A stretch of DNA of 64,000 nucleotides from Buxus sempervirens (Eukaryota > Streptophyta > Magnoliopsida > Buxales > Buxaceae). The position numbers were made by a program, and so were the translations under genes. The notes beneath the pieces were generated by a model. That model saw only the letters and a program-made list of their open reading frames with translations. It made no database searches and had not been told where the DNA came from. Location: contig OX387194.1 of NCBI GenBank assembly GCA_947561395.2, forward strand, positions 18,524,048 through 18,588,047. The letters run 5' to 3'. Shown here in pieces: positions 1-64,000 of this stretch. Positions within the stretch are counted from its first letter, which is position 1; each line of letters opens with the position of its first letter.

Positions 1-588
1 TTTCCCCGGCAAGCCACGGGAGCGTAGGTGCTAATACTATCCCAAGAGTCAGTTCATAGGAATCAGAAGGGTAGGCTGCTAGAGAGATCTAGGTTTTGGA
101 AAAGAAGATGCAATATCCGCATTCACTCAATCATTCAGGGTCGGATCATTCACGCATCCTCCCTCGTGCATGTCACCCCACGCAGTTTATCACCAAATTG
201 GAAAATAAATCCATCTACGGTGTGGTGGTGTGCCCGTATGTGCATTTGGGCTGAGTGCGGTGTCTAACCGGGTGAGATTTGATCGGATTTTGTTGATAAA
301 GGAGTTTTTACCGTCTCGTATAGTAAGGTGCAGAATTGGCACTCAATACGAGGTTCCGGAAGAGTCCCCAGGTAAGTGGGGGGTCACAGGGGACCGCTTA
401 AATCCCACTTTCCTTAGGCGATTATCATGTCCTTGTGACAGGACTCCCCAGAATACGTAGTTGCGTGTATTCCACGTCTTACTAAGCGAGGTAGTAAAAA
501 CCCTGAATTCGACTAAATCCCTCTTAGGTTGACTCATTCTAACCAAGGGTCCTATTGGGCTGAGAAGTCCCTAGCAGAGTCGCCAGGC
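1..588 (-). other. Leader and primer-binding site of element E
   Basis: This is non-coding leader between the 5' LTR and the unseen ORF1. The primer-binding site reads TGGCGACTCTGCTAGGGAC on the minus strand at about 566-585, three bases inside the LTR. Tat/Ogre elements are generally reported to prime with tRNA-Arg; matching this site to a tRNA needs a search. The rest is leader sequence shared with B and D. I see no real gene in it; the open frames here are short and are not conserved as protein. Confidence 0.8.
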
Positions 589-1698
589 TATGCGCACCCG
601 ATTTCGGTCGCACGATGAGGCGCACGCAAAACGATGTGTGCCTCGGGATTTGTTTGGAGTCGCCACTGCCTGATGGGGTGCAGGCAGACACCCGGGTGCC
701 TAAGTTCTTCTTCTAAGGCTTTTGGTCTGCGGCTTTGAGATTCTAAGTAGGGGCTCGGTTGCGGTCTGGGGAAGTCCGTAGACACCCGAGTCCACCCCGT
801 CAAGTGACGAGTCCCATAGGTTTCCCTGGTTTGAGTCAACTTTGGTCTCTCACTCACTCGATTCCTATTCCAGAATGCAATTTTGATTAAGTCTGGCGGG
901 ACCGCCAAAGTGGTGTGGGTCCCTTTACTTGATTTTATCTTTTTAATTAAGATGATCTGGGCCTGGTGGGGTGGGCCCCGTTGGAAGGCCCACGGTATCC
1001 CTTGGTGGGCCAAGTGTGGCCCACATGTTCCTTGGTGGGCCAAGTGTGGCCCTTTGGACTTTGGCTCACTTTGAATTGATTTTATTTTAGAGTTCAAGTT
1101 GGATTAGTTAAGTGGATTTCATGCCAAAAGTGGGCCGGGATTGCTTTGTGGGCCCTTGAGTGGGCCCCATAATTGGTTGCCAAGTGATTTTGATTTTATC
1201 TTTCTTATCTGTGTCAAAATGGGCCAAGCATTGGGCTTGGGCCCTTTACCCGGGCTTGGGCTTGAAAGCCCAAGGCTTCCTGAATTAGGGTTTGGAAACC
1301 CTAAGTTGGTCGGATTCATGGGCTTAGTGGGCCCGATAGGCCCTACCCGTGGTCTCAGCCAAACCACATCCTACTTTAATCATGCATGGCCCAATTAGGG
1401 CTTGGGTGGGCCTCAAGTGGTCTGGCCCACTCAAATCTTTTATTATCTTAGCTAAGCAAAATGAATTGGTCGGGCTTGGTGGGCCCCGTTGGAAGGCCCA
1501 CAGGAAACCAAGTTGGACCAAGGGTCCAAGCCCCATGTTGGGTTTCCGGGTGACCTGGAAACCCTATTGGTTCATCCGGTTCGGTTTGGAAATAAAACCC
1601 ACATTCAGCAATAATCACATAAGAAAATACACAAGATTGACACTCTACCAAGAAAAATTGGCTCATTGTACTGGGTCCAAGGGGAGGGATTTATCAAG

Positions 1699-2110
1699 GT
1701 AAAGGGCATTTTCGGGATTTTTCGGGGTAAAGGGCATTTTCGAGATTTTATTTAAAGTAAAGGGCATTTTCGGGATTTTTTAAGGTAAAGGGCATTTTCG
1801 GGATTTCATTTAAGGTAAAGGGCATTTTCGGGATTTTTCAGGGTAAAGGGCATTTTCGGGATTTTATTTAAGCTAAAGGGCATTTTCGGGATTTTTCAAG
1901 GCAAAGGGCATTTTCGGGATTTTATTTAAGGTAAAGGGCATTTTCGGGATTTCATTTAAGGTAAAGGGCATTTTCGGGATTTTTTAAGGTAAAGGGCATT
2001 TTCGGGATTTTTCAGGGTAAAGGGCATTTTCGGGATTTTTCAGGGTAAAGGGCATTTTCGGGATTTTTCAGGGTAAAGGGCATTTTTGGGATTTTTTAAG
2101 GTAAAGGTGA
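1699..2110. repeat. 28-30-bp minisatellite in LTR E
   Basis: About 14 tandem copies of a unit with the core AAAGGGCATTTTCGGGATTT. Two linker types alternate: TTCAGGGT and ATTTAAGGT. The LTRs of B carry only one copy at the matching place (near 12333 and 30467), so the array grew in E or its near relatives. Confidence 0.95.
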
Positions 2111-2345
2111 AGTGGGCGTACCCAAAAATCGAGGTGAGCGCGAGGTGAGCGCATCCAATTTTAGGTGAGCACGAGGTGAGCGCGAGGTGAGCGCATCCAA
2201 TTTTAGGTGAGCATGAGGTGAGCGCGAGGTGAGCGCATCCAATTTTAGGTGAGCATGAGGTGAGCGCGAGGTGAGCGCATCCAATTTTAGGTGAGCATGA
2301 GGTGAGCGCGAGGTGAGCGGACCCAAGCTAGGTGAGAGCGAGGTG
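2111..2345. repeat. 42-bp GAGGTGAGCGC minisatellite in LTR E
   Basis: About five copies of a unit combining GAGGTGAGCGC with ATCCAATTTTAGGTGAGCA. The corresponding place in the B LTRs (12470-12520 and 30600-30645) holds a different GCGCGAGCT-based short repeat, so this spot is hypervariable in the LTR family. Confidence 0.93.
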
Positions 2346-3066
2346 AGCGTGAGCTCAGCGCAGACCCTGACTCTCTGTTTTTTCTCTCCAAACTCCATTT
2401 CTGACTGGTTTTAAGCTCTGTAACTGGTTTCTGGGGATCCTTAGAACCCCAGCAGACCTCTAACATACTTGGAAATTAATCTAACCTAAGTTGTGAGGAT
2501 CAAACCTCTTGGCAAACCTACAAATCCGAACACCCAAACATTACAGAACATGCATAAAACTTTGAAAACAAAACACTAACTAAAAAAACGCGATTAAGGA
2601 AGAAGCGAAAGGGGGGTTTTATCGGGATACAAGAAAGGTGCGATCACAGGGAACATGCTCCCCTTCGAATTCGAATCAAACAAACAATGACAAACAAGAT
2701 ATAAGAGATGCATGGGAAGCCTGATTTATATATATATTGAACAAAAGAAAATGGAGCTCACCTTGGTTCCAGGTCTTTGTAGAGTAGGCCGGAGGGTTCC
2801 TTGGAGCCAACGAGCTGCAGCCGGAGCCTCCTTCTCACACCAAGAGCAAGATTACCTTCGGGTTTGATGAGGAAGAAGGGGAAGAAAGGAATGGCCAAGA
2901 GTGTGGTTTCTTTGGGGAAGATGGTAGCCCAGACTACCTTCGAGTGCTGAGGGACAACAGAATGTCCAACCCCCAAGAAATGCCGAACCAAAAAAAAATG
3001 CAGAACCTAAGAAGAAAATCTCCAACCAAAATTTTTCCAACCCCCGGAAATGAAGCCTTGCGCGGC

Positions 3067-3367
3067 TTTTATAGCAGAGGACAGAGGGTATCCGCCGAGT
3101 TTGGCGCCCACCTCAAGGTGAGCGCATACCCCCTGCCACGTTCGCGCGAGCGACCGAATGATTAAAAAACCATTAATGCGGCCGCTCGTTTGGTCGGAAA
3201 ATCCGAATTTTCGGATTTAGTCCCTGGTTATTTTCAATTTAATCCGATATTCTTGGATTTTTACAGATTTAGTCCCTGGGATATTTTGAATGTTTGGATA
3301 TTTATGGATTTGATCCCTGAGATATTTTCTTGCGCAACTCGCCACGTGTGCAGCTCTTTGCCACGTG
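3067..3367 (-). promoter_or_regulatory. LTR promoter of element E: TATA box plus paired G-box/ABRE
   Basis: On the minus strand, TATAAAA lies at 3067-3073. Upstream, two CACGTG sites (3343-3348 and 3362-3367) lie in ACACGTGGC contexts, 19 bases apart. The same arrangement recurs in every LTR of this family in the window. A splice-donor-like AAG|GTGAGC follows at about 2760. The promoter role is inferred from these motifs. Confidence 0.6.
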
Positions 3368-3901
3368 TGCAGATTGCCGGTTTTGCTGCTCGGGAATTTT
3401 GTCAGCTCATATTTTCTTCACCCGGGCTCCGATCTGGGCAAACTCAATGGCGTTAGAATCGTATCGGAGCCCTCTATCCCATGACCTAGAGGTAAGCACC
3501 TGGATCGGATTTTAGCAGAAAGTCAACTTTTGGCTTCGCCCAAGTTTGACCGTCCGCAGAACCTTTATCCGGACCCCGATTCCTGCAAACTCAGTTGCGT
3601 TGGAATCGTGTAGAGATTCTCTATCCAATGATATAAAGCAAGGCCTCTGGATCTGATTTTAGCAGAAAGTCAACTTTTGGCTTCGCCCAAGTTTGACCAC
3701 CCGCAGAACCTTCATCCGGACTCCGATTCCTGCAAACTCAGTTGCGTTGGAATCGTGTCGAGATTCTCTATCCAATGACATAAAGCAAGGTGGCCAAATA
3801 TCACTTAATCAAAAAGTCAACTTTTGTCCCTTCGGGGTTTGACTTTCTACCAGGGTTTTCATTTTTAGCAATTCCAGGGGTGCAAAAATAAGGTGCTTAC
3901 A

Positions 3902-4269
3902 CTCTCTAGGGGAGATTGAACTGCCGGTCACATTTGGACCGAATATCTTCAACATCACATTTGAACTGATGGATATCCCCACAGCCTTCAATTTGCTCCT
4001 AGGGAGGCCATGGATACACTCGGCTAGGGCAATATCTTCCACGCTTCACCAAAGAGTGAAGTACATAAGGGGACAAAAGGTGACAACTGTCCTAGCTGAG
4101 AATTTGGTACCTCCCATGGTGTCACCTGATGTACCATTTATCAATGTGGATCTAACTATCGACAAGATTGCTTTCCACTCGTTTCAATTTGAAATAGTCA
4201 ATTTCATACCTAGGGGTGTGAGAAAAAAGAAGAGAAAGGAACTACTGCTGAGAAGATAGTGAAGAGAGT
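3902..4269 (+). pseudogene. Element A, piece 1: protease-region fragment
   Basis: The translation matches the C-terminal side of the aspartic protease of element C, around 51570-51910: ELPVT-GP-IFNITFE, MDIP-AFNLLLGRPWI, then VKYIRGQKV and FHSFQFE. The active-site part and all of gag lie left of the window, beyond element E. The piece ends at the AGAGT target duplication of the solo LTR at 4270. A is an old, broken Tat element and is the host for four later insertions. Confidence 0.9.
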
Positions 4270-5356
4270 TGTGCGCACATCGGAAACACCACACGGGAAA
4301 ATTTCGGAGTCGCCAACGCCTGATGGAGTGTAGGCGGACACCTGGGTGCCTAATCTTGTCTATTGGTTTGGTTTGCGGCTTGAGATTCTGAGACAGGTCT
4401 CGGTTGCGATCTGGGGAAGTCCGTAAACACCTCAGTCCACCCCGTCGGATGACGGGTCCCGTGGGTTCCCTAGTTTGAGTCAGCTTGCTTAGGTTTCTCA
4501 CCCGATTCCTAATCCGATATGAAATTTTGATTAAGTCTTACGGGACCACCTGAGTTGGTGTGGGTCCCTTTAGTTGATTTTATCTTGTTTATTTAAGCGT
4601 ACTGAGTCTGATGGGGCGGGCCCCGTTGAAGGGCCCGTGGTTCCCTTGGTGGACTCGGGTAAGCCCATGTGCCCCATTGGTGGGCCTCCGTCTAGCCTAG
4701 GAGGCCCTATGGGCTTAGGTGAAATGAATTAATTTTTCTTAGTTTATTCAAGTTGGAGACTTTATGTGATTTTCATGCCATAAGTGAGTCGGCATTGGTT
4801 TGCGGGCCCCTGGGGGGCCCCCATGATGGATGCCAAAGTGTTTTCAATTTATCTTTATTTAAATTTGCCAAGATGTTTTGTACATTGGGCTTGAGGCCCG
4901 TGGTCCAGTTCCGGGCTTGAAAGCTCGAATTCCATGAAGTTAGGGTTTAAACCCACACTTGGTTTGGTTAATGGGCTTTGGCGCGCCTGATAGGCCCTAG
5001 CCCTTGGTCTCGGCCAAATCATGCTACTTATTGCACATCATGCTACACAAAAATGGGTTTGGGGTGGGCCACATTGGGCTTGGCCCACTTGGTTCAGTTA
5101 ATTGCTTTAAGTTGCTTAATTGCATACACAAGAAGTTTATTGGGCTTGGTGGGCCCCGTTGGAAGGCCCAATAATGTGCCAAGTTGGACCGGTGGTCCAT
5201 GTCCCAAGTTGGGTTTCCGGGTGACCCGGAAACCATATTGGTTCCCTTGGTTTTATGGTAAATGATTATCCAAATCCATCAAGGAATCAAAGAACACCAA
5301 AAATGGCATTTCTATCATGTAGCCGGCCTTCCTGGTTGGCTACAAACCCATTTCAA

Positions 5357-5424
5357 TGTATCCGACCACCATGGTCGGATACAAACAGAGCAAGGGTGAT
5401 CCGACCTGAGTTATCGGATCACCC
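5357..5424. repeat. Two perfect hairpin-forming inverted repeats in the solo LTR
   Basis: At 5357-5383 TGTATCCGACCA and its exact complement are separated by three bases. At 5394-5424 GGGTGATCCGA and its exact complement are separated by nine bases. Both lie in the transcribed half of the LTR. Confidence 0.9.
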
Positions 5425-7066
5425 TAAACTTGCTCTTTTCGGAGTTTAGCCATTGGGGTTGCCTCTGTGGGCTTCCTAGGGGCTTCTACAAGTCATGTGG
5501 GCCCCTGGGAGGGCCCGCATTGGTTCAGGTTTGAGATAGCAACCCCTCTTAGTTTCTCTCTTGGGTTTCCTGCAAAGACAAAGGGAAGAAGGGAGAGAGA
5601 TGAGGCTGCTGCCACTTCATCTCCTAGCCATCCGCAGCAGCAAAATAGGAACCAATTGGTCTCTTGTTTTCATCAAAACAGCAAGCTTAAATGGGGGTTA
5701 AAATATGCCAAACAGGTGAGAGACCTGTTGGGAACAGCAGTGGGGTCATGCTCATGGCCTCAAACTATAAGGCCTACTATACACATGCGCACATGCATTC
5801 CAATCAATCCAACCAACAAGAGAGAGCATGGCTTGTCTACTCAAGCGAGAAGTAAAAAAAAAAAACAGCATGATGTTATGAGGTTTGGGCATGTCAAAGG
5901 GGGTCAGCCACTGTCATGCATGATGCTGGGGGACTGCCGTGGGTGCACAGGTGGGTAAGTGAGTGTATTGGGAGGCAGCCACTGTACAAGGGGCCTGGGG
6001 CCTTGTCATAAGAATGGGGGGTAAAGGCAATCATTGAGAGAGGGTCCCTCATGCCTGAACTTGGGGGCTTAGTGAAGAGTTAACCTGCTGGGAACAGCAG
6101 TGACACAAAGGCTTACTGCTGTCCAGCAGTGACACAAAGGCTTACTGCTGTTTCCCAGCAACAGCTCATGAGGCTCAATGTAAAGAGGGTATGGGGTGAG
6201 GATAGCATGCCTTTTAACCACAATCAATAGATTGAAAGGGGCAAGGGGAACATGTTAAACACAGCAAAACAGCAAGCGAAAGGAAAAGGGGGATATGCTT
6301 GGTACTTCTAATAGCAGCAAAATGAGGGGGAAAAGACACCAACAATCAGAGATCACATGCATGCTATAACCTCAACCAAAAGAATAAAAAATCAGCAAGC
6401 ATGGAGAGGTACGGCCAGCCTAGAAAATATCCAGAAAAGTTGTAAGAAAAAGTAAGGAAAAGGAAAGAAACCAAGAAGGGAAGAGGAGGGTTGTAAAAGG
6501 GGTACATTAGATTGACATTAGAGAGGGAACAAGCTCCCTTTTAAATGGCTCAAATGCATTCAGGACAGCAGCTTGGAGAGACTATAAATGAGGTGGCTCT
6601 CTCCCATTTTCTCATGGAAATTAACACGGGGTCTCTCTTACCATTAGAGACCTCTACATGGTGAAATGGAGGCACAACCCATGCCAAAACTCCATGGGAA
6701 CAGGTTCAGATCAGCAGGGAAAACAAGCTTGGTGGAATCTTAGAAAAACCTCATTTTGATATATGTTAAAGCAAATATAACAAGTAGCCTTACCTGGTAG
6801 TCCTTAACTCTCTATTGGGGGTGTATGACCTCTTTGAAGCAAGATGATAGCTGGGAACTCCACCTCTTGACAGCAGCAACAAAGACTCCAACTCTTGGTG
6901 GGGAGCAAGTGAAGAAGAAGAAGGAAAAGGATGGTGGAAGTGACTTGGGGTGGTGGTGGAGGGCAAAAGGGGTTGAAGAAGGAAGGATTTGTATGGAAAC
7001 AAGTGGTGGAAGGAAGTTGAAAAACAGCAAAAGAAGCCAACCTTTGACAAGAGGTTGCTGCTGGGT

Positions 7067-7526
7067 TTTTATAGGCAAAATTAATGTATCTGGCATTATA
7101 TGCTGGATACACTATCCCTTATTCATAGCTGGCCTCCATGGCCGGCTACACATAGGTCACTTTGTATCCGACATTAAATGCCGGATACAAAACACAATTA
7201 TTCGAAAATTAAATGCCGCCGCGAATTTGTCGGGGAATTGGCACGAATCTTGCTGGAAAATCTCTTTGTATCCGATGAATAGTGTCGGTTACACACTGAG
7301 GTATGTGTATCCGACATATTTGGTTGGACACAAATCAGAAAAATTACGGATTTGCCCCTCGACTTGACCGATTTGACCAATTTGACACTTTTGGACATTT
7401 ACGGATTGCCCCCTGCGAATTTTGGTTTAGTCCCTGAGATTTTTAACAACTTTTTGATATTTAAGATTTAGTCCCTGAGATATTTTGCTGCGTTGGCTGC
7501 CACGTGCGCAGTTCCTGTGCCACGTG
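7067..7526 (-). promoter_or_regulatory. Promoter region of the solo LTR
   Basis: On the minus strand TATAAAA lies at 7067-7073. GTATCC/GGATAC palindromic motifs fill 7085-7335, and two CACGTG sites lie at 7501-7506 and 7521-7526. A splice-donor-like CAG|GTAAGG lies downstream at about 6795. The layout parallels the LTR of element D. Confidence 0.55.
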
Positions 7527-7915
7527 TGCAGTTTCCGGTTTCTCTGCTCGGAAACTTCGACAGCTCATATCTCCTTCATCCGAACTCCGATTTGAGCAAA
7601 CTCAGTTGCATTGGACTCGTACCAAAGCCCTCTATCCAATGACATAAGGCTAAGCACCTGGCACGGGGTTCAATAAAAAGTCAACTTTCAACTCCCCTTT
7701 AAGTTTGACCGGTCTGCAGAACCTTCATCCGGACTTCAATTCTAGCAAACTCAGTTGCGTTGGACTCGTGTCGGGATTCTCTATCCATTGAGATAAATCA
7801 AAGTGGCCAATTTTCACTTGATCAAAAAGTCAATTTTTGACCCCTCAGGTTTTGACTTTTTATCTGAGTTTTGCATTTCTGGCTTTTCTGGGAGCGCAAA
7901 AATGAGGTGCTTACA

Positions 7916-10900
7916 AGAGTGATGGAAAAATACCACTTTCACCCAGAAAAAGGTCTGGGGATTAATTTGCAGGGAATGTTGGATCCAATAAAGGCAAAGA
8001 AGCTGGTCCCTAACGTAGGGTTGGGATTTAAACCCAGAGGATGGATAAGGCAGAAGTAGGAAGAAGGAGAGAAGAGAAGTAGAGGAAAAATCCCTCATTT
8101 AAGGGAAAATTTTCCTAAGCCCTCATATACAATCCAAATGTCTCATCCTATGGATCTGTCCAAGCCTCCATATCGAAATGTCAACCCCTTCTAAAGGCCA
8201 TCTGTTCCAACCCTGCAACCCTATAACCCACCTTCTACACTTGAAACAGTGGGTGGGCCTGGGCCACAGCCAGAGCAGCAAATGGACTTCTCTAAAGATG
8301 TCGAGGCTTTCTTCACCATGACTGAAGACGAAAGGACTGGTGATGATAAGGAGCTGCCGTTCATTGATTGGGCAGCGGTAAAGATTCCAGAGGAGGTCAT
8401 ATTTGGACTGGGCCCCGTAGCAGAAAAGGGCAGTACAACTCACCCGGTGATGATGGTATCGGATTCTGGGCTTGAGGAGCAGGCTTGCACAATTTCCCCT
8501 GCTCCTGAATTTTTTTAAATAATTGGGAGGAAACTCCCCTTACCTTTGAAGCAGCACTTGATTGGCAAACAGACGCGGCTTCCAAAAAAAAACTTCATTA
8601 ATGGATTGCCATTTCCTTGAAGGTTTTAATGAGCCTTCGTCTTCAGGGAGAGTTTTTGCAGGAGGCTCACAAAAAACCCAAAAAGATTTTTCTATTTTTT
8701 CTAGGAAATTTAATTTTTTCAAACTGGTCCAAACCACTTATAAACCATATAAGCAAACGGAATTAGACCAGGTTGAATATGACTTCGACCTTGAGCTCGA
8801 CTTTGATCTCATGGGGATCGAAGAAGAGACTGAGGTCGAAGAAGAAGACCTTCCAAAAGAAATTGAATATCAATTGGAACGTCATGAAAATGAGGTCCAA
8901 CCTAATATTGAGGAGACCATTTCAATAAATCTTGGGACCGAAAATGACCCAAAAATAGTGAAAATCGGGGCATGCCTGTCTGATGTGCAGCAAAATGAAA
9001 TGTCACGGTTTTTGGTAGACTACAATGATGTATTTGCATGGTCGTATCGAGACATGCCGGGGTTGGACACTGACATGGTGGTGTACAAGTTACCAATTTT
9101 GCCAGGGGCTAAGCCAATTAAGTAGAAGCTGAGAAGATTGAAGCCTGAATGAACCTTGAAGGTCAAGGAGGAAGTGGTCAAGCAATTTCAAGTAGGATTT
9201 TTGGCAGTCTCCACGTACCCCAAGTGGCTCGCAAACATAGTGCCAGAACCAAAGAAGGACGGGAAAGTCAGAATGTGCGTAGACTACAGAGATCTGAACA
9301 AGGCAAGCCCAAAGGATGATTTTCCACTTCCACACATCAACATATTGGTGGATAACACTGCTCTACATAGCCTGTTCTCATTTATGGACGGCTTCTCTGG
9401 ATACAATCAGATCAAGATGGCTAAGGAAGATCAAGAGAAAACAGCATTCATCACACCTTGGGGCACCTTCCACTACACAGTCATGCCATTTGGGCTCAAG
9501 AATGCAGGGGCAACATACCAGCAGGCCGTGACAGCACTATTCCATGACATGATCCATAATGAGATGGAGGTCTACGTGGATGATATGATTGCCAAATCAT
9601 GCAAAGAAGAGAACCACTTGATCAATCTGAAGAAAGTGTTTGATCGACTCAGGAAATATAGTCTACGGCTAAACCCGGCTAAATGTGTTTTTGGGGCTAC
9701 ATCAAGGAAATTGCTGAGATTTATAGTGAGCCGAAGAGGAATTGAGATCGACCTAGCTATTTTAAAAACCAAGGCCATAATTGAAATGCCATCACCCAGA
9801 ACAGAGAAGGAGGTTCATGGTTTTTTCGGAAGGATTCAGTACATAAGCCGGTTCATAGCACAACTCACTGCTATCTGTAAGCCGATTTTCAAGCTTCTAA
9901 GAAAGAATAACCCGACGGTCTAGAATGAGGATTGCCAGCAAGCTTTTGATACAATAAAGGAGTATTTACTGAACCCGCCTGTGCTAGTGCCACAAACTCC
10001 AGGAAGACCACTGATCCTGTACTTGTCAATGTTGGAAACTTCGATGGGGTGTGTATTAGGGCAGCATGATGAGACGAGTAGAAAAGAAAGAGCAATTTAC
10101 TATCTGAGTAAAAAATTCACAGAATATGAAGCCAAGTACTCACCATTGGAAAAAACCTGTTGTGCTCTAGTGTAGCCGACTCAGAGGCTAAGGCATTACT
10201 TCCTTAGTCACTCCACATTATTGATATCCCGGATGGAAACTCTGAAGTATTTATTTGAGAAACCGGCACTAACTGGCAGAACGGCAAAGTGGCAGCTGTT
10301 ACTATCCGAGTTTGACTTCACGTACATCACTTAGAAAGCGATTAAAGGTCAAGCCATTGCTGATCACCTGGCTGCACATCCTTTGCCAGAATACCAACCT
10401 TTGAAGACCAACTTTCCTGATGAGGCAATTCTGTTTACTGAAGAAGAGGAAAGTGCAAGCTCTTGGCAGATGTTCTTCGACGGGGCCGCCAACATGAATG
10501 GAAATGGAATAGGGGCAGTCTTGGTCAGACCAGATGGTTCACACATCCCGATCGCAATGAAATTAAGATTCTAGTGCACCAATAATATTGCAGAGTATGA
10601 AGCATGCATAATTGGGTTGTAAGCCGCCATAGATCATGAAGTGAAGGAACTTGACGTATACGGAGATTCGAGTCTTATCATCTTCCAAACAATTGGTGAA
10701 TGGAAAACCAAGGATCACAAATTGATCCCCTATCACCAATATTTGGAAGAAACAAGCACGAAATTTAGTATAATTTCCTTCAACTATATGCCAAGGACCA
10801 AGAATCAGTTCACGGATGCTCTAGCAACATTGGCTTCGATGGTCAGCATGCCAGAAGGGATAGACATCAAACCACTGGAAATTGAGGTCAAAGATGAACC

Positions 10901-11116
10901 GGCTTATTGTCTTGTTCTAGAGGGAGCACCAAAAGAGGAAGCACCATGGTTTCAAGACATCAAAATTTTCTTGAACAATCGGAGTTTGCCAGAAAATGCC
11001 ACTTCTACTGAGAAAAGGACGATACAGAGATTAGCCGGTCAATTACTACTAAGTAGTGGACATTTGTACAAGAGATCACATAATAACATTCTGCTCAGAT
11101 GTGTTGCTAAGGCTGA
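7916..11116 (+). pseudogene. Element A, piece 2: protease-RT linker, reverse transcriptase and RNase H region
   Basis: The order of similarity is as follows. A glycine-rich G-patch-like stretch (YHFHPEKGLGIN) lies near 7930, then an acidic linker. The RT spans about 9150-9750, with VDYRDLNKASPKDD, FMDGFSGYNQIKMA, MPFGLKNAGATYQ and the catalytic YVDDM. A first RNase H follows (about 9900-10380), then a second, archaeal-type RNase H (about 10460-10700) with FFDGAANMNGNG and YGDSSLII. Two RNase H domains in a row mark the Tat lineage. The region is close to element C over its whole length. It carries roughly ten breaks and is a fossil. It ends at the GCTGA target duplication of element B. Confidence 0.93.
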
Positions 11117-14100
11117 TGTGCGCACCCGATTTCGGTCGCACGACGAGGCGCACGCAAAACGATGCGTGCCTCGGGAGTTGTTTGGAGTCGCCACTGCCTG
11201 ATGGGGTGCAGGCAGACACCTGGGTGCCTAAGTTCTTCTACTAAGGCTTTTGGTCTGCGGCTTTTGAGATTCTAAGTAGGGGCTCGGTTGCGGTCTGGGG
11301 AAGTCCGTAGACACCCCAGTCCACCCCGTCAAGTGACGGGTCCCATAGGTTTCCCTAGTTTTGAGTCAACTCAGTTGGTCTCTCACTCACCCGATTCCTA
11401 TTCCGGCATGTAATTTGATTAAGTCTGGCGGGACCACCTGAGTGGTGTGGGTCCCTTTAGTTGCTTTTATCTTGATTACTTAGGTGATCTGAGTCTGGTT
11501 GGGTGGGCCCCGTTGGAAGGCCCACGGTATCCTTGGTGGGCTTAGTCAAGCTCGTGTACTCTTGTGGACCTCAGTCTAGCCTGAGAGGTCCTTTGGGCTT
11601 TGGTTAGTTCAATTGATTTTACTTTAAGTTCAGATTTGAAGATTAAGTGTTTTTCATGCACAAGTGGGCCGGACCGGTTTGTGGGCCCCTAAGGTGGGCA
11701 CCACATGGTGTCCAAGTATTTTTTATTGGATTTATCTTTTGAATTTTTCCAAAGTGATTTGGACACTGGGCTTGGGGCCCGCAGTTCAAATCTGGGCTTG
11801 TAAGCCCAAGTTACCGGAAGTTAGGGTTTGTACCCTTCCTTGGTTCGGTTGGTGGGCTTTGGCGGGCCCGGTAGGCCCTTGCCCTTGGTCTCCGCCAAAC
11901 CACGCAATTCATGCATCAATTTCGCATAACAAGGCTCGGGTGGGCCGCATTGGGTTTGGCCCGCCCGGTTCAAATTGTTCATTTTACTTAAGTTATTTTA
12001 ATGGCATGCTTTGGTGTTTATTGGGCTTGGTGGGCCCTGTTGGAAGGCCCACTGGAAGTCAAGTTGGACCGAGAGTCCAAGTCCCATGTCGGGTTTCCGG
12101 GTGACCCAGAAACCCTTTTGGTTTATCCGGTTTGGTTCGGAAATATCATTCACATTTAGCAATAATCACAAAAAAACACAAAATAGACACTCTGTCAGAG
12201 AAAAAAAAAAACTGGCTCATTGTGCTAGGTCCAAGGGGAGGTACCCGGGGGCCCTGTGGGCCAAGGTACGAGTTGGATGCGCAACGAACAAAGGGGATGG
12301 GGGGTGCGAGGGGCTTTGCCCCCCGCGGTACAGTAAAGGGCATTTTTGGAATTTTTCAAAATATATCAATTTGGCATGTTTTAGGGGTATGCGCCGACCT
12401 CGGGCACTAGGCGCGAGGTCGGCGCGGGCCGGGCGGACCAAAAACCCGCGAAAAAGCACAAAAAAATGAGGTGGGCGCGAGCTTCGCGCGAGCTTCGCAA
12501 GCTTCGCGCGAGCTTCGCGGATACTCGATGCTCTCGGTTTTCTTTCAAACTCCATTTCTGAGCTGATTTTCAAGGTCTGTAACTAGTTTTTTAGGCTCTG
12601 TAAGCCGTCCCAGGGCTTCGGCCACCCCCAGAAGACACTTAAACTGGCATTCAAATTAATCTAAACATGCTTCATGCTTTTCAAGAAATAACAGCAAACC
12701 CTATATGAACATGGCAGTGGGATCCTTACCTAGCATGCATCCATACGAATCCACACAACCTCGGAACCTAAAAATCCGTGCTTCACCTCAAGAGGATTGA
12801 GAGAAGGGAACGAGGAGGGGGGTTTATCCGGGATACATTAGATAGGCTTCTCGTGAGGGAACATATTCCCTTTATTTGATGATCGAGGATCATCAGGCAC
12901 CAAACCTGGGTAGTCATGATAACAAGAGGGAACTAGGCGTGGGGTCTCTCTTACCTTTAGAGACCCTCACCTTACCCGATACAAAAACAAAAGCATGCAA
13001 TCTACTGAGGAAAAAGATTTCTAAACATGGCACCTGTCTCTGCTTTTATATATGTGTGAAAGAGAGAATGTCGAGGAGTGATACCTGGTAATTTTGAGGT
13101 TCCCTCGTGGTGTGTGGCCTCCCCTTGGAGCTCCGACAGAAGTTGGGAAGTCCCTTTTGCTCCACCAGCAGCAACAAGCCTTCCACCTCTTTATTGGAGA
13201 TGGATGAGAATGAAGGAGGGAAGGAGATTGCCTGGGGGTTTTCGGAGGCAAGCCGGGATGAAGAGAGGGGGGGGGGGGGGCTTCGGGTGAAGGAAGAGGA
13301 AGGAGAAGGGAAAGAGCTGAGGAAAACCCAAAACCCGAGGAAGAACCCGCCACGAAAAATTTTCCCCGAACCCTTTCAAATGAATCCTCGCGCGGCTTTT
13401 ATAGGCAAGGGAAAAGGGGTGCCGCTCACCTTGGCTCCCAGCTCAAGGTGGGCGCAAGCCCGCTCGCCACGTCCGCGCGAGCGGCATAATGATGAAAATT
13501 CATAAAATGCCGCCGCTCGCCGGTCGAAAAAATCTTAAAAATTCAGATTTGGTCCGTGGCCAATTTCAATTCAATCCGATATTTTCGAATTTTTACAGAT
13601 TTAGTCCCTGGGATATTTCGAATGTTCGGATATTTACGGATTTGATCCCCGAGATATTTTCCTGCGCAACTCGCCACGTGTGCAGCTTTTTGCCACGTGC
13701 GCAGATTGCCGGTTTTGCTGCTCGGGAATTTCATCAGCTCATATTTTCTTCATCCGTACTCCGATCTGGGCAAACTTAGTTTCATTAGAATCGTATCGGA
13801 GCCCTCCATCCCATGACCTAGGGGTAGGCCTCCGGATCGGATTTTAGCAGAAAGTCAACTTTTGGCTCTGCTGAGGTTTGACCGCCCGCAGAACCTTCAT
13901 CCGGACCCCGATTCCTGCAAACTCGGTTGCGTTGGAACCGTGTCGAGATTCTCTATCCAATGACCTAGGGGTAGGCCTCCGGATCGGATTTTAGCAGAAA
14001 GTCACTTTTGGCTCTGCTCAAGTTTGACCGCCCGCAGAACCTTCATCCGGACCCCGATTCCTGCAAACTCAGTTGCGTTGGAACCGTGTCGAGATTCTCT

Positions 14101-14380
14101 ATCCAATGACCTAGGGGTAGGCCTCCGGATCGGATTTTAGCAGAAAGTCAACTTTTGGCTCTGCTCAGGTTTGACCGCCCGCAGAACCTTCATCCGGACC
14201 CCGATTCCTGCAAACTCAGTTGCGTTGGAACCGTGTCGAGATTCTCTATCCAATGATATAAAGCAAGGTGGCCAATTTTTACTTGATCAAAAAGTCAACT
14301 TTTCACCACTTAGGGTTTGACTTTCTGTCCAGGGTTTGCAATTCTGGTTTTTTGGGGAGCGCAAAAATGAGGTGCTTACA
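11117..14380 (-). repeat. 3' LTR of element B (3264 bp)
   Basis: It opens on the plus strand with TGTGCGCACCCG and closes with GGTGCTTACA. It is near-identical to the LTR at 29246-32355 but about 154 bases longer, mainly because it holds three rather than two copies of a 147-bp unit (13817-14256). A poly-G tract lies near 13268. Open frames inside are not conserved genes. Confidence 0.95.
13817..14256. repeat. 147-bp tandem unit, three copies
   Basis: Units start at 13817, 13964 and 14110, each opening with CCTAGGGGTAGGCCTCCGGA. The partner LTR of the same element has two (31938 and 32084). LTR E has two diverged copies from 3485. Confidence 0.93.
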
Positions 14381-14393
14381 GCTGCCCCTCTTT
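14381..14393 (-). other. Polypurine tract of element B
   Basis: Reads AAAGAGGGGCAGC on the minus strand, directly beside the 3' LTR. This is where second-strand synthesis would be primed. It fixes the orientation of the element, in agreement with the primer site at the other end. Confidence 0.8.
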
Positions 14394-16585
14394 GCCGGAG
14401 TCACCTTGCGGACGAACGACAAAGAGAAAAAGAATCTCGTTTTTGCGCCTGGCATTTCTGTCGACATGGTTGACGAGTTTAGTCCTTTGAAATTTTCACT
14501 TTGAGAGGGAAGCGGCCAAATCATGTGGCGTCACTCCCTGGCTTAAGAGTTTCCTTGCCCTTTTCTTTCGGGTTTTTGTGGGGCAACTCTTCAACCTCTG
14601 ATTTAAGTTTTAAAGAGATTAGATTGGACTTGAGCTCGCCAACCCGTTTCGGCGTTGATGCCAGACACTTGACAATATTCTTTTCTTCTTATTTGTTCCA
14701 TTAAAGCTTTTAGGTGACTTCAGACTTCTGATCCATTTTGTGTCTTTTACTTGAAGTTTTTTTTTTTTTAAGGATTTGGTGGCCAAGGGTTGGGTTAGGA
14801 TGTGGACCGAATGGAGAAAGGAGGAGGGAAGAGCGGAGGAGGAGTTGCTGTTGGTGAGGAGGTGATTCCCGCGCTGTCCAGTGCCTCAAGGGAGCCCACA
14901 CACCTGCTGTACTCTATTTACAAAAGTGTGAAATCAAAATTACAAAAGGGGCCATCTTGCCCGATGATATCTTCATTTATGCTCATTCTTCTTCATGTCT
15001 TGTCATTCCTTCTTCGGCAGCGCTTTCGGGTTGGCTTTCCCTTTGGTAGAGGCTCCCTAGCTTGGAGTGACTGTTGCTGGGGATTGGGCAGGAATTTTTT
15101 CTTATTGCCTCTTCTTTCGGGTCGAGCCTTGTTAGTGACAAGCGTGGGAGTTCCCTGGGGAAGGATGCTCCGCTGGGGATAAGTGAGGATTCCTCACGCT
15201 GTCATTTTCCTTCATAAGGCCTTCTCCTTCTGCTTGGGTGCGAATTCTTCATGTTAGTTCAAGCTCTTGTTGAGTGCGAGAGGCTCCACCAGGGATTGAT
15301 GCGAGCTTGCTTGTCTTCTTTCCGCTCTTCTTCGCAAAGCTGGCCTCTTCAGACTAGGCGAGGCTTGATAAGTCTACGTCACCTGGTATCATTCTCTTAT
15401 TGCTTGAGAGGACTCTACTGGGGATGTAAGGGTGTCGTCCCTTGTTTGCTGAAGGCCTTCCAATGGGGATTTTTGGAGGTTGTTATTCTCCGTTTATTGA
15501 AGGAACTCTGCTGGGGATTTTGGAGAAGACGTTCGTTATCCCACTTTTGCTGTACCTGTGAAGGCAGGAAAAGACAATATGTTAGCCGTGGAATAGCTGG
15601 GGAATGCAAAACACTTCTTTTATTCTCTTCTTGCTCTGAGCCTTTTGCCCATTGCAGATAGAAGCGGCCTTTGCCAAGGTTAAGAGACTATCCGCTTAGG
15701 TTAGTAGCCCAACGTGGAGCTCAAAACAGTTAAGCAGAACAATTATAGAGAAAACAGGTGTGTCAGTGTGTGCCTGTGTTTGCAATATCAAAGAAATTTT
15801 CCAAGGTCAGACGGGACTTGGAGTGCTTGGTATTTTCAGAAGCATTGTCATCACAGGCCACTGTGAAGTCTTTGACTCGGGCGCAACCTGCCGGTTCGGG
15901 CCCCTTAGATCTGTTTACTCTTTCTCCGTTTATTTCCTGCCACTTTCACTGCTCTCTTCTGTATCTTGCTCTGCTTAAACCAGATGTGACCCGTTCTCTC
16001 TCTCTGTTTTTTTTTTTTTGACTAACCACGCAACGCCCTTTTTTCGGGTTTTCGCTGTGTCCAGCCTTTCTAGGAAACTCTGAATTCCGTCATTGCTTAT
16101 GAACGCAGACCTAACTGTTTGCCCTTATCATTCCTTTTGGGATCTGAGAGGTCTTAGAGATAGGACGAAATGTAGGCTTGATCTTGGTTATGAAAGAAAG
16201 GATAGATGGCTCAAAAAAGCTTAACTCTTTGGGTTTGCAAAGTGTGCTACTTTTATTGTTGGTGGGACTTACATCCTGGCTTATTTGTATCTCTATATTT
16301 TTGTTGGGTAAACATTTCCCCATTTTCTCTGTTTCTTTTCTTTTTTTTTTCTTTTTTCCTTGTTGTATTTTCTCTTCTGATTGAGGTTTTTCTGGGCAAG
16401 AATGCCCGATTTCTTTTTGCTTTGCCAGGAATGCCCCATTTGATGTGTAGAACACTTGCAATGGGTTGGAAGAATTTTAAGGCTCAAAATTGTCTAACTA
16501 GGGGAGAATTTAAGGTACTTGGAAGGATTTACAATCTAAAGGAGAGTCAAGGAAGGCCTCTCTTCATTTCCCAATCAGAATGATC
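14394..16585 (-). other. 3' untranslated region of element B
   Basis: A gene-free stretch of 2.2 kb. Between about 15060 and 15620 the motif CTGGGGAT recurs loosely about every 60-100 bases, as a decayed minisatellite. Near 16150-16215 there is a block matching the 3' region of elements A and C (a TTTCGTCCTAT motif on the minus strand). Low-complexity T-rich tracts occur near 14760, 16005 and 16340. I see no further gene. Confidence 0.6.
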
Positions 16586-16774
16586 CTAGGCATAGTACAG
16601 TTTGACTGCGTCTGCATTTATCGGCTCAGGAAAAATTGCCCCATCCATTTCTTGTAGGATAAGTGCTCCTCGGGACAGAACCTTGTGGACTACGAATGAC
16701 CCTTTGTAGTTTGGCTTGAATTTCCCTCTATTGTCCTCTTGATGGAAACATCTCATTCGATTTTGTGGAGCCAC
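16586..16774 (-). pseudogene. Integrase C-terminal tail left in element B
   Basis: The translation RGKFKPNYKGSFVV, then VLSRGALILQEMDG and FPEPINADAVK, matches the end of the integrase in element C (56025-56150) and in A (33290-33420). It is the only recognisable trace of pol in B. It shows that B descends from a pol-bearing ancestor and sits where the end of pol is expected. Confidence 0.9.
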
Positions 16775-16926
16775 TTTGCTCCAAGGCTACCTTATCTCTT
16801 GGTGTTGGGAGACGTTTTGCTCCTTCTATCCTTGCTCATTTCTTTCTTTGTCTTGGTTGTATCTGAAACTGCCTCTACCCATCTCTGACTCATCTATCAG
16901 CGGCTTTGGCTTCCCAAGATTCTGTC

Positions 16927-17832
16927 AACCAATGTGTGAATACACTGTGATGACTCCTTTGGCGTCCCATGTGTGAATACACAGTGACGATTTTCTTGCA
17001 TCAGCGTATGAATACGCAGTGATGGCTTTTCCACGTCTCATGTGTGAATACATGGTGACATTTTCTTGCATCAGCGTGTGAATATGCAATGATGGCTTTT
17101 CTGCGTCCCATGTGTGAATACACGGTGACATTTTCTTGCATCAGCGTGTGAATACGCAGTGATGGCTTCTCTGCGTCCCATGTGTGAATACACGGTGATG
17201 GTTCTTTTGCGCATCAGCATGTGAATACGCAGTGATGGCTTTTCTGCGTCCCGTGTGTGAATACACAGTGACGGTTCTTTTGCGCATCAGCGTGTGAATA
17301 CGCAGTGATGGCTTTTCTGTGTCCCATGTGTGAATACACGGTGACGGTTCTTTTGCGCATCAGCGTGTGAATACGTAGTAATGGCATCTCTGCGCCCCAT
17401 GTGTGAATACACGGTGACGGTTCTTTTGCGCATCAGCGTGTGAATACGCAGTGATGGCTTTTCTGCGTCCCATGTGTGAATACACGGTGACGGTTCTTTT
17501 GCGCATCAGCGTGTGAATACGCAGTGATGGCATCTCTGTGCCCCATGTGTGAATACACGGTGACGGTTCTTTTGCGCATCAACGTGTGAATACGCAGTGA
17601 TGGCTTCTCTGCGTCCCATGTGTGAATACACGGTGACGGTTCTTTTGCGCATCAGCGTGTGAATACGCAGTGATGGCTTCTCTGCGCCCCATGTGTGAAT
17701 ACACGGTGACGGTTCTTTTGCGCATCAGCGTGTGAATACGCAGTGATGGCTTTTCTGCGCCCCATGTGTGAATACCCGGTGACGGTTCTTTTGCGCATCA
17801 GCGTGTGAATACGCAGTGATGGCTTTTCTGTC
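16927..17832. repeat. 73-bp tandem array, about 12 copies
   Basis: The unit joins two related halves: CCCATGTGTGAATACACGGTGACGG and CAGCGTGTGAATACGCAGTGATGG. Each half has the core GTGTGAATACNC followed by GTGA. The first units are shorter. The array occupies part of the place where pol would be, between the second zinc-knuckle ORF and the integrase tail of B. Confidence 0.95.
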
Positions 17833-19745
17833 TGTCTCAAGTTCTGTTAGTACCTGTAGAAGTTCATGTGAAATTTAGTTAATTATAATTTATTTGTTTT
17901 ATGCAAAATTATGTGCAAATTCAAGTAATTTCTCCTTTGTTGAGACCTTTTGGGGATTCACCAACTGTTCGGATTTTTCTTTCCGGAGTGGGTCCATGGC
18001 GCGACCAGTAATCTTTGGGTCAGTCCCCTGACACTCTCATTTAGACTTAGGAAATGGTGCCTCCCGGCGCTCCCTGTAAGGGTTTCAACACTTTTTTGCC
18101 TTCAATAGCATGCCCCAGGTAGGAATGAGGGGGATTGTTTTGGTTCAGGGGGGTTTCTCTGGCACTGCCCTCCCCTAGTTCTTTTGACTTTCTCTCTTGT
18201 TTTTTTCTTTTTCCTTCCCTTGGTTGGGGGGTTGTGTAATGTTTTTTTTTTTTTGATTGATTCTCTCATTTGGGTTTGGTGCCCCACCCCAGTTTTAGGG
18301 CCCTCACAATTTCCATGGATCACGACACACAATGATCAGAGAGGACTTGTCCGTAGGACAAAATGTAGGCTTTGTTTTCACTGTTTAGAAATGAAGGATA
18401 AACAGGCTCAAACCCTATATAGCTTCACTCTATGGGTAACCATTATGTCTAGCCAAAGTTCTTCTCTGTCTTTTATGGTTCTGTCATTGCCAGCTTGCCC
18501 AAGATTCGATGTTACATTCTCTGTAATCAAAAAGGACTTCATAGTAGGACGAAATGTAGGCTGGGCTCAAGGGTTCAAAAGAAATGATATAAAGGCTCGA
18601 AATTGACGTATGGGTTAAGCCATGTCTTGTCCACCCCTTTTTTGGTCAGGGCTCGCTTCACCTTTGTTCCTGCAACTTAGCTTCTTCTCATTTTTCCATT
18701 TTTGTTCTTTTCTTTCTTTCCCTTCTTTCTTGGGTATTCTGCCCCAATTCTTGATTCTTGCCCTCGGGGTTTGCCCCGGCTTTCGTTCTCTTCTTTTTTT
18801 CTTTTCTTTTCTTTTCTTTACTTTCGAGGGACTGCCCCCAGTTCTTTCTTGAAGTTCTTGCTTTCTGGGGGCTCTTTCCTTTCCTCATTTCTGTCCCCTT
18901 TGTTCTTAGGGTGCTTTTTGCTCTGTCCTATCTCCACCTTCCTCCTCTTTACGTCTCCGACTGTACGAATCTTTATGCCCCAGTTTTGGAGACAAGACAT
19001 GGTAGGTTAAATGAAGGAATTGTTAGGCTCAAAGTGTTTTGCTAGGATTTCATCTGGTGTCAGATGACTTTTGGAGGAGATCAAGGATGGCCTTTCTTCC
19101 TTTCACAGAGAATGTAACACTTAATTACTTTTGCATGATTAGCTGGCTCGAGAGCCATTCTTCTTCTTTGTTCATCATTTTTTTTTGACTTTTTGACTTT
19201 ACCCCAGTTTGGGGTGGCTAGACATAACGTGGGTTAGAAATGAGACGATCAAGCTCAACACGTTTAACTAGCGGAATTTATTTGAAGTATCTTAGCCAAA
19301 AGATGGCCTCTCATCATTTCATTGAGATCATTGATCCTGGATTATGTCAGTGACCTTTGACTAGTATAGGCACCCTGCCCTTTCTTTTCTTTTCTCCCAT
19401 ATCACAATTTGCCCCTTTGTTTGGCGAGGTAGGTTTCTGATGTGATGTTGGGGGGATCCCTTAGCTATTGTTGAGACCCGCATAGTTTGTGCTGTTTGGC
19501 ACGTTCCATTTGTCACATTTTGATTGTTCAGGTTTGTCCCAAGATCACGGTCATGCCTGGGTGTGGCTGAAACTTCAGTGATTTCCCAAAAGATTTCATA
19601 ATCTTGCAAACAGAAATATGCTGTCCAGTTCAGAGTTTTAAAAGAAAAGAAAGTGTAAGCAAAATAGGCAATCAAATTATGCAAACAGGGTTGGCCGATG
19701 TAATCGGCGCTCTTGGAATTCAGTTGCATGCTGCGGACGGGGCTT
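17833..19745 (-). other. Repeat-rich non-coding stretch of element B
   Basis: A gene-free stretch of 1.9 kb. A motif that reads TAGGACRAAATGTAGGCT on the plus strand, followed by AGGCTCAAA, appears near 18350 and 18545. Weaker versions lie near 18990 and 19210. It is the same block found once after pol in A (33730-33795) and C (56455-56530). T/C-rich tracts and CCCCAG motifs alternate between copies. The stretch from about 18900 to 19745 matches element D at 43620-44580. Confidence 0.7.
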
Positions 19746-20507
19746 TCAAGTGCTCTTCTCATCATCATCCCCTCCTTGTGGGGAGATGGGTGGTTCGGAT
19801 ATCCGAATCTGTGCTAGCATGTCAGAGATGTCTTGTCCTTCAGTGGACCTTGGCTTCTCGAGCATTTCCTTCAAGAATCCTTGATCAATCAGATCTTGAA
19901 TGTCATGCCGTAGGTCCCAGCATCGGCTTGTGTGGTGCCCTGGAGCACCAGAATGGTACTCGCATCTCTCCGCAGCATTGTAGCTTCTGGCATTAACCAA
20001 TCGAGGGTTCGGGGGCTTAATCTGCACATACCCCTCCTTCAGCAGCATTGGTAGTAACCCAACCGGTGTATATGGTAGTGGGGTAAAAACCCTCCTCAGT
20101 CTGGCCTCCATTTCTTCTCTTGTCCTCCTTGAGGGGCCCTTTGAATGATCCATCCTTCGGTCGTGTTGCCCTTTGCCACGGTAGACGTTTAGCTTCTTCG
20201 AAAGCTGGGGAACATCTGCCGCTATGGCTTTTCCTTTCTCCCTTTGCCTTCGACCATCTGCTATGGTTAGTGGAGGGCTCACTTCTTGGCGGCTCAAGCG
20301 TATCCTTTCTTTCATGCTTTTGATTTCTTCTTCAAGAACCCTTACTCTGACTCGCAGCTCAAAATCTTCTTCCCTCCATGCTTCCCAGCGTTTATTCCAC
20401 GCTTCTTCTCTGTCCTGTATTATTTGCCATAATATACGGAAAAGGTCCACCATCTCGCGAACCACCGGAAGCATTCCTGAAGTGCTATCCATGTTGACTG
20501 TTGGCAC
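19746..20507 (-). CDS. Second zinc-knuckle ORF of element B (gag C-terminal paralogue)
   Basis: The product is 253 aa. Residues about 20-75 form a charged coiled-coil-like segment (RVRVLEEEIKSMKERIRL). The C-terminal half repeats the end of the gag of the same element: RVFTPLPYTPVGLLP, LLKEGYVQIKPPNPR and the zinc-knuckle CEYHSGAPGHHTSRCW. It ends in an acidic tail. It lies directly downstream of gag on the same strand. Element D has the same ORF at 42815-43612. Function is not known; RNA binding is a reasonable guess from the zinc knuckle. It looks open in this copy. Confidence 0.8.
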   Translation of the reverse strand: MPTVNMDSTSGMLPVVREMVDLFRILWQIIQDREEAWNKRWEAWREEDFELRVRVRVLEEEIKSMKERIRLSRQEVSPPLTIADGRRQREKGKAIAADVPQLSKKLNVYRGKGQHDRRMDHSKGPSRRTREEMEARLRRVFTPLPYTPVGLLPMLLKEGYVQIKPPNPRLVNARSYNAAERCEYHSGAPGHHTSRCWDLRHDIQDLIDQGFLKEMLEKPRSTEGQDISDMLAQIRISEPPISPQGGDDDEKST

Positions 20508-20649
20508 GGTTCCTGATAGGAGAGATAAACATTAGAAGGCAGAATACATGATGTGAAATGCCAAGATGCATGATGATGCTGAGGACTTCAATCAATCTCT
20601 TTCTTCCTTTTTCTCTCTTTTTTTTTTCTTTTTTCTTTTTTTTTTCTTT

Positions 20650-22068
20650 TTAATTTGGCGGAGGGTCGATCTTGAGCTCCCCAACTTCCAGAAGATCTTG
20701 GACTGCATGACGAAGGCTCCAACATTCATCAGTGTCATGCCCCGGTGCTCCTCTATGGTAACCGCATGCCTTGGCTGGGTCATACCCTCTACTTGCTGGT
20801 GCCCTTCTATTTGGTGGAACCTGCTTCAGGTGTCCTTCTTGCAACAAGGTGGGCAACAATTCTGCCAAGGTATATGGGAGCTGTGTAAACACACGGTTCT
20901 TTCTTTCTTCCTTGGTCAGGGGCTCCTTTAGCCGAGCCGGGGCGACACTGGCATGGGGACGGTCACTTCCTCTCTTGCGTTTGGCAGATCGGACCTGGTT
21001 GATCGTTCCTTCATATCTTATGCCTTCTTCCCCCCCTTGGGAGGATTCTGCCATGGAGCCTCTTATCTTTCCATCCCTAACCGCATCTTCGATCCTGCCT
21101 GCCGCCATGATTAGGTCGGTGAAGTTCGCGGCGCACTGTCCTAACAACATTGTGAAGTATGGTTGCCCCAGCGATGGGATGAACAACGAAGTCTGTTCTT
21201 GTTCAAGGAGCGGGGGTTGCACCACACTAGCTAGTTTCATCCATCTTTTAGCGTAGTCTCTCACAGACTCGCTATTCTCCCGTGAAAACCTTTGCAATTT
21301 TGCCCGGGTTTGAACCATCTGGCTATTCAAACGATACCGTTGGATGAACACGGCGGCCAGGTCGTTCCACGTCTTAATTTTGATTTTATCCAGACTCAAA
21401 AACCAAGAGTAAGCCGTGTCAGTCAACGACTTATGGAAGAATTGTACCATGATCTGTTCTTCCTTGGCATACTGGCACATGTCGCTAGAATATGCTCTTA
21501 GGTGGTTCAGTGGGCAACCCGTGCCGTCGAATTGATGTAGCTCGGGACATTTGAACTTAGTTGGGAGCTGGATGTCTGAAAAGAAGCAGAGGTTTTCAAG
21601 CGTAGCCTCGTTCTGCACTGTACTGGGCTGGACCTATTTGAGGAGTTCTCTCATGGTGGCCATTTCTGCACTGTTTTCTTCTCTTACTGTTGCCAATTTT
21701 CCTTCAAACTGTGCTTCCTGAGTTCTGTACCAGTCTTCGTCATCCTGCCCCAGTTGAGCCGGTGCAAACTGATCCTGCTGCGTGATGTGGAAAGGCACCG
21801 CTGGTGGTGGCTGTGGTGGTGCCTCGGGAGGAGGATGCACTGGGTAAAGTGGTGGTGCCATCTCTGCTTGTGGCGGGAAATGTGGCTGTGGCTGCTGGGC
21901 GACGGGTACCACTGGTGGGACCTGCCTTAGCTCTCTTAGTTCTGCCATTAGTTCTTTGATGACGGACCCCATGCTGTCAATTCGCTGTTGCATCTCATTC
22001 ACTACTGGCCCATGGCTAGATTCTGCCGAGTGTTGCCCCGGCGGTGTCTGCTCTCCTTGTTGGTCCAT
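20650..22068 (-). CDS. gag: gag of element B
   Basis: The start was chosen at the methionine of MDQQGEQTPPG (22068), which is conserved with element D and lies after a conserved acceptor-like AG|GTACCAA. The order is a Q/P-rich N-terminal part, a coiled-coil-like stretch, then a Retrotrans_gag domain (CFFSDIQLPTKFKCPELHQF, SWFLSLDKIK, RYRLNSQMV, YAKRWMKLAS, FIPSLGQPYF). It ends with RVFTQLPYTLAELLP and the zinc-knuckle CGYHRGAPGHDTDECW. It would form the particle and bind element RNA. The region carries about one break. Close to D gag, more distant from C gag. Confidence 0.88.
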
Positions 22069-22221
22069 ATCGGGCCTTTTCCTTGATCTTAACAGGTATG
22101 GACTTCTGCAAGCACTTTCTTGGTACCTTGGGATAGTTAACAAGCATTAGTGCAATTTCACATAAATTGATTGTACAACTTTATCTGACTTATTTATTTT
22201 GTTTTCTGATATGTTTCGCCT

Positions 22222-25200
22222 AACTGATCTATTTTAGCTACCTGTAGGCAACTGGGAGAGAGAACCCTATTTTTTGAAAACTGATCTATTTTAGACACTT
22301 GGAAGCGACTGGGAAAGAGAACCCTGGTGACCGAATCTATTTTAGCTACCCGTAGGCAACTGGGAGAGAGAACCATATTTTTGAAAACTGATCTATTTCA
22401 GACGCTCGGAGGCGACTGGGAAAGAGAACCCTAGTGACCGAATCAGTTTTAGCTACTCGTAGGCAACTGGGAGAGAGAACCCTATTTTTGAAAACTGATC
22501 TATTTCAGACGCTCGGAGGCGACTGGGAAAGAGAACCCTAATGACCGAATCTATTTTAGCTACCCGTAGGCAACTGGGAGAGAGAACCCTATTGAAAACT
22601 GATCTATTTTAGACGCTCGGAGGCGACTGGGAAAGAGAACCCTAGTGACCGAATCTGTTTTAGGTACCCGTAGGCAACTGGGAGAGAGAACCCTATTTTT
22701 GAAAGCTGGTCTATTTTAGCCGCTTGGAAGCGACTAGGAAAGAGAACCCTAGTGACCGAATCTATTTTAGCTACCCGTAGGCAACTGGGAGAGAGAACCC
22801 TAGTGAACGAATGTATTTTAGCTACCTGTAGGCAACTGGGAGAGAGAACCCTATTTTTGAAGACTGATCTATTTTAGACGCTTGGAGGCGACTGGGAAAA
22901 AGAACCCTAATGACCGAATCTATTTTAGCTACCCGTAGGCAACTGGGAGAGAGAACCCTATTTTTGAAATCTGATCTATTTTAGACGCTCGGAGGCGACT
23001 AGGAAACAGAACCCTAATGAACGAATCTATTTTAGCTACCCGTAGGCACCTGGGAGAGAGAACCCCGTTTTTTTGAAAACTGATCAATTTTAGACGCTCG
23101 GAGGCGACTGGGAAAGAGAACCCTAGTGACCGAATCTGTTTTAGGTACCCGTAGGCAACTGGGAGAGAGAACCCTATTTTTGAAACCTGATGTATTTTAG
23201 CTGCTTGGAAGCGACTGGGAAAGAGAACCCAGTGACCGAATCTATTTTAGCTACCCGTAGGCAACTGGGAGAGAGAACCCTAGTGAACGAATCTATTTTA
23301 GCTACCCGTAGGCAACTGGGAGAGAGGACCCTATTTTTGAAAACTGATCTATTTTAGACGCTTGGAGCCGACTGGGAAAGAGAACCCTAATGACGGAATC
23401 TATTTTAGTTACCCGTAGGCAACTGGGAGAGAGAACCCTATTTTTGAAAACTGATTTATTTTAGACGCTCGGAGGCGACTGGGAAAGAGAACCCTAATGA
23501 CCGAATCTATTTTAGCTACCCGTAGGCAACTGGGAGAGAGAACCCCTTTTTTGTGAAAACTGATCTATTTTAGATGCTCGGAGGTGACTGGGAAAGAGAA
23601 CCCTAGTGACCGAATCTGTTTTAGGTACCCGTAGGCAACTGGGAGAGAGAACCCTATTTTTGAAAGCTGATCTATTTTAGCCGCTTGGAAGCAACTGGGA
23701 AAGAGAACCCAGTGACCGAATCTATTTTAGCTACCCGCAAGCAACTGGGAGAGAGAACCCTATTTTGGAAAACTGATCTATTTTAGACGCTCGGAGGCGA
23801 CTGGGAAAGAGAACTCTAATGACCGAATCTATTTTAGCTACCCGTAGGCAACTGGGAGAGAGAACCCTATTTTTTAAAACTGATCTATTTTAGACGCTCG
23901 GAGGCGACTAGGAAAGAGAACCCTAATGACCGAATCTATTTTAGCTACCCGTCGGCAACTGGGAGAGAGAACCCTATTATGGAAAACTGATCTATTTTAG
24001 ACGCTCGGAGGCGACTGGGAAAGAGAACCCTATTTTTGAAAACTGATCTATTTTAGACGCTTGGAAGCGACAGGGAAAGAGAACCCTAGTGACCAAATCT
24101 ATTTTAGCTACCCGTAAGCAGCTGGGAGAGAGAACCCTATTTTTTAAAACTGATCTATTTTAGTCGCTGGGAAGCGACTGGGAAAGAGAACCCTAATGAT
24201 CGAATCTATTTTAGCTAACCGTAAGCAGCTGGGAGAGGGAACCCTATTATATTTGAAAACTGATCTATTTTAGTCGCTTGGAAGCGACTGGGAAAGAGAA
24301 CCGTAATGACCGCATCTATTTTAGCTACCCGTAAGCAACTGGGAGAGAGAACCCTATTTTTGAAAACTGATCTATTTTAGACGCTCGGAGGCGACTGGGA
24401 AAGAGAACCCTAATGACCGAATCTATTTTAGCTACCCGTAGGCAACTGGGAGAGAGAACCCTATTTTTGAAAACTGATCTATTTTAGACGCTCGAAGGCG
24501 ACTGGGAAAGAGAACCCTAATGACCGAATCTATTTTAGCTACCCGTAGGCAACTGGGAGAGAGAACCCTATTTTTGAAAACTGATCTATTTTAGACGCTC
24601 GGAGGCGACTGGGAAAGAGAACCCTAATGAACGAATCTATTTTAGCTACCCGTAAGCAACTGGGAGAGATAACCCTATTATTGAAAACTGATCTTTTTTA
24701 GACGCTCGGAGGCGACTGGGAAAGAGAACCTTATTTTTGAAAACTGATCTATTTTAGACGCTTGGAAGCGACTGGGAAAGAGAACCCTAGTGACCGAATC
24801 TATTTTAGCTACCCGTAAGCAGCTGGGAGAGAGAACCCTATTTTTGAAAACTGATCTATTTTAGACGCTCGGAGGCGACTGGGAAAGAGAACCCTAATGA
24901 CCGAATCTATTTTAGCTACCCGTAGGCAACTGGGAGAAAGAACCCTATTTTTGAAAGCTGATGTATTTTAGCTGCTTGGAAGCGACTGGGAAAGAGAACC
25001 CAGTGACCGAATCTATTTTAGCTACCCGTAGGCAACTGGGAGAGAGAACCCTAGTGAACGAATCTATTTTAGCTACCCGTAGGCAACTGGGAGAGAGAAC
25101 CCCTTTTTTTTGAAAACTGATCTATTTTAGACGCTCGCAGGCGACTGGGAAAGAGAACCCTAGTGACCGAATCTGTTTTAGGTACCCGTAGGCAACTGGG

Positions 25201-26330
25201 AGAGAGAACCCTAGTGACCGAATCTGTTTTAGCTACCCGTAGGCAACTGGGAGAGAGAACCCTAGTGAACGAATCTATTTTAGCTACCCGTAGGCAACTG
25301 GGAGAGAGAACCCTATTTTTGAAAACTGATCTATTTTAGACGCTTGGAGGCGACTGGGAAAGAGAACCCTAATGACGGAATCTATTTTAGTTACCCGTAG
25401 GCAACTGGGAGAGAGAACCCTATTTTTGAAAACTGATTTATTTTAGACGCTTGGAAGCGACTGGGAAAGAGAACCCTAGTGACCGAATCTATTTTAGCTA
25501 CCCGTAAGCAGCTGGGAGAGAGAACCCTATTTTTGAAAACTGATCTATTTTAGACGCTCGGAGGCGACTGGGAAAGAGAACCCTAATGACCGAATCTATT
25601 TTAGCTACCCGTAGGCAACTGGGAGAGAGAACCCTACTTTTGAAAGCTGATCTATTTTAGCCGCTTGGAAGCGACTGGGAAAGAGAACCCTAGTGACCGA
25701 ATCTATTTTAGCTACCCGTAGGCAACTTGGAGAGAGAACCCTAGTGAACGAATCTATTTTAGCTACCCGTAGGCAACTGGGAGAGAGAACCCCTTTTTTT
25801 TGAAAACTGATCTATTTTAGACGCTCGCAGGCGACTGGGAAAGAGAACCCTAGTGACCGAATCTGTTTTAGGTACCCGTAGGCAACTGGGAGAGAGAACC
25901 CTATTTTTGAAAGCTGATCTATTTTAGCCGCTTGGAAGCGACTGGGAAAGAGAACCCTAGTGACCGAATCTATTTTAGCTACCCGTAGGCAACTGGGATA
26001 GAAAACCCTATTTTTGAAAACTGATCTATTTTAGACGCTCGGAGGCGACTGGGAAAGAGAACCCTAGTGACCGAATCTATTTTAGCTACCCGTAGGCAAC
26101 TGGGAGAGAGAACCCTATTTTTGAAACTGATCTATTTGAGACGCTCGGAGGCGACCGGGAAAGAGAACCATAATGACCGAATCTATTTTAGCTACCCGTG
26201 GGCAACTGGGAGAGAGAACCCTATTTTTGAAAACTGATCTATTTTAGACGCTCGGAGGCGACTGGGAAAGAGAACCCTAGTGACCGAATCTATTTTAGCT
26301 ACCCGTAGGCAACTGGGAGAGAGAACCCTG
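22222..26330. repeat. 4.1-kb tandem array of 107-bp units (two 53-bp halves)
   Basis: About 38 copies of a 107-bp unit. One half has GATCTATTTTAGACGCTCGG and GGCGACTGGGAAAGAGAACC; the other has CTATTTTAGCTACCCGTAGG and CAACTGGGAGAGAGAACC. Nearly every half contains AACCCTA. On the element's sense strand each half contains a pyrimidine tract ending in CCCAG and an upstream CTAAAAT. It lies between ORF1 and gag. The order of half types is sometimes broken, as expected from unequal exchange. Element D has the same array with about eight halves. Confidence 0.97.
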
Positions 26331-26824
26331 TTTTAGACGCTCTGTGCTCTATGTCTTGGGTGTTTGTAAACACTTACCCGGTTTTGCGATCTCCATGGGT
26401 GGATGCAAATAAAGGAAATTAGGTGGTCGCAGTGACCATGAATATTGCAATTATTTAAGAAGAGGTGGTCTGTCTGAGACCGAGTTGCCCTATTGGAGGG
26501 AATTAATTCTTTTTTTCCAAGTTTTTGTTTTGTTAAAAATTTAAACAATATAGTAGCGTGAAAATGAAACCATGCTTCAATTAAGAGGCGCCGCCGCGCC
26601 AAGTATATCATGCTGATCACAAATACGACAAACCATCGGTACACGCGCACCCTCGTCCATTCTGCCAGTAACTATGCCCTCAGTCCCTTAGTGAGTGGAC
26701 CAGCCAGATTGCTTAGGTTGTCTTGGATCGGGGCTCCCTGCGGTTTCCCAAACTGTCTCAGAACCCGAATCGGATAGTACGGCACGGCATGGGTGAGGCC
26801 TATCAAGGCAAGTCCCTCTCTTTT
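26331..26824 (-). other. Spacer between ORF1 and the tandem array in element B
   Basis: It matches D at about 39600-39670 and 40150-40360. It includes the end of the ORF1 reading (PYTPIV... toward GPLTKGLR) and non-coding sequence. No separate gene is seen. Confidence 0.6.
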
Positions 26825-27766
26825 CTAGAAAGCTACAATGGGGGTGTAGGGGATGTTGTATGTGCCCCACCATCGAATGTCTGTTTCTCCCTTCAGGTGG
26901 AGAAAGTGGTTGAACCAATCCTCACGAGTGAGTAGGTCTGGTCGGATCTCTCTTTGAGCCAACCGATGTGTGTTGTCACGGACCAGGCCGTAGTGTGCAC
27001 TGATAGGTGATGACACCATCAGGTGGTCTTGCCGCCAAATGTGGAGAAGGGGAGCGCACCCTTGAAACCTCCGGGTTCCATTTTTGGACAAAGTTAGGGA
27101 GTGGAACAGTTGAGCTAGGATCAGTGGCATGATTCGGTATCCTGCCCTGAGTTGATCCACAATTTCCATGAGGGCCAAATTAATGGTGTCTCCCCCAGTT
27201 GGAAAGAAGATTAGCGACAGAACCACAAGGGTGAAGGTGTCAAACCAAGCCCGGGGTCTTTCCTGCTTTTTGTTTCTTATCTTTTCAGCAAGGAATGTTT
27301 TGGAGACCCTAGTGAATGATTTGTCACCTCCTAAGGTCTGGAATTCTCCCCTTGAGAGGCCAAAGAAAATACAAGCTTCATTCTTGTAGCTTTCTTTGAG
27401 GCTTGGCCTAGCGGGTTCTCCTAAGTCACGAAATCGGAGGAACAGGTCAAGTTCCTCAATTGTGGGAGTCAACTCATTGGTGCCGAATCGAAACACAGAA
27501 AGCTGGGGATCCCAGAAAAGCAATGCTGCTTGGATCATGTCCCAGTTAATCGGCACATTTAATAGGGACAAAGTCTGTCCCATGTGGTATTTGTGCTCCC
27601 ATTCAATCTGCTCACTCCCTTGGAGCTGCCTTGTCCAAGAACGGATCCAGGGGGTATCCCAGGCACACTTTTCTATCCTAGGGAAACGGGTTCTCTCAGA
27701 TTGGGATGAAGATGCCATGCCAACTATCCGATCGAAATTCCAAATCAGTTCAAGGTTCCACACCAA
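26825..27766 (-). CDS. ORF1 of element B: DUF7745-like protein
   Basis: A 313-aa open frame upstream of gag. It resembles DUF7745 proteins, which are distantly like the plant mobile domain. Marks are RFPRIEKCAWDTPWIRSW, then the core LSVFRFGTNELTPTIEELDL, then KTFLAEKIRNKK, LALMEIVDQLRAGYRIMPLI and a C-terminal WWGTYNIPYTP. The first methionine may not be the true one: the conserved part begins at MASSSQSERTRFPRIE, which element D shares. An ORF between LTR and gag is known from Ogre elements; its role is unknown. A relative is encoded antisense in element C (57079-58856). Confidence 0.8.
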   Translation of the reverse strand: MVWNLELIWNFDRIVGMASSSQSERTRFPRIEKCAWDTPWIRSWTRQLQGSEQIEWEHKYHMGQTLSLLNVPINWDMIQAALLFWDPQLSVFRFGTNELTPTIEELDLFLRFRDLGEPARPSLKESYKNEACIFFGLSRGEFQTLGGDKSFTRVSKTFLAEKIRNKKQERPRAWFDTFTLVVLSLIFFPTGGDTINLALMEIVDQLRAGYRIMPLILAQLFHSLTLSKNGTRRFQGCAPLLHIWRQDHLMVSSPISAHYGLVRDNTHRLAQREIRPDLLTREDWFNHFLHLKGETDIRWWGTYNIPYTPIVAF

Positions 27767-29222
27767 GACTCTAAGTCAGTCCTAAGACATGCATAATTTC
27801 AAGCAAAAGGCTAATCACTAGCAGTTCTAACATGCCTCACAAAATAAAGCAAAAGAAAAAACCAGTGCGGAATTTAATTCAGGCACACATGGTGTGTGGT
27901 CCTAAGGGTTGGCGCCAATGGAGGCGCGACTCCTAGACGTACTTGTGTAGAGGAGCACATTCAAGTCCTGATCGGTCTTTCAGTCTTTCATCTGCTTCGG
28001 GTGTCGGACCACGGCAAAAATTACAACTTGCCATTGAGGGCGAATTTTTACAAGATATCTACAAAAATTTCAAAGAACTCATCCTTAAGGCTGTTGGGAG
28101 CCAAAAGGGAGGATACAAATTGCTTTTCAAGCGAGTAGGCTAAAAATTCCTAGATCTAGGGTTTAGTGCCCATGTTCTGATCTGGCATGCTTTCATCTGT
28201 TTGTCTGATCTGGCCGGCTTTCATCTGATCTAAAAGACCAATCTGGACTTAAAGTGCTCCCAGCGGACTCTAATGGGTCAAGACCCATAGCATACAGGAC
28301 TCCATGCATGGATCTGGGGTGGTTCCCCTGATCATGGTTAGGTGAGCTTCCTAAGCTAGGGCCGAGGTGGCCCAGCATCTAGGGTTTACTCCATTTGATG
28401 CAAAAAGCGGGGGTTGCTGCCCCTGATGGACTCTGAATTTTATTCCAATTTTATTCATCATTCACATCCTACTCACCCTCTCATGCTCAACGCAAGGTTC
28501 ATTCAGAAATGTTAGGTGGGGAAAGATACCCAGCCCGAGACATAAGCCTGCAAGGGTCTGGACCAGTACTGGATCCTCGCGTGCCACGGCAAGAAACTAG
28601 TGGTGCTAATGGACTCCAGAAAACTGGGGGGATGGGTTTACCCTGCTTTCCCCGGCAAGCCACGGGAACGTAGGTGCTAATACCATCCCAAAGATCAGTT
28701 CGTAGGAATCAAAAGGGTAGGCTGCTAGAGAGGTCTAGGTTTGGTAAAGAAGTAGCAATATCCGATTTCACTCATCTACCAAGCGTCGGATCATTCACGC
28801 ACCTCCCTCGTGCGTGTCACCCCACGCAGTTTATCTTACAAGGACGGAAATAAATAAATAAAAATCCATCCACGGTGTGGTGGTGTGCCCGTGTGTGCAG
28901 TTGGGCTGCGTGTTGTGTCTACACAGGTGAGATTTGTCTAGATTTTGTTGGTAAAGGGATTGTTACAGTCTCGTATAGCAAGGTGCAGAATTAGCACGCA
29001 ATACGAGGTTCCGGGAGAGTCCCCAGGTAAGTGGGGGGTCACAAGGGACCGCTTAAATCCCACTTGCCTTAGGCAATTATCACGTCCCTATGACAGGACT
29101 CCCCAGAACGCGTAATTACGCGTATTCTGTATCTTACTAAACGAGGTAGTAAGAAACCCTAAACATCAAATAAATCTCTCTTTATGCCGACTCATCTAAC
29201 TAGGGTCCTACTGGGCTGAACT
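27767..29222 (-). other. Leader of element B between primer site and ORF1
   Basis: A gene-free stretch of 1.5 kb, matching D at 37128-38580 on the other strand and E at 1-565. No conserved open frame is present. It probably forms the 5' leader RNA and may be part of an intron (see findings). Confidence 0.7.
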
Positions 29223-29242
29223 TGTCCCCAGTGGAGTCGCCA
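29223..29242 (-). other. Primer-binding site of element B
   Basis: Reads TGGCGACTCCACTGGGGAC on the minus strand, three bases inside the 5' LTR. It is nearly the same as in C (46406) and E. The form is typical of Tat/Ogre elements, which are said to use tRNA-Arg. Confidence 0.85.
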
Positions 29243-29245
29243 AGC

Positions 29246-32200
29246 TGTGCGCACCCGATTTCGGTCGCATGACGAGGCGCACGCAAAACGATGCATGCCT
29301 CGGGATTTGTTTGGAGTCGCCACTGCCTGATGGGGTGCAGGCAGACACCTGGGTGCCTAAGTTCTTCTACTAAGGCTTTTGGTCTGCGGTTTTTGAGATT
29401 CTAAGTAGGGGCTCGGTTGCGGTCTGGGGAAGTCCGTAGACACCCCAGTCCACCCCGTCAAGTGACGGGTCCCATAGGTTTCCCTAGTTTTGAGTCAACT
29501 CAGTTGGTCTCTCACTCACCCGATTCCTATTCCGGCATGTAATTTGATTAAGTCTGGCGGGACCACCTGAGTGGTGTGGGTCCCTTTAGTTGCTTTTATC
29601 TTGATTACTTAGGTGATCTGAGTCTGGTTGGGTGGGCCCCGTTGGAAGGCCCACGGTATCCTTGGTGGGCTTAGTCAAGCCCGTGTACTCTTGTGGACCT
29701 CAGTCTAGCCTGAGAGGTCTTTTGGGCTTTGGTTAGTTCAATTGATTTTACTTTAAGTTCAGATTTGAAGATTAAGTGCTTTTCATGCACAAGTGGGCCG
29801 GACCGGTTTGTGGGCCCCTAAGGTGGGCCCACATGGTGTCCAAGTATTTTTTATTGGATTTATCTTTTGAATTTTGCCAAAGTGATTTGGACACTGGGCT
29901 TGGGGCCCGCAGTTCAAATCTGGGCTTGTAAGCCCAAGTTACCGGAAGTTAGGGTTTGTACCCTTCCTTGGTTTGGTTGGTGGGCTTTGGCGGGCCCGGT
30001 AGGCCCTTGCCCTTGGTCTCCGCCAAACCACGCAATTCATGCATCAATTTCGCATAACAAGGCTCGGGTGGGCCACATTGGATTTGGCCCGCCCGGTTCA
30101 AATCGTTCATTTTACTTAAGTTATTTTAATGGCATGCTTTGGTGTTTATTGGGCTTGGTGGGCCCCGTTGGAAGGCCCACTGGAAGTCAAGTTGGACTGA
30201 GAGTCCAAGTCCCATGTCGGGTTTACGGGTGACCCAGAAACCCTTTTGGTTTGTCCGGTTTGGTTTGGAAATATCATTCACATTTAGCAATAATCACAAA
30301 AAAAACACAAAATAGACACTTTGTCAGAGAAAAAAAAAAAAACTGGCTCATTGTGCTGGCTCCAAGGGGAGGTACCCGGGGGCCCTGTGGGCTAAGGTAC
30401 GAGTTGGATGCGCAACGAACAAAGGGGATGGGGGGGTGCGGGGGGCTTCGCCCCCCGCGGTACAGTAAAGGGCATTTTTGGAATTTTTCAAAAATATATC
30501 AATTTGGCATGTTTTAGGGGTATGCGCCGACCTCGGGCACTAGGCGCGAGGTCGGCGCGGGCCGGGCGGACCAAAAACCCGCGAAAAAGCACAAAAAAAT
30601 GAGGTGGGCGCGAGCTGAGCGCGAGCTGAGCGCGAGCTTCGCGGATACTCGATGCTCTCGGTTTTCTTTCAAACTCCATTTCTGAGCTGATTTTCAAGGT
30701 CTGTAACTAGTTTTTTAGGCTCTGTAAGCCGTCCCAGGGCTTCGGCCACCCCCAGAAGACACTTAAACTGGCATTCAAATTAATCTAAACATGCTTCATG
30801 CTTTTCAAGAAATAACAGCAAACCCTATATGAACATGGCAGTGGGATCCTTACCTAGCATGCATCCATACGAATCCACACAACCTCGGAACCTAAAAATC
30901 CGTGCTTCACCTCAAGAGGATTCAAAGAAGGGAACGAGGAGGGGGGTTTATCTGGGATACATTAGATAGGCTTCTCGTGAGGGAACATATTCCCTTTATT
31001 TGATGATCGAGGATCATCAGGCACCAAACCTGGGTAGTCATGATAACAAGAGGGAACTAGGCGTGGGGTCTCTCTTACCTTTAGAGACCCTCACCTTACC
31101 CGATACAAAAACAAAAGCATGCAATCTACTGAGGAAAAAGATTTCTAAACAAGGCACCTGTCTCTGCTTTTATATATGTGTGTAAGAGAGAATGTCGAGG
31201 AGTGATACCTGGTAATTTTGAGGTTCCCTCGTGGTGTGTGGCCTCCCCTTGGAGCTCCGACAGAAGTTGGGAAGTCCCTTTCGCTCCACCAGCAGCAACA
31301 AGCCTTCCACCTCTTTATTGGAGATGGATGAGAATGAAGGAGGGAAGGAGATTGCCTGGGGGTTTTCGGAAGCAAGCCAGGATGAAGAGAGGGGGGGGGG
31401 GCTTCGGGTGAAGGAAGAGGAAGGAGAAGGGAAAGAGCTGAGGAAAACCCAAAACCCGAGGAAGAACCCGCCACGAAAAATTTTCCCCGAACCCTTTCAA
31501 ATGAATCCTCGCGCGGCTTTTATAGGCAAGGGAAAAGGGGTGCCGCTCACCTTGGCTCCCAGCTCAAGGTGGGCGCAAGCCCGCTCGCCACGTCCGCGCG
31601 AGCGGCATAATGATGAAAATTCATAAAATGCCGCCGCTCGCCGGTCGAAAAAATCTTAAAAATTCAGATTTGGTCCGTGGCCAATTTCAATTCAATCCGA
31701 TATTTTCGAATTTTTACAGATTTAGTCCCTGGGATATTTCGAATGTTCGGATATTTACGGATTTGATCCCCGAGATATTTTCCTGCGCAACTCGCCACGT
31801 GTGCAGCTTTTTGCCACGTGCGCAGATTGCCAGTTTTGCTTCTTGGGAATTTCATCAGCTCATATTTTCTTCATCCGGACTCCGATCTGGGCAAACTTAG
31901 TTTCATTAGAATCGTATCGGAGCCCTCCATCCCATGACCTAGGGGTAGGCCTCCAAATCGGATTTTAGCATAAAGTCAACTTTTGGCTTTGCTCAGGTTT
32001 GACCGCCCGCAGAACCTTCATCCGGACCCCGATTCCTGCAAACTCGGTTGCATTGGAACCGTGTTGAGATTCTCTATCCAATGACCTAGGGGTAGGCCTC
32101 CGGATCGGATTTTAGCAGAAAGTCAACTTTTGGCTCTGCTCAGGTTTGACCGCCCGCAGAACCTTCATCCGGACCCCGATTCCTGCAAACTCAGTTGCGT

Positions 32201-32355
32201 TGGAACCGTGTCGAGATTCTCTATCCAATGATATAAAGCAAGGTGGCCAATTTTTACTTGATGAAAAAGTCAACTTTTCACCCCTTAGGGTTTGACTTTC
32301 TGTCCAGGGTTTGAAATTCTGGTTTTTTGGGGAGCGCAAAAATGAGGTGCTTACA
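29246..32355 (-). repeat. 5' LTR of element B (3110 bp)
   Basis: The boundaries are TGTGCGCACCCG and GGTGCTTACA. The right edge abuts the GCTGA target duplication. It has TATA and G-box sites (31518-31820), a splice-donor-like CAG|GTATCA near 31207, and two 147-bp units (31938-32230). The short GCGCGAGCT repeat at 30600-30645 differs in copy pattern from the partner LTR. Confidence 0.95.
31518..31820 (-). promoter_or_regulatory. LTR promoter of element B
   Basis: On the minus strand TATAAAA is at 31518-31524, with CACGTG at 31796-31801 and 31815-31820. Between them lies GCGAGCGGCAT and its near complement ATGCCGCCGCTCGC (about 31599-31640). The other LTR has the same layout at 13397-13699. 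Confidence 0.6.
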
Positions 32356-34133
32356 GCTGAGTCAGAAAGGTTGATTGAAACTGTACATGGAGGAGTCTGT
32401 GGACCCCATATGAACGGACACATGCTTGCAAAGAAAATTCTAAGGTTGGGATACTACTGGTAGATGATGGAGCGTGATTGCTGTATACATGTCAGGAGGT
32501 GTCATCAATGTCAAATATATGCACATAACAAGCATGCACCCCCAAGTGAGTTTCACAACATGACATCACCATGGCCCTTTTCCATGTGGGGCATAGATGC
32601 CATCGGCATGATTTCCCCAAAGGCATCAAATGGGCACAGATTTATCCTGGTAGTGATCGACTATTTCACTAAGTGGGTAGAAGCGGCTTCATATGCAAAT
32701 ATCACAAGTAGCCATGTTCTTAAGTTTTTGAAGCACAACATTATTTGTCGCTATGGCTTGCCAAATGCCATAGTATCAGACAATACTGCAAATATTAAGA
32801 ACAAGGATATGAAGAAGATGTGTGAGCAGTTCCAAATTACCCATCACAAGTCCGCTCCATACAGGCCAAAGATGAATGGGGCAGTAGAAGCAGCAAACAA
32901 GAATATAAAGAAAATCATTCAGAAAATGGTAATGAGTTACAAAGATTGGCATAAAATGCTACCATTTGCTCTACATGCCTACAGAACCTCAATCCGGACT
33001 TCAATTGGGGTAATCCCATATTCCCTAGTCTATGGGATGGAAGCAGTTTTGCCAGTGGAAGTAGAAATCCCATCACTTAGAATGCTCATGGAAGTTGAAT
33101 TGGAAGAAACCGAATGGATACAGTCAAGACATGATCAACTCAACCTGATAGAAGAGAAGCGTTTGAAGGCACTTTGTCATGTATAATTGTACCAGAGGAA
33201 AATGGCCCCAGCCTACAATAAGAAGGTGAAGCCCAGAACTTTCTAAGAAGGAAACTTGGTGCTAAAGAAAATCTTACCATTTTTGGAAGATCCGTTCAAG
33301 CCAAATTGGGAAAGGCCTTATGTCGTCAAAAAGGTCATGTCAGGGGGTGCACTCATCTTGACAGAAATGGATGGGACAGATTTTCCTGAGCCAATTAACT
33401 CTGATGCAGTAAAAAGGTATTTTCCTTGATTGAACAATTCTAGGAAATGATCTGAGGCCATCTTTCTTTATTTCTTTCAAAATTTTAAATCCCTAGTTTA
33501 GCCAAGTCGAGCCGGTTCGTTTCTTTGAAAAACCTAACTAGACTTACAGTCTTTTACCGGGGCAAGGCCAATTGGGGCAAAAATAAAGGAAAAAGAAAAA
33601 AGGAAAGAAAAAGCAAAGAAAAATGGCAAATGAAAGCCAAGTGTGAAAAAGGAAGAAAAGAATACAATTTGGGGAAAAGGGGCAAATTCATCATGACTGT
33701 AAGTCCGGTAGACCTATTTTTACAATTTTGAGCCTTTAATACCTTTTCTTTCATAAACCGAGCCTAGTCTTTGTTTCGTCCTATTTTTAAGCCCTTGGTG
33801 ATCTTAGTATGTTCATTCAAATTTTAGAGTAAGATTGGTGATGACAGAATGCAGAAGCCGGCTCTAGTGAAAACCGTAACTGACGCTAGGGGCAATATTG
33901 GCAAAAAGAAAAAAAAATCAAAGGTTGAGTTGATCATGTGGTCAAAGCTTGAAGGGAAAAACAATATGAGCACAGGAGATGGAACAGATTGTGAAAAATG
34001 GGGTCAGTTCTGGAGGAAAAAGCATTTGGGGATGACTCTAAAGGTCCTGAAAGAGACGGATTTGGTCCCTCCTTATTGTTTGGATTACCCTTTTCATTAT
34101 CCAACCTGGTTTAAATTCCTTTAATTATGTGTG
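32356..34133 (+). pseudogene. Element A, piece 3: integrase and 3' region
   Basis: After the duplicated GCTGA, pol resumes with ESERLIETVHGG. The integrase has the HHCC finger region (HMNGHMLAKKIL, CIHVRRCHQCQIY) and a DDE core (WGIDAIGM, VSDNTANIKNKDM, then PYRPKMNGAVEAANKNI). A C-terminal domain ends near 33425 (FPEPINSDAVK). Integrase would join element DNA to the host chromosome. The 3' region (33430-34133) has an A-rich low-complexity stretch and the TTTCGTCCTAT block, both shared with C at 56183-56850. It carries a few breaks. The piece ends where LTR F begins. Confidence 0.93.
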
Positions 34134-34785
34134 TGTGTGCACCCGATTTCGGTCACACGACGAGGTGCACACAAAACGATGCGTGCCTCGGGATTTGTTT
34201 GGAGTCGCCACTGCCTGATGGGGTGCAAGCAGACACCTGGGTGCCTAAGTTCTTCTACTAAGGCTTGGTCTACGGCTTGAGATCTGGGGAAGTCCATAGA
34301 CACCCCAGTCCACCCCGTCAAGTGACGGGTCCCATAGGTTTCCCTGGTTTGAGTCAACTCAGGTCTCTCACTCACCCGATTCCTAATCCAGCATTCAAAT
34401 TTGGTTTAAGTCTGGCGGGACCGCCAAAGTGGTGTGGGTCCCTTTACTTGATTTTATCTTTTTAGTTAAAGTGAGATGAGTCTGATTGGGCGGGCCCCAT
34501 TGGAAGGCCTGCGGATTCCTTGGTGGGCTTGGTTGAGCCCACGTGTCCCCTAGTGGGCCTCAGTCTAGCCTGAGAGGCCCTTTGGGCTTTGGTTCAATGA
34601 ATCGATTTTATTTGAATTTCTAGTTTGGTTATTAAGTTGGTTTGCATGCCAAAGTGGGCCGGGATTGCTTTGTGGGCCCTTGAGTGGGCCACACAGTTGG
34701 TTGCCAAATGATTTAATTTATCTTTGATTTATCTTCACCAAAATGGGCCAGGATTTGGGCTTGGGGCCCTTTACCTGGGCTTGGG
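34134..34785 (-). mobile_element. Element F: left part of an LTR of the B/E family
   Basis: It opens with TGTGTGCACCCGATTTCGG and matches the first 650 bases of LTRs E and B. It stops where element D begins at 34786. The remainder must lie to the right of D, outside the window, so a solo LTR and a full element cannot be told apart. It is inserted in the 3' region of A, again antisense to A. The target duplication cannot be seen. Confidence 0.88.
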
Positions 34786-37103
34786 TGTAAGCACCTCATT
34801 TTTGCGCTCCCGAAAAGCCAGAAATGCAAAACCCGGCTAAAAAGTCAAACCCTGAGGGGTGAAAAGTTGACTTTTTAATCCAGTGAAAATTGGCCACCTT
34901 GCTTTATCTGAATAAATAGAGAATCCCGACACGGTTCCAACGCAACTGAGTTTGCAAGAATCGGAGTCCGGATGAGGGTTCTGCGGGCGGTCAAACTTAA
35001 GGGAAGGCCAAAAGTTGACTTTTCCTTGAACCCCGTGCCAAGTGCTTAGCCCTATCTCATTGGATGGAGGGCTCTGATACGAGTCTAACGCAATTGAGTT
35101 TGCTCAAATCAGAGTCCGGATGAATGAGATATGAGCTGTCGAAGTTTCCGCGCAGCAAAGTCGGTAGCTGCACACGTGGCGCAGAAACTGCACACGTGGA
35201 AGCCAACGCAGCAAAATATCTCAGGGACTAAATCTTAAATATCCAAAATCTGCTAAAAATCTCAGGGACTAAACTGAAATTCGCAGGGACCAATCTGTAA
35301 TTGCTCAAAAGTGTCAAATCGGTCAAGTCAAAGGGCAAATCGGTAATTTTTCGATTTGTATCCGGCCAAATATGCCTGATACACTAGCTCCCCTTCATAT
35401 CCGGACTCAAATGCCGGATATAAGGAGATTTGCTCGGCGAGATTCGCGCCGATTCTCCGACAAATTCGCGGCGGAATTAATTTTGCCAATAATTGTGTTT
35501 TGTGTCCGGCATTTAATGCCGGATACACTAAGGGAATGCCGGATACAAATAACCCTTAGTGTATCCGGCCTTGGAGGCCGGATACACATAGGACATAGTG
35601 TACCTGGCCTTGAAGGCCGAATACATTATGTTTCCTTATATAAGCCCAGCAGCATCCTCTTTCTGGAGGTTGGCTCATTTTTTTGGCCTTGCACCTTCTC
35701 TGCCCATTTTTGCCTCTCTGAATCCCTCTCTTCTCAAACCTCCTTGCCTCCACACCCCCTCATTCCACCGGATTTTGTCTCTTCATCACCTCTTCCCTTC
35801 TTCTTCTTCACTTGATTCACCAAGCCAAAAGAGGCCTGCTGCTGTTGGAAGAAGGTGGGTGTACCAGAGGACTTTCCAGCTGCTACCCAACTCCCAGGAG
35901 GAGGCTCCACCTTGTATAAGAGTGTAAGAACCCCTAGGTGAGATTCCTCATGATGTTTTGTTACTCATATATTAAAAGTTAGATTTTTCCCATGACTTCC
36001 CCACTTTTGTCTTCCTCCTTTGCATAGGCTTGTTTTTATCTTATTTTTAGCATGCATTTGTTTCCCTTTCGTGGCATGAGACCCTATCAAAGCAAGGTAT
36101 CTATAGGTAAGTTCTTGGGAATGTGAGAGCTCCATGATTTCACACACTTTTTAGCATACATGAGTTGCTGTTATGGGCTTATTTCGATCACTTCTAAAGG
36201 GAGCTTGTTCCCTCTCTTATTCCATCCTGTGTACCCCAATAAGCCCCCCTTCACCCTTCTCTTTGGTGTTTTCTTTTGCTGTGGGAACTACTGTTTTGAG
36301 CATGTCTAGTGGGGTTAAAATGCATGTGTTTGCATGTTTATTTAATTCGGAGCATGACCCTTTGCTTTTTATGCTAGATCAGTAGGGTAGGGAGAAACTT
36401 TTGGGGCTGCTGTTGGCGGCAATAGCAGCATCCCATCCCTTTTTCAGCACACTGGTTTAATGTGCTTTTATCTACAGAACTTGTGGAGCGTGTTTCCTTG
36501 CTTAAGTGTTTTATAAGCATGATTTGTTGGTGGACAATGTTTGCTTTTGTTTTTTTTTTTTGTATGACAACCTGCTGCTTACCTAGCCATTGCCATGCTT
36601 CCCCCTTTGGTTGGTGTATTGCCATTTTGGTCCCCCAAGCTTGAACCCCTTCCCCTTTACATCCACTGATTTTCAGCAATGCATGTAACCCACCAGAGGC
36701 ACATGGGCTTAACCAAGCCCACCAAGGACATCGTGGGCCTTCCAACGGGGCCCACCCAGTCAGACTCAGATAACCTAAGTAAAACAAGATAAAATCAACT
36801 AAAGGGACCCACACCAACTCAGGTGGTCCCGCCAAGACTTAATCTAAATTGCATGCTGGATTAGGAGCCGGGTGAGAACCAAAAGAGAGCTGACTCAAAC
36901 CAGGGAACCCATGGGACCCGTCATCCGACGGGGTGGTTTGGGGTATCTGTGGACTTCCCCAAACCGCAACCGAGACCCCACTTAGAATCTCAAGCCGCAG
37001 ACCAAAGCCCAATAGACAAGATTAGGCACCCAGGTGTCCGCCTGCACCCCCTCAGGCGGTGGCGACTTCGAATTCCCCGTGCTGCGTTTCCCACGCGCGC
37101 ACA
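34786..37103 (+). repeat. 5' LTR of element D (2318 bp)
   Basis: Runs from TGTAAGCACCTCATTTTTGC to CGCGCGCACA, the same ends as in B, E and the solo LTR but on the other strand. It is shorter than its relatives and has the GTATCCGG palindromes of the solo LTR rather than the GAGCG repeats of B. Short open frames inside are not genes. Confidence 0.93.
35173..35643 (+). promoter_or_regulatory. LTR promoter of element D with palindrome cluster
   Basis: CACGTG sites lie at 35173-35178 and 35193-35198, and TATATAA at 35637-35643. Between them (35355-35627) are several GTATCCGG/CCGGATAC motifs, including a perfect 12-base inverted repeat with a five-base loop at 35559-35587. A splice-donor-like TAG|GTGAGA lies at 35937. 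The role is inferred. Confidence 0.6.
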
Positions 37104-38580
37104 GCCTAGTGACTCCGCTGGGGACTTATCAGCCCCATAGGACCCCTGCTTAGATCGAGTCAGCTTAAGAGGGATTTAGTTGACATTTAGGAACTCTTGC
37201 TACCCCGCTTAGTAAAGCACAGAATACACGTAACTACGTGTCCTGGGGAGTCCTGTCACAAGGATGCGATAATTGCCTAAGGCAATTTAAGTGGTCCCCT
37301 GTGACCCTCCACTTACCTGGGGATTCTCCCAGGACATCGTAATACGTGCCAATTCTGTACCTTACTATACGAGGCAGTAAGGATTCCTTTATCACCTAAA
37401 TCCAGACAAAATTCACCTGTGTAGACACAGCACGCAGCCCCACTGCACACACGGGCACGCCACCACACCGTGGATGGATTTAATTTCCCGCATTTACGTG
37501 ATGAACTGCGTGGGGTGACATGCACGAGGGAGGCTGCGTGAATGATCCGAGCCTGAATAGATGAGCGAATCGGATATTGCAACTTCTTTACCAAGACTTA
37601 GACCTCTCTAGAAGCCTACCCTTCTGATTCCTATGTACTGATCTTTGGGATGGTATTAGCACCTACGCTCCCATGGCTTGCCAGGGAAAGCAGGGTAAAC
37701 CCATCCCCCCAGTTTTCTGGAGTCCATTAGCATCACTAGTTTCTTGCCGTGGCACGCGAGGATCCAGTATTGGTCCAGACCCTTGTAGGCTTATGTCTCG
37801 GGCTGGGTATCCTTCCCCACCTAACGTTTCTGAATGAACCGTGCGCTGAGCATGTGAGGGTGAGTAGGATGTGAATGATGAATACAAGAGGAGTAAAATG
37901 GGAATAAAATTCAGAGTCCATTAGGGGCAGCAACCCCCGCTTTTTGCATCAAATTGAGTAAACCCTAGATGCTGGGCTACCTCGGCCCTAGCTTAGGAAA
38001 CTTACCTAATTATGATTAGGGGAACCACCCCAGATCCATGCATGGAGTCCTGTATGCTATGGGTCTTGACCCATTAGAGTCCACTGGGAGCACTTTAAGT
38101 CCAGATTGGTATTTTAGAGCAGACGAAAGCCAGCCAGATCAGATAGACAGACGAAAGCATGCTAGATCGGAACACGGGCGCTAAACCCTAGATCTAGGGA
38201 TTTTAGCCTACCCGCTTTGAAAGCAATTTGTATCCTTCCTTTTGGCTCCCAACAGCTTTAAGGATGAATTCTTTGAAATTTTTGTAAATATCTTGTAAAA
38301 ATTCACCCTCGATGGCAAGTTGTAATTTTGCTGTGGTCCGACACCGAAAGCAGATGAAAGACAGAAAGACTAATCGGGACTTGAACGTGCTCCTCCACAC
38401 AAGTATGTCTAGGAGTCATGCCTTCATTTGGTACCAACCCTTAGGACCACACACCCTGTGTGCCTGAGTTAAATTCCGCATTGCTTTAATTTTCGCTTTA
38501 CGCTGTGAAGCAAGTTAGATCTGCTAGTGGTTGTTCTTTTGCTTAAGATCATGCATGTCTGAGGACAAATTGAGAGTTTC
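37104..38580 (+). other. Primer site and leader of element D
   Basis: The primer-binding site is at 37108-37127 (TAGTGACTCCGCTGGGGACT, one or two bases off the form in B and C). The remaining 1.45 kb is non-coding leader matching B and E. No gene is seen. Confidence 0.8.
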
Positions 38581-40058
38581 GTGTGGAAAATTAAATTGAT
38601 TCGGAATTTCGATCGGATAGTTGGCATGGTATCTTCATCCTCAGCCGAGAGAACCCGTTTCCCTAGGATAGAGAAGTGCGCCTGGGATACCCCATGGATC
38701 CGTTCTTGGACAAGGCAGCTCCAAGGGAGTGAGCAGACGGAATGGGAGCACAAATACCACATGGGACAGACGTTGTCCTTGTTAAATGTACCGATCAACT
38801 GGGATATGATCCAAGCAGCCCTGCTTTTCTGGGATCCCCAGTTGTCAGTGTTTCGATTCGGGATCAACGAGTTGACTCCCACAATTGAGGAACTTGACCT
38901 GTTCCTCCGATTTCGTGACTTAGGAGAACCCGCTAGGCCAAGCCTCAAGGAAAGCTACAAGAATGAAGCTTGCGCTTTCTTTGGCCTCTAAAGGGGAGAA
39001 TTCCAAACCTTAGGAGGTGACAAAGCATTCATTAGGGTCTTCAAAACATTCCTTGCTGAAAAAATAAGAAAAAAAAAGCAGGAAAGACCCCGGGCTTAGT
39101 TTGACACCTTTACCCTTGTGGTTCTGTCGCAAATCTTCTTTCCAACTGGGGGAGACACCATTAATTTGGCTCTCATGGAAATTGTGGATCAACTCAGGAC
39201 AGGATACCGAATCATGCCACTGATCCTAGCTCAATTGTTCCATTCCCTGACTTTGTCCAAAAATGGAACCCGGAGGTTTCAAGGTTGCGCTTCCCTCCTC
39301 CACATCTGACTGCAAGACCACCTGATGGTGTCATCACCTGTCAGTGCACACTATGGCTTAGTTCGTGACAACATTCATTGGTTGGCTCAAAGAGAGATCC
39401 AACCAGACCTACCCACTCGTGAGGATTGGTTCGACCACTTTCTCCGCCTGAAGGGAGAAACAGAAATTCGATGGTGGGGCACATACAACATTCCCTACAC
39501 CCCCATTATAGCTTCCAAGAAAAGAGAGGGACTTGCCTTGATAGGCCTTACCCATGTCGTGCCGTACTATCCGATTCAGGTTCTGAGACAATTTGGGAAA
39601 CCGCAGGGAATCCCGATCCAGGACAACCTGAGCAATTGGATCGGTCCACTCACTAAGGGACTGAGGACACAGTTGCTGACAGAGTGGAAGACAGTGTGCG
39701 TATATCGTGAAGACGTCTTCATCGAACCCCACTTTCGGGATTACGAGCAATGAATAGCTCGAGAGTTCAGCCAGGATGGACCCCCACCTCTTCGGCCTGT
39801 CGCTTTGAGTGACATTCCAGCTCCGCCCCCTAACACATATAGGGACAGGGTGGCCGAACTGTAGGAGACCCACTCCCGTATCCATCCGGCTTATGTGGAT
39901 TCGGAACGGGAGAGTAGGCAGGCCAATATGGCCTTGCAACACGAGATGGAATTGGTGCGCAAGCACGCTGAGGAGGACCGACATCTGCGGAACAAACTTC
40001 TGCAAGCCTTGAGGAGGCAAGACGTGTCCTCCCACTATGATGATGACCAACCTAGCTA
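38581..40058 (+). pseudogene. ORF1 region of element D: DUF7745-like protein with coiled-coil tail
   Basis: It matches B ORF1 closely: RFPRIEKCAWDTPWIRSW, LSVFRFGINELTPTIEELDL, LALMEIVDQLRTGYRIMPLI, YNIPYTPI. It continues further than the copy in B. VLRQFGKPQGIPIQDN, GPLTKGLR and DVFIEPHFRDYEQ follow, then a coiled-coil-like tail (MALQHEMELVRKHAEEDR). This longer form aligns with the antisense gene of C (57079-58856), including its coiled-coil end. It has a few breaks. Function is unknown. Confidence 0.8.
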
Positions 40059-40683
40059 GACTTTGGCTTTGTTGTATTTTGTTATGAATGATGATGTACT
40101 TTGTGCCATGGCGGCACCTTTTGATTAAAGCATGAATTTGTTTCCACCTTGCTATATATTGTTCAAACCTAACAAGACAAGAATTTGAAATAAAAGAATC
40201 AATCCCCTCCAATAGGGCAACTTGGTCGTTGACAGACCATCTCTCTTCAGATAATTGCAATACTCCTGGTCGCGGCGACCACCTAATTTCCTTTGGTGGC
40301 ATCTCCATTGAAATCGCAAAACCAGCAAGTGTCTAAAAACACCCAAGACCTTGAGCTCAGATCACACCCGTCTGTATCTTTTCGAGATCATTCGGTCCAA
40401 CCTTTGGGGCACTAAAGCCGCTGGTGAATAAACCGTTTGGTGGATGAACGTCCTAAGTATAGCCTTCCCCTTTGTGAGGCGCCGAAGTCAAGGGTGATTA
40501 AACCAACGACTAGCTAAGGCATGCCCAGGAACTACTAGCCGAAGTTTGGCACCAACGCCGCCAGCAATTGAACTGGAGAGTGGCTGAGGTACGCCTAGGT
40601 GTTGCTTTTCAGCTCACCCCCTGCGGAGACCCTGCATTGGTCCAACCCCGTGATCATGAGCTCAAACAAAACCCCTTAAATTG
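40059..40683 (+). other. Spacer after ORF1 of element D
   Basis: About 620 bases without a gene. The stretch at 40150-40360 matches B near 26340-26560. The rest (40360-40680) appears only here. Confidence 0.6.
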
Positions 40684-41115
40684 AAGGTTCTTTTTCCTTG
40701 CCTAAAACGGCTAAAATAGATCAGCTTGTCCCCAGGTTCTTTTCCCTTGCCATGTGGCTAAAATAGATTCGGTCACTAGGGTTCTCTTTCCCAGTCACTT
40801 CCGAGTGACTAAAATAGATCAGCTTTCAAAAAATAGGGTTCTCTTTCCTAGTCGCTTCCAAGCGTCTAAAATAGATCAGTTTTCACAAAAAAAAAACAGG
40901 GTTCTCTCTCCCAGTTACCTGTGGGTGGCTAAAATAGATTCGGTCATTAGGGTTATCTTTCCCGGTCGTCTTAGGGCAACCAAAATAGATCAATCTTCAA
41001 AATTCACTCAGGTTCTCTTCCCCGGTTACCTGCGAGTAGCCAAAATAGATCAGTTGATCCGAAATCAGGTTCTCTTCCCTTGTTGCCGTAGGGTAGCTAA
41101 AATAGATTAGTTAGT
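40684..41115. repeat. Short version of the 107-bp array in element D
   Basis: About eight diverged 53-base half units with GGGTTCTCTTTCCCAGTC and GGCTAAAATAGATCAG. It is homologous to the 4.1-kb array of B and lies at the same place, just upstream of gag. Divergence between units is higher than in B. Confidence 0.93.
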
Positions 41116-41275
41116 ACGATTACATCAGATGAGAAAAATCAATAAAAAGAAACAAACCAGATGCAGATGTGTAATTAATTTCTGTAAAGTTGCACTAATA
41201 CTTATCAGTTGTTTAGCAGGTACCAAAATCGCCTCCAAAAGTCTGTACCTGCCAAGATCAAGGAAAAGGCCCGAT

Positions 41276-42693
41276 ATGGACCAACAAGGAGAGCAGACAC
41301 CACCGGGGCAGCACCCGGCAGAGTCTAGCCATGGGCCAGTAGTGAATGAGATGCAACAGCGAATTGACGGCATGGGGTCCGTCATCCAAGAACTAATGGC
41401 AGAACTAAGAGAGTTGAAGCAAGTTCCACCCACAGTGCCGGCCGCCCAGCAGCCGCAGCCACATTTCCCGCCACAAGCAGAGGGGGCACCACCACTGTAC
41501 CCGATGCATCCTCCTCCCGAGGCACCACCACCACCACCACCAGCGGCGCCTTTCCACATCACACAGCAAAATCAGTTTGCACCGGGTCAATTGGGGCAGG
41601 ATGACGAAGACTGGTACAGAGCTCAGGAAGCGCAGTTTGAAGGAAAATTGGCGACAGTAAGAGAAGAAAGCAAGGCAGAAATGGCCACCATGAGAGTACT
41701 CCTCAAACAGGTCCAACCCAGTACAGTGCAGAGCGAGACTACGCTGGAAAGCCTTTGCTTCTTTTCGGACATCCAGCTCCCGGCTAAGTTCAAATGTCCC
41801 GAGCTACATCAATTCGACGGCACGGGTTGCCCACTGAACCACCTAAGATCATATGCTGGCGACATGTGCCAATATGCCAAGGAAGAACAGATCATGGTAC
41901 AGTTCTTCCAGAAGTCGTTGACTGGCACGGCTCACTCTTGGTTTTTGAGTCTGGATAAAACCAAAATTAGGACGTGGAATGACTTGGCTGCCGTGTTCAC
42001 CCAACGGTATCATTTGAATAGTCAAATGGTTCAAACCCGGGCAGAATTGCAAAAGTTGTCAAGGAAGAATAGCGAGTCTGTGAGAGACTACGCTAAAAGA
42101 TGGATGAAACTAGCAAGTGTGGTGCAACCCCCGCTCCTTGAACAAGAACAGACTTCTTTGTTCATCCCATCGCTGGGGCAACCATACTTCACAATGTTGT
42201 TAGGACAGTGCGCCGTGAACTTCACCGACCTAATCATGGCGTTAGGCAAGATCGAAGATGCGGTTAGGGATGGAAAGATAGGAGGCTCCATGACAGGATC
42301 CTCCCATGGGGGAATGAAGGCATAAGATATGAAGGAATGATCAACCATGTCCGATCTGCCAAGCGCAAGAGAGGAAGCGACCACCCCCATGCCAGTGTCG
42401 CCCCGGCTCGGCTAAAGGAGCCTTTGACCAAAGAAGAAAGAAATAACCATGTGTTCACACAACTCCCATATACCCTGGCAGAAATACTGCCCACCTTATT
42501 GCAAGAAGGACACCTGAAGCAGGTTCCACCAAATAGAAGGGCACCAGCAAGTAAAGGGTATGACCCAGCCAAGGCATGCGGTTACCATAGAGGAGCACCA
42601 GGGCATGATACTGACGAATGTTGGAGCCTTCGTCATGCAGTCCAAGATCTTCTGGAAGCTGGGGAGCTCAAGATCGACCCTCCGCCAAATTAA
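41276..42693 (+). pseudogene. gag: gag region of element D
   Basis: The start was chosen at MDQQGEQTPPG (41276), after the acceptor-like TTTAGCAG|GTACCAAA at 41219. The open frame itself extends further upstream. It has the same domain order as B gag: P/Q-rich N-terminal part, Retrotrans_gag core (CFFSDIQLPAKFKCPELHQF, SWFLSLDKTKI, YAKRWMKLAS) and the zinc-knuckle CGYHRGAPGHDTDECW near the end. It carries about one break. An A-rich tract follows (42690-42750), as in B (20600-20655). Confidence 0.88.
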
Positions 42694-42814
42694 AAAGAAA
42701 GAAAAAAGAAAAAAAAAAGAAAAATAAAAAAAGAGAAAAAAGGAAAATTAATAGAAATCCTCAGCATCATCATGCATCTTGGCATTTCATATCATGTATC
42801 CTGCCTTCTGATGT

Positions 42815-43612
42815 TTGTTTCTCCTGGCAAGAACCTCGTCGACGATCAGAATGGACCTTACCTCAGGAGCAAACCATGATGTAGCCCAGCAAATAACCAG
42901 CATAGTGGCTACCTTACAGAGCCTACTACGGACAATGACCATCAAGGAAGAGACGTGGAGCAAATGCTTGGAAGTGTTGGGGGAAGAAAATTTCAAGTTG
43001 CGATCCATAATAAGGGTTCTTGAAGAAGAAATCGAAAGCATGAAGGAAAAGATACCCTTGAGCAGTCAAGAAGTGAGCCTTCCACTCACGCTGGCAGATG
43101 GTCAGAAACAAAGAAAGAAAGGGAAAGCCGTAGTAGCAGATGTTCCCCAGCTTACGAAGAAGCTAAACGTCTACCGTGACAAAGGGCAGCATGACAGAAT
43201 GATGGATCATTCGGAGGGTCCCCCGAGGAGGACAAAAGAAGAAATGGAGACTAGAATGAGGAGGGTTTTTACCCCACTACCATATACACCAGCGGGGTTA
43301 CTACCGACACTGTTGAAGGAGGGGTACGTGCAGATTAAGCCCCCAAACCCTCGGTTGGTTAATGCCAGAAGCTACAACGCCGCGGAGTGATGCGAGTACC
43401 ATTCGGGTGCCTCAGGACACCACACAAGCCGATGTTGGGATCTACGGCATAACATTCAAGATCTGATTGATCAAGGATTCTTGAAGGAAATGCTTGAGAA
43501 GCCATGGTCCACTGAAGGACGAGACATCTCTGACATGTTAGCACATATTCGGACATCCGAACCACCCGTCTCCCCACAAGAAGGAGAGGATGATGATGAG
43601 AAGAGCACTTGA
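42815..43612 (+). pseudogene. Second zinc-knuckle ORF of element D
   Basis: Homologous to B 19746-20507: a coiled-coil-like segment (IIRVLEEEIESMKEKIPLS), a basic middle, RVFTPLPYTPAGLLPTLLKE, a zinc-knuckle region near 43390-43430 and an acidic tail. It carries about one break. Its presence in both elements shows it belongs to the family. Confidence 0.8.
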
Positions 43613-44583
43613 AAGCTCCCGTCCGTGGCATGCAACTGAATTCCAAGAATGCCAATTACATCGGCCACCCTTTTGCATAGTTTGATTTCTTGTTTTGCTT
43701 ATGCTTTCTTTTCTTTTGAACTCTGAACGGGAACAACATATTTCTTTTTGCAAGATTACAAAATCTTTTTGGAAATCACTAGAACGTTGGACCAGACAAA
43801 GGCATGACGGTGATCTTGGGCCAAACATGAACAATCGAATTTGACAAATGGAACGTGCCAAACAGCACAAACTGCGCGGGTCTCAACATAGCCAAGGGAT
43901 CCCCCCAACATCACATTTGAAACCTACCGTGCCAAACAAAGGGGCAAGTTGTGGTATAAGAGAAAAGAAAAGAAAGGGCAAGGCGCCCCATACCAGTCAA
44001 AGGTCACTGACATGATCCAGGATTGATGATCTCAATGAAGTGATGAGAGGCCTTTTTTTTCGGGCTAAGATACTTCAAATAAATTCCGCTAGTTAAGCGT
44101 GTTGAGCTTGATCGTCTCATTTTTTACCCACGTTATGTCTAGCCACCCCAAACTGGGGTAAAGTCAAAAAAAGCAAACAAAAAAAATGATGAACAAAAAA
44201 GAAAAATGGTTCTCGAGCCAGTTAATTGTACAAAAGTAATTAAGTATTACATTCTCTATGAAAGGATGAAAGGCAATCCTTGATCCTCTCCAAAAATCAT
44301 CTGACACAAGATGAGACCCTTGCAAAACACTTTGAGCCTAACAATTCCTTCATTGAGCCTACCATGTCTTGTCTTCAAAACTGGGGCATAAAGCTTCGTA
44401 CAGTCGGAGACGCAAAAAGGATGAAGGTGAAGATAGGGCAAAGCGAAAAGCACCCTAAGAACAAAGGGGATAGAAATGAGGAATGGAGAGAACCCCAGAA
44501 AGCAAGAATTTGAAGAGAGAACTGGGGCAATCCCTCGAAAGAAAAGAAAAGAAAAGAGAAAAAAGAAGAAAACAAAAGCCGGG
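43613..44583 (+). other. Non-coding stretch of element D up to element C
   Basis: Matches B 18900-19745 on the other strand. It holds CCCCAAACTGGGG-type short inverted motifs near 44145, A/G-rich tracts and weak copies of the GAGCCT...CCTA block. No gene is seen. It ends at the left edge of C, after CCGGG (44579-44583), the expected target duplication of C. Confidence 0.7.
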
Positions 44584-44683
44584 TGTAGACACCCCAAATT
44601 GCACTACAGAATGAGAAAGTAATAAAAACATGTAATTAGAGCTTAAAACAAGTCAAGAATGCATAAAAACTGACAAGGCAGGC

Positions 44684-44998
44684 TTTGCCCGTATTTCATT
44701 CACGGGCCGGTCGCGCCCGAAATCGCTCTACGGTCAGGCGTGCCCGAATTGGAAATACGGGCACCATTGGACCGTAAATCATTTACGGTCACTAAAGACT
44801 CGTGCGAGTTTTATTCTTCTCTAGATTTCAGAGCTTTATCTTTAGTCCAATATCCCTTTAAATGAGCGAATTATGTCTTTTATTCGCTGAAGCCACCTTG
44901 GTTGGCTATGGATGGGCATTATCTCCAACTTTCACTCTATCTTGAGGATTAGGATATATCCTTCTAGACCAACCTTGCCCCTGTGCTTGCCTATAAAT
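44684..44998 (+). promoter_or_regulatory. LTR promoter of element C
   Basis: A TATAAAT box at 44992-44998 has CCGTA/TACGG palindromes about 200 bases upstream (for example ACCGTAAATCATTTACGGTC at 44771-44790). A splice donor follows 100 bases downstream. The promoter role is inferred from TATA and position. Confidence 0.6.
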
Positions 44999-45175
44999 AG
45001 AGGTGAGATTCTCAAGCTAAAGGCCACGAAATTTTGAAGACTCAAGAGCTCTAAGAGAAGAGAGGAATCCCTGCTGCTCTGCTTGCTGAATCCAGGTAAG
45101 TCCCTTTTCCCTTTTATTTATTTATTTATTTTTTGTTTTTAATTCTAGAAGTAATAAGATCTTCTCTATTGCTGT

Positions 45176-45452
45176 AGAATAAGGCCATATTTTATTATGT
45201 ATTCCTAAACTTGTATCTAAGTACCTCAAGAGTCTCTCTAGCCGTAAAACGTGAAGAGAAAGCTAGGGGAAAGGGGAACAGGTGGATCCCTAGAATAGAA
45301 CCCCATATTCTGTTTTTCTCTTTTCTTTTAGAATAAGGCCTTTGATTGTGTTTGTGTACCCAAACCTATCTCTAAGTACCTCAAGAGTCTCTCTAGCCGT
45401 AAAACGTGAAGAGAGAGCTAGGGGAAAAGAGAACAGGTGGATCCGTAGGGTA
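45176..45452 (+). repeat. Direct duplication inside LTR C
   Basis: Two copies of a unit starting AGAATAAGGCC and containing AGCCGTAAAACGTGAAGAGA and ACAGGTGGATCC begin at 45176 and 45330. They lie just after the splice donor, so inside the putative leader intron. Confidence 0.9.
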
Positions 45453-46405
45453 GGCCCCTATGTGCTCTAATTTGTGAGATATGGCTGTTTTTGATATCCT
45501 GATCATGTTTTAATGATTTTATTTTAAATCTGGATTAATCTTATGAGTTCATGGTGATTATAGCATGAAATCCTATTTTTCTCCTAAAATTTCGATTTTT
45601 CACACTTTTGCACCGACGACACTGTTATCGTGATTTTTGTGATATTAGGCTAAGATCCTGGATTTATCATGATCAATATGATAGACCTGGATTCAGAAGC
45701 CTGAAAGTAACTTCTAGGGTTTCATGATGTGGTTTTTGAGTTGTTTTTCACTTTTGAGAGAAGACCCTACGGTCTAAGTTTTCCCCTTTTGATGTTCTTC
45801 ATCAACGTTGGTATTTTTGGTTTTTATTTTTTGATTTAATGTGAAATTTGGGCTACATCTATGTCCTGGACTATTCAGGTTCAATTTTGAAATATTTCAT
45901 AAAAATCATATTTTTCAAGATTTCTAGAATTTAACTTGAAGCCAGATTTTTGAAGTTTTCACTTTATTTTGGTTTTATTTGATTTTATCTCAATTTTACT
46001 TTAATCATGAGACCCTAGGAATGGTATGATCATATTTGAAAGTTCTGGATCAATCAGGCTATTCGTATGAAAAAACCATACATTTTTGTCTTTTTTGTGA
46101 TTTTTCATGATTTTTATAGCAAGCCCTTTTTCCTTTGAAAAACATGAACAATGCCTGGCAACCACCTTGTGTGGATGAATAGGGGTGCCTAACACCTTCC
46201 CCTGTTCATAACCTAATCCCCTTACCCATCTCTGGTTGTTTTTTTAATCGGGTTATTTTAACCCTAAATTTGCCTTTTTGTGCTTATTTGAGATTTTTGG
46301 TGTCCATTCACACCTAAAAAGAATGGTGGCGACTCTTTGTTTTTAATGAATCCCGCGTGATGATCAGGAAAGTCATTAAATTGATTTTTTCCCATGTCTC
46401 ACAAC

Positions 46406-46425
46406 TGGCGACTCTGCTGGGGACT
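46406..46425 (+). other. Primer-binding site of element C
   Basis: TGGCGACTCTGCTGGGGACT, two bases after the LTR. It is the same form as in B, D and E even though the LTR is unrelated, as expected for the Tat/Ogre lineage. Confidence 0.88.
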
Positions 46426-47653
46426 TGTGGATTTCAGCCTTTTGGTGTTTAGTTCATGTTTTGATATTTTTGGATTTGCTTGCTATTTTGTGTTTTTAGC
46501 ATGTTGTTGTTTTGCTTGCTGTTTGGTGTTCTTAAGCATGTGGGATATGTTTTAAATCTGATTTATTGCTTAAGAATTCATGGGGGTAGAAACATGCTTA
46601 ATTTTGACTTATAGGATTGTTTCTAGAAACATGCGTATGGGAGGTTTATTTTGATAAACCATGCTTATTCCTTGCTGTATTTTAGTATGCATGTTTTAAT
46701 TTCCAGCATGTTTTCTATGATGTATTTTGGATATATAATATGAGCACATGTTGGCATGATTTGGATGATTTTTGTGAGCATGATTAAGTGCTATAGGGTG
46801 GCTTGTTTACTTACGTTTACTTGCTTTAATATGCTCCCTATATGCCTTGGTTTGTTTATGCATGGCTGCGAAAAGTGTGGCAAGGGTTGGGACATTGTGA
46901 ATGCACCCTATTTTTACAATGCACTGTGCACATTTTATTTTTTTACACAGCCTACCTATAACCTATAGGAAGTTGAACCAGAATGTGTGTAGCTTGGCGC
47001 ACTGAAGTCGTTACTTCGGAAAGCGAAAGTGAAAACATTCACCTTAGAACTTTAGGCCAATGATGTTATGATAATGTGGATCTGGGATTCTGGTCATCAC
47101 TAGGCTTGAGTTCTAAGTTGCCATTAAGCAAAAACCCAAAACCCCTACGCTTGAAGGTGGAGATACACGTTTTTGGCTAAAGTACACAATTACGTGGGAA
47201 TATGGGTTTGTAATTGAGGGAAGGCCGTTTGCATGGCTTACAAACCAGGACATAATGTGGATGCCATATTGAAGGTAAACAAGGTAACAAGGTAGTCCTA
47301 TTTTTCTACATTGTTTTCATGTCATAAGGGTGTCATGGTGCCCATTGGTTTGGGGACAAAATTGGTCCCAAGTATGCATGGTTCCTAAGCATGGTGTAGC
47401 CCATTGGAAGAGTCTCTAACTCTGTTTAGAATCAATCCTACCCAATGTTTGTACAAGAGGCAACAAAAGGGTACCAAAGTATGAGTATGATGTCTATTTG
47501 GAGGGAACATATGCCCTCCTAAGCATGTATTTTTGCAAATATGTCAAAGTCCACTTTGGGACAGCTTAGAGGCCTAGCATGGGTGAACCGTATGTTTGGA
47601 TGAGCAATCAAAGTGATCAAACCATGAAAAAACTGAAGAAACATAAAGCAGCT
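46426..47653 (+). other. Leader of element C
   Basis: About 1.2 kb of T-rich, non-coding leader. The longest open frame is 70 aa (46756-46968) and resembles nothing known. No ORF1 is found here, unlike in B and D. Confidence 0.65.
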
Positions 47654-47820
47654 CCGTAAAACCGTAGTTATAATACGGGCTGGGCTCGCCCGTAGTAACT
47701 ATACGGGCTGGGCTCACCCGTAGTAACTATACGGTCTGGGCTTACCCGTATTAATCATACGGTCACGGCTTGCTCGTAATTTAAATACGGGCACAGCCGG
47801 ACCGTACTGTGTATACGGTC
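47654..47820. repeat. CCGTA/TACGG palindrome cluster in the leader of C
   Basis: About five tandem units of some 30 bases with TACGGGCTGGGCTC and CCCGTAGTAACTA. Alternating CCGTA and TACGG sites form short inverted repeats. The same motif occurs at 44684-44790, 58981-59107 and 63789-63890. Confidence 0.92.
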
Positions 47821-47945
47821 TCATCAGAGAATTCAATTTTAATCAGTTTTTTCTCAACTAAATCCCGTTCCTTTAACCTCTAAATGATGAAAGGGAGATG
47901 AGTTTGAATAAAATGCTTAAAAAATGTAAATAAATAAATAAAAAC

Positions 47946-48716
47946 CTTTTAGGCCCCTGAAAGACTTTGAATTTCAGATCTTTTTTCAAAAATATCCTCG
48001 GGGCCTCTTAAAGCCTTTGAATTTCAGACTTTTTCTCAAAACACCCCTGGGCCTCTGAAAGGCTTTGAATTTCAGACTTTGTCCAAAAAAATCCTTGGGC
48101 CTCTGAAAGCCTTTGAATTTCAGACCTTTTTCCTTTGGGCCACTGAAAGCCTTTGAATTTCAGATCTTTTGGGCCTCTGAAAGCCTTTGAATTTCAAACC
48201 TTCTTCCTTTTGGGCCTCTGAAAGCCTTTGAATTTCAGATCTTTTTCCTTTGGGCCTCTGAAAGCCTTTGAATTTCAAACCTTCTTCCTTTTGGGCCTCT
48301 GAAAGCCTTTGAATTTCAGATCTTTTTCCTTTGGGCCTCTGAAAGCCTTTGAATTTCAGATCTTTTTCCTTTGGGCCTCTAAAAGCCTTTGAATTTCAGA
48401 TCTTTTTCTTTTGGGCCTCTGAAAGCCTTTGAATTTCAGATCTTTGGGCCTCTGAAAGCCTTTGAATTTCAGACTTTTTCTCAAAAACTCCTTGGGCCTC
48501 TTAAAGCCTTTGAATTTCAGATTTTTGTCAAAAAAATCATTGGGCCTCTGAAAGCCTTTGAATTTCAGACTTTTTATTAAAAAACTCCTTGGGCCTCTGA
48601 AAGCCTTTGAATTTCAGACCTTTTCCAAAAATATCCCTGGGCCTCTGAAAGCCTTTGAATTTTAGACCTTTTTCAAAAATCCCCCCGGGCCTCTGAAAGC
48701 CTTTGAATTTCAGATC
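47946..48716. repeat. Minisatellite of about 28-55-bp units upstream of gag in C
   Basis: Eighteen copies of the core CTGAAAGCCTTTGAATTTCAG, with variable linkers such as ATCTTTTTCCTTTGGGCCT. The core carries CTGAAA and TTTCAG as an inverted repeat. Open frames across it are by-products of the repeat. Confidence 0.95.
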
Positions 48717-48896
48717 ATTTTCTCTTTTTTGGGACCTGTTGGAAGCCCTAGAATATTCCAACAATTCAATTAAATTAAAAAAAAAGAAGCAAATAAAAAA
48801 CAAATCCAAACTCGTGTTTACCCAGCTTGCACATAGGCATTCCTAGGTAGGTAAAGGAGATTAAATGGGCATTAATATATTCTGTTTATTTTTGCC

Positions 48897-48898
48897 AG
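48897..48898 (+). promoter_or_regulatory. Putative splice acceptor just upstream of gag in C
   Basis: TTTATTTTTGCCAG|GTACTAA. B and D have a matching AG|GTACCAA at the same place. With the donor at 45095 this would remove most of the leader, including the minisatellite. Confidence 0.5.
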
Positions 48899-48951
48899 GT
48901 ACTAATACACTTGCAATCATTGCTCCTGTAACCAGATCAAGAGCTCGCGCC

Positions 48952-50364
48952 ATGAATCCCATTGAGAATGAAGATGATGCTCCTCATCCAGATGTTGCCC
49001 TGTTCCAAGAGCAAGTAGCAGGACTAGCCCGAATGCTAGAGAACATACTGTCCGTGCAGGCTCAACAAATGCAGGCCCAAAATCAAGCATCCACTTCCAG
49101 CCCTGCACCTCCACCCCAAATCAATATTCCACCTCCAGTTCAACCTATTCCTGAACCCATCTATGAACCCACCCCTGAACCTATACTGATTAGGGATGAG
49201 ACAGTTGAGTCAGACAAAGCTAAGGAAAAGGAAAGGATGAGGGAAGAAGTTGAAAGGAAGTTCCTGCATAAACTAGAAATGATCCAAGATGAACTTAGAG
49301 AAGTAAAAGGGGTAAGCAACTTCGGGGGCACCAATTTTGAGGACTTATGCCTATACCCCAATGTTAACCTGCCAGCTAAGTTCAAATGCCCAGACCTAGA
49401 CAAGTATGATGGTACAGGCTGCCCCATGAGCCATTTGAAGTTGTACTGTGGTGCCCTATGCCAGTTTGGGCGGGATGAGGGTGTTCTGATTCAGCTCTTC
49501 CAAAGGAGCCTTACTGGAACCGCTTTAAGGTGGTTCGCTACTTTGGACCATGGAAAGATTAGAAGATGGAAGGACCTAGCAGATGCCTTCCTGGCTCAAT
49601 ACCGGTTCAATTCAGAGATCGTGCCAGACAGGTACGATGTAATGAGAATGAGCAAAGGAAGGGATGAGACTGTAAGGCAGTATGCCAAGAGATGGAGGGA
49701 GACAGCTTCTCAGGTAAGGCCACCTATGCTAGAACAGGAGATGATTTCTACATTCATCGGTACTTTGGGCCAACCATTCTACAACCATTTGGTGGGTCAG
49801 ACCACCACGAATTTTGCTGCCTTGGTTCAAGTGGCTGACCGAATTGAAGACGGGATCAGGTCAGGCAAGATAATTGACCACTCTGCCATGGTTAGTCAAC
49901 AAGACCCTAATCTAAAGAAAGGAAATGGGATGAAGAAGAATGGGAACAAGAAAGAAGGGGAGGTGAACATGGTACAGCCATCATCTGGTCCTAACAAGCC
50001 CATACAAATCAACATACCTGCTCATTTTCCTACTCCATCTGCTCCATCTACCCAGGCCCCCATGAGGGTTAATGTTCCAACAGCACCATCAGACCAGAAA
50101 AGGGTTTTTACTAAAGAGGAGAAGGTTGCCTACTTCGCAGCAAGGAGAAATAGGGTTTTTACCCCTATTCCAATGACTCCTTCTCAGTTGCTGCCCACTT
50201 TATTGCAGGCAGGGTACATCACCTTAAGAGAGCCCAATCTGAATGCATCTAAGGGGAGAAATTATGACCCCTCCACTACTTGTGATTTCCATATGGGTGC
50301 ACCTGGGCACCCTACTGACAAGTGTTGGCCTTTGAAACATGCTATTCAGGATTTATTAGACTAG
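48952..50364 (+). CDS. gag: gag of element C
   Basis: The start was chosen at MNPIENED (48952), the first methionine after the putative acceptor. The same frame is open from 48865 if the leader is not spliced. The product is about 470 aa. The order is a P-rich N-terminal region, an acidic coiled-coil-like stretch (about residues 100-140), a Retrotrans_gag core (CLYPNVNLPAKFKCPDLDKY, RWFATLDHGKI, AQYRFNSEIV, YAKRWRETAS, FIGTLGQPFY), a linker, RVFTPIPMTPSQLLPTLL and the zinc-knuckle CDFHMGAPGHPTDKCW. It looks whole. Gag forms the particle that packages element RNA. Confidence 0.92.
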   Translation: MNPIENEDDAPHPDVALFQEQVAGLARMLENILSVQAQQMQAQNQASTSSPAPPPQINIPPPVQPIPEPIYEPTPEPILIRDETVESDKAKEKERMREEVERKFLHKLEMIQDELREVKGVSNFGGTNFEDLCLYPNVNLPAKFKCPDLDKYDGTGCPMSHLKLYCGALCQFGRDEGVLIQLFQRSLTGTALRWFATLDHGKIRRWKDLADAFLAQYRFNSEIVPDRYDVMRMSKGRDETVRQYAKRWRETASQVRPPMLEQEMISTFIGTLGQPFYNHLVGQTTTNFAALVQVADRIEDGIRSGKIIDHSAMVSQQDPNLKKGNGMKKNGNKKEGEVNMVQPSSGPNKPIQINIPAHFPTPSAPSTQAPMRVNVPTAPSDQKRVFTKEEKVAYFAARRNRVFTPIPMTPSQLLPTLLQAGYITLREPNLNASKGRNYDPSTTCDFHMGAPGHPTDKCWPLKHAIQDLLD

Positions 50365-53300
50365 AATACCCTGTCTTTCAATACAGGGGCTCCCAATCCT
50401 CCAAGAACTGATATTGGACAAAACCCGCTGCCTCAGCATCATGGGGCAGGCCCATCTAATGTCATAGGGGGCAGGCCCATCTAATGTCATAGGGGTCATC
50501 TCCTCTGACAAAATAACCTTTGACCCATCTCAATTAATTGCTCCTATAGGGACAACGGTCAGAGTGTATTTTGACAGAAGAAATGAAGGCAAGGAAGTAA
50601 ATGTAATTTCAAAAGGAAATGATAGTGCTGCAAAGAACATTAGCTCATCTCTGGGCCGGGTCTCATCTCTCATGGCTCAAATGAATATTGCAAAACCACC
50701 TTTGGTTATCAATTGCAGTCCATCTACTTTTACTCCACCCATTCAGTCTAAGCCACCATTGGTCATAAACTGTGACCCTCTTAGTGCATCCGTCACTTCT
50801 GCAACCCCTCAACCAAAACAACTTCCACCATTGGTTGTTAATGTTCCCTTTACTCAGACTTCCACAGCCAAGTCCAAACTTCCCCCATTAGTGGTAAACG
50901 TCCCTAAGCCTGCTTATTCTGAATCGGCTGTACCATGGAACTACAGTGAAGCCTTTACCACTACATTCCCTGCAGCTGAAAGCAAGAAGGAAGTAAACCT
51001 CATGACAAGGTCAGGAAAAGGTATTGGGGAGGAAGAAAAACAGAAAGAAGTGGGAAAAGAAAAGAAGGAGGAAGAGAAAAATAAAGGAAAGGCCAAGGTA
51101 GGGGAAGATGCCCCTCAGGTAGTTGACAATGAGGCTGCTGATCTCATTAAGATCATAAAAAAGAGTGAGTTCAATGTTGTTGAGCAGTTAAACAAGGTCC
51201 CTGCCTAGATCTCAATCTGGGATTATTGTTGAATTCTGAAAAACATAGGGAATCTTTGTTAAGGGTACTTCAGGGGGCCCATGTGCCTACAAATATTGAA
51301 CCAGAACAACTAGGCCGGATGGTTGGGCAGATTTTATCCCATAATGTTATAACCTTTTCTGAAACTGAAATCAGCCCATCAGGATACCATCATGTTGATC
51401 CTTTGCACATAGCTGTGCTCAGTAAGGGTTGCATGATAGCCCGGGTTTTAATTGATAATGGGTCGGCTCTGAATGTCTGCCCATTGATAACCTTTGTTAA
51501 GCTCGGTCTAGAGCAAAATAAAATCAAACAAAATGGAAGAATCATAAGAGCTTTTGATAGCTCTAAAACACACTCCCTAGGGGAAGTTGAACTGCCGGTC
51601 ACAATTGGACCATATATTTTTAACATCACATTTGAGGTGATGGATATACCTGCAGCCTTCAATCTACTCCTAGGAAGGCCGTGGATTTATACAGCTAGGG
51701 CTATACCATTTACCCTCCACCAGAAAGTTAAGTATATAAGAGGGCAAAAGGTGATTACTATCCTAGTTGAGAGCTTGGTTCCTCCCATGTGGTCCCCTGA
51801 TGTACCCTTTATAAACATGGAAATGACTGCAGACAAGTTGACATTTCACTCTTTTCAATTTGAAACTGTCAATTTTATACCTGGGGGGTATCAGGAAAAA
51901 GAAGGAAAGTTGACCTATGCTGAGAAAATGGTTAGGAAAATGATGGGAAAGTATAATTTCCACCCTGGAAAAGGTCTAGGGGTTAACCAGCAAGGAAGAA
52001 TAGAACCGGTAAAGGCTAAGAAGCTGGTCCACAGAGCAGGATTGGGGTCCAGATCAAGAGTTTGGAAGGGACAGAAGCAGGAGAAAGGCATGAAATTCCC
52101 TCACATTAGAGAAACTTTTCCAAAGCTTTCTCATATGATTCAGCTGTCTCCTCCTCAGGATCAGTCCAAACCACCATACTATAATGTCAATCCTTTTCAA
52201 AAGCCTTATGTCCCTACCTTGCAACCATATGTTCCACCTCCACCTACCCAAGCAGTGGTTGAGCCTGAACCACAGGCAGAGCGGGAGCAAGATTTTTCTG
52301 AGGACATTGGAGCCTTTTTTGCCATGACTAAAGGCAACAAAGAAGGAGCAAATGAGCTACCTTTTATTGATTGGGCTGCAGTACAGGTTCCATCTAGGAC
52401 CAGCCCTATAGAAGAAGCAGGCGATGCAACTCACCCAGTATTGGTGATTTCATATGCGGATCCTGAGCTTGAGGAGCAGGCTTGTATCCCTACCCCAGAT
52501 TCTTTTATTTTGAACAATTGGGAGGAAACTCCCCTTACTTTTTGGCAAACGGACATGGCTTCCAAAAAAAAACTCCATTAGTGGAAGGCCCTTTTCCTGA
52601 AGGTTTTAATGAGCCTTCGTCTTCAGGAAAAGATTTTTTAGAAGGCTCTCAAAAAACACAAAAAGATTTTTCAATTTTTTATAGAAAAGATAAATTTTTC
52701 AAAAAGGTCAAAACCATTTATGAACCATATAAGCAAACGGAATTGGATCGGGTTGAGTATGACTTCAACCTCGAGCTCGACTTTGACCTAATGGGGGTTG
52801 AAGAAGAGACCGAGGATGAAGAAGACGACCCTCCAAAAGAAATCACATATCAATTAGAGCGTCATGAAAAGGGGGTCCAACCCAATATTGAAGAGACCAT
52901 ATTTGTAAACCTAGGGACCGAAGATGACCCACAAATAGTGAAGATTGGGGTATGCTTATCTGAGGTACAACATGATGAAATGATACGATTCCTAGCTGAT
53001 TATAAAGATGTGTTTGTTTGGTCCTATCGAGATATGCCTAGATTAGACACGGACATGGTTGTACATAGGCTACCGATTCTGCCAGATGTTAAGCCAGTTA
53101 AGCAGAAATTGAGAAGGTTGAAACCTGAATGGACATTGAAGGTCAAAGATGAAGTGGTTAAGCAATTCCAAGCCGGATTCTTGGCGGTCTCCACATACCC
53201 TGAATGGCTTGCAAATATAGTACCAGTGCCAAAGAAGGATGGAAAGGTCAGAATGTGTGTAGACTATAGAGACTTGAATAAGGCAAGCCCAAAGGATGAT

Positions 53301-56182
53301 TTTCCACTTCCACACATAGACATATTAGTGGACAACACTGCAATACATAGCCTGTTCTCATTCATGGACGGCTTCTCAGGGTACAACCAAATTAAGATGG
53401 CTAAGGAAGATCAAGAGAAGACGGCCTTCATTACACCTTGGGGTACCTTCCACTACACTGTCATGCCATTTGGGCTTAAGAATGCAGGGGCAACCTAACA
53501 GCGCGCCATGACAGCCTTATTCCATGATATGATCCATAAGGAGATGGAGGTCTATGTAGATGATATGATAGCCAAATCATGTAAAGAAGAAGACCATTTG
53601 ATCAACTTGAAGAAGGTATTTGACAGACTTAGGAAATACAGTCTAAGGCTTAACCCTGCAAAATGTGTCTTTGGGGCTACATCAGGAAAATTGTTGGGAT
53701 TTATATTAAGCAGAAAAGGAATTGAGATTGACCCAGCCAAAGCTAAAGCAATCATTGAAATGCCATCACCTAGAACGGAGAAGGAAGTTCGGGGTTTCCT
53801 TGGAAGGATTCAATATATAAGCCGGTTCATAGCACAGCTCACCGCTATCTGTGAACCAATTTTCAAACTTCTAAGAAAGAATAACCCGACGGTCTGGAAT
53901 GACGATTGCCAAGAAGCCTTTGACACAATAAAGGAGTATCTATTGAACCCACCTGTGCTAGTGCCACCAACCCCAGGAAGACCATTGATCTTATACTTGT
54001 CAGTTTTGGAGACATCAATGGGATGTGTTTTAGGGTAGCATGATGAGACAGGAAGAAAGCAAAGGGCGATTTACTACCTAAGCAAGAAGTTCACAGAATA
54101 TGAAGCAAAGTATTCCCCTTTGGAAAAGACTTGTTGTGCTTTAGTATAGGCAACTCAAAGACTGAGACACTATTTCCTTAGTCATTCCACCTTATTGATA
54201 TCCCGAATGGATCCTTTGAAGTACTTGTTTGAAAAACTAGCTTTAATTGGCAGAACAGCAAAGTGGTAGTTGTTACTATCTGAATTTGACCTCACCTATA
54301 TCACACAGAAAGCCATTAAGGGTCAAGCCATTGCGGATCACTTAGCTGCACATCCTCTACCGGAATACCAACCTTTGAAGACCAATTTTCCTGATGAAGA
54401 AATACTGTTCACAGAAGAGGAGGAAAATGAAAGCTCATGGCAAATGTTCTTCGATGGGGCCACCAATATGAATGGAAATGGAATAGGGGCTGTTTTGGTC
54501 AAGCCAGATGGGTCGCATATCCTAATCGCAGTAAAATTGAGATTCCAATGTACAAACAATATAACAGAATATGAAGCATGTATAATTGGGTTACAAGCAG
54601 CCTTAGATCATGAAGTAGAGGAACTTGACGTATATGGAGATTCGAGTCTTATCATCTTCCAACAACTGGTGAATGGAAGACTAAGGATCACAAGTTGATC
54701 CCCTATCACCAGTATTTGGAAGAAATAAGCACCAAGTTCACTCGAATTTCTTTTAATTATATGCCAAGAGCCAAGAACCAATTCGCAGATGCTTTAGCAA
54801 CATTGGCTTCAATGGTTAGTATGCCAGAAAGTGTTGATATTAAACCACTAGAAATTGAAGTTAGGGATGAACCTGCTTATTGCCTTGTTCTAGAAGGGGC
54901 ACCAGAGGAAGAAGAACCATGGTTTCAAAACATTAAGAATTTCCTAAATGATTGGAGTTTGCCTAAAAATGTCACTTCTACAGAGAAAAGAACGATACAG
55001 AGGTTGGCAGGACAGTTCTTACTAAGTGTTGGGCAGTTGTATAAGAGATCACACAACGATATCCTACTTAGATGTGTTGCCAAGAATGAATCAGAAAGGC
55101 TAATTGATACGGTACATGGAGGAGTTTGTGGACCCCATATGAACGGGCACATGCTTGCTAAGAAGATTCTACGATTGGGATATTACTGGTCGACTATGGA
55201 ACACGATTGCTATATACATGTCAAAAGGTGTCATTTATGCCAAGTATATGCTGATAATAAGAATGCACCTCCAAGTGCATTGCATAACATGACATCTCCA
55301 TGGCCCTTCTCTAAGTGGGGCATAGACGTCATTGGAATGATCTCTCCAAAGGCATCAAATGGACACAGATTTATACTTGTAGCAATCGATTATTTTACCA
55401 AGTGGGTAGAAGTAGCCTCGTATGCAAATATCACAAGTAGTCATGTTCTTAAGTTTGTAAAGCACAACATCATTTGTCGCTATGGTTTGCCAAGTGCCAT
55501 AATATCAGACAATGCTTCGAACCTTAAGAATAAGGATATGAGGAAAATGTGTGAACAGTTCTAGATTACCCATCATAAGTTAGCTCCTTATAGACCAAAA
55601 ATGAATGGGGCAGTGGAAGCAGAAAATAAGAACATAAAGAAGATCTTTCAAAAGATGGTAGTGAGTTTCAAAGATTGGCATGAAATGTTGCCACTTGCCC
55701 TACATGCCTACAGAACCTCAATTCGGACTTCTATAGGGGCAACCCCATATTCCCTAGTCTATGGAATGGAAGCAGTGTTACCAGTGGAAGTGGAAATACC
55801 ATCACTAAGAGTGCTAATGGAAGTTGAATTAGAAGAAGCTAAATGGATACAGTCAAGACATGATCAACTCAATTTAATAGAAGAAAAGCGTTTGAAGGAG
55901 CTTTCTCTTGGCCAATTGTATCAGAAGAGGATGGCCAGGGCTTACAATAAGAAGGTGAAGCCCAGAACTTTCCAAGAAGGAAATTTGGTATTAAAGAAGA
56001 TCTTACCTTTTTTAGAAGACCCACGTGGAAAATTCAAACCCAATTGGGAAGGGCCTTATGTTGTCAAGAAGGTCCTATCAGGAGGTGCTCTCATCTTAAC
56101 AAAAATGGATGGGAAGGATTTTCCTGAGCCAACAAACTCTGATGCAGTAAAGAAATATATTTCCATGAATGAATATTACTAG
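50365..56182 (+). pseudogene. pol: Protease and pol region of element C
   Basis: After a P/K-rich linker, the domains follow in order. The aspartic protease is near 51430-51700 (VLIDNGSALNVCP, NLLLGRPWIY), then a G-patch-like YNFHPGKGLGVN near 51955. The RT is at about 53130-53760 (VDYRDLNKASPKDDF, FMDGFSGYNQIKMA, YVDDMIAKS). The first RNase H is at about 53900-54350, and the second, archaeal-type RNase H at about 54430-54670 (FFDGATNMNGNGIGAV, VYGDSSLII). The integrase is at about 55090-56150 (HMNGHMLAKK, CHLCQVY, WGIDVIGM, ISDNASN, MNGAVEAENKN). The whole makes the enzymes for reverse transcription and integration. About half a dozen breaks are present. Tat/Ogre elements are known to use splicing between parts of gag-pol, so not every frame change need be damage. 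Confidence 0.93.
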
Positions 56183-57078
56183 GAAATGATCTGAGGCCAT
56201 CTTTCCTTATTTCCCAAAATTTTTATCCCTTGTCAAGCCAATTTGAGCCTGTTCGTCTTCTTTGATAAACCTAAGCTGGACTTACAGTTTTATACTGGGG
56301 CAAAGCCAAATAGGGGCAAAGCCAATAGGGGCAAAAAGAGAAAAAATAAAGAAAAGAAAAATAATGGCAAATGAAAGCCAAATACAAGGAAAAAAGGGAA
56401 ATGGGATTGAAATCATCAAGACTGTAAGTCCGATTGACCTATTTTCACACTTAGAAAATTTTGAGCCTTTAATGCCTTTTATTTCATAGACCGAGCTTAG
56501 CCTTTGTTTCGTCCTATTCTTAAGCCCTCGGTGATTTTAGTATATTCATTCAAATATCAGAGTAATATTGGTGATGACGGAATACAGAAGGCAGCCCTAG
56601 TGAAAACCATAATTGGCGCTAGGGGCAATAGAGGCATGTAAAAAAAAATTCAAAGGATTGAGTTGATCGTGTGGTCCAAGGTGAAGACAGAATGAGCATA
56701 AGCAAGTGAGCAGATTAGCAGGATTAGTCATAAAAGTACAGCCATTAGGGGATGATTCTAAAGGTCGTAGGATAGACAGATTTGGTCTCTCCCTATTGAT
56801 TGGGCCACCATTTTCATTATGCAACCTGATTTTAATTCCTTTGATTATATGTGATTAAGTGCTTTGGATTGGCTTTTCAAAAAAAAAAAAACTATACTTT
56901 TGGCCAATGATGAGAAATCAAGTAATTTTCATAAAACTTTGGTTTTTACAAGCATCTGAGAATTCTGAGGCCAATAATATAAAACCTACTTTAGTATTAA
57001 AACCTTTGTCTTTCCATTATTGGAGTTTACTTTTGTACAAAGGTATGAAAAAAGAAAAAAAATGAATGATAAAAGAAT
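56183..57078 (+). other. 3' region after pol in element C
   Basis: Matches A 33430-34130: an A/G-rich tract near 56330-56400, then a GACTGTAAGTCCGATTGACC block and the ACCGAGCTTAGCCTTTG...TTTCGTCCTAT block (56455-56530). From about 56860 there is no match to A. No gene is seen. This is where the sense transcript of pol and the antisense gene would meet tail to tail. Confidence 0.7.
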
Positions 57079-58856
57079 CTAATCCCTATGCTTTAGCTGC
57101 TCCTCAAGCTCACGAATCCGTGCTGCCTGTGTTGCAATGATCCCTGAAGCTCCTGGTGCACCTGGATTGCCTAGAAAGGAGATGACCTCATCTGAAAGTG
57201 ACAGCTTGAGCTTTAAAGTCCTAAGGTCAGTCAAAGTATCCTGATATTTCCTGCGAATCGAGCGGACTTCAAAGCAACGAGCCTGCCTTTGTTCTTCAAG
57301 ATTCTTTTCCATGGCAATGCAGCGAGATGTTTGCTCTTCAAGCTGCCTCTCCATATCAATACCCTTTATCCTGAGTTCCTGGGCTTCTCGTATCCATATT
57401 TTTTGAAGCCGTTTGTGGGTTGCTCTTTCAGACTCCAGGATATCTTCATAGGTAGGGGGAAGAACTGCAAGAGGATCCTCTGGTACTGGGGCATGACTCT
57501 GCACCTACTCTTTGATCCAAAAGAGATAATCTTTTACATGAGACTCAGAAAAGACTGGACCCCGCAGAAAACGGACATATGACCACTCATTCATTAATCG
57601 AGCATTCAGCCCCATGGTGGTTGGTGTAAGTGGTCCAAGGAAGTCCTCATATCCAGATGGGATCGTAATCCCCTGTGCTACTCCAAACTGTCGAAGAACT
57701 CTCAAAGGGAGATAAAGTACAGCAGATTTCAAGCCTGCTAGGACCAGAAAATTTCTATCTCTAAAGCTGATCACTGTCTCTGGATTAGGCTGATAAGTGC
57801 CACGCCATCTCACCTGATCATCCTGGAGAGTACCTAAGAAAGTGAACCAACCTTGCTTACCACCATGGATGTTAGGACAGCCCCTGTTGCTCATCAAAAC
57901 AGGAACTTTCAATCATGGAAAGAAGCGGCGAGTTATTTCTTCAATCTGACTCAAGTGGTCCAATAACCAAAGCTGCAGAAAAAGGGATGTATCTTGATTC
58001 AGTTCAAAAAAAGAAAGAAAGAGAAAAAAGAAAGAAAGAAAGAAAAAACAAATAAAAAAAAGAAGAGAAAGAAAAAAAAAAGAGAAGAAAAAGAAGAAAA
58101 TAAAAAAAAAGAAAAAAAAAAAAGAGAGAAAAAAATTTTCTATCTTATTTTTCTTACCTGTAGGATAGGGGCACATGCAAGGAAGCGCTTCTTCTTCCTA
58201 AAATAGCAATCAGTTAGAGCTTGATACATCTCTGCCAAGATCATAGGAGCCAATCTCTCACCTTCCCTAACCTGGCAGATAACCGAGATAAGAGCCAAGT
58301 CAACCTGGTCGTCAGCCCGTGGAAAAAACAGTTGATTAACCACTATCAGGGTCAATGCATTGAACCTGGCATCCTTGTCCTCTCCCCTTAGAAGCTTTTC
58401 AGTCAAAAAGGTTTTAGACAAGGTCAGAAGAGTGTCAGAATCCCCTAAGTCTTTCTTCCCTATACCTAAGAAGGTGGAAGCTTCCTTTCTGTAGCTAGGC
58501 TTTAGGGGTGGGTTTACAACTTTTTCAGAAAATCTTAAGCCAAGGATGGTTTCAATCTCTTCTATAGTAGGAGTCAACTCTTTATCATCAAAACGGAAAA
58601 GATTTAGCTCAGGAACCCAGTGCCCAATAAGAGCTTCAATGATTTCCCACTTAAAGGGAATTTTAGGGATGTGTAGGATATGACCTAAGTGGATGGAATC
58701 CCAATGACTTTCCTCAGCAAGAGTCATGGAGTTAACCCATCTGTCATAGAAAGAATCTACAATGCTATACCTGGTGAGATTAGGAGGTTTGGATCTAACA
58801 TGTTGTCTTGCAGGAGGAGATTCAACGGCAGAAGAGAGCAGGGCAAGGAAAGCCAT
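57079..58856 (-). CDS. Antisense gene 1 of element C: DUF7745-like protein with coiled-coil end
   Basis: The start is at MAFLALLSSAVESPP (58856), 93 bases after a TATA box. The first block (to about 58158) has a DUF7745/PMD-like core: LNLFRFDDKELTPTIEEIET, KTFLTEKLLRGEDK, LALISVICQVREGERLAPMI. A likely intron with CAG|GTAAGA and TCTGCAG ends spans 57973-58157. The second block has LPLRVLRQFGVAQGITIPSG, FLGPLTPTTMGLNARLMNEW and VFSESHVKDYLFWI. A coiled-coil tail follows (LESERATHKRLQKIWIREAQ ... IRELEEQLKHRD). It aligns end to end with ORF1 of D. Extra antisense ORFs after pol are known in the Tat lineage. Function is unknown, and there may be a break. Confidence 0.75.
57995..58140. repeat. 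Purine-rich GAAA microsatellite in the intron of antisense gene 1
   Basis: GAAA/AAAG-rich tract of some 145 bases. On the minus strand it is a long pyrimidine tract just upstream of the TCTGCAG acceptor, as expected in a plant intron. A poly-lysine open frame here is an artefact. Confidence 0.85.
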
Positions 58857-58948
58857 GGAAGCGCCAAAGAAGCCAAGGAAAGCGAGAAACGACGTACTCA
58901 GGGAGTTTTCAAATTGTTAAAAGTGTCACAATGACGTTCCCCATGAGT

Positions 58949-59107
58949 TTATATAGAAAAAATTGTTAAGGCTGTAAAATCCGTAATTAGAATATGGGCA
59001 TATCGCACCCGTATAGAAAATACGGACACACTATGACCGTGCAAAATTTACGGGCGCAGTGCACCCGTATAAACGTTACGGGCGCGACCTGCTCGTACAT
59101 TAAGTAC
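58949..59107 (-). promoter_or_regulatory. Putative promoter of antisense gene 1
   Basis: On the minus strand TATATAA lies at 58949-58955. Directly upstream (58981-59107) is a cluster of CCGTA/TACGG palindromes of the type found in LTR C. The positions fit a self-standing promoter; activity is not shown. Confidence 0.6.
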
Positions 59108-59325
59108 GTTCCTCCCGAAAAATGCAAAAAATAGGCAATTTTAATTTCTTTGTTTCCCTAAGCTTCACCTGTCCCTGTTTTAACATTCATCATGTGATAA
59201 AAGCTGAAAAGAAAGAAGAAAAGAACACAAATGAACACAAATCAAACTTCTTTTATATATATATGAATGTTTACATCAGTTTTGTCAAAAAATACAAATG
59301 TACATGAAGAATCCTAATCTACTGT

Positions 59326-61968
59326 CTATGCAGGTCCGCCCCTACGGCCATGGCCTCGTCCTCTGCCCCGACCACGGCCTGAAGATCGCCTGCGCTCAAA
59401 GACATGCCGCACAATATTGCGGGCTGTGCTACGAGTCATCCTGCTCAAAATAGACTGAATATCATGCCACATATACAAAGGCACAAGGCCAGTAGTGGGA
59501 TGATCAGGAGGAACGTACCCTGAAGTATCTACATATCCTATAGACTCAGTATCCGAATCAGTACGGGATGAATCGACCGAAGGATCAGCAGTAGCAGGCG
59601 TCTCCTCTACAGCCTCCATAGCAGGACCAGCAGGAGCAGATGTCCCAGGTACATCAGCATCAGGACCAGGCTCCACAGGATCAGCTGTAGCCTCCTCCAT
59701 CACCACGGCCTCCACGGCAGGCTCTACCACAACAGCATCCCTAGCCGACTCCATATCCACATCCGCAGATGCCACAGGAGCAGTCTTAGGTACTGGGGCA
59801 GACTCTGGCACATCCTCAGCAGCAGGAGCAATATCAGCCTCGATCTTAGGCTCTGTTGCAGGTGCCTCTACCGGACTGGGAGAAGTCACAAACTCCACCC
59901 GTGCCACAGAAAATACCTCACCCCGAAGATGCATGGGCACAGGTGAAGCAGGTGAAGAAGGGTCGGCTGTGCATTAGATGGACCCTCCTGGCCCTGTGCT
60001 CTGGCTAGCTGCCCCCGGAGGTCTGAGATCGTGATATAGAGGGCATCCCGCTCAGCAATCGCAGCATCACGCTGGCGCTCTAGATCAGCATATCGAGACC
60101 AGATCTCTGCCAACTGAGCCTCCTGAAATAGAAAAGAAAGAAGTCAGAAAAATGCTAAGTTCAAATGAAATGGAAATAGAAGATCACAAAGACAGAAGGC
60201 GTACCGTCGTGTCATAAGCCCTGATCACTACCCCTCCTATCTCCGTGACTCCACCACGGACAGGCATAGGTGGCATGAGGCACCCAACTGAAGCTCGCCT
60301 GAACCAGGCGTCATAGTCACCCTCCTCTAATAGTGTCTCTGCCTCAGTCCAATCTAGGAACTGGGTAGGATCTACAGGCATAGGAGGAAAGGAGGGGGAA
60401 GTATCTGGAGGAATGGCAGGAATCCGCGGCTCTCCCACATGCTGAAAGAAGAAGCGCTCGCCGCAATACCAGATGATGCCCATCTGACCAATAAAGAACT
60501 GGTATCTTTGTCGTCTCTGGTCAGGGACAAAGGCATCATCTCTGGCTGCATGCAGGGCCAGCACCTCATGAATGTCCTCCATCCTGGGGACAAACAGCTG
60601 AAAAACAAAACGGGATATTAGATATGTGATTCAGGAAGAACAGGAAAGAAGAAAGAAGAGGAATTAATGTAGATTACCTCAGAACGGTATAGCCTGTCCA
60701 AGTGGGCCCGAGCGAACCTAGGACGACTCTTTTCAGAGTCGTGCTCTACATGACACCATCTACGTGCCATGGGATACGTCTCCTCAGACATCGTAGAGGT
60801 AGGGCGGAAATAGGGTATATAAACCCTAGCAAAGAACTGCAGAAAGAAGAAAAGAGTCAGAGGAATAGAAAAAGAGAGATAGAAAGAAAGAGAGAAAGGA
60901 AAAAAGAAGAGAAATAGATATTTCACCTGCAAGAAGGGCCAGAAGAACCTGCACCCAACTCCAGCCCCTCTGGAAGTAGAGAGGCCGCTCACTGATCGTC
61001 GCAGGCCAGCCAGAATGGTACCAAAAATGAGCGGGCCCCAGGCATACCTCCTCGCTCGATGAAGATCTCCCAGTAAGCTCAGAAAATGAGGACTAACCGA
61101 AGTCGTGTCCTCTGGGAAGAAGCAGGAGCCCATCATGTATAGAAAAAGAAATCGAAAGGCATATGGGAAAACTAGATCACCGGCGGTAAGCTGGCCAAAT
61201 TGCCTCACCCTGAAAGTCTCTCTCAACCATGTCAGAGACAATCTCGCTCTCCCTCTATCCCAAGCCAGATCCCGATCTCAATATCTGGGAAGTGGAAGCT
61301 CAATGTCTCCGGGAAAAATCTCTCGAGCAGTGCAGCAATGAGGGCCCGATCCATGCGCACATCCGGAATAGTAATAAATAGGCCAAAGCCATATAAGCCT
61401 AGCTCCTGGCGGTAGGCTGAACTGCAGGCTCCCAAGAATCTAATGAAGTTGGCCCAGCTCCCTCTGAAATGGGACATCGGATACTCCAAAGGGATATCCG
61501 CCCTAATGCACGTTGAGGGATGAGTCCTCAAGCCATGCAAGAGGTCGATATCCCTAATTTGGGCAGCCACCTCCTCAAAAACCTCAACCCTGGTCCTAGC
61601 CTCATCTCTGCCACGGCCTCCTCTGCGGCCTCCTCTACGGCCCTCATCATGGCCTCCATCTCGGCCTCCACCTCGGCGCCTACTACGGCTCCTGTCTCAG
61701 CCTGAAGTCTCAACTGCCGAATAAGGAAATAATTGAAAGAAGGAAAGGATCAAGGGGATGTTTTTGTAAAAGAATATTAAATTCGAAAAGAGTTAGAGTA
61801 TACCTCTGGGGTCGCCTCACGCGAATCCCCAGAAGGGAGATCTGGGATATCAGAATCCGAATCTCTTTCGGCCCTCGAGGACGAGGCCACATCAGCAGGA
61901 TCACGCCTTACCCTCAAAGAGGAAGGCTCATCTGCAGGATCTCTGGAAGCTGATCGAAGGCAGGCCAT
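59326..61968 (-). CDS. Antisense gene 2 of element C: plant mobile domain (PMD) protein, multi-exon
   Basis: Coding similarity comes in about five blocks with GT-AG borders between them: 61968-61804, 61701-60927, 60836-60678, 60597-60205 and from 60122 to 59326. The start MACLRSASRDPADEPS opens a D/S-rich head. The PMD marks are ALIAALLERFFPETLSFHFP, then LTWLRETF and RFLFLYMMGSCFFPEDTTSV, then SLLGDLHRARRYAWGPLIFG. Later come an acidic/charged middle, a coiled-coil-like segment (YADLERQRDAAIAERDALYI), an A/P/E-rich linker and an RG-rich end (SGRGRGRGRGHGRRGG). PMD proteins occur both as host genes (the MAIN/MAIL type) and in transposons. Here the position points to an element-borne copy. It may not be fully open. 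Function is unknown. Confidence 0.65.
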
Positions 61969-62425
61969 CTACGGTCTAAACCAGGGAGTTGGTTAATTAT
62001 TCTTGTTAAAATTTTTAATTGCTTAATTTTTATTTTAACCAAGTTTAATTGATTGGCAGGAAGAAGAAAAAATGGAGAATGGAAGAAAGTGCTTCAGATA
62101 CTCCTGATCAAAGCAAGAATCAACTGAAGGAGTTTATTTTCTGTCTTAAGATATTTTATTTAGTCTTAGCTTTAACAATGAAATTATATAAGAAAATTAT
62201 ATAAGAAGTACAGGCTTCTTGTATGTTTTTTTTATTAGGAATGAAAAAATGTGTGCTAAGGATTTATTCTAATATTTTATTTTTGGTTTCAGGATAAAAG
62301 ATCAAGCCTACTTGTGCTGATACTGAGCCACTCAAGGGCAAAGATTCCTAGCTCTCATATTTGCAGAAAAATCAGATATAAAAGAGACAAGAATCCCAGT
62401 CTCAATCAAAGGAAATCAGCCATTG
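61969..62425 (-). other. Sequence upstream of the PMD gene
   Basis: About 450 bases, AT-rich, without a gene. It could be intron or 5' leader of the PMD gene if transcription starts near 63780. Confidence 0.4.
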
Positions 62426-62433
62426 GTCAATAC

Positions 62434-62984
62434 TAGGGCTGGCAATGGGTCGGATATATATCCGAATCCGACCCGAATCCGATCCGAAAATCTCGAATCT
62501 GATCCGAAAATATAGATCCGCGGTTTGAATACGGATATCGGATTTCGGATCCGACCGAATTCGGATCCGAATCCGAATATGTCCATATCCGATCCGAAAA
62601 AGATCCGAACAGAAATTAACATATACTTTTCATTAAATCATTGGTAAACTTTGTATAAACCATGGTTGAACTATCCTTATTCATATCTTGCTTTAATATT
62701 TATATGGCTCATTAGTTTTGATAATTAAAATTTGCTTTAATAGTTAAACTTAACTTTTGAATTTTAAGTTCAAATTGGATCTAATTCGGATCGAATTCGG
62801 ATTTCGGTTATTTATTCGGTCGAATTTCGAATTCGGATACATTATATAAATTCGGTTTCGAATTCGGATTCACATATAAAAGATCCGTCGGATTTCAGAT
62901 CGAATTCGGATATCGGATTTTTATTTTCGGTTCGGATTCGGATCATAACATATCCGTACCGTATTCGACCCGTTGCCAGCCTTA
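62434..62984. mobile_element. hAT-type MITE, 551 bp
   Basis: The terminal inverted repeats are TAGGGCTGGCAATGGGTCG and, at the other end inverted, TAAGGCTGGCAACGGGTCG. An 8-bp target duplication GTCAATAC lies on both sides (62426-62433 and 62985-62992). Both arms are rich in GGATCCGAAT/ATTCGGATC-type motifs, so the element can fold back on itself, with an AT-rich centre (62610-62760). It has no coding capacity. The 8-bp duplication and end sequence fit the hAT superfamily. Confidence 0.93.
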
Positions 62985-62992
62985 GTCAATAC

Positions 62993-63780
62993 ATGAATTT
63001 ATCAAGATACAAATCAAAGACTTAAGAAACAGATAAGCATGATTGGAAACAGTGAACATGAAAATAGAAATTGTACAACATTCAAGTTGATGGAATTGCA
63101 TAGCAGAAGTTCACACATGCAAGAATTTTGCACAGCAGTTCTGGAGGAAACATATAACATCCACAGTAATCAATCAGAAGCAGGAAAAATGCAAAAAAGT
63201 GAATTCATATGATCAAGCATGAAACTATCATTTGGAGATAGAAGACTCGTCTAGTGAATGCTATCACTATTTAGCATAAACTGAGGATGCAGCAATTGGG
63301 CATGGATTGGATATAAACTAGTAATTCATGAGGAATTCATATCAATCAAGAGCAAGCAATGAGCATGGAATACAATGAGCATGGTATAGAAATAATCAGC
63401 AGCTCAAATTGCAAAATAGTTGGGGATTGCGGCCACTTACTGGATTTAGTCGAAATAGAGGAAAATCGACAATCAAATGGGAGGTTCTTACACTACCGAA
63501 ACTTCAAGGAGTGTCCACAGTCGATTGAGGAAAGATGAGGCACGCCAAAGACTTGATCACAGTCGCAGCAATAAAAAAAAAAAACAGGAACAGTCGCTGG
63601 AAATAGGAAGGCTTACCGGAGATAATGAGAATCGCCGGAGGAATAGTCGCCAGGGAACAGGAGTCGTCGGACTGTTGAAGAAGAAGAGAGAGGCCCGGAG
63701 AAAAAGTTACGGTCTCAGAGGATTAAGGGCACAAATGCGAGCAGAAGAGGAATAGGTCGCGGTCGTGGTCTTAAGAAGAG
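62993..63780 (-). other. Possible 5' leader of the PMD gene
   Basis: About 790 bases without a recognised gene. The minus strand has a C/T-rich stretch (63480-63760), then a TCCGGTAAGCC donor-like site near 63617, as in plant 5' leaders. A 92-aa frame on the plus strand (63477-63755) resembles nothing known. Confidence 0.35.
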
Positions 63781-63788
63781 AGTAAAAT

Positions 63789-63890
63789 CCGTAAACACAG
63801 TACGGGCTTCAGGTGACCATGGAGGTAATACGGTCCCGTTTAACCGTGATTCAAATACGGGCAGCATCAGTCCGTAATGAAAATACGAGC
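63789..63890. promoter_or_regulatory. CCGTA/TACGG palindrome cluster at the right end
   Basis: It contains CCGTAAACACAGTACGGGC, AATACGGTCC...AACCGTGATT and AATACGGGCAGCATCAGTCC. It is the fourth cluster of this motif within element C. By analogy with 58981-59107 it may mark the promoter of the PMD gene. No clear TATA box is seen. Confidence 0.45.
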
Positions 63891-64000
63891 GAAGTAGAAA
63901 ATTGCGTATTTTTATTATTTTCTCCACATTTTTCAAAAGATTAATGTCTATATTAGTTGTAAGTTGCAAGGATTGCCACCATACCCACTTTTGTTTAAAA

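Follow-up and report, generated by a model that had tools for sequence, protein, structure and literature searches.

One short palindromic motif recurs at four promoter-like places of element C, an LTR retrotransposon in the 64,000-nucleotide stretch of Buxus sempervirens DNA analysed here (the window). What are these clusters, and what might read them? Based on their organization, we propose that they are operator arrays, that is, cooperative, phase-locked sites for one sequence-specific protein. Such arrays look like a control code, and they provide a concrete, abundant and family-specific candidate target for gypsy PMD proteins and antisense ORFs. Gypsy-encoded PMD proteins form clades of their own, and the domain's function is given as undetermined in the available part of PMC5418596; the antisense ORFs of plant retrotransposons are likewise described as of unknown function in the available part of PMC7264820.

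Phase-locked arrays and genes of element C

In each cluster two 7-bp half-sites, GCCCGTA (F) and TACGGGC (R), alternate, with starts that are almost always 14 bp apart. The features of element C are:

44584..46403, plus strand: 5' LTR, matching the 3' LTR pieces in L035 (93.8% over 388 bp, 91.5% over 1441 bp)
44687..44790, no strand: LTR array, 8 half-sites, one 13-bp step
47660..47820, no strand: leader array between primer-binding site and gag, 12 half-sites, all 14-bp steps
48865..50361, plus strand: gag open frame (Pfam PF03732, 1.7e-11)
51184..56179, plus strand: pol region in several frames, with reverse transcriptase (RT; PF00078, 1.6e-12) in 52473-53495
57082..58916, minus strand: antisense gene 1, a DUF7745/PMD protein, in three stretches (58916-58143, 57912-57505 and 57504-57082)
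58979..59111, no strand: array at antisense gene 1, 10 half-sites, all 14-bp steps
59329..61696, minus strand: antisense gene 2 (PMD2), several exons, with PF10536 (1e-11) in 61277-60621
63787..63890, no strand: fourth array, degenerate, 6 half-sites in the chain, upstream of PMD2 and just before the 3' LTR

All four clusters named in the preliminary description were recovered and are stronger than stated there, with the fourth degenerate. A fifth array, carried by the 3' LTR, falls just outside the window (L035:345-448). This array, the phase-locking and a second class of palindrome in the same window (TATCCGG-N9-CCGGATA) were absent from that description. In the 5' LTR the TATA box (44992) follows the array at a distance of about 200 bp. 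At antisense gene 1 a minus-strand TATA box (CTATATAAA, 58948-58956) lies 22 bp from the array, which supports the proposed antisense promoter for this gene. At PMD2, some 1.8 kb separate the likely coding start from the array upstream of it, and inspection by eye showed no TATA box.

A sequence that we take to be the primer-binding site starts at 46406. The domain order reads as gypsy, with gag and RT the parts confirmed by Pfam; protease, RNase H and integrase presumably also lie within 51184..56179, and the last open frame of pol (55565-56179) has no Pfam match. The antisense coding region (57082-61696, minus strand) is located between pol and the 3' LTR, as in Tat-type Ty3/gypsy elements with antisense ORFs, and its stretches match either DUF7745/PMD or nothing in Pfam. 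The first stretch of gene 1 matches PF24924 (2.5e-21) and PF10536 (1.5e-11), the second has matches of the same type below cut-off (0.0013 and 0.0015), and the third has none. Within PMD2, stretch 61696-61235 has a match below cut-off (3.8e-4) and two other stretches have no Pfam match; its first ATG, read by eye, is probably at 61968. With PF10536 scores of 44.5 bits (gene 1) and 45 bits (PMD2) against a cut-off of 34.9, both belong to the PMD family. The TRP28 domain (PF04195), which the Retand lineage carries in antisense, was not found in the seven antisense stretches scanned.

By a chain score that permits skipped sites, only these four arrays exceed the threshold in 64 kb. Arrays arose in none of 100 first-order Markov simulations of the window, and none of 60 letter-permuted motifs yielded one. 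A stricter fixed-register score rates the fourth array as weak, at 31; the others reach 51, 48 and 36, and the best place elsewhere 28. A 29-bp direct repeat at about 1690-2100, which a generic scan also picked up, was discounted as a tandem repeat. Across the 676-Mb genome, the triple CCGTA-N7-TACGG-N11-CCGTA occurs at 11,242 forward and 11,213 reverse places. Reading the pattern backwards gives no place in either direction, and changing N11 to N13 leaves 7 and 6. These counts, with the simulations and permuted motifs, reject a chance origin and rule out the random scatter that had been named as a possible refutation.

Arrays are conserved, recur with other half-sites and persist in a moved copy

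Half-sites are less diverse than spacers in the C-LTR, antisense-promoter and second-lineage LTR arrays; the test was run both with and without L002 and L078. Among 14 distinct copies of the LTR array, diversity is 0.096 in half-sites, 0.330 in spacers and 0.165 in flanks; for the array at antisense gene 1 (11 copies), the values are 0.101, 0.295 and 0.147. Four of five tests place the minimum at the annotated register; in the C LTR it is 2 bp off. Absence of the motif from these sites in other copies, the other named refutation, was not what we found: the LTR, leader and gene 1 arrays are kept elsewhere (a relative of the leader array is at L036:6466-6584), and the fourth site has two related copies (L001:2017-2100 and L003:917-1000). 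A recently moved copy, with LTRs 99.9% identical over the 914 bp compared, retains its LTR and leader arrays and has no DUF7745 or PMD2 match.

Related families carry arrays at corresponding places with another half-site, either AACCGCA (28-bp period) or TATCCGG (39-bp period). The AACCGCA class has a genome count of 2,916 versus 1 in the control; for TATCCGG there are 28,399 palindromes versus 5 in the control and 6 at altered spacing. The second class is also present within the window:

7087..7330, no strand: second-class palindromes in a minus-strand LTR, with three more at 5320-5420
35359..35623, no strand: TATCCGG-N9-CCGGATA palindromes in the LTR of the neighbouring element, 39-bp steps within clusters
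38626..40056, plus strand: sense DUF7745 gene of the neighbouring element, 73% amino acid identity to the L047 protein

The palindromes at 35359..35623 sit just upstream of the neighbouring element's TATA box (35637). All 16 antisense-type DUF7745 genes examined have an upstream array, and each of the five TATCCGG arrays chosen by motif and position has such a gene downstream. A second lineage, in which DUF7745 is encoded in sense, has GCCCGTA or TATCCGG arrays in its LTRs. One element of the window with DUF7745 has no array of a known class in its own LTR, and none was found in four upstream stretches (1.1-1.3 kb at gene starts) of three other kinds of PMD gene (L070-L073).

Two explanations would dispense with a DNA-binding protein. 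Passive tandem repeats, produced by slippage and meaningless, would account for the exact one-period (28-bp) duplication seen in one LTR copy. This reading is hardly credible and already contradicted: spacers vary while half-sites are conserved, the same motif stands at dispersed places, and another motif occupies the corresponding places of other families. Alternatively, the palindromes could act as hairpins in RNA or single-stranded DNA, for example as small-RNA sources, a role in which Sirevirus LTR palindromes have reportedly been discussed. The inverted symmetry and the position of the leader array inside the transcript fit this idea, as does excess complementarity in one of three R-F spacer pairs and a few half-site pairs (z 2.7-3.6, values inflated by shared ancestry). 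Against it, F-R spacers show no excess complementarity in 125 units (z -0.8 to -0.1, subject to the same inflation) or in 24 units of the AACCGCA class (z 0.1 to -3.4). Selection for hairpins is unsupported by co-variation of the F-R spacers, the signals elsewhere are weak, and we consider this explanation very improbable.

Candidate readers of the arrays

Under the operator-array proposal, one sequence-specific protein would act in trans on both LTRs, the leader and both antisense genes. The preliminary description had suggested that a site common to sense and antisense promoters reflects coordinated control by one factor, perhaps an element-encoded PMD/DUF7745 protein. One factor reading that site is well supported by the sequence evidence, because the arrays are phase-locked, their half-sites are conserved, the motif switches family by family at dispersed sites, and a non-autonomous copy keeps them; that the element encodes the factor is plausible rather than proven. 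The recently moved copy keeps its arrays without antisense genes, which argues that the reader acts in trans.

Our leading candidate for this reader is PMD2, which may activate not only its own gene but also that of DUF7745, its antisense partner, and the gag-pol transcript. As with VANC, it would probably do so by holding the promoters open in the face of silencing. Elements with arrays and no PMD2 would use PMD2 in trans. Relative to element C, the TATCCGG family is closer than the AACCGCA family in RT (82 versus 75-76% amino acid identity), protease (68 versus 64%) and DUF7745 (72-81 versus 69-75%); for PMD2 the rank is reversed (42-52 versus 62-74%). PMD2 thus appears to track motif class in one check on three families, a comparison that covers one element each of the AACCGCA and TATCCGG classes and two further GCCCGTA elements. 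The PMD2 tail is variable even within a class (46-70%). Also counted in favour of PMD2 is the report, in the portion of PMC7156037 available, that a promoter motif is enriched among the genes whose expression falls in main and mail1 (PMD) mutants. Counted against it are the Sirevirus CGG-CCG palindromes upstream of the TATA box and env-like gene, which suggest a host reader (PMC2829016, available portion).

A young element of the second lineage (C3:7556942-7574000; LTRs 100% identical over 850 bp) also counts against PMD2. It has pol, GCCCGTA arrays and DUF7745, and no PMD2 match between pol and the 3' LTR in the stretch read, which excludes 7563092-7567000. Such an element would need a foreign PMD2, DUF7745 or a host factor, and it led us to lower our confidence in PMD2 slightly and to raise that in a host factor and in DUF7745 slightly. 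A listed PMD2 lies within 15 kb of 0 of 42 second-lineage genes and 1 of 28 antisense-type genes, in a list of 150 of the 5,506 candidates; that coverage accounts for the low figure even for antisense-type genes and makes the comparison uninformative.

One or a few host DNA-binding proteins could instead recognise CCG-core inverted arrays, with different retrotransposons having converged on them. The same motif classes occur in two lineages with a DUF7745 identity of about 35%, the young element bears arrays and pol with no PMD2 in the stretch seen, and the Sirevirus repeats share a CGG-CCG core among distant species (PMC2829016, as far as available). Opposing this, the arrays within each listed element share a single class and geometry, PMD2 follows class in the one comparison, and half-sites beginning with T, the only starts counted, are absent from the 28-bp geometry (1 place in the genome versus 2 in the control). 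A host reader is a real possibility to which we would give rather more than outside chances, well short of even. That DUF7745 itself reads the arrays is improbable. It occurs in both array-carrying lineages, including the young element without PMD2 in the stretch seen, and its antisense-type gene has an array directly upstream. However, it resembles the element C protein more in the TATCCGG family than in the AACCGCA family, and in an alignment spanning both lineages none of the 188 columns distinguishes GCCCGTA-class from TATCCGG-class proteins (the second lineage contributed two TATCCGG entries, one being the minus-strand window gene whose own LTR has no known array). Motif classes cut across the DUF7745 phylogeny, and we rejected DUF7745 as the specificity determinant. 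An AlphaFold model of the intact L047 protein (mean pLDDT 38.9) gave no DNA-binding fold, its confident part being a C-terminal coiled coil within residues 403-468, and no PDB sequence match was found up to E 1.

Of the suggested element-encoded readers, DUF7745 thus fails on co-divergence, and PMD2 passes the rank-reversal check, with the young element counting against it. The whole operator-array account, from protein binding through PMD2 as reader to activation or anti-silencing, we infer tentatively, at a little under even chances. A bolder version, which we regard as unlikely, is a self-encoded transactivation or anti-silencing circuit in plant Ty3/gypsy elements: PMD2 would polymerise on the alternating half-sites of every promoter in its family, a joint switch of code by PMD2 and all arrays would give rise to new families, and another lineage would free-ride by copying a family's code into its LTRs. 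At 10.5 bp per turn, the 28- and 39-bp periods correspond to 2.67 and 3.71 turns and hence to almost equal helical phases, as would be expected of one protein architecture.

Relation to known systems

The closest known systems are the Sirevirus palindromic repeats and VANC/VANDAL anti-silencing. Retand/Grande-type Ty3/gypsy elements have antisense ORFs with TRP28 or other domains, and the Grande ORF gives a nuclear protein from its own promoter; promoter arrays are not mentioned in the text available (PMC11963269, PMC7264820). As proposed here, the MAIN/MAIL1 system ties a PMD protein to a short promoter motif, the DOWN motif; it consists of host genes, the example motif CATGCAGTTT is unrelated, and the accessible text does not show direct binding (PMC7156037, PMC9899485).

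VANC-encoding elements have a short motif dense in non-coding regions, and related families have another motif with tandem gain and loss, as observed here (PMC5735166, PMC10398659, accessible parts). In element C, too, a family-specific motif is dense in non-coding parts. However, VANDALs are DNA transposons that encode VANC, a motif-binding protein that removes DNA methylation, and their motifs have one orientation, whereas element C is an LTR retrotransposon with alternating inverted half-sites and PMD proteins, its classes are common to lineages, and its reader is a candidate only. The arrays would bear on whether LTR retrotransposons encode sequence-specific regulators as VANDALs do, and they raise the question of whether families share or steal each other's code.

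Sireviruses are Ty1/copia elements with a sense env-like gene, unlike the antisense PMD genes of element C, and no fixed 14-bp alternating register, reader or antisense PMD genes are described in the available text of Bousios 2010 (PMC2829016). Their repeats are CGG-CCG core palindromes, several per LTR upstream of the TATA box, and element C has such palindromes clustered in the same position. Also as here, further Sirevirus copies lie upstream of the accessory (env-like) gene and the flanks are family-specific, and two of the repeats resemble the TATCCGG and AACCGCA classes by eye (PMC2829016, same portion).

Element C and its half-site arrays

Element C, an LTR retrotransposon at the right end of the window, encodes gag (PF03732) and reverse transcriptase (RT, PF00078) on the plus strand, with two minus-strand genes between pol and the 3' LTR. 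The 3' LTR begins 242 bases past the window end and is split by an insertion. The sequence hosting element C seems to be an older element in which C is nested.

44584-46403: 5' LTR of element C
Gene 1, minus strand: matches DUF7745 and PMD
Gene 2 (PMD2), minus strand: matches PMD
L035:630-3147 (the stretch just beyond the window): foreign insertion within the 3' LTR

Tandem repeats with a 48-bp period (CTTTGAATTTCAG) occur upstream of gag (47932-48722), and an insertion of ~550 bp (62430-62980) with inverted-repeat-like ends (GGCTGGCAA..TTGCCAGCC) lies between PMD2 and the array upstream of it.

The CCGTA/TACGG clusters of the preliminary description proved to be alternating 7-bp half-sites, GCCCGTA and TACGGGC. 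Neighbors are separated by a 7-bp spacer, so that successive half-sites start 14 bp apart and the complete period is 28 bp. All four clusters in the window are such arrays (8, 12, 10, and 6 half-sites in chain), but the fourth is degenerate, with a fixed-register score of 31 versus 28 for the best place elsewhere. A fifth array is present in the 3' LTR. Apart from the four arrays, no place in the window passes by chain score, nor did any array in 100 simulated windows; none of 60 permuted motifs gave an array. Genome-wide, the in-register triple occurs at 11,242 forward and 11,213 reverse places (reversed control, 0), and widening one gap by two bases reduces these to 7 and 6.

Half-site conservation

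In every test half-sites are less diverse than spacers and flanks, and spacers are more diverse than flanks except in one second-lineage array (the second lineage comprises elements with a distant DUF7745).

Mean pairwise diversity (half-sites; spacers; flanks)
C LTR array, 14 distinct copies: 0.096; 0.330; 0.165
Antisense-promoter array, 11 copies: 0.101; 0.295; 0.147
Same, minus two odd copies (n=9): 0.071; 0.281; 0.120
First second-lineage LTR array, 6 copies: 0.032; 0.128; 0.163
Second second-lineage LTR array, 6 copies: 0.060; 0.210; 0.167

Shifting the mask by 1-7 bases raised diversity at all shifts in 4/5 tests, two of which share sequences; the exception is the C LTR, where a 2-base slide gave 0.092. 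In column shuffles the C arrays reached the floor p value of 5e-5, and the second-lineage arrays gave 0.008-0.009. Because CCG, a plant methylation context, is part of the half-sites, faster neutral decay would be expected there. An exact gain of a single 28-bp period was seen in one LTR copy.

Arrays and codes in other DUF7745 elements

A genome search for DUF7745 scored 118/5,751 candidates; we examined 25 loci from this search and 12 further ones picked by strand and variety. An array lies directly upstream of all 16 antisense-type DUF7745 genes examined, window included; orientation antisense to pol was seen in the window and at locus L060, and was assigned to the other genes from similarity and layout. 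Ten (87-93% aa) belong to the GCCCGTA class: the gene in the window, L060, and eight more. One of the ten, L078, has half of its array replaced. Five genes (L041, L049, L056, L080, L085; 69-75% aa) have AACCGCA/TGCGGTT with the same 14-bp alternation, and one (L077, 80% aa) has TATCCGG-N9-CCGGATA palindromes at a 39-bp step adjoining the TATA box. AACCGCA triples number 2,916 and 2,932 genome-wide (controls 1 and 0); TATCCGG palindromes number 28,399 (control 5), and 6 with a gap two shorter.

Among the TATCCGG matches listed on contig C1, one layout recurs in five elements: LTR, +3.7-3.9 kb, +14.9-15.6 kb, and second LTR at +20.1-20.7 kb, with an extra place at +19.5-19.8 kb in three. The array places of element C are +3.0, +14.3, +19.1, and +19.7 kb from the LTR. 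Three AACCGCA elements have theirs at the LTR, +3.7, +13.4-13.9, +15.7-16.2, and +21.0-21.3 kb, and thus differ from C in one place. Five TATCCGG arrays chosen by motif and position alone all had a DUF7745 gene downstream.

Second-lineage DUF7745 (31-38% aa to element C) accounts for 21/25 first loci and 1/12 later ones. This gene is sense, behind the primer-binding site, as read in L047 and by similarity elsewhere. Upstream stretches of two such loci, L068 and L069, carry GCCCGTA arrays in the LTR immediately before the TATA box. A neighboring window element, whose DUF7745 is 73% identical to the second lineage, has TATCCGG palindromes at the matching LTR place, so the same codes recur in both lineages. 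The TATCCGG class was overlooked in the preliminary description.

5320-5420, 7087-7330, and 35359-35623: TATCCGG..CCGGATA arrays, 39-bp steps, in LTRs of elements other than C (the last in the neighboring element)
38626-40056: DUF7745 of the neighboring element
11117-14109 and 29246-32231, minus strand: LTRs (97.8% identical) of a third, nested element
27718-26642: DUF7745 of the third element, whose LTR lacks arrays of all three known classes

Candidate readers and mechanism

If the reader of the arrays is encoded by the elements, its divergence should follow the code. The AACCGCA code is nearer to that of C than TATCCGG is, and shares its 28-bp geometry.

Amino acid identity to element C, % (TATCCGG family; AACCGCA family)
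RT: 82; 75-76
Protease: 68; 64
DUF7745: 72-81; 69-75
PMD2 exons: 42-52; 62-74

Only for PMD2 is the AACCGCA family the closer to C, in one comparison of three families. The same exons are 77-90% identical to C in two other GCCCGTA-class elements, and the PMD2 tail varies even inside this class (46, 54, and 70%).

The second lineage counts against PMD2 as reader, judging from the sequence of a young element (C3:7556942-7574000; loci L097 and L068). Its LTRs are 100% identical over 850 bp and both carry GCCCGTA arrays; pol is present in long open frames (RT 70, integrase 62-67% aa), and the DUF7745 frame is intact (498 aa), which suggests recent activity. No PMD2 or DUF7745 match was obtained in the 2.2 kb that separate pol from the 3' LTR (7563092-7567000 lies outside the stretch read), and the element would therefore use a PMD2 from another element, the DUF7745 that it encodes itself, or a host protein. 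Among the PMD2 matches listed, one falls within 15 kb of 0/42 second-lineage genes and within 6 kb of only 1/28 antisense-type genes. Another element (C1:7034426 onwards) keeps LTR and leader arrays, with 10.66 kb between LTR arrays, and has no match to DUF7745 or PMD2 up to E 0.01. Its two LTRs agree at 99.9% across the 914 bp compared, so it probably moved recently, which argues that its array reader acts in trans and came from elsewhere.

The regular alternation suggests that a cooperative protein chain may form along the arrays. The palindromes could instead act as hairpins, and weak compensatory pairing does occur in one R-F spacer pair (TACGGGC to GCCCGTA) and some half-site pairs; we looked for such pairing in the F-R spacers and none was shown, and protein binding is therefore preferred. 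Bound protein might activate or counter silencing, given the promoter position and the precedent of VANC anti-silencing, as far as the cited reports describe it (PMC5735166, PMC10398659). In main and mail1 mutants, the genes with reduced expression are described as enriched for a promoter motif, direct binding not being shown in those reports (PMC7156037, PMC9899485). The nearest known pattern, as far as its source describes it, is that of Sirevirus, whose CGG-CCG palindromes precede TATA and also the env-like gene (PMC2829016). Sirevirus-type elements are not known to have a PMD gene, which favors a host reader. Arrays like those of element C, together with PMD genes, did not appear in the open-access titles and abstracts searched, a set largely excluding subscription papers.

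The window also contains a 29-bp direct repeat (..GGGCATTTTCGGGATTT..) at 1690-2100 and a tandem array with a ~107-bp unit at 22224-26337. Another PMD family (loci L070 and L071; C3:45638801-45643500), with none of these arrays in the stretches seen, has two tandem PMD genes with open frames of 575 and 590 aa, and many of its members are listed without stops.
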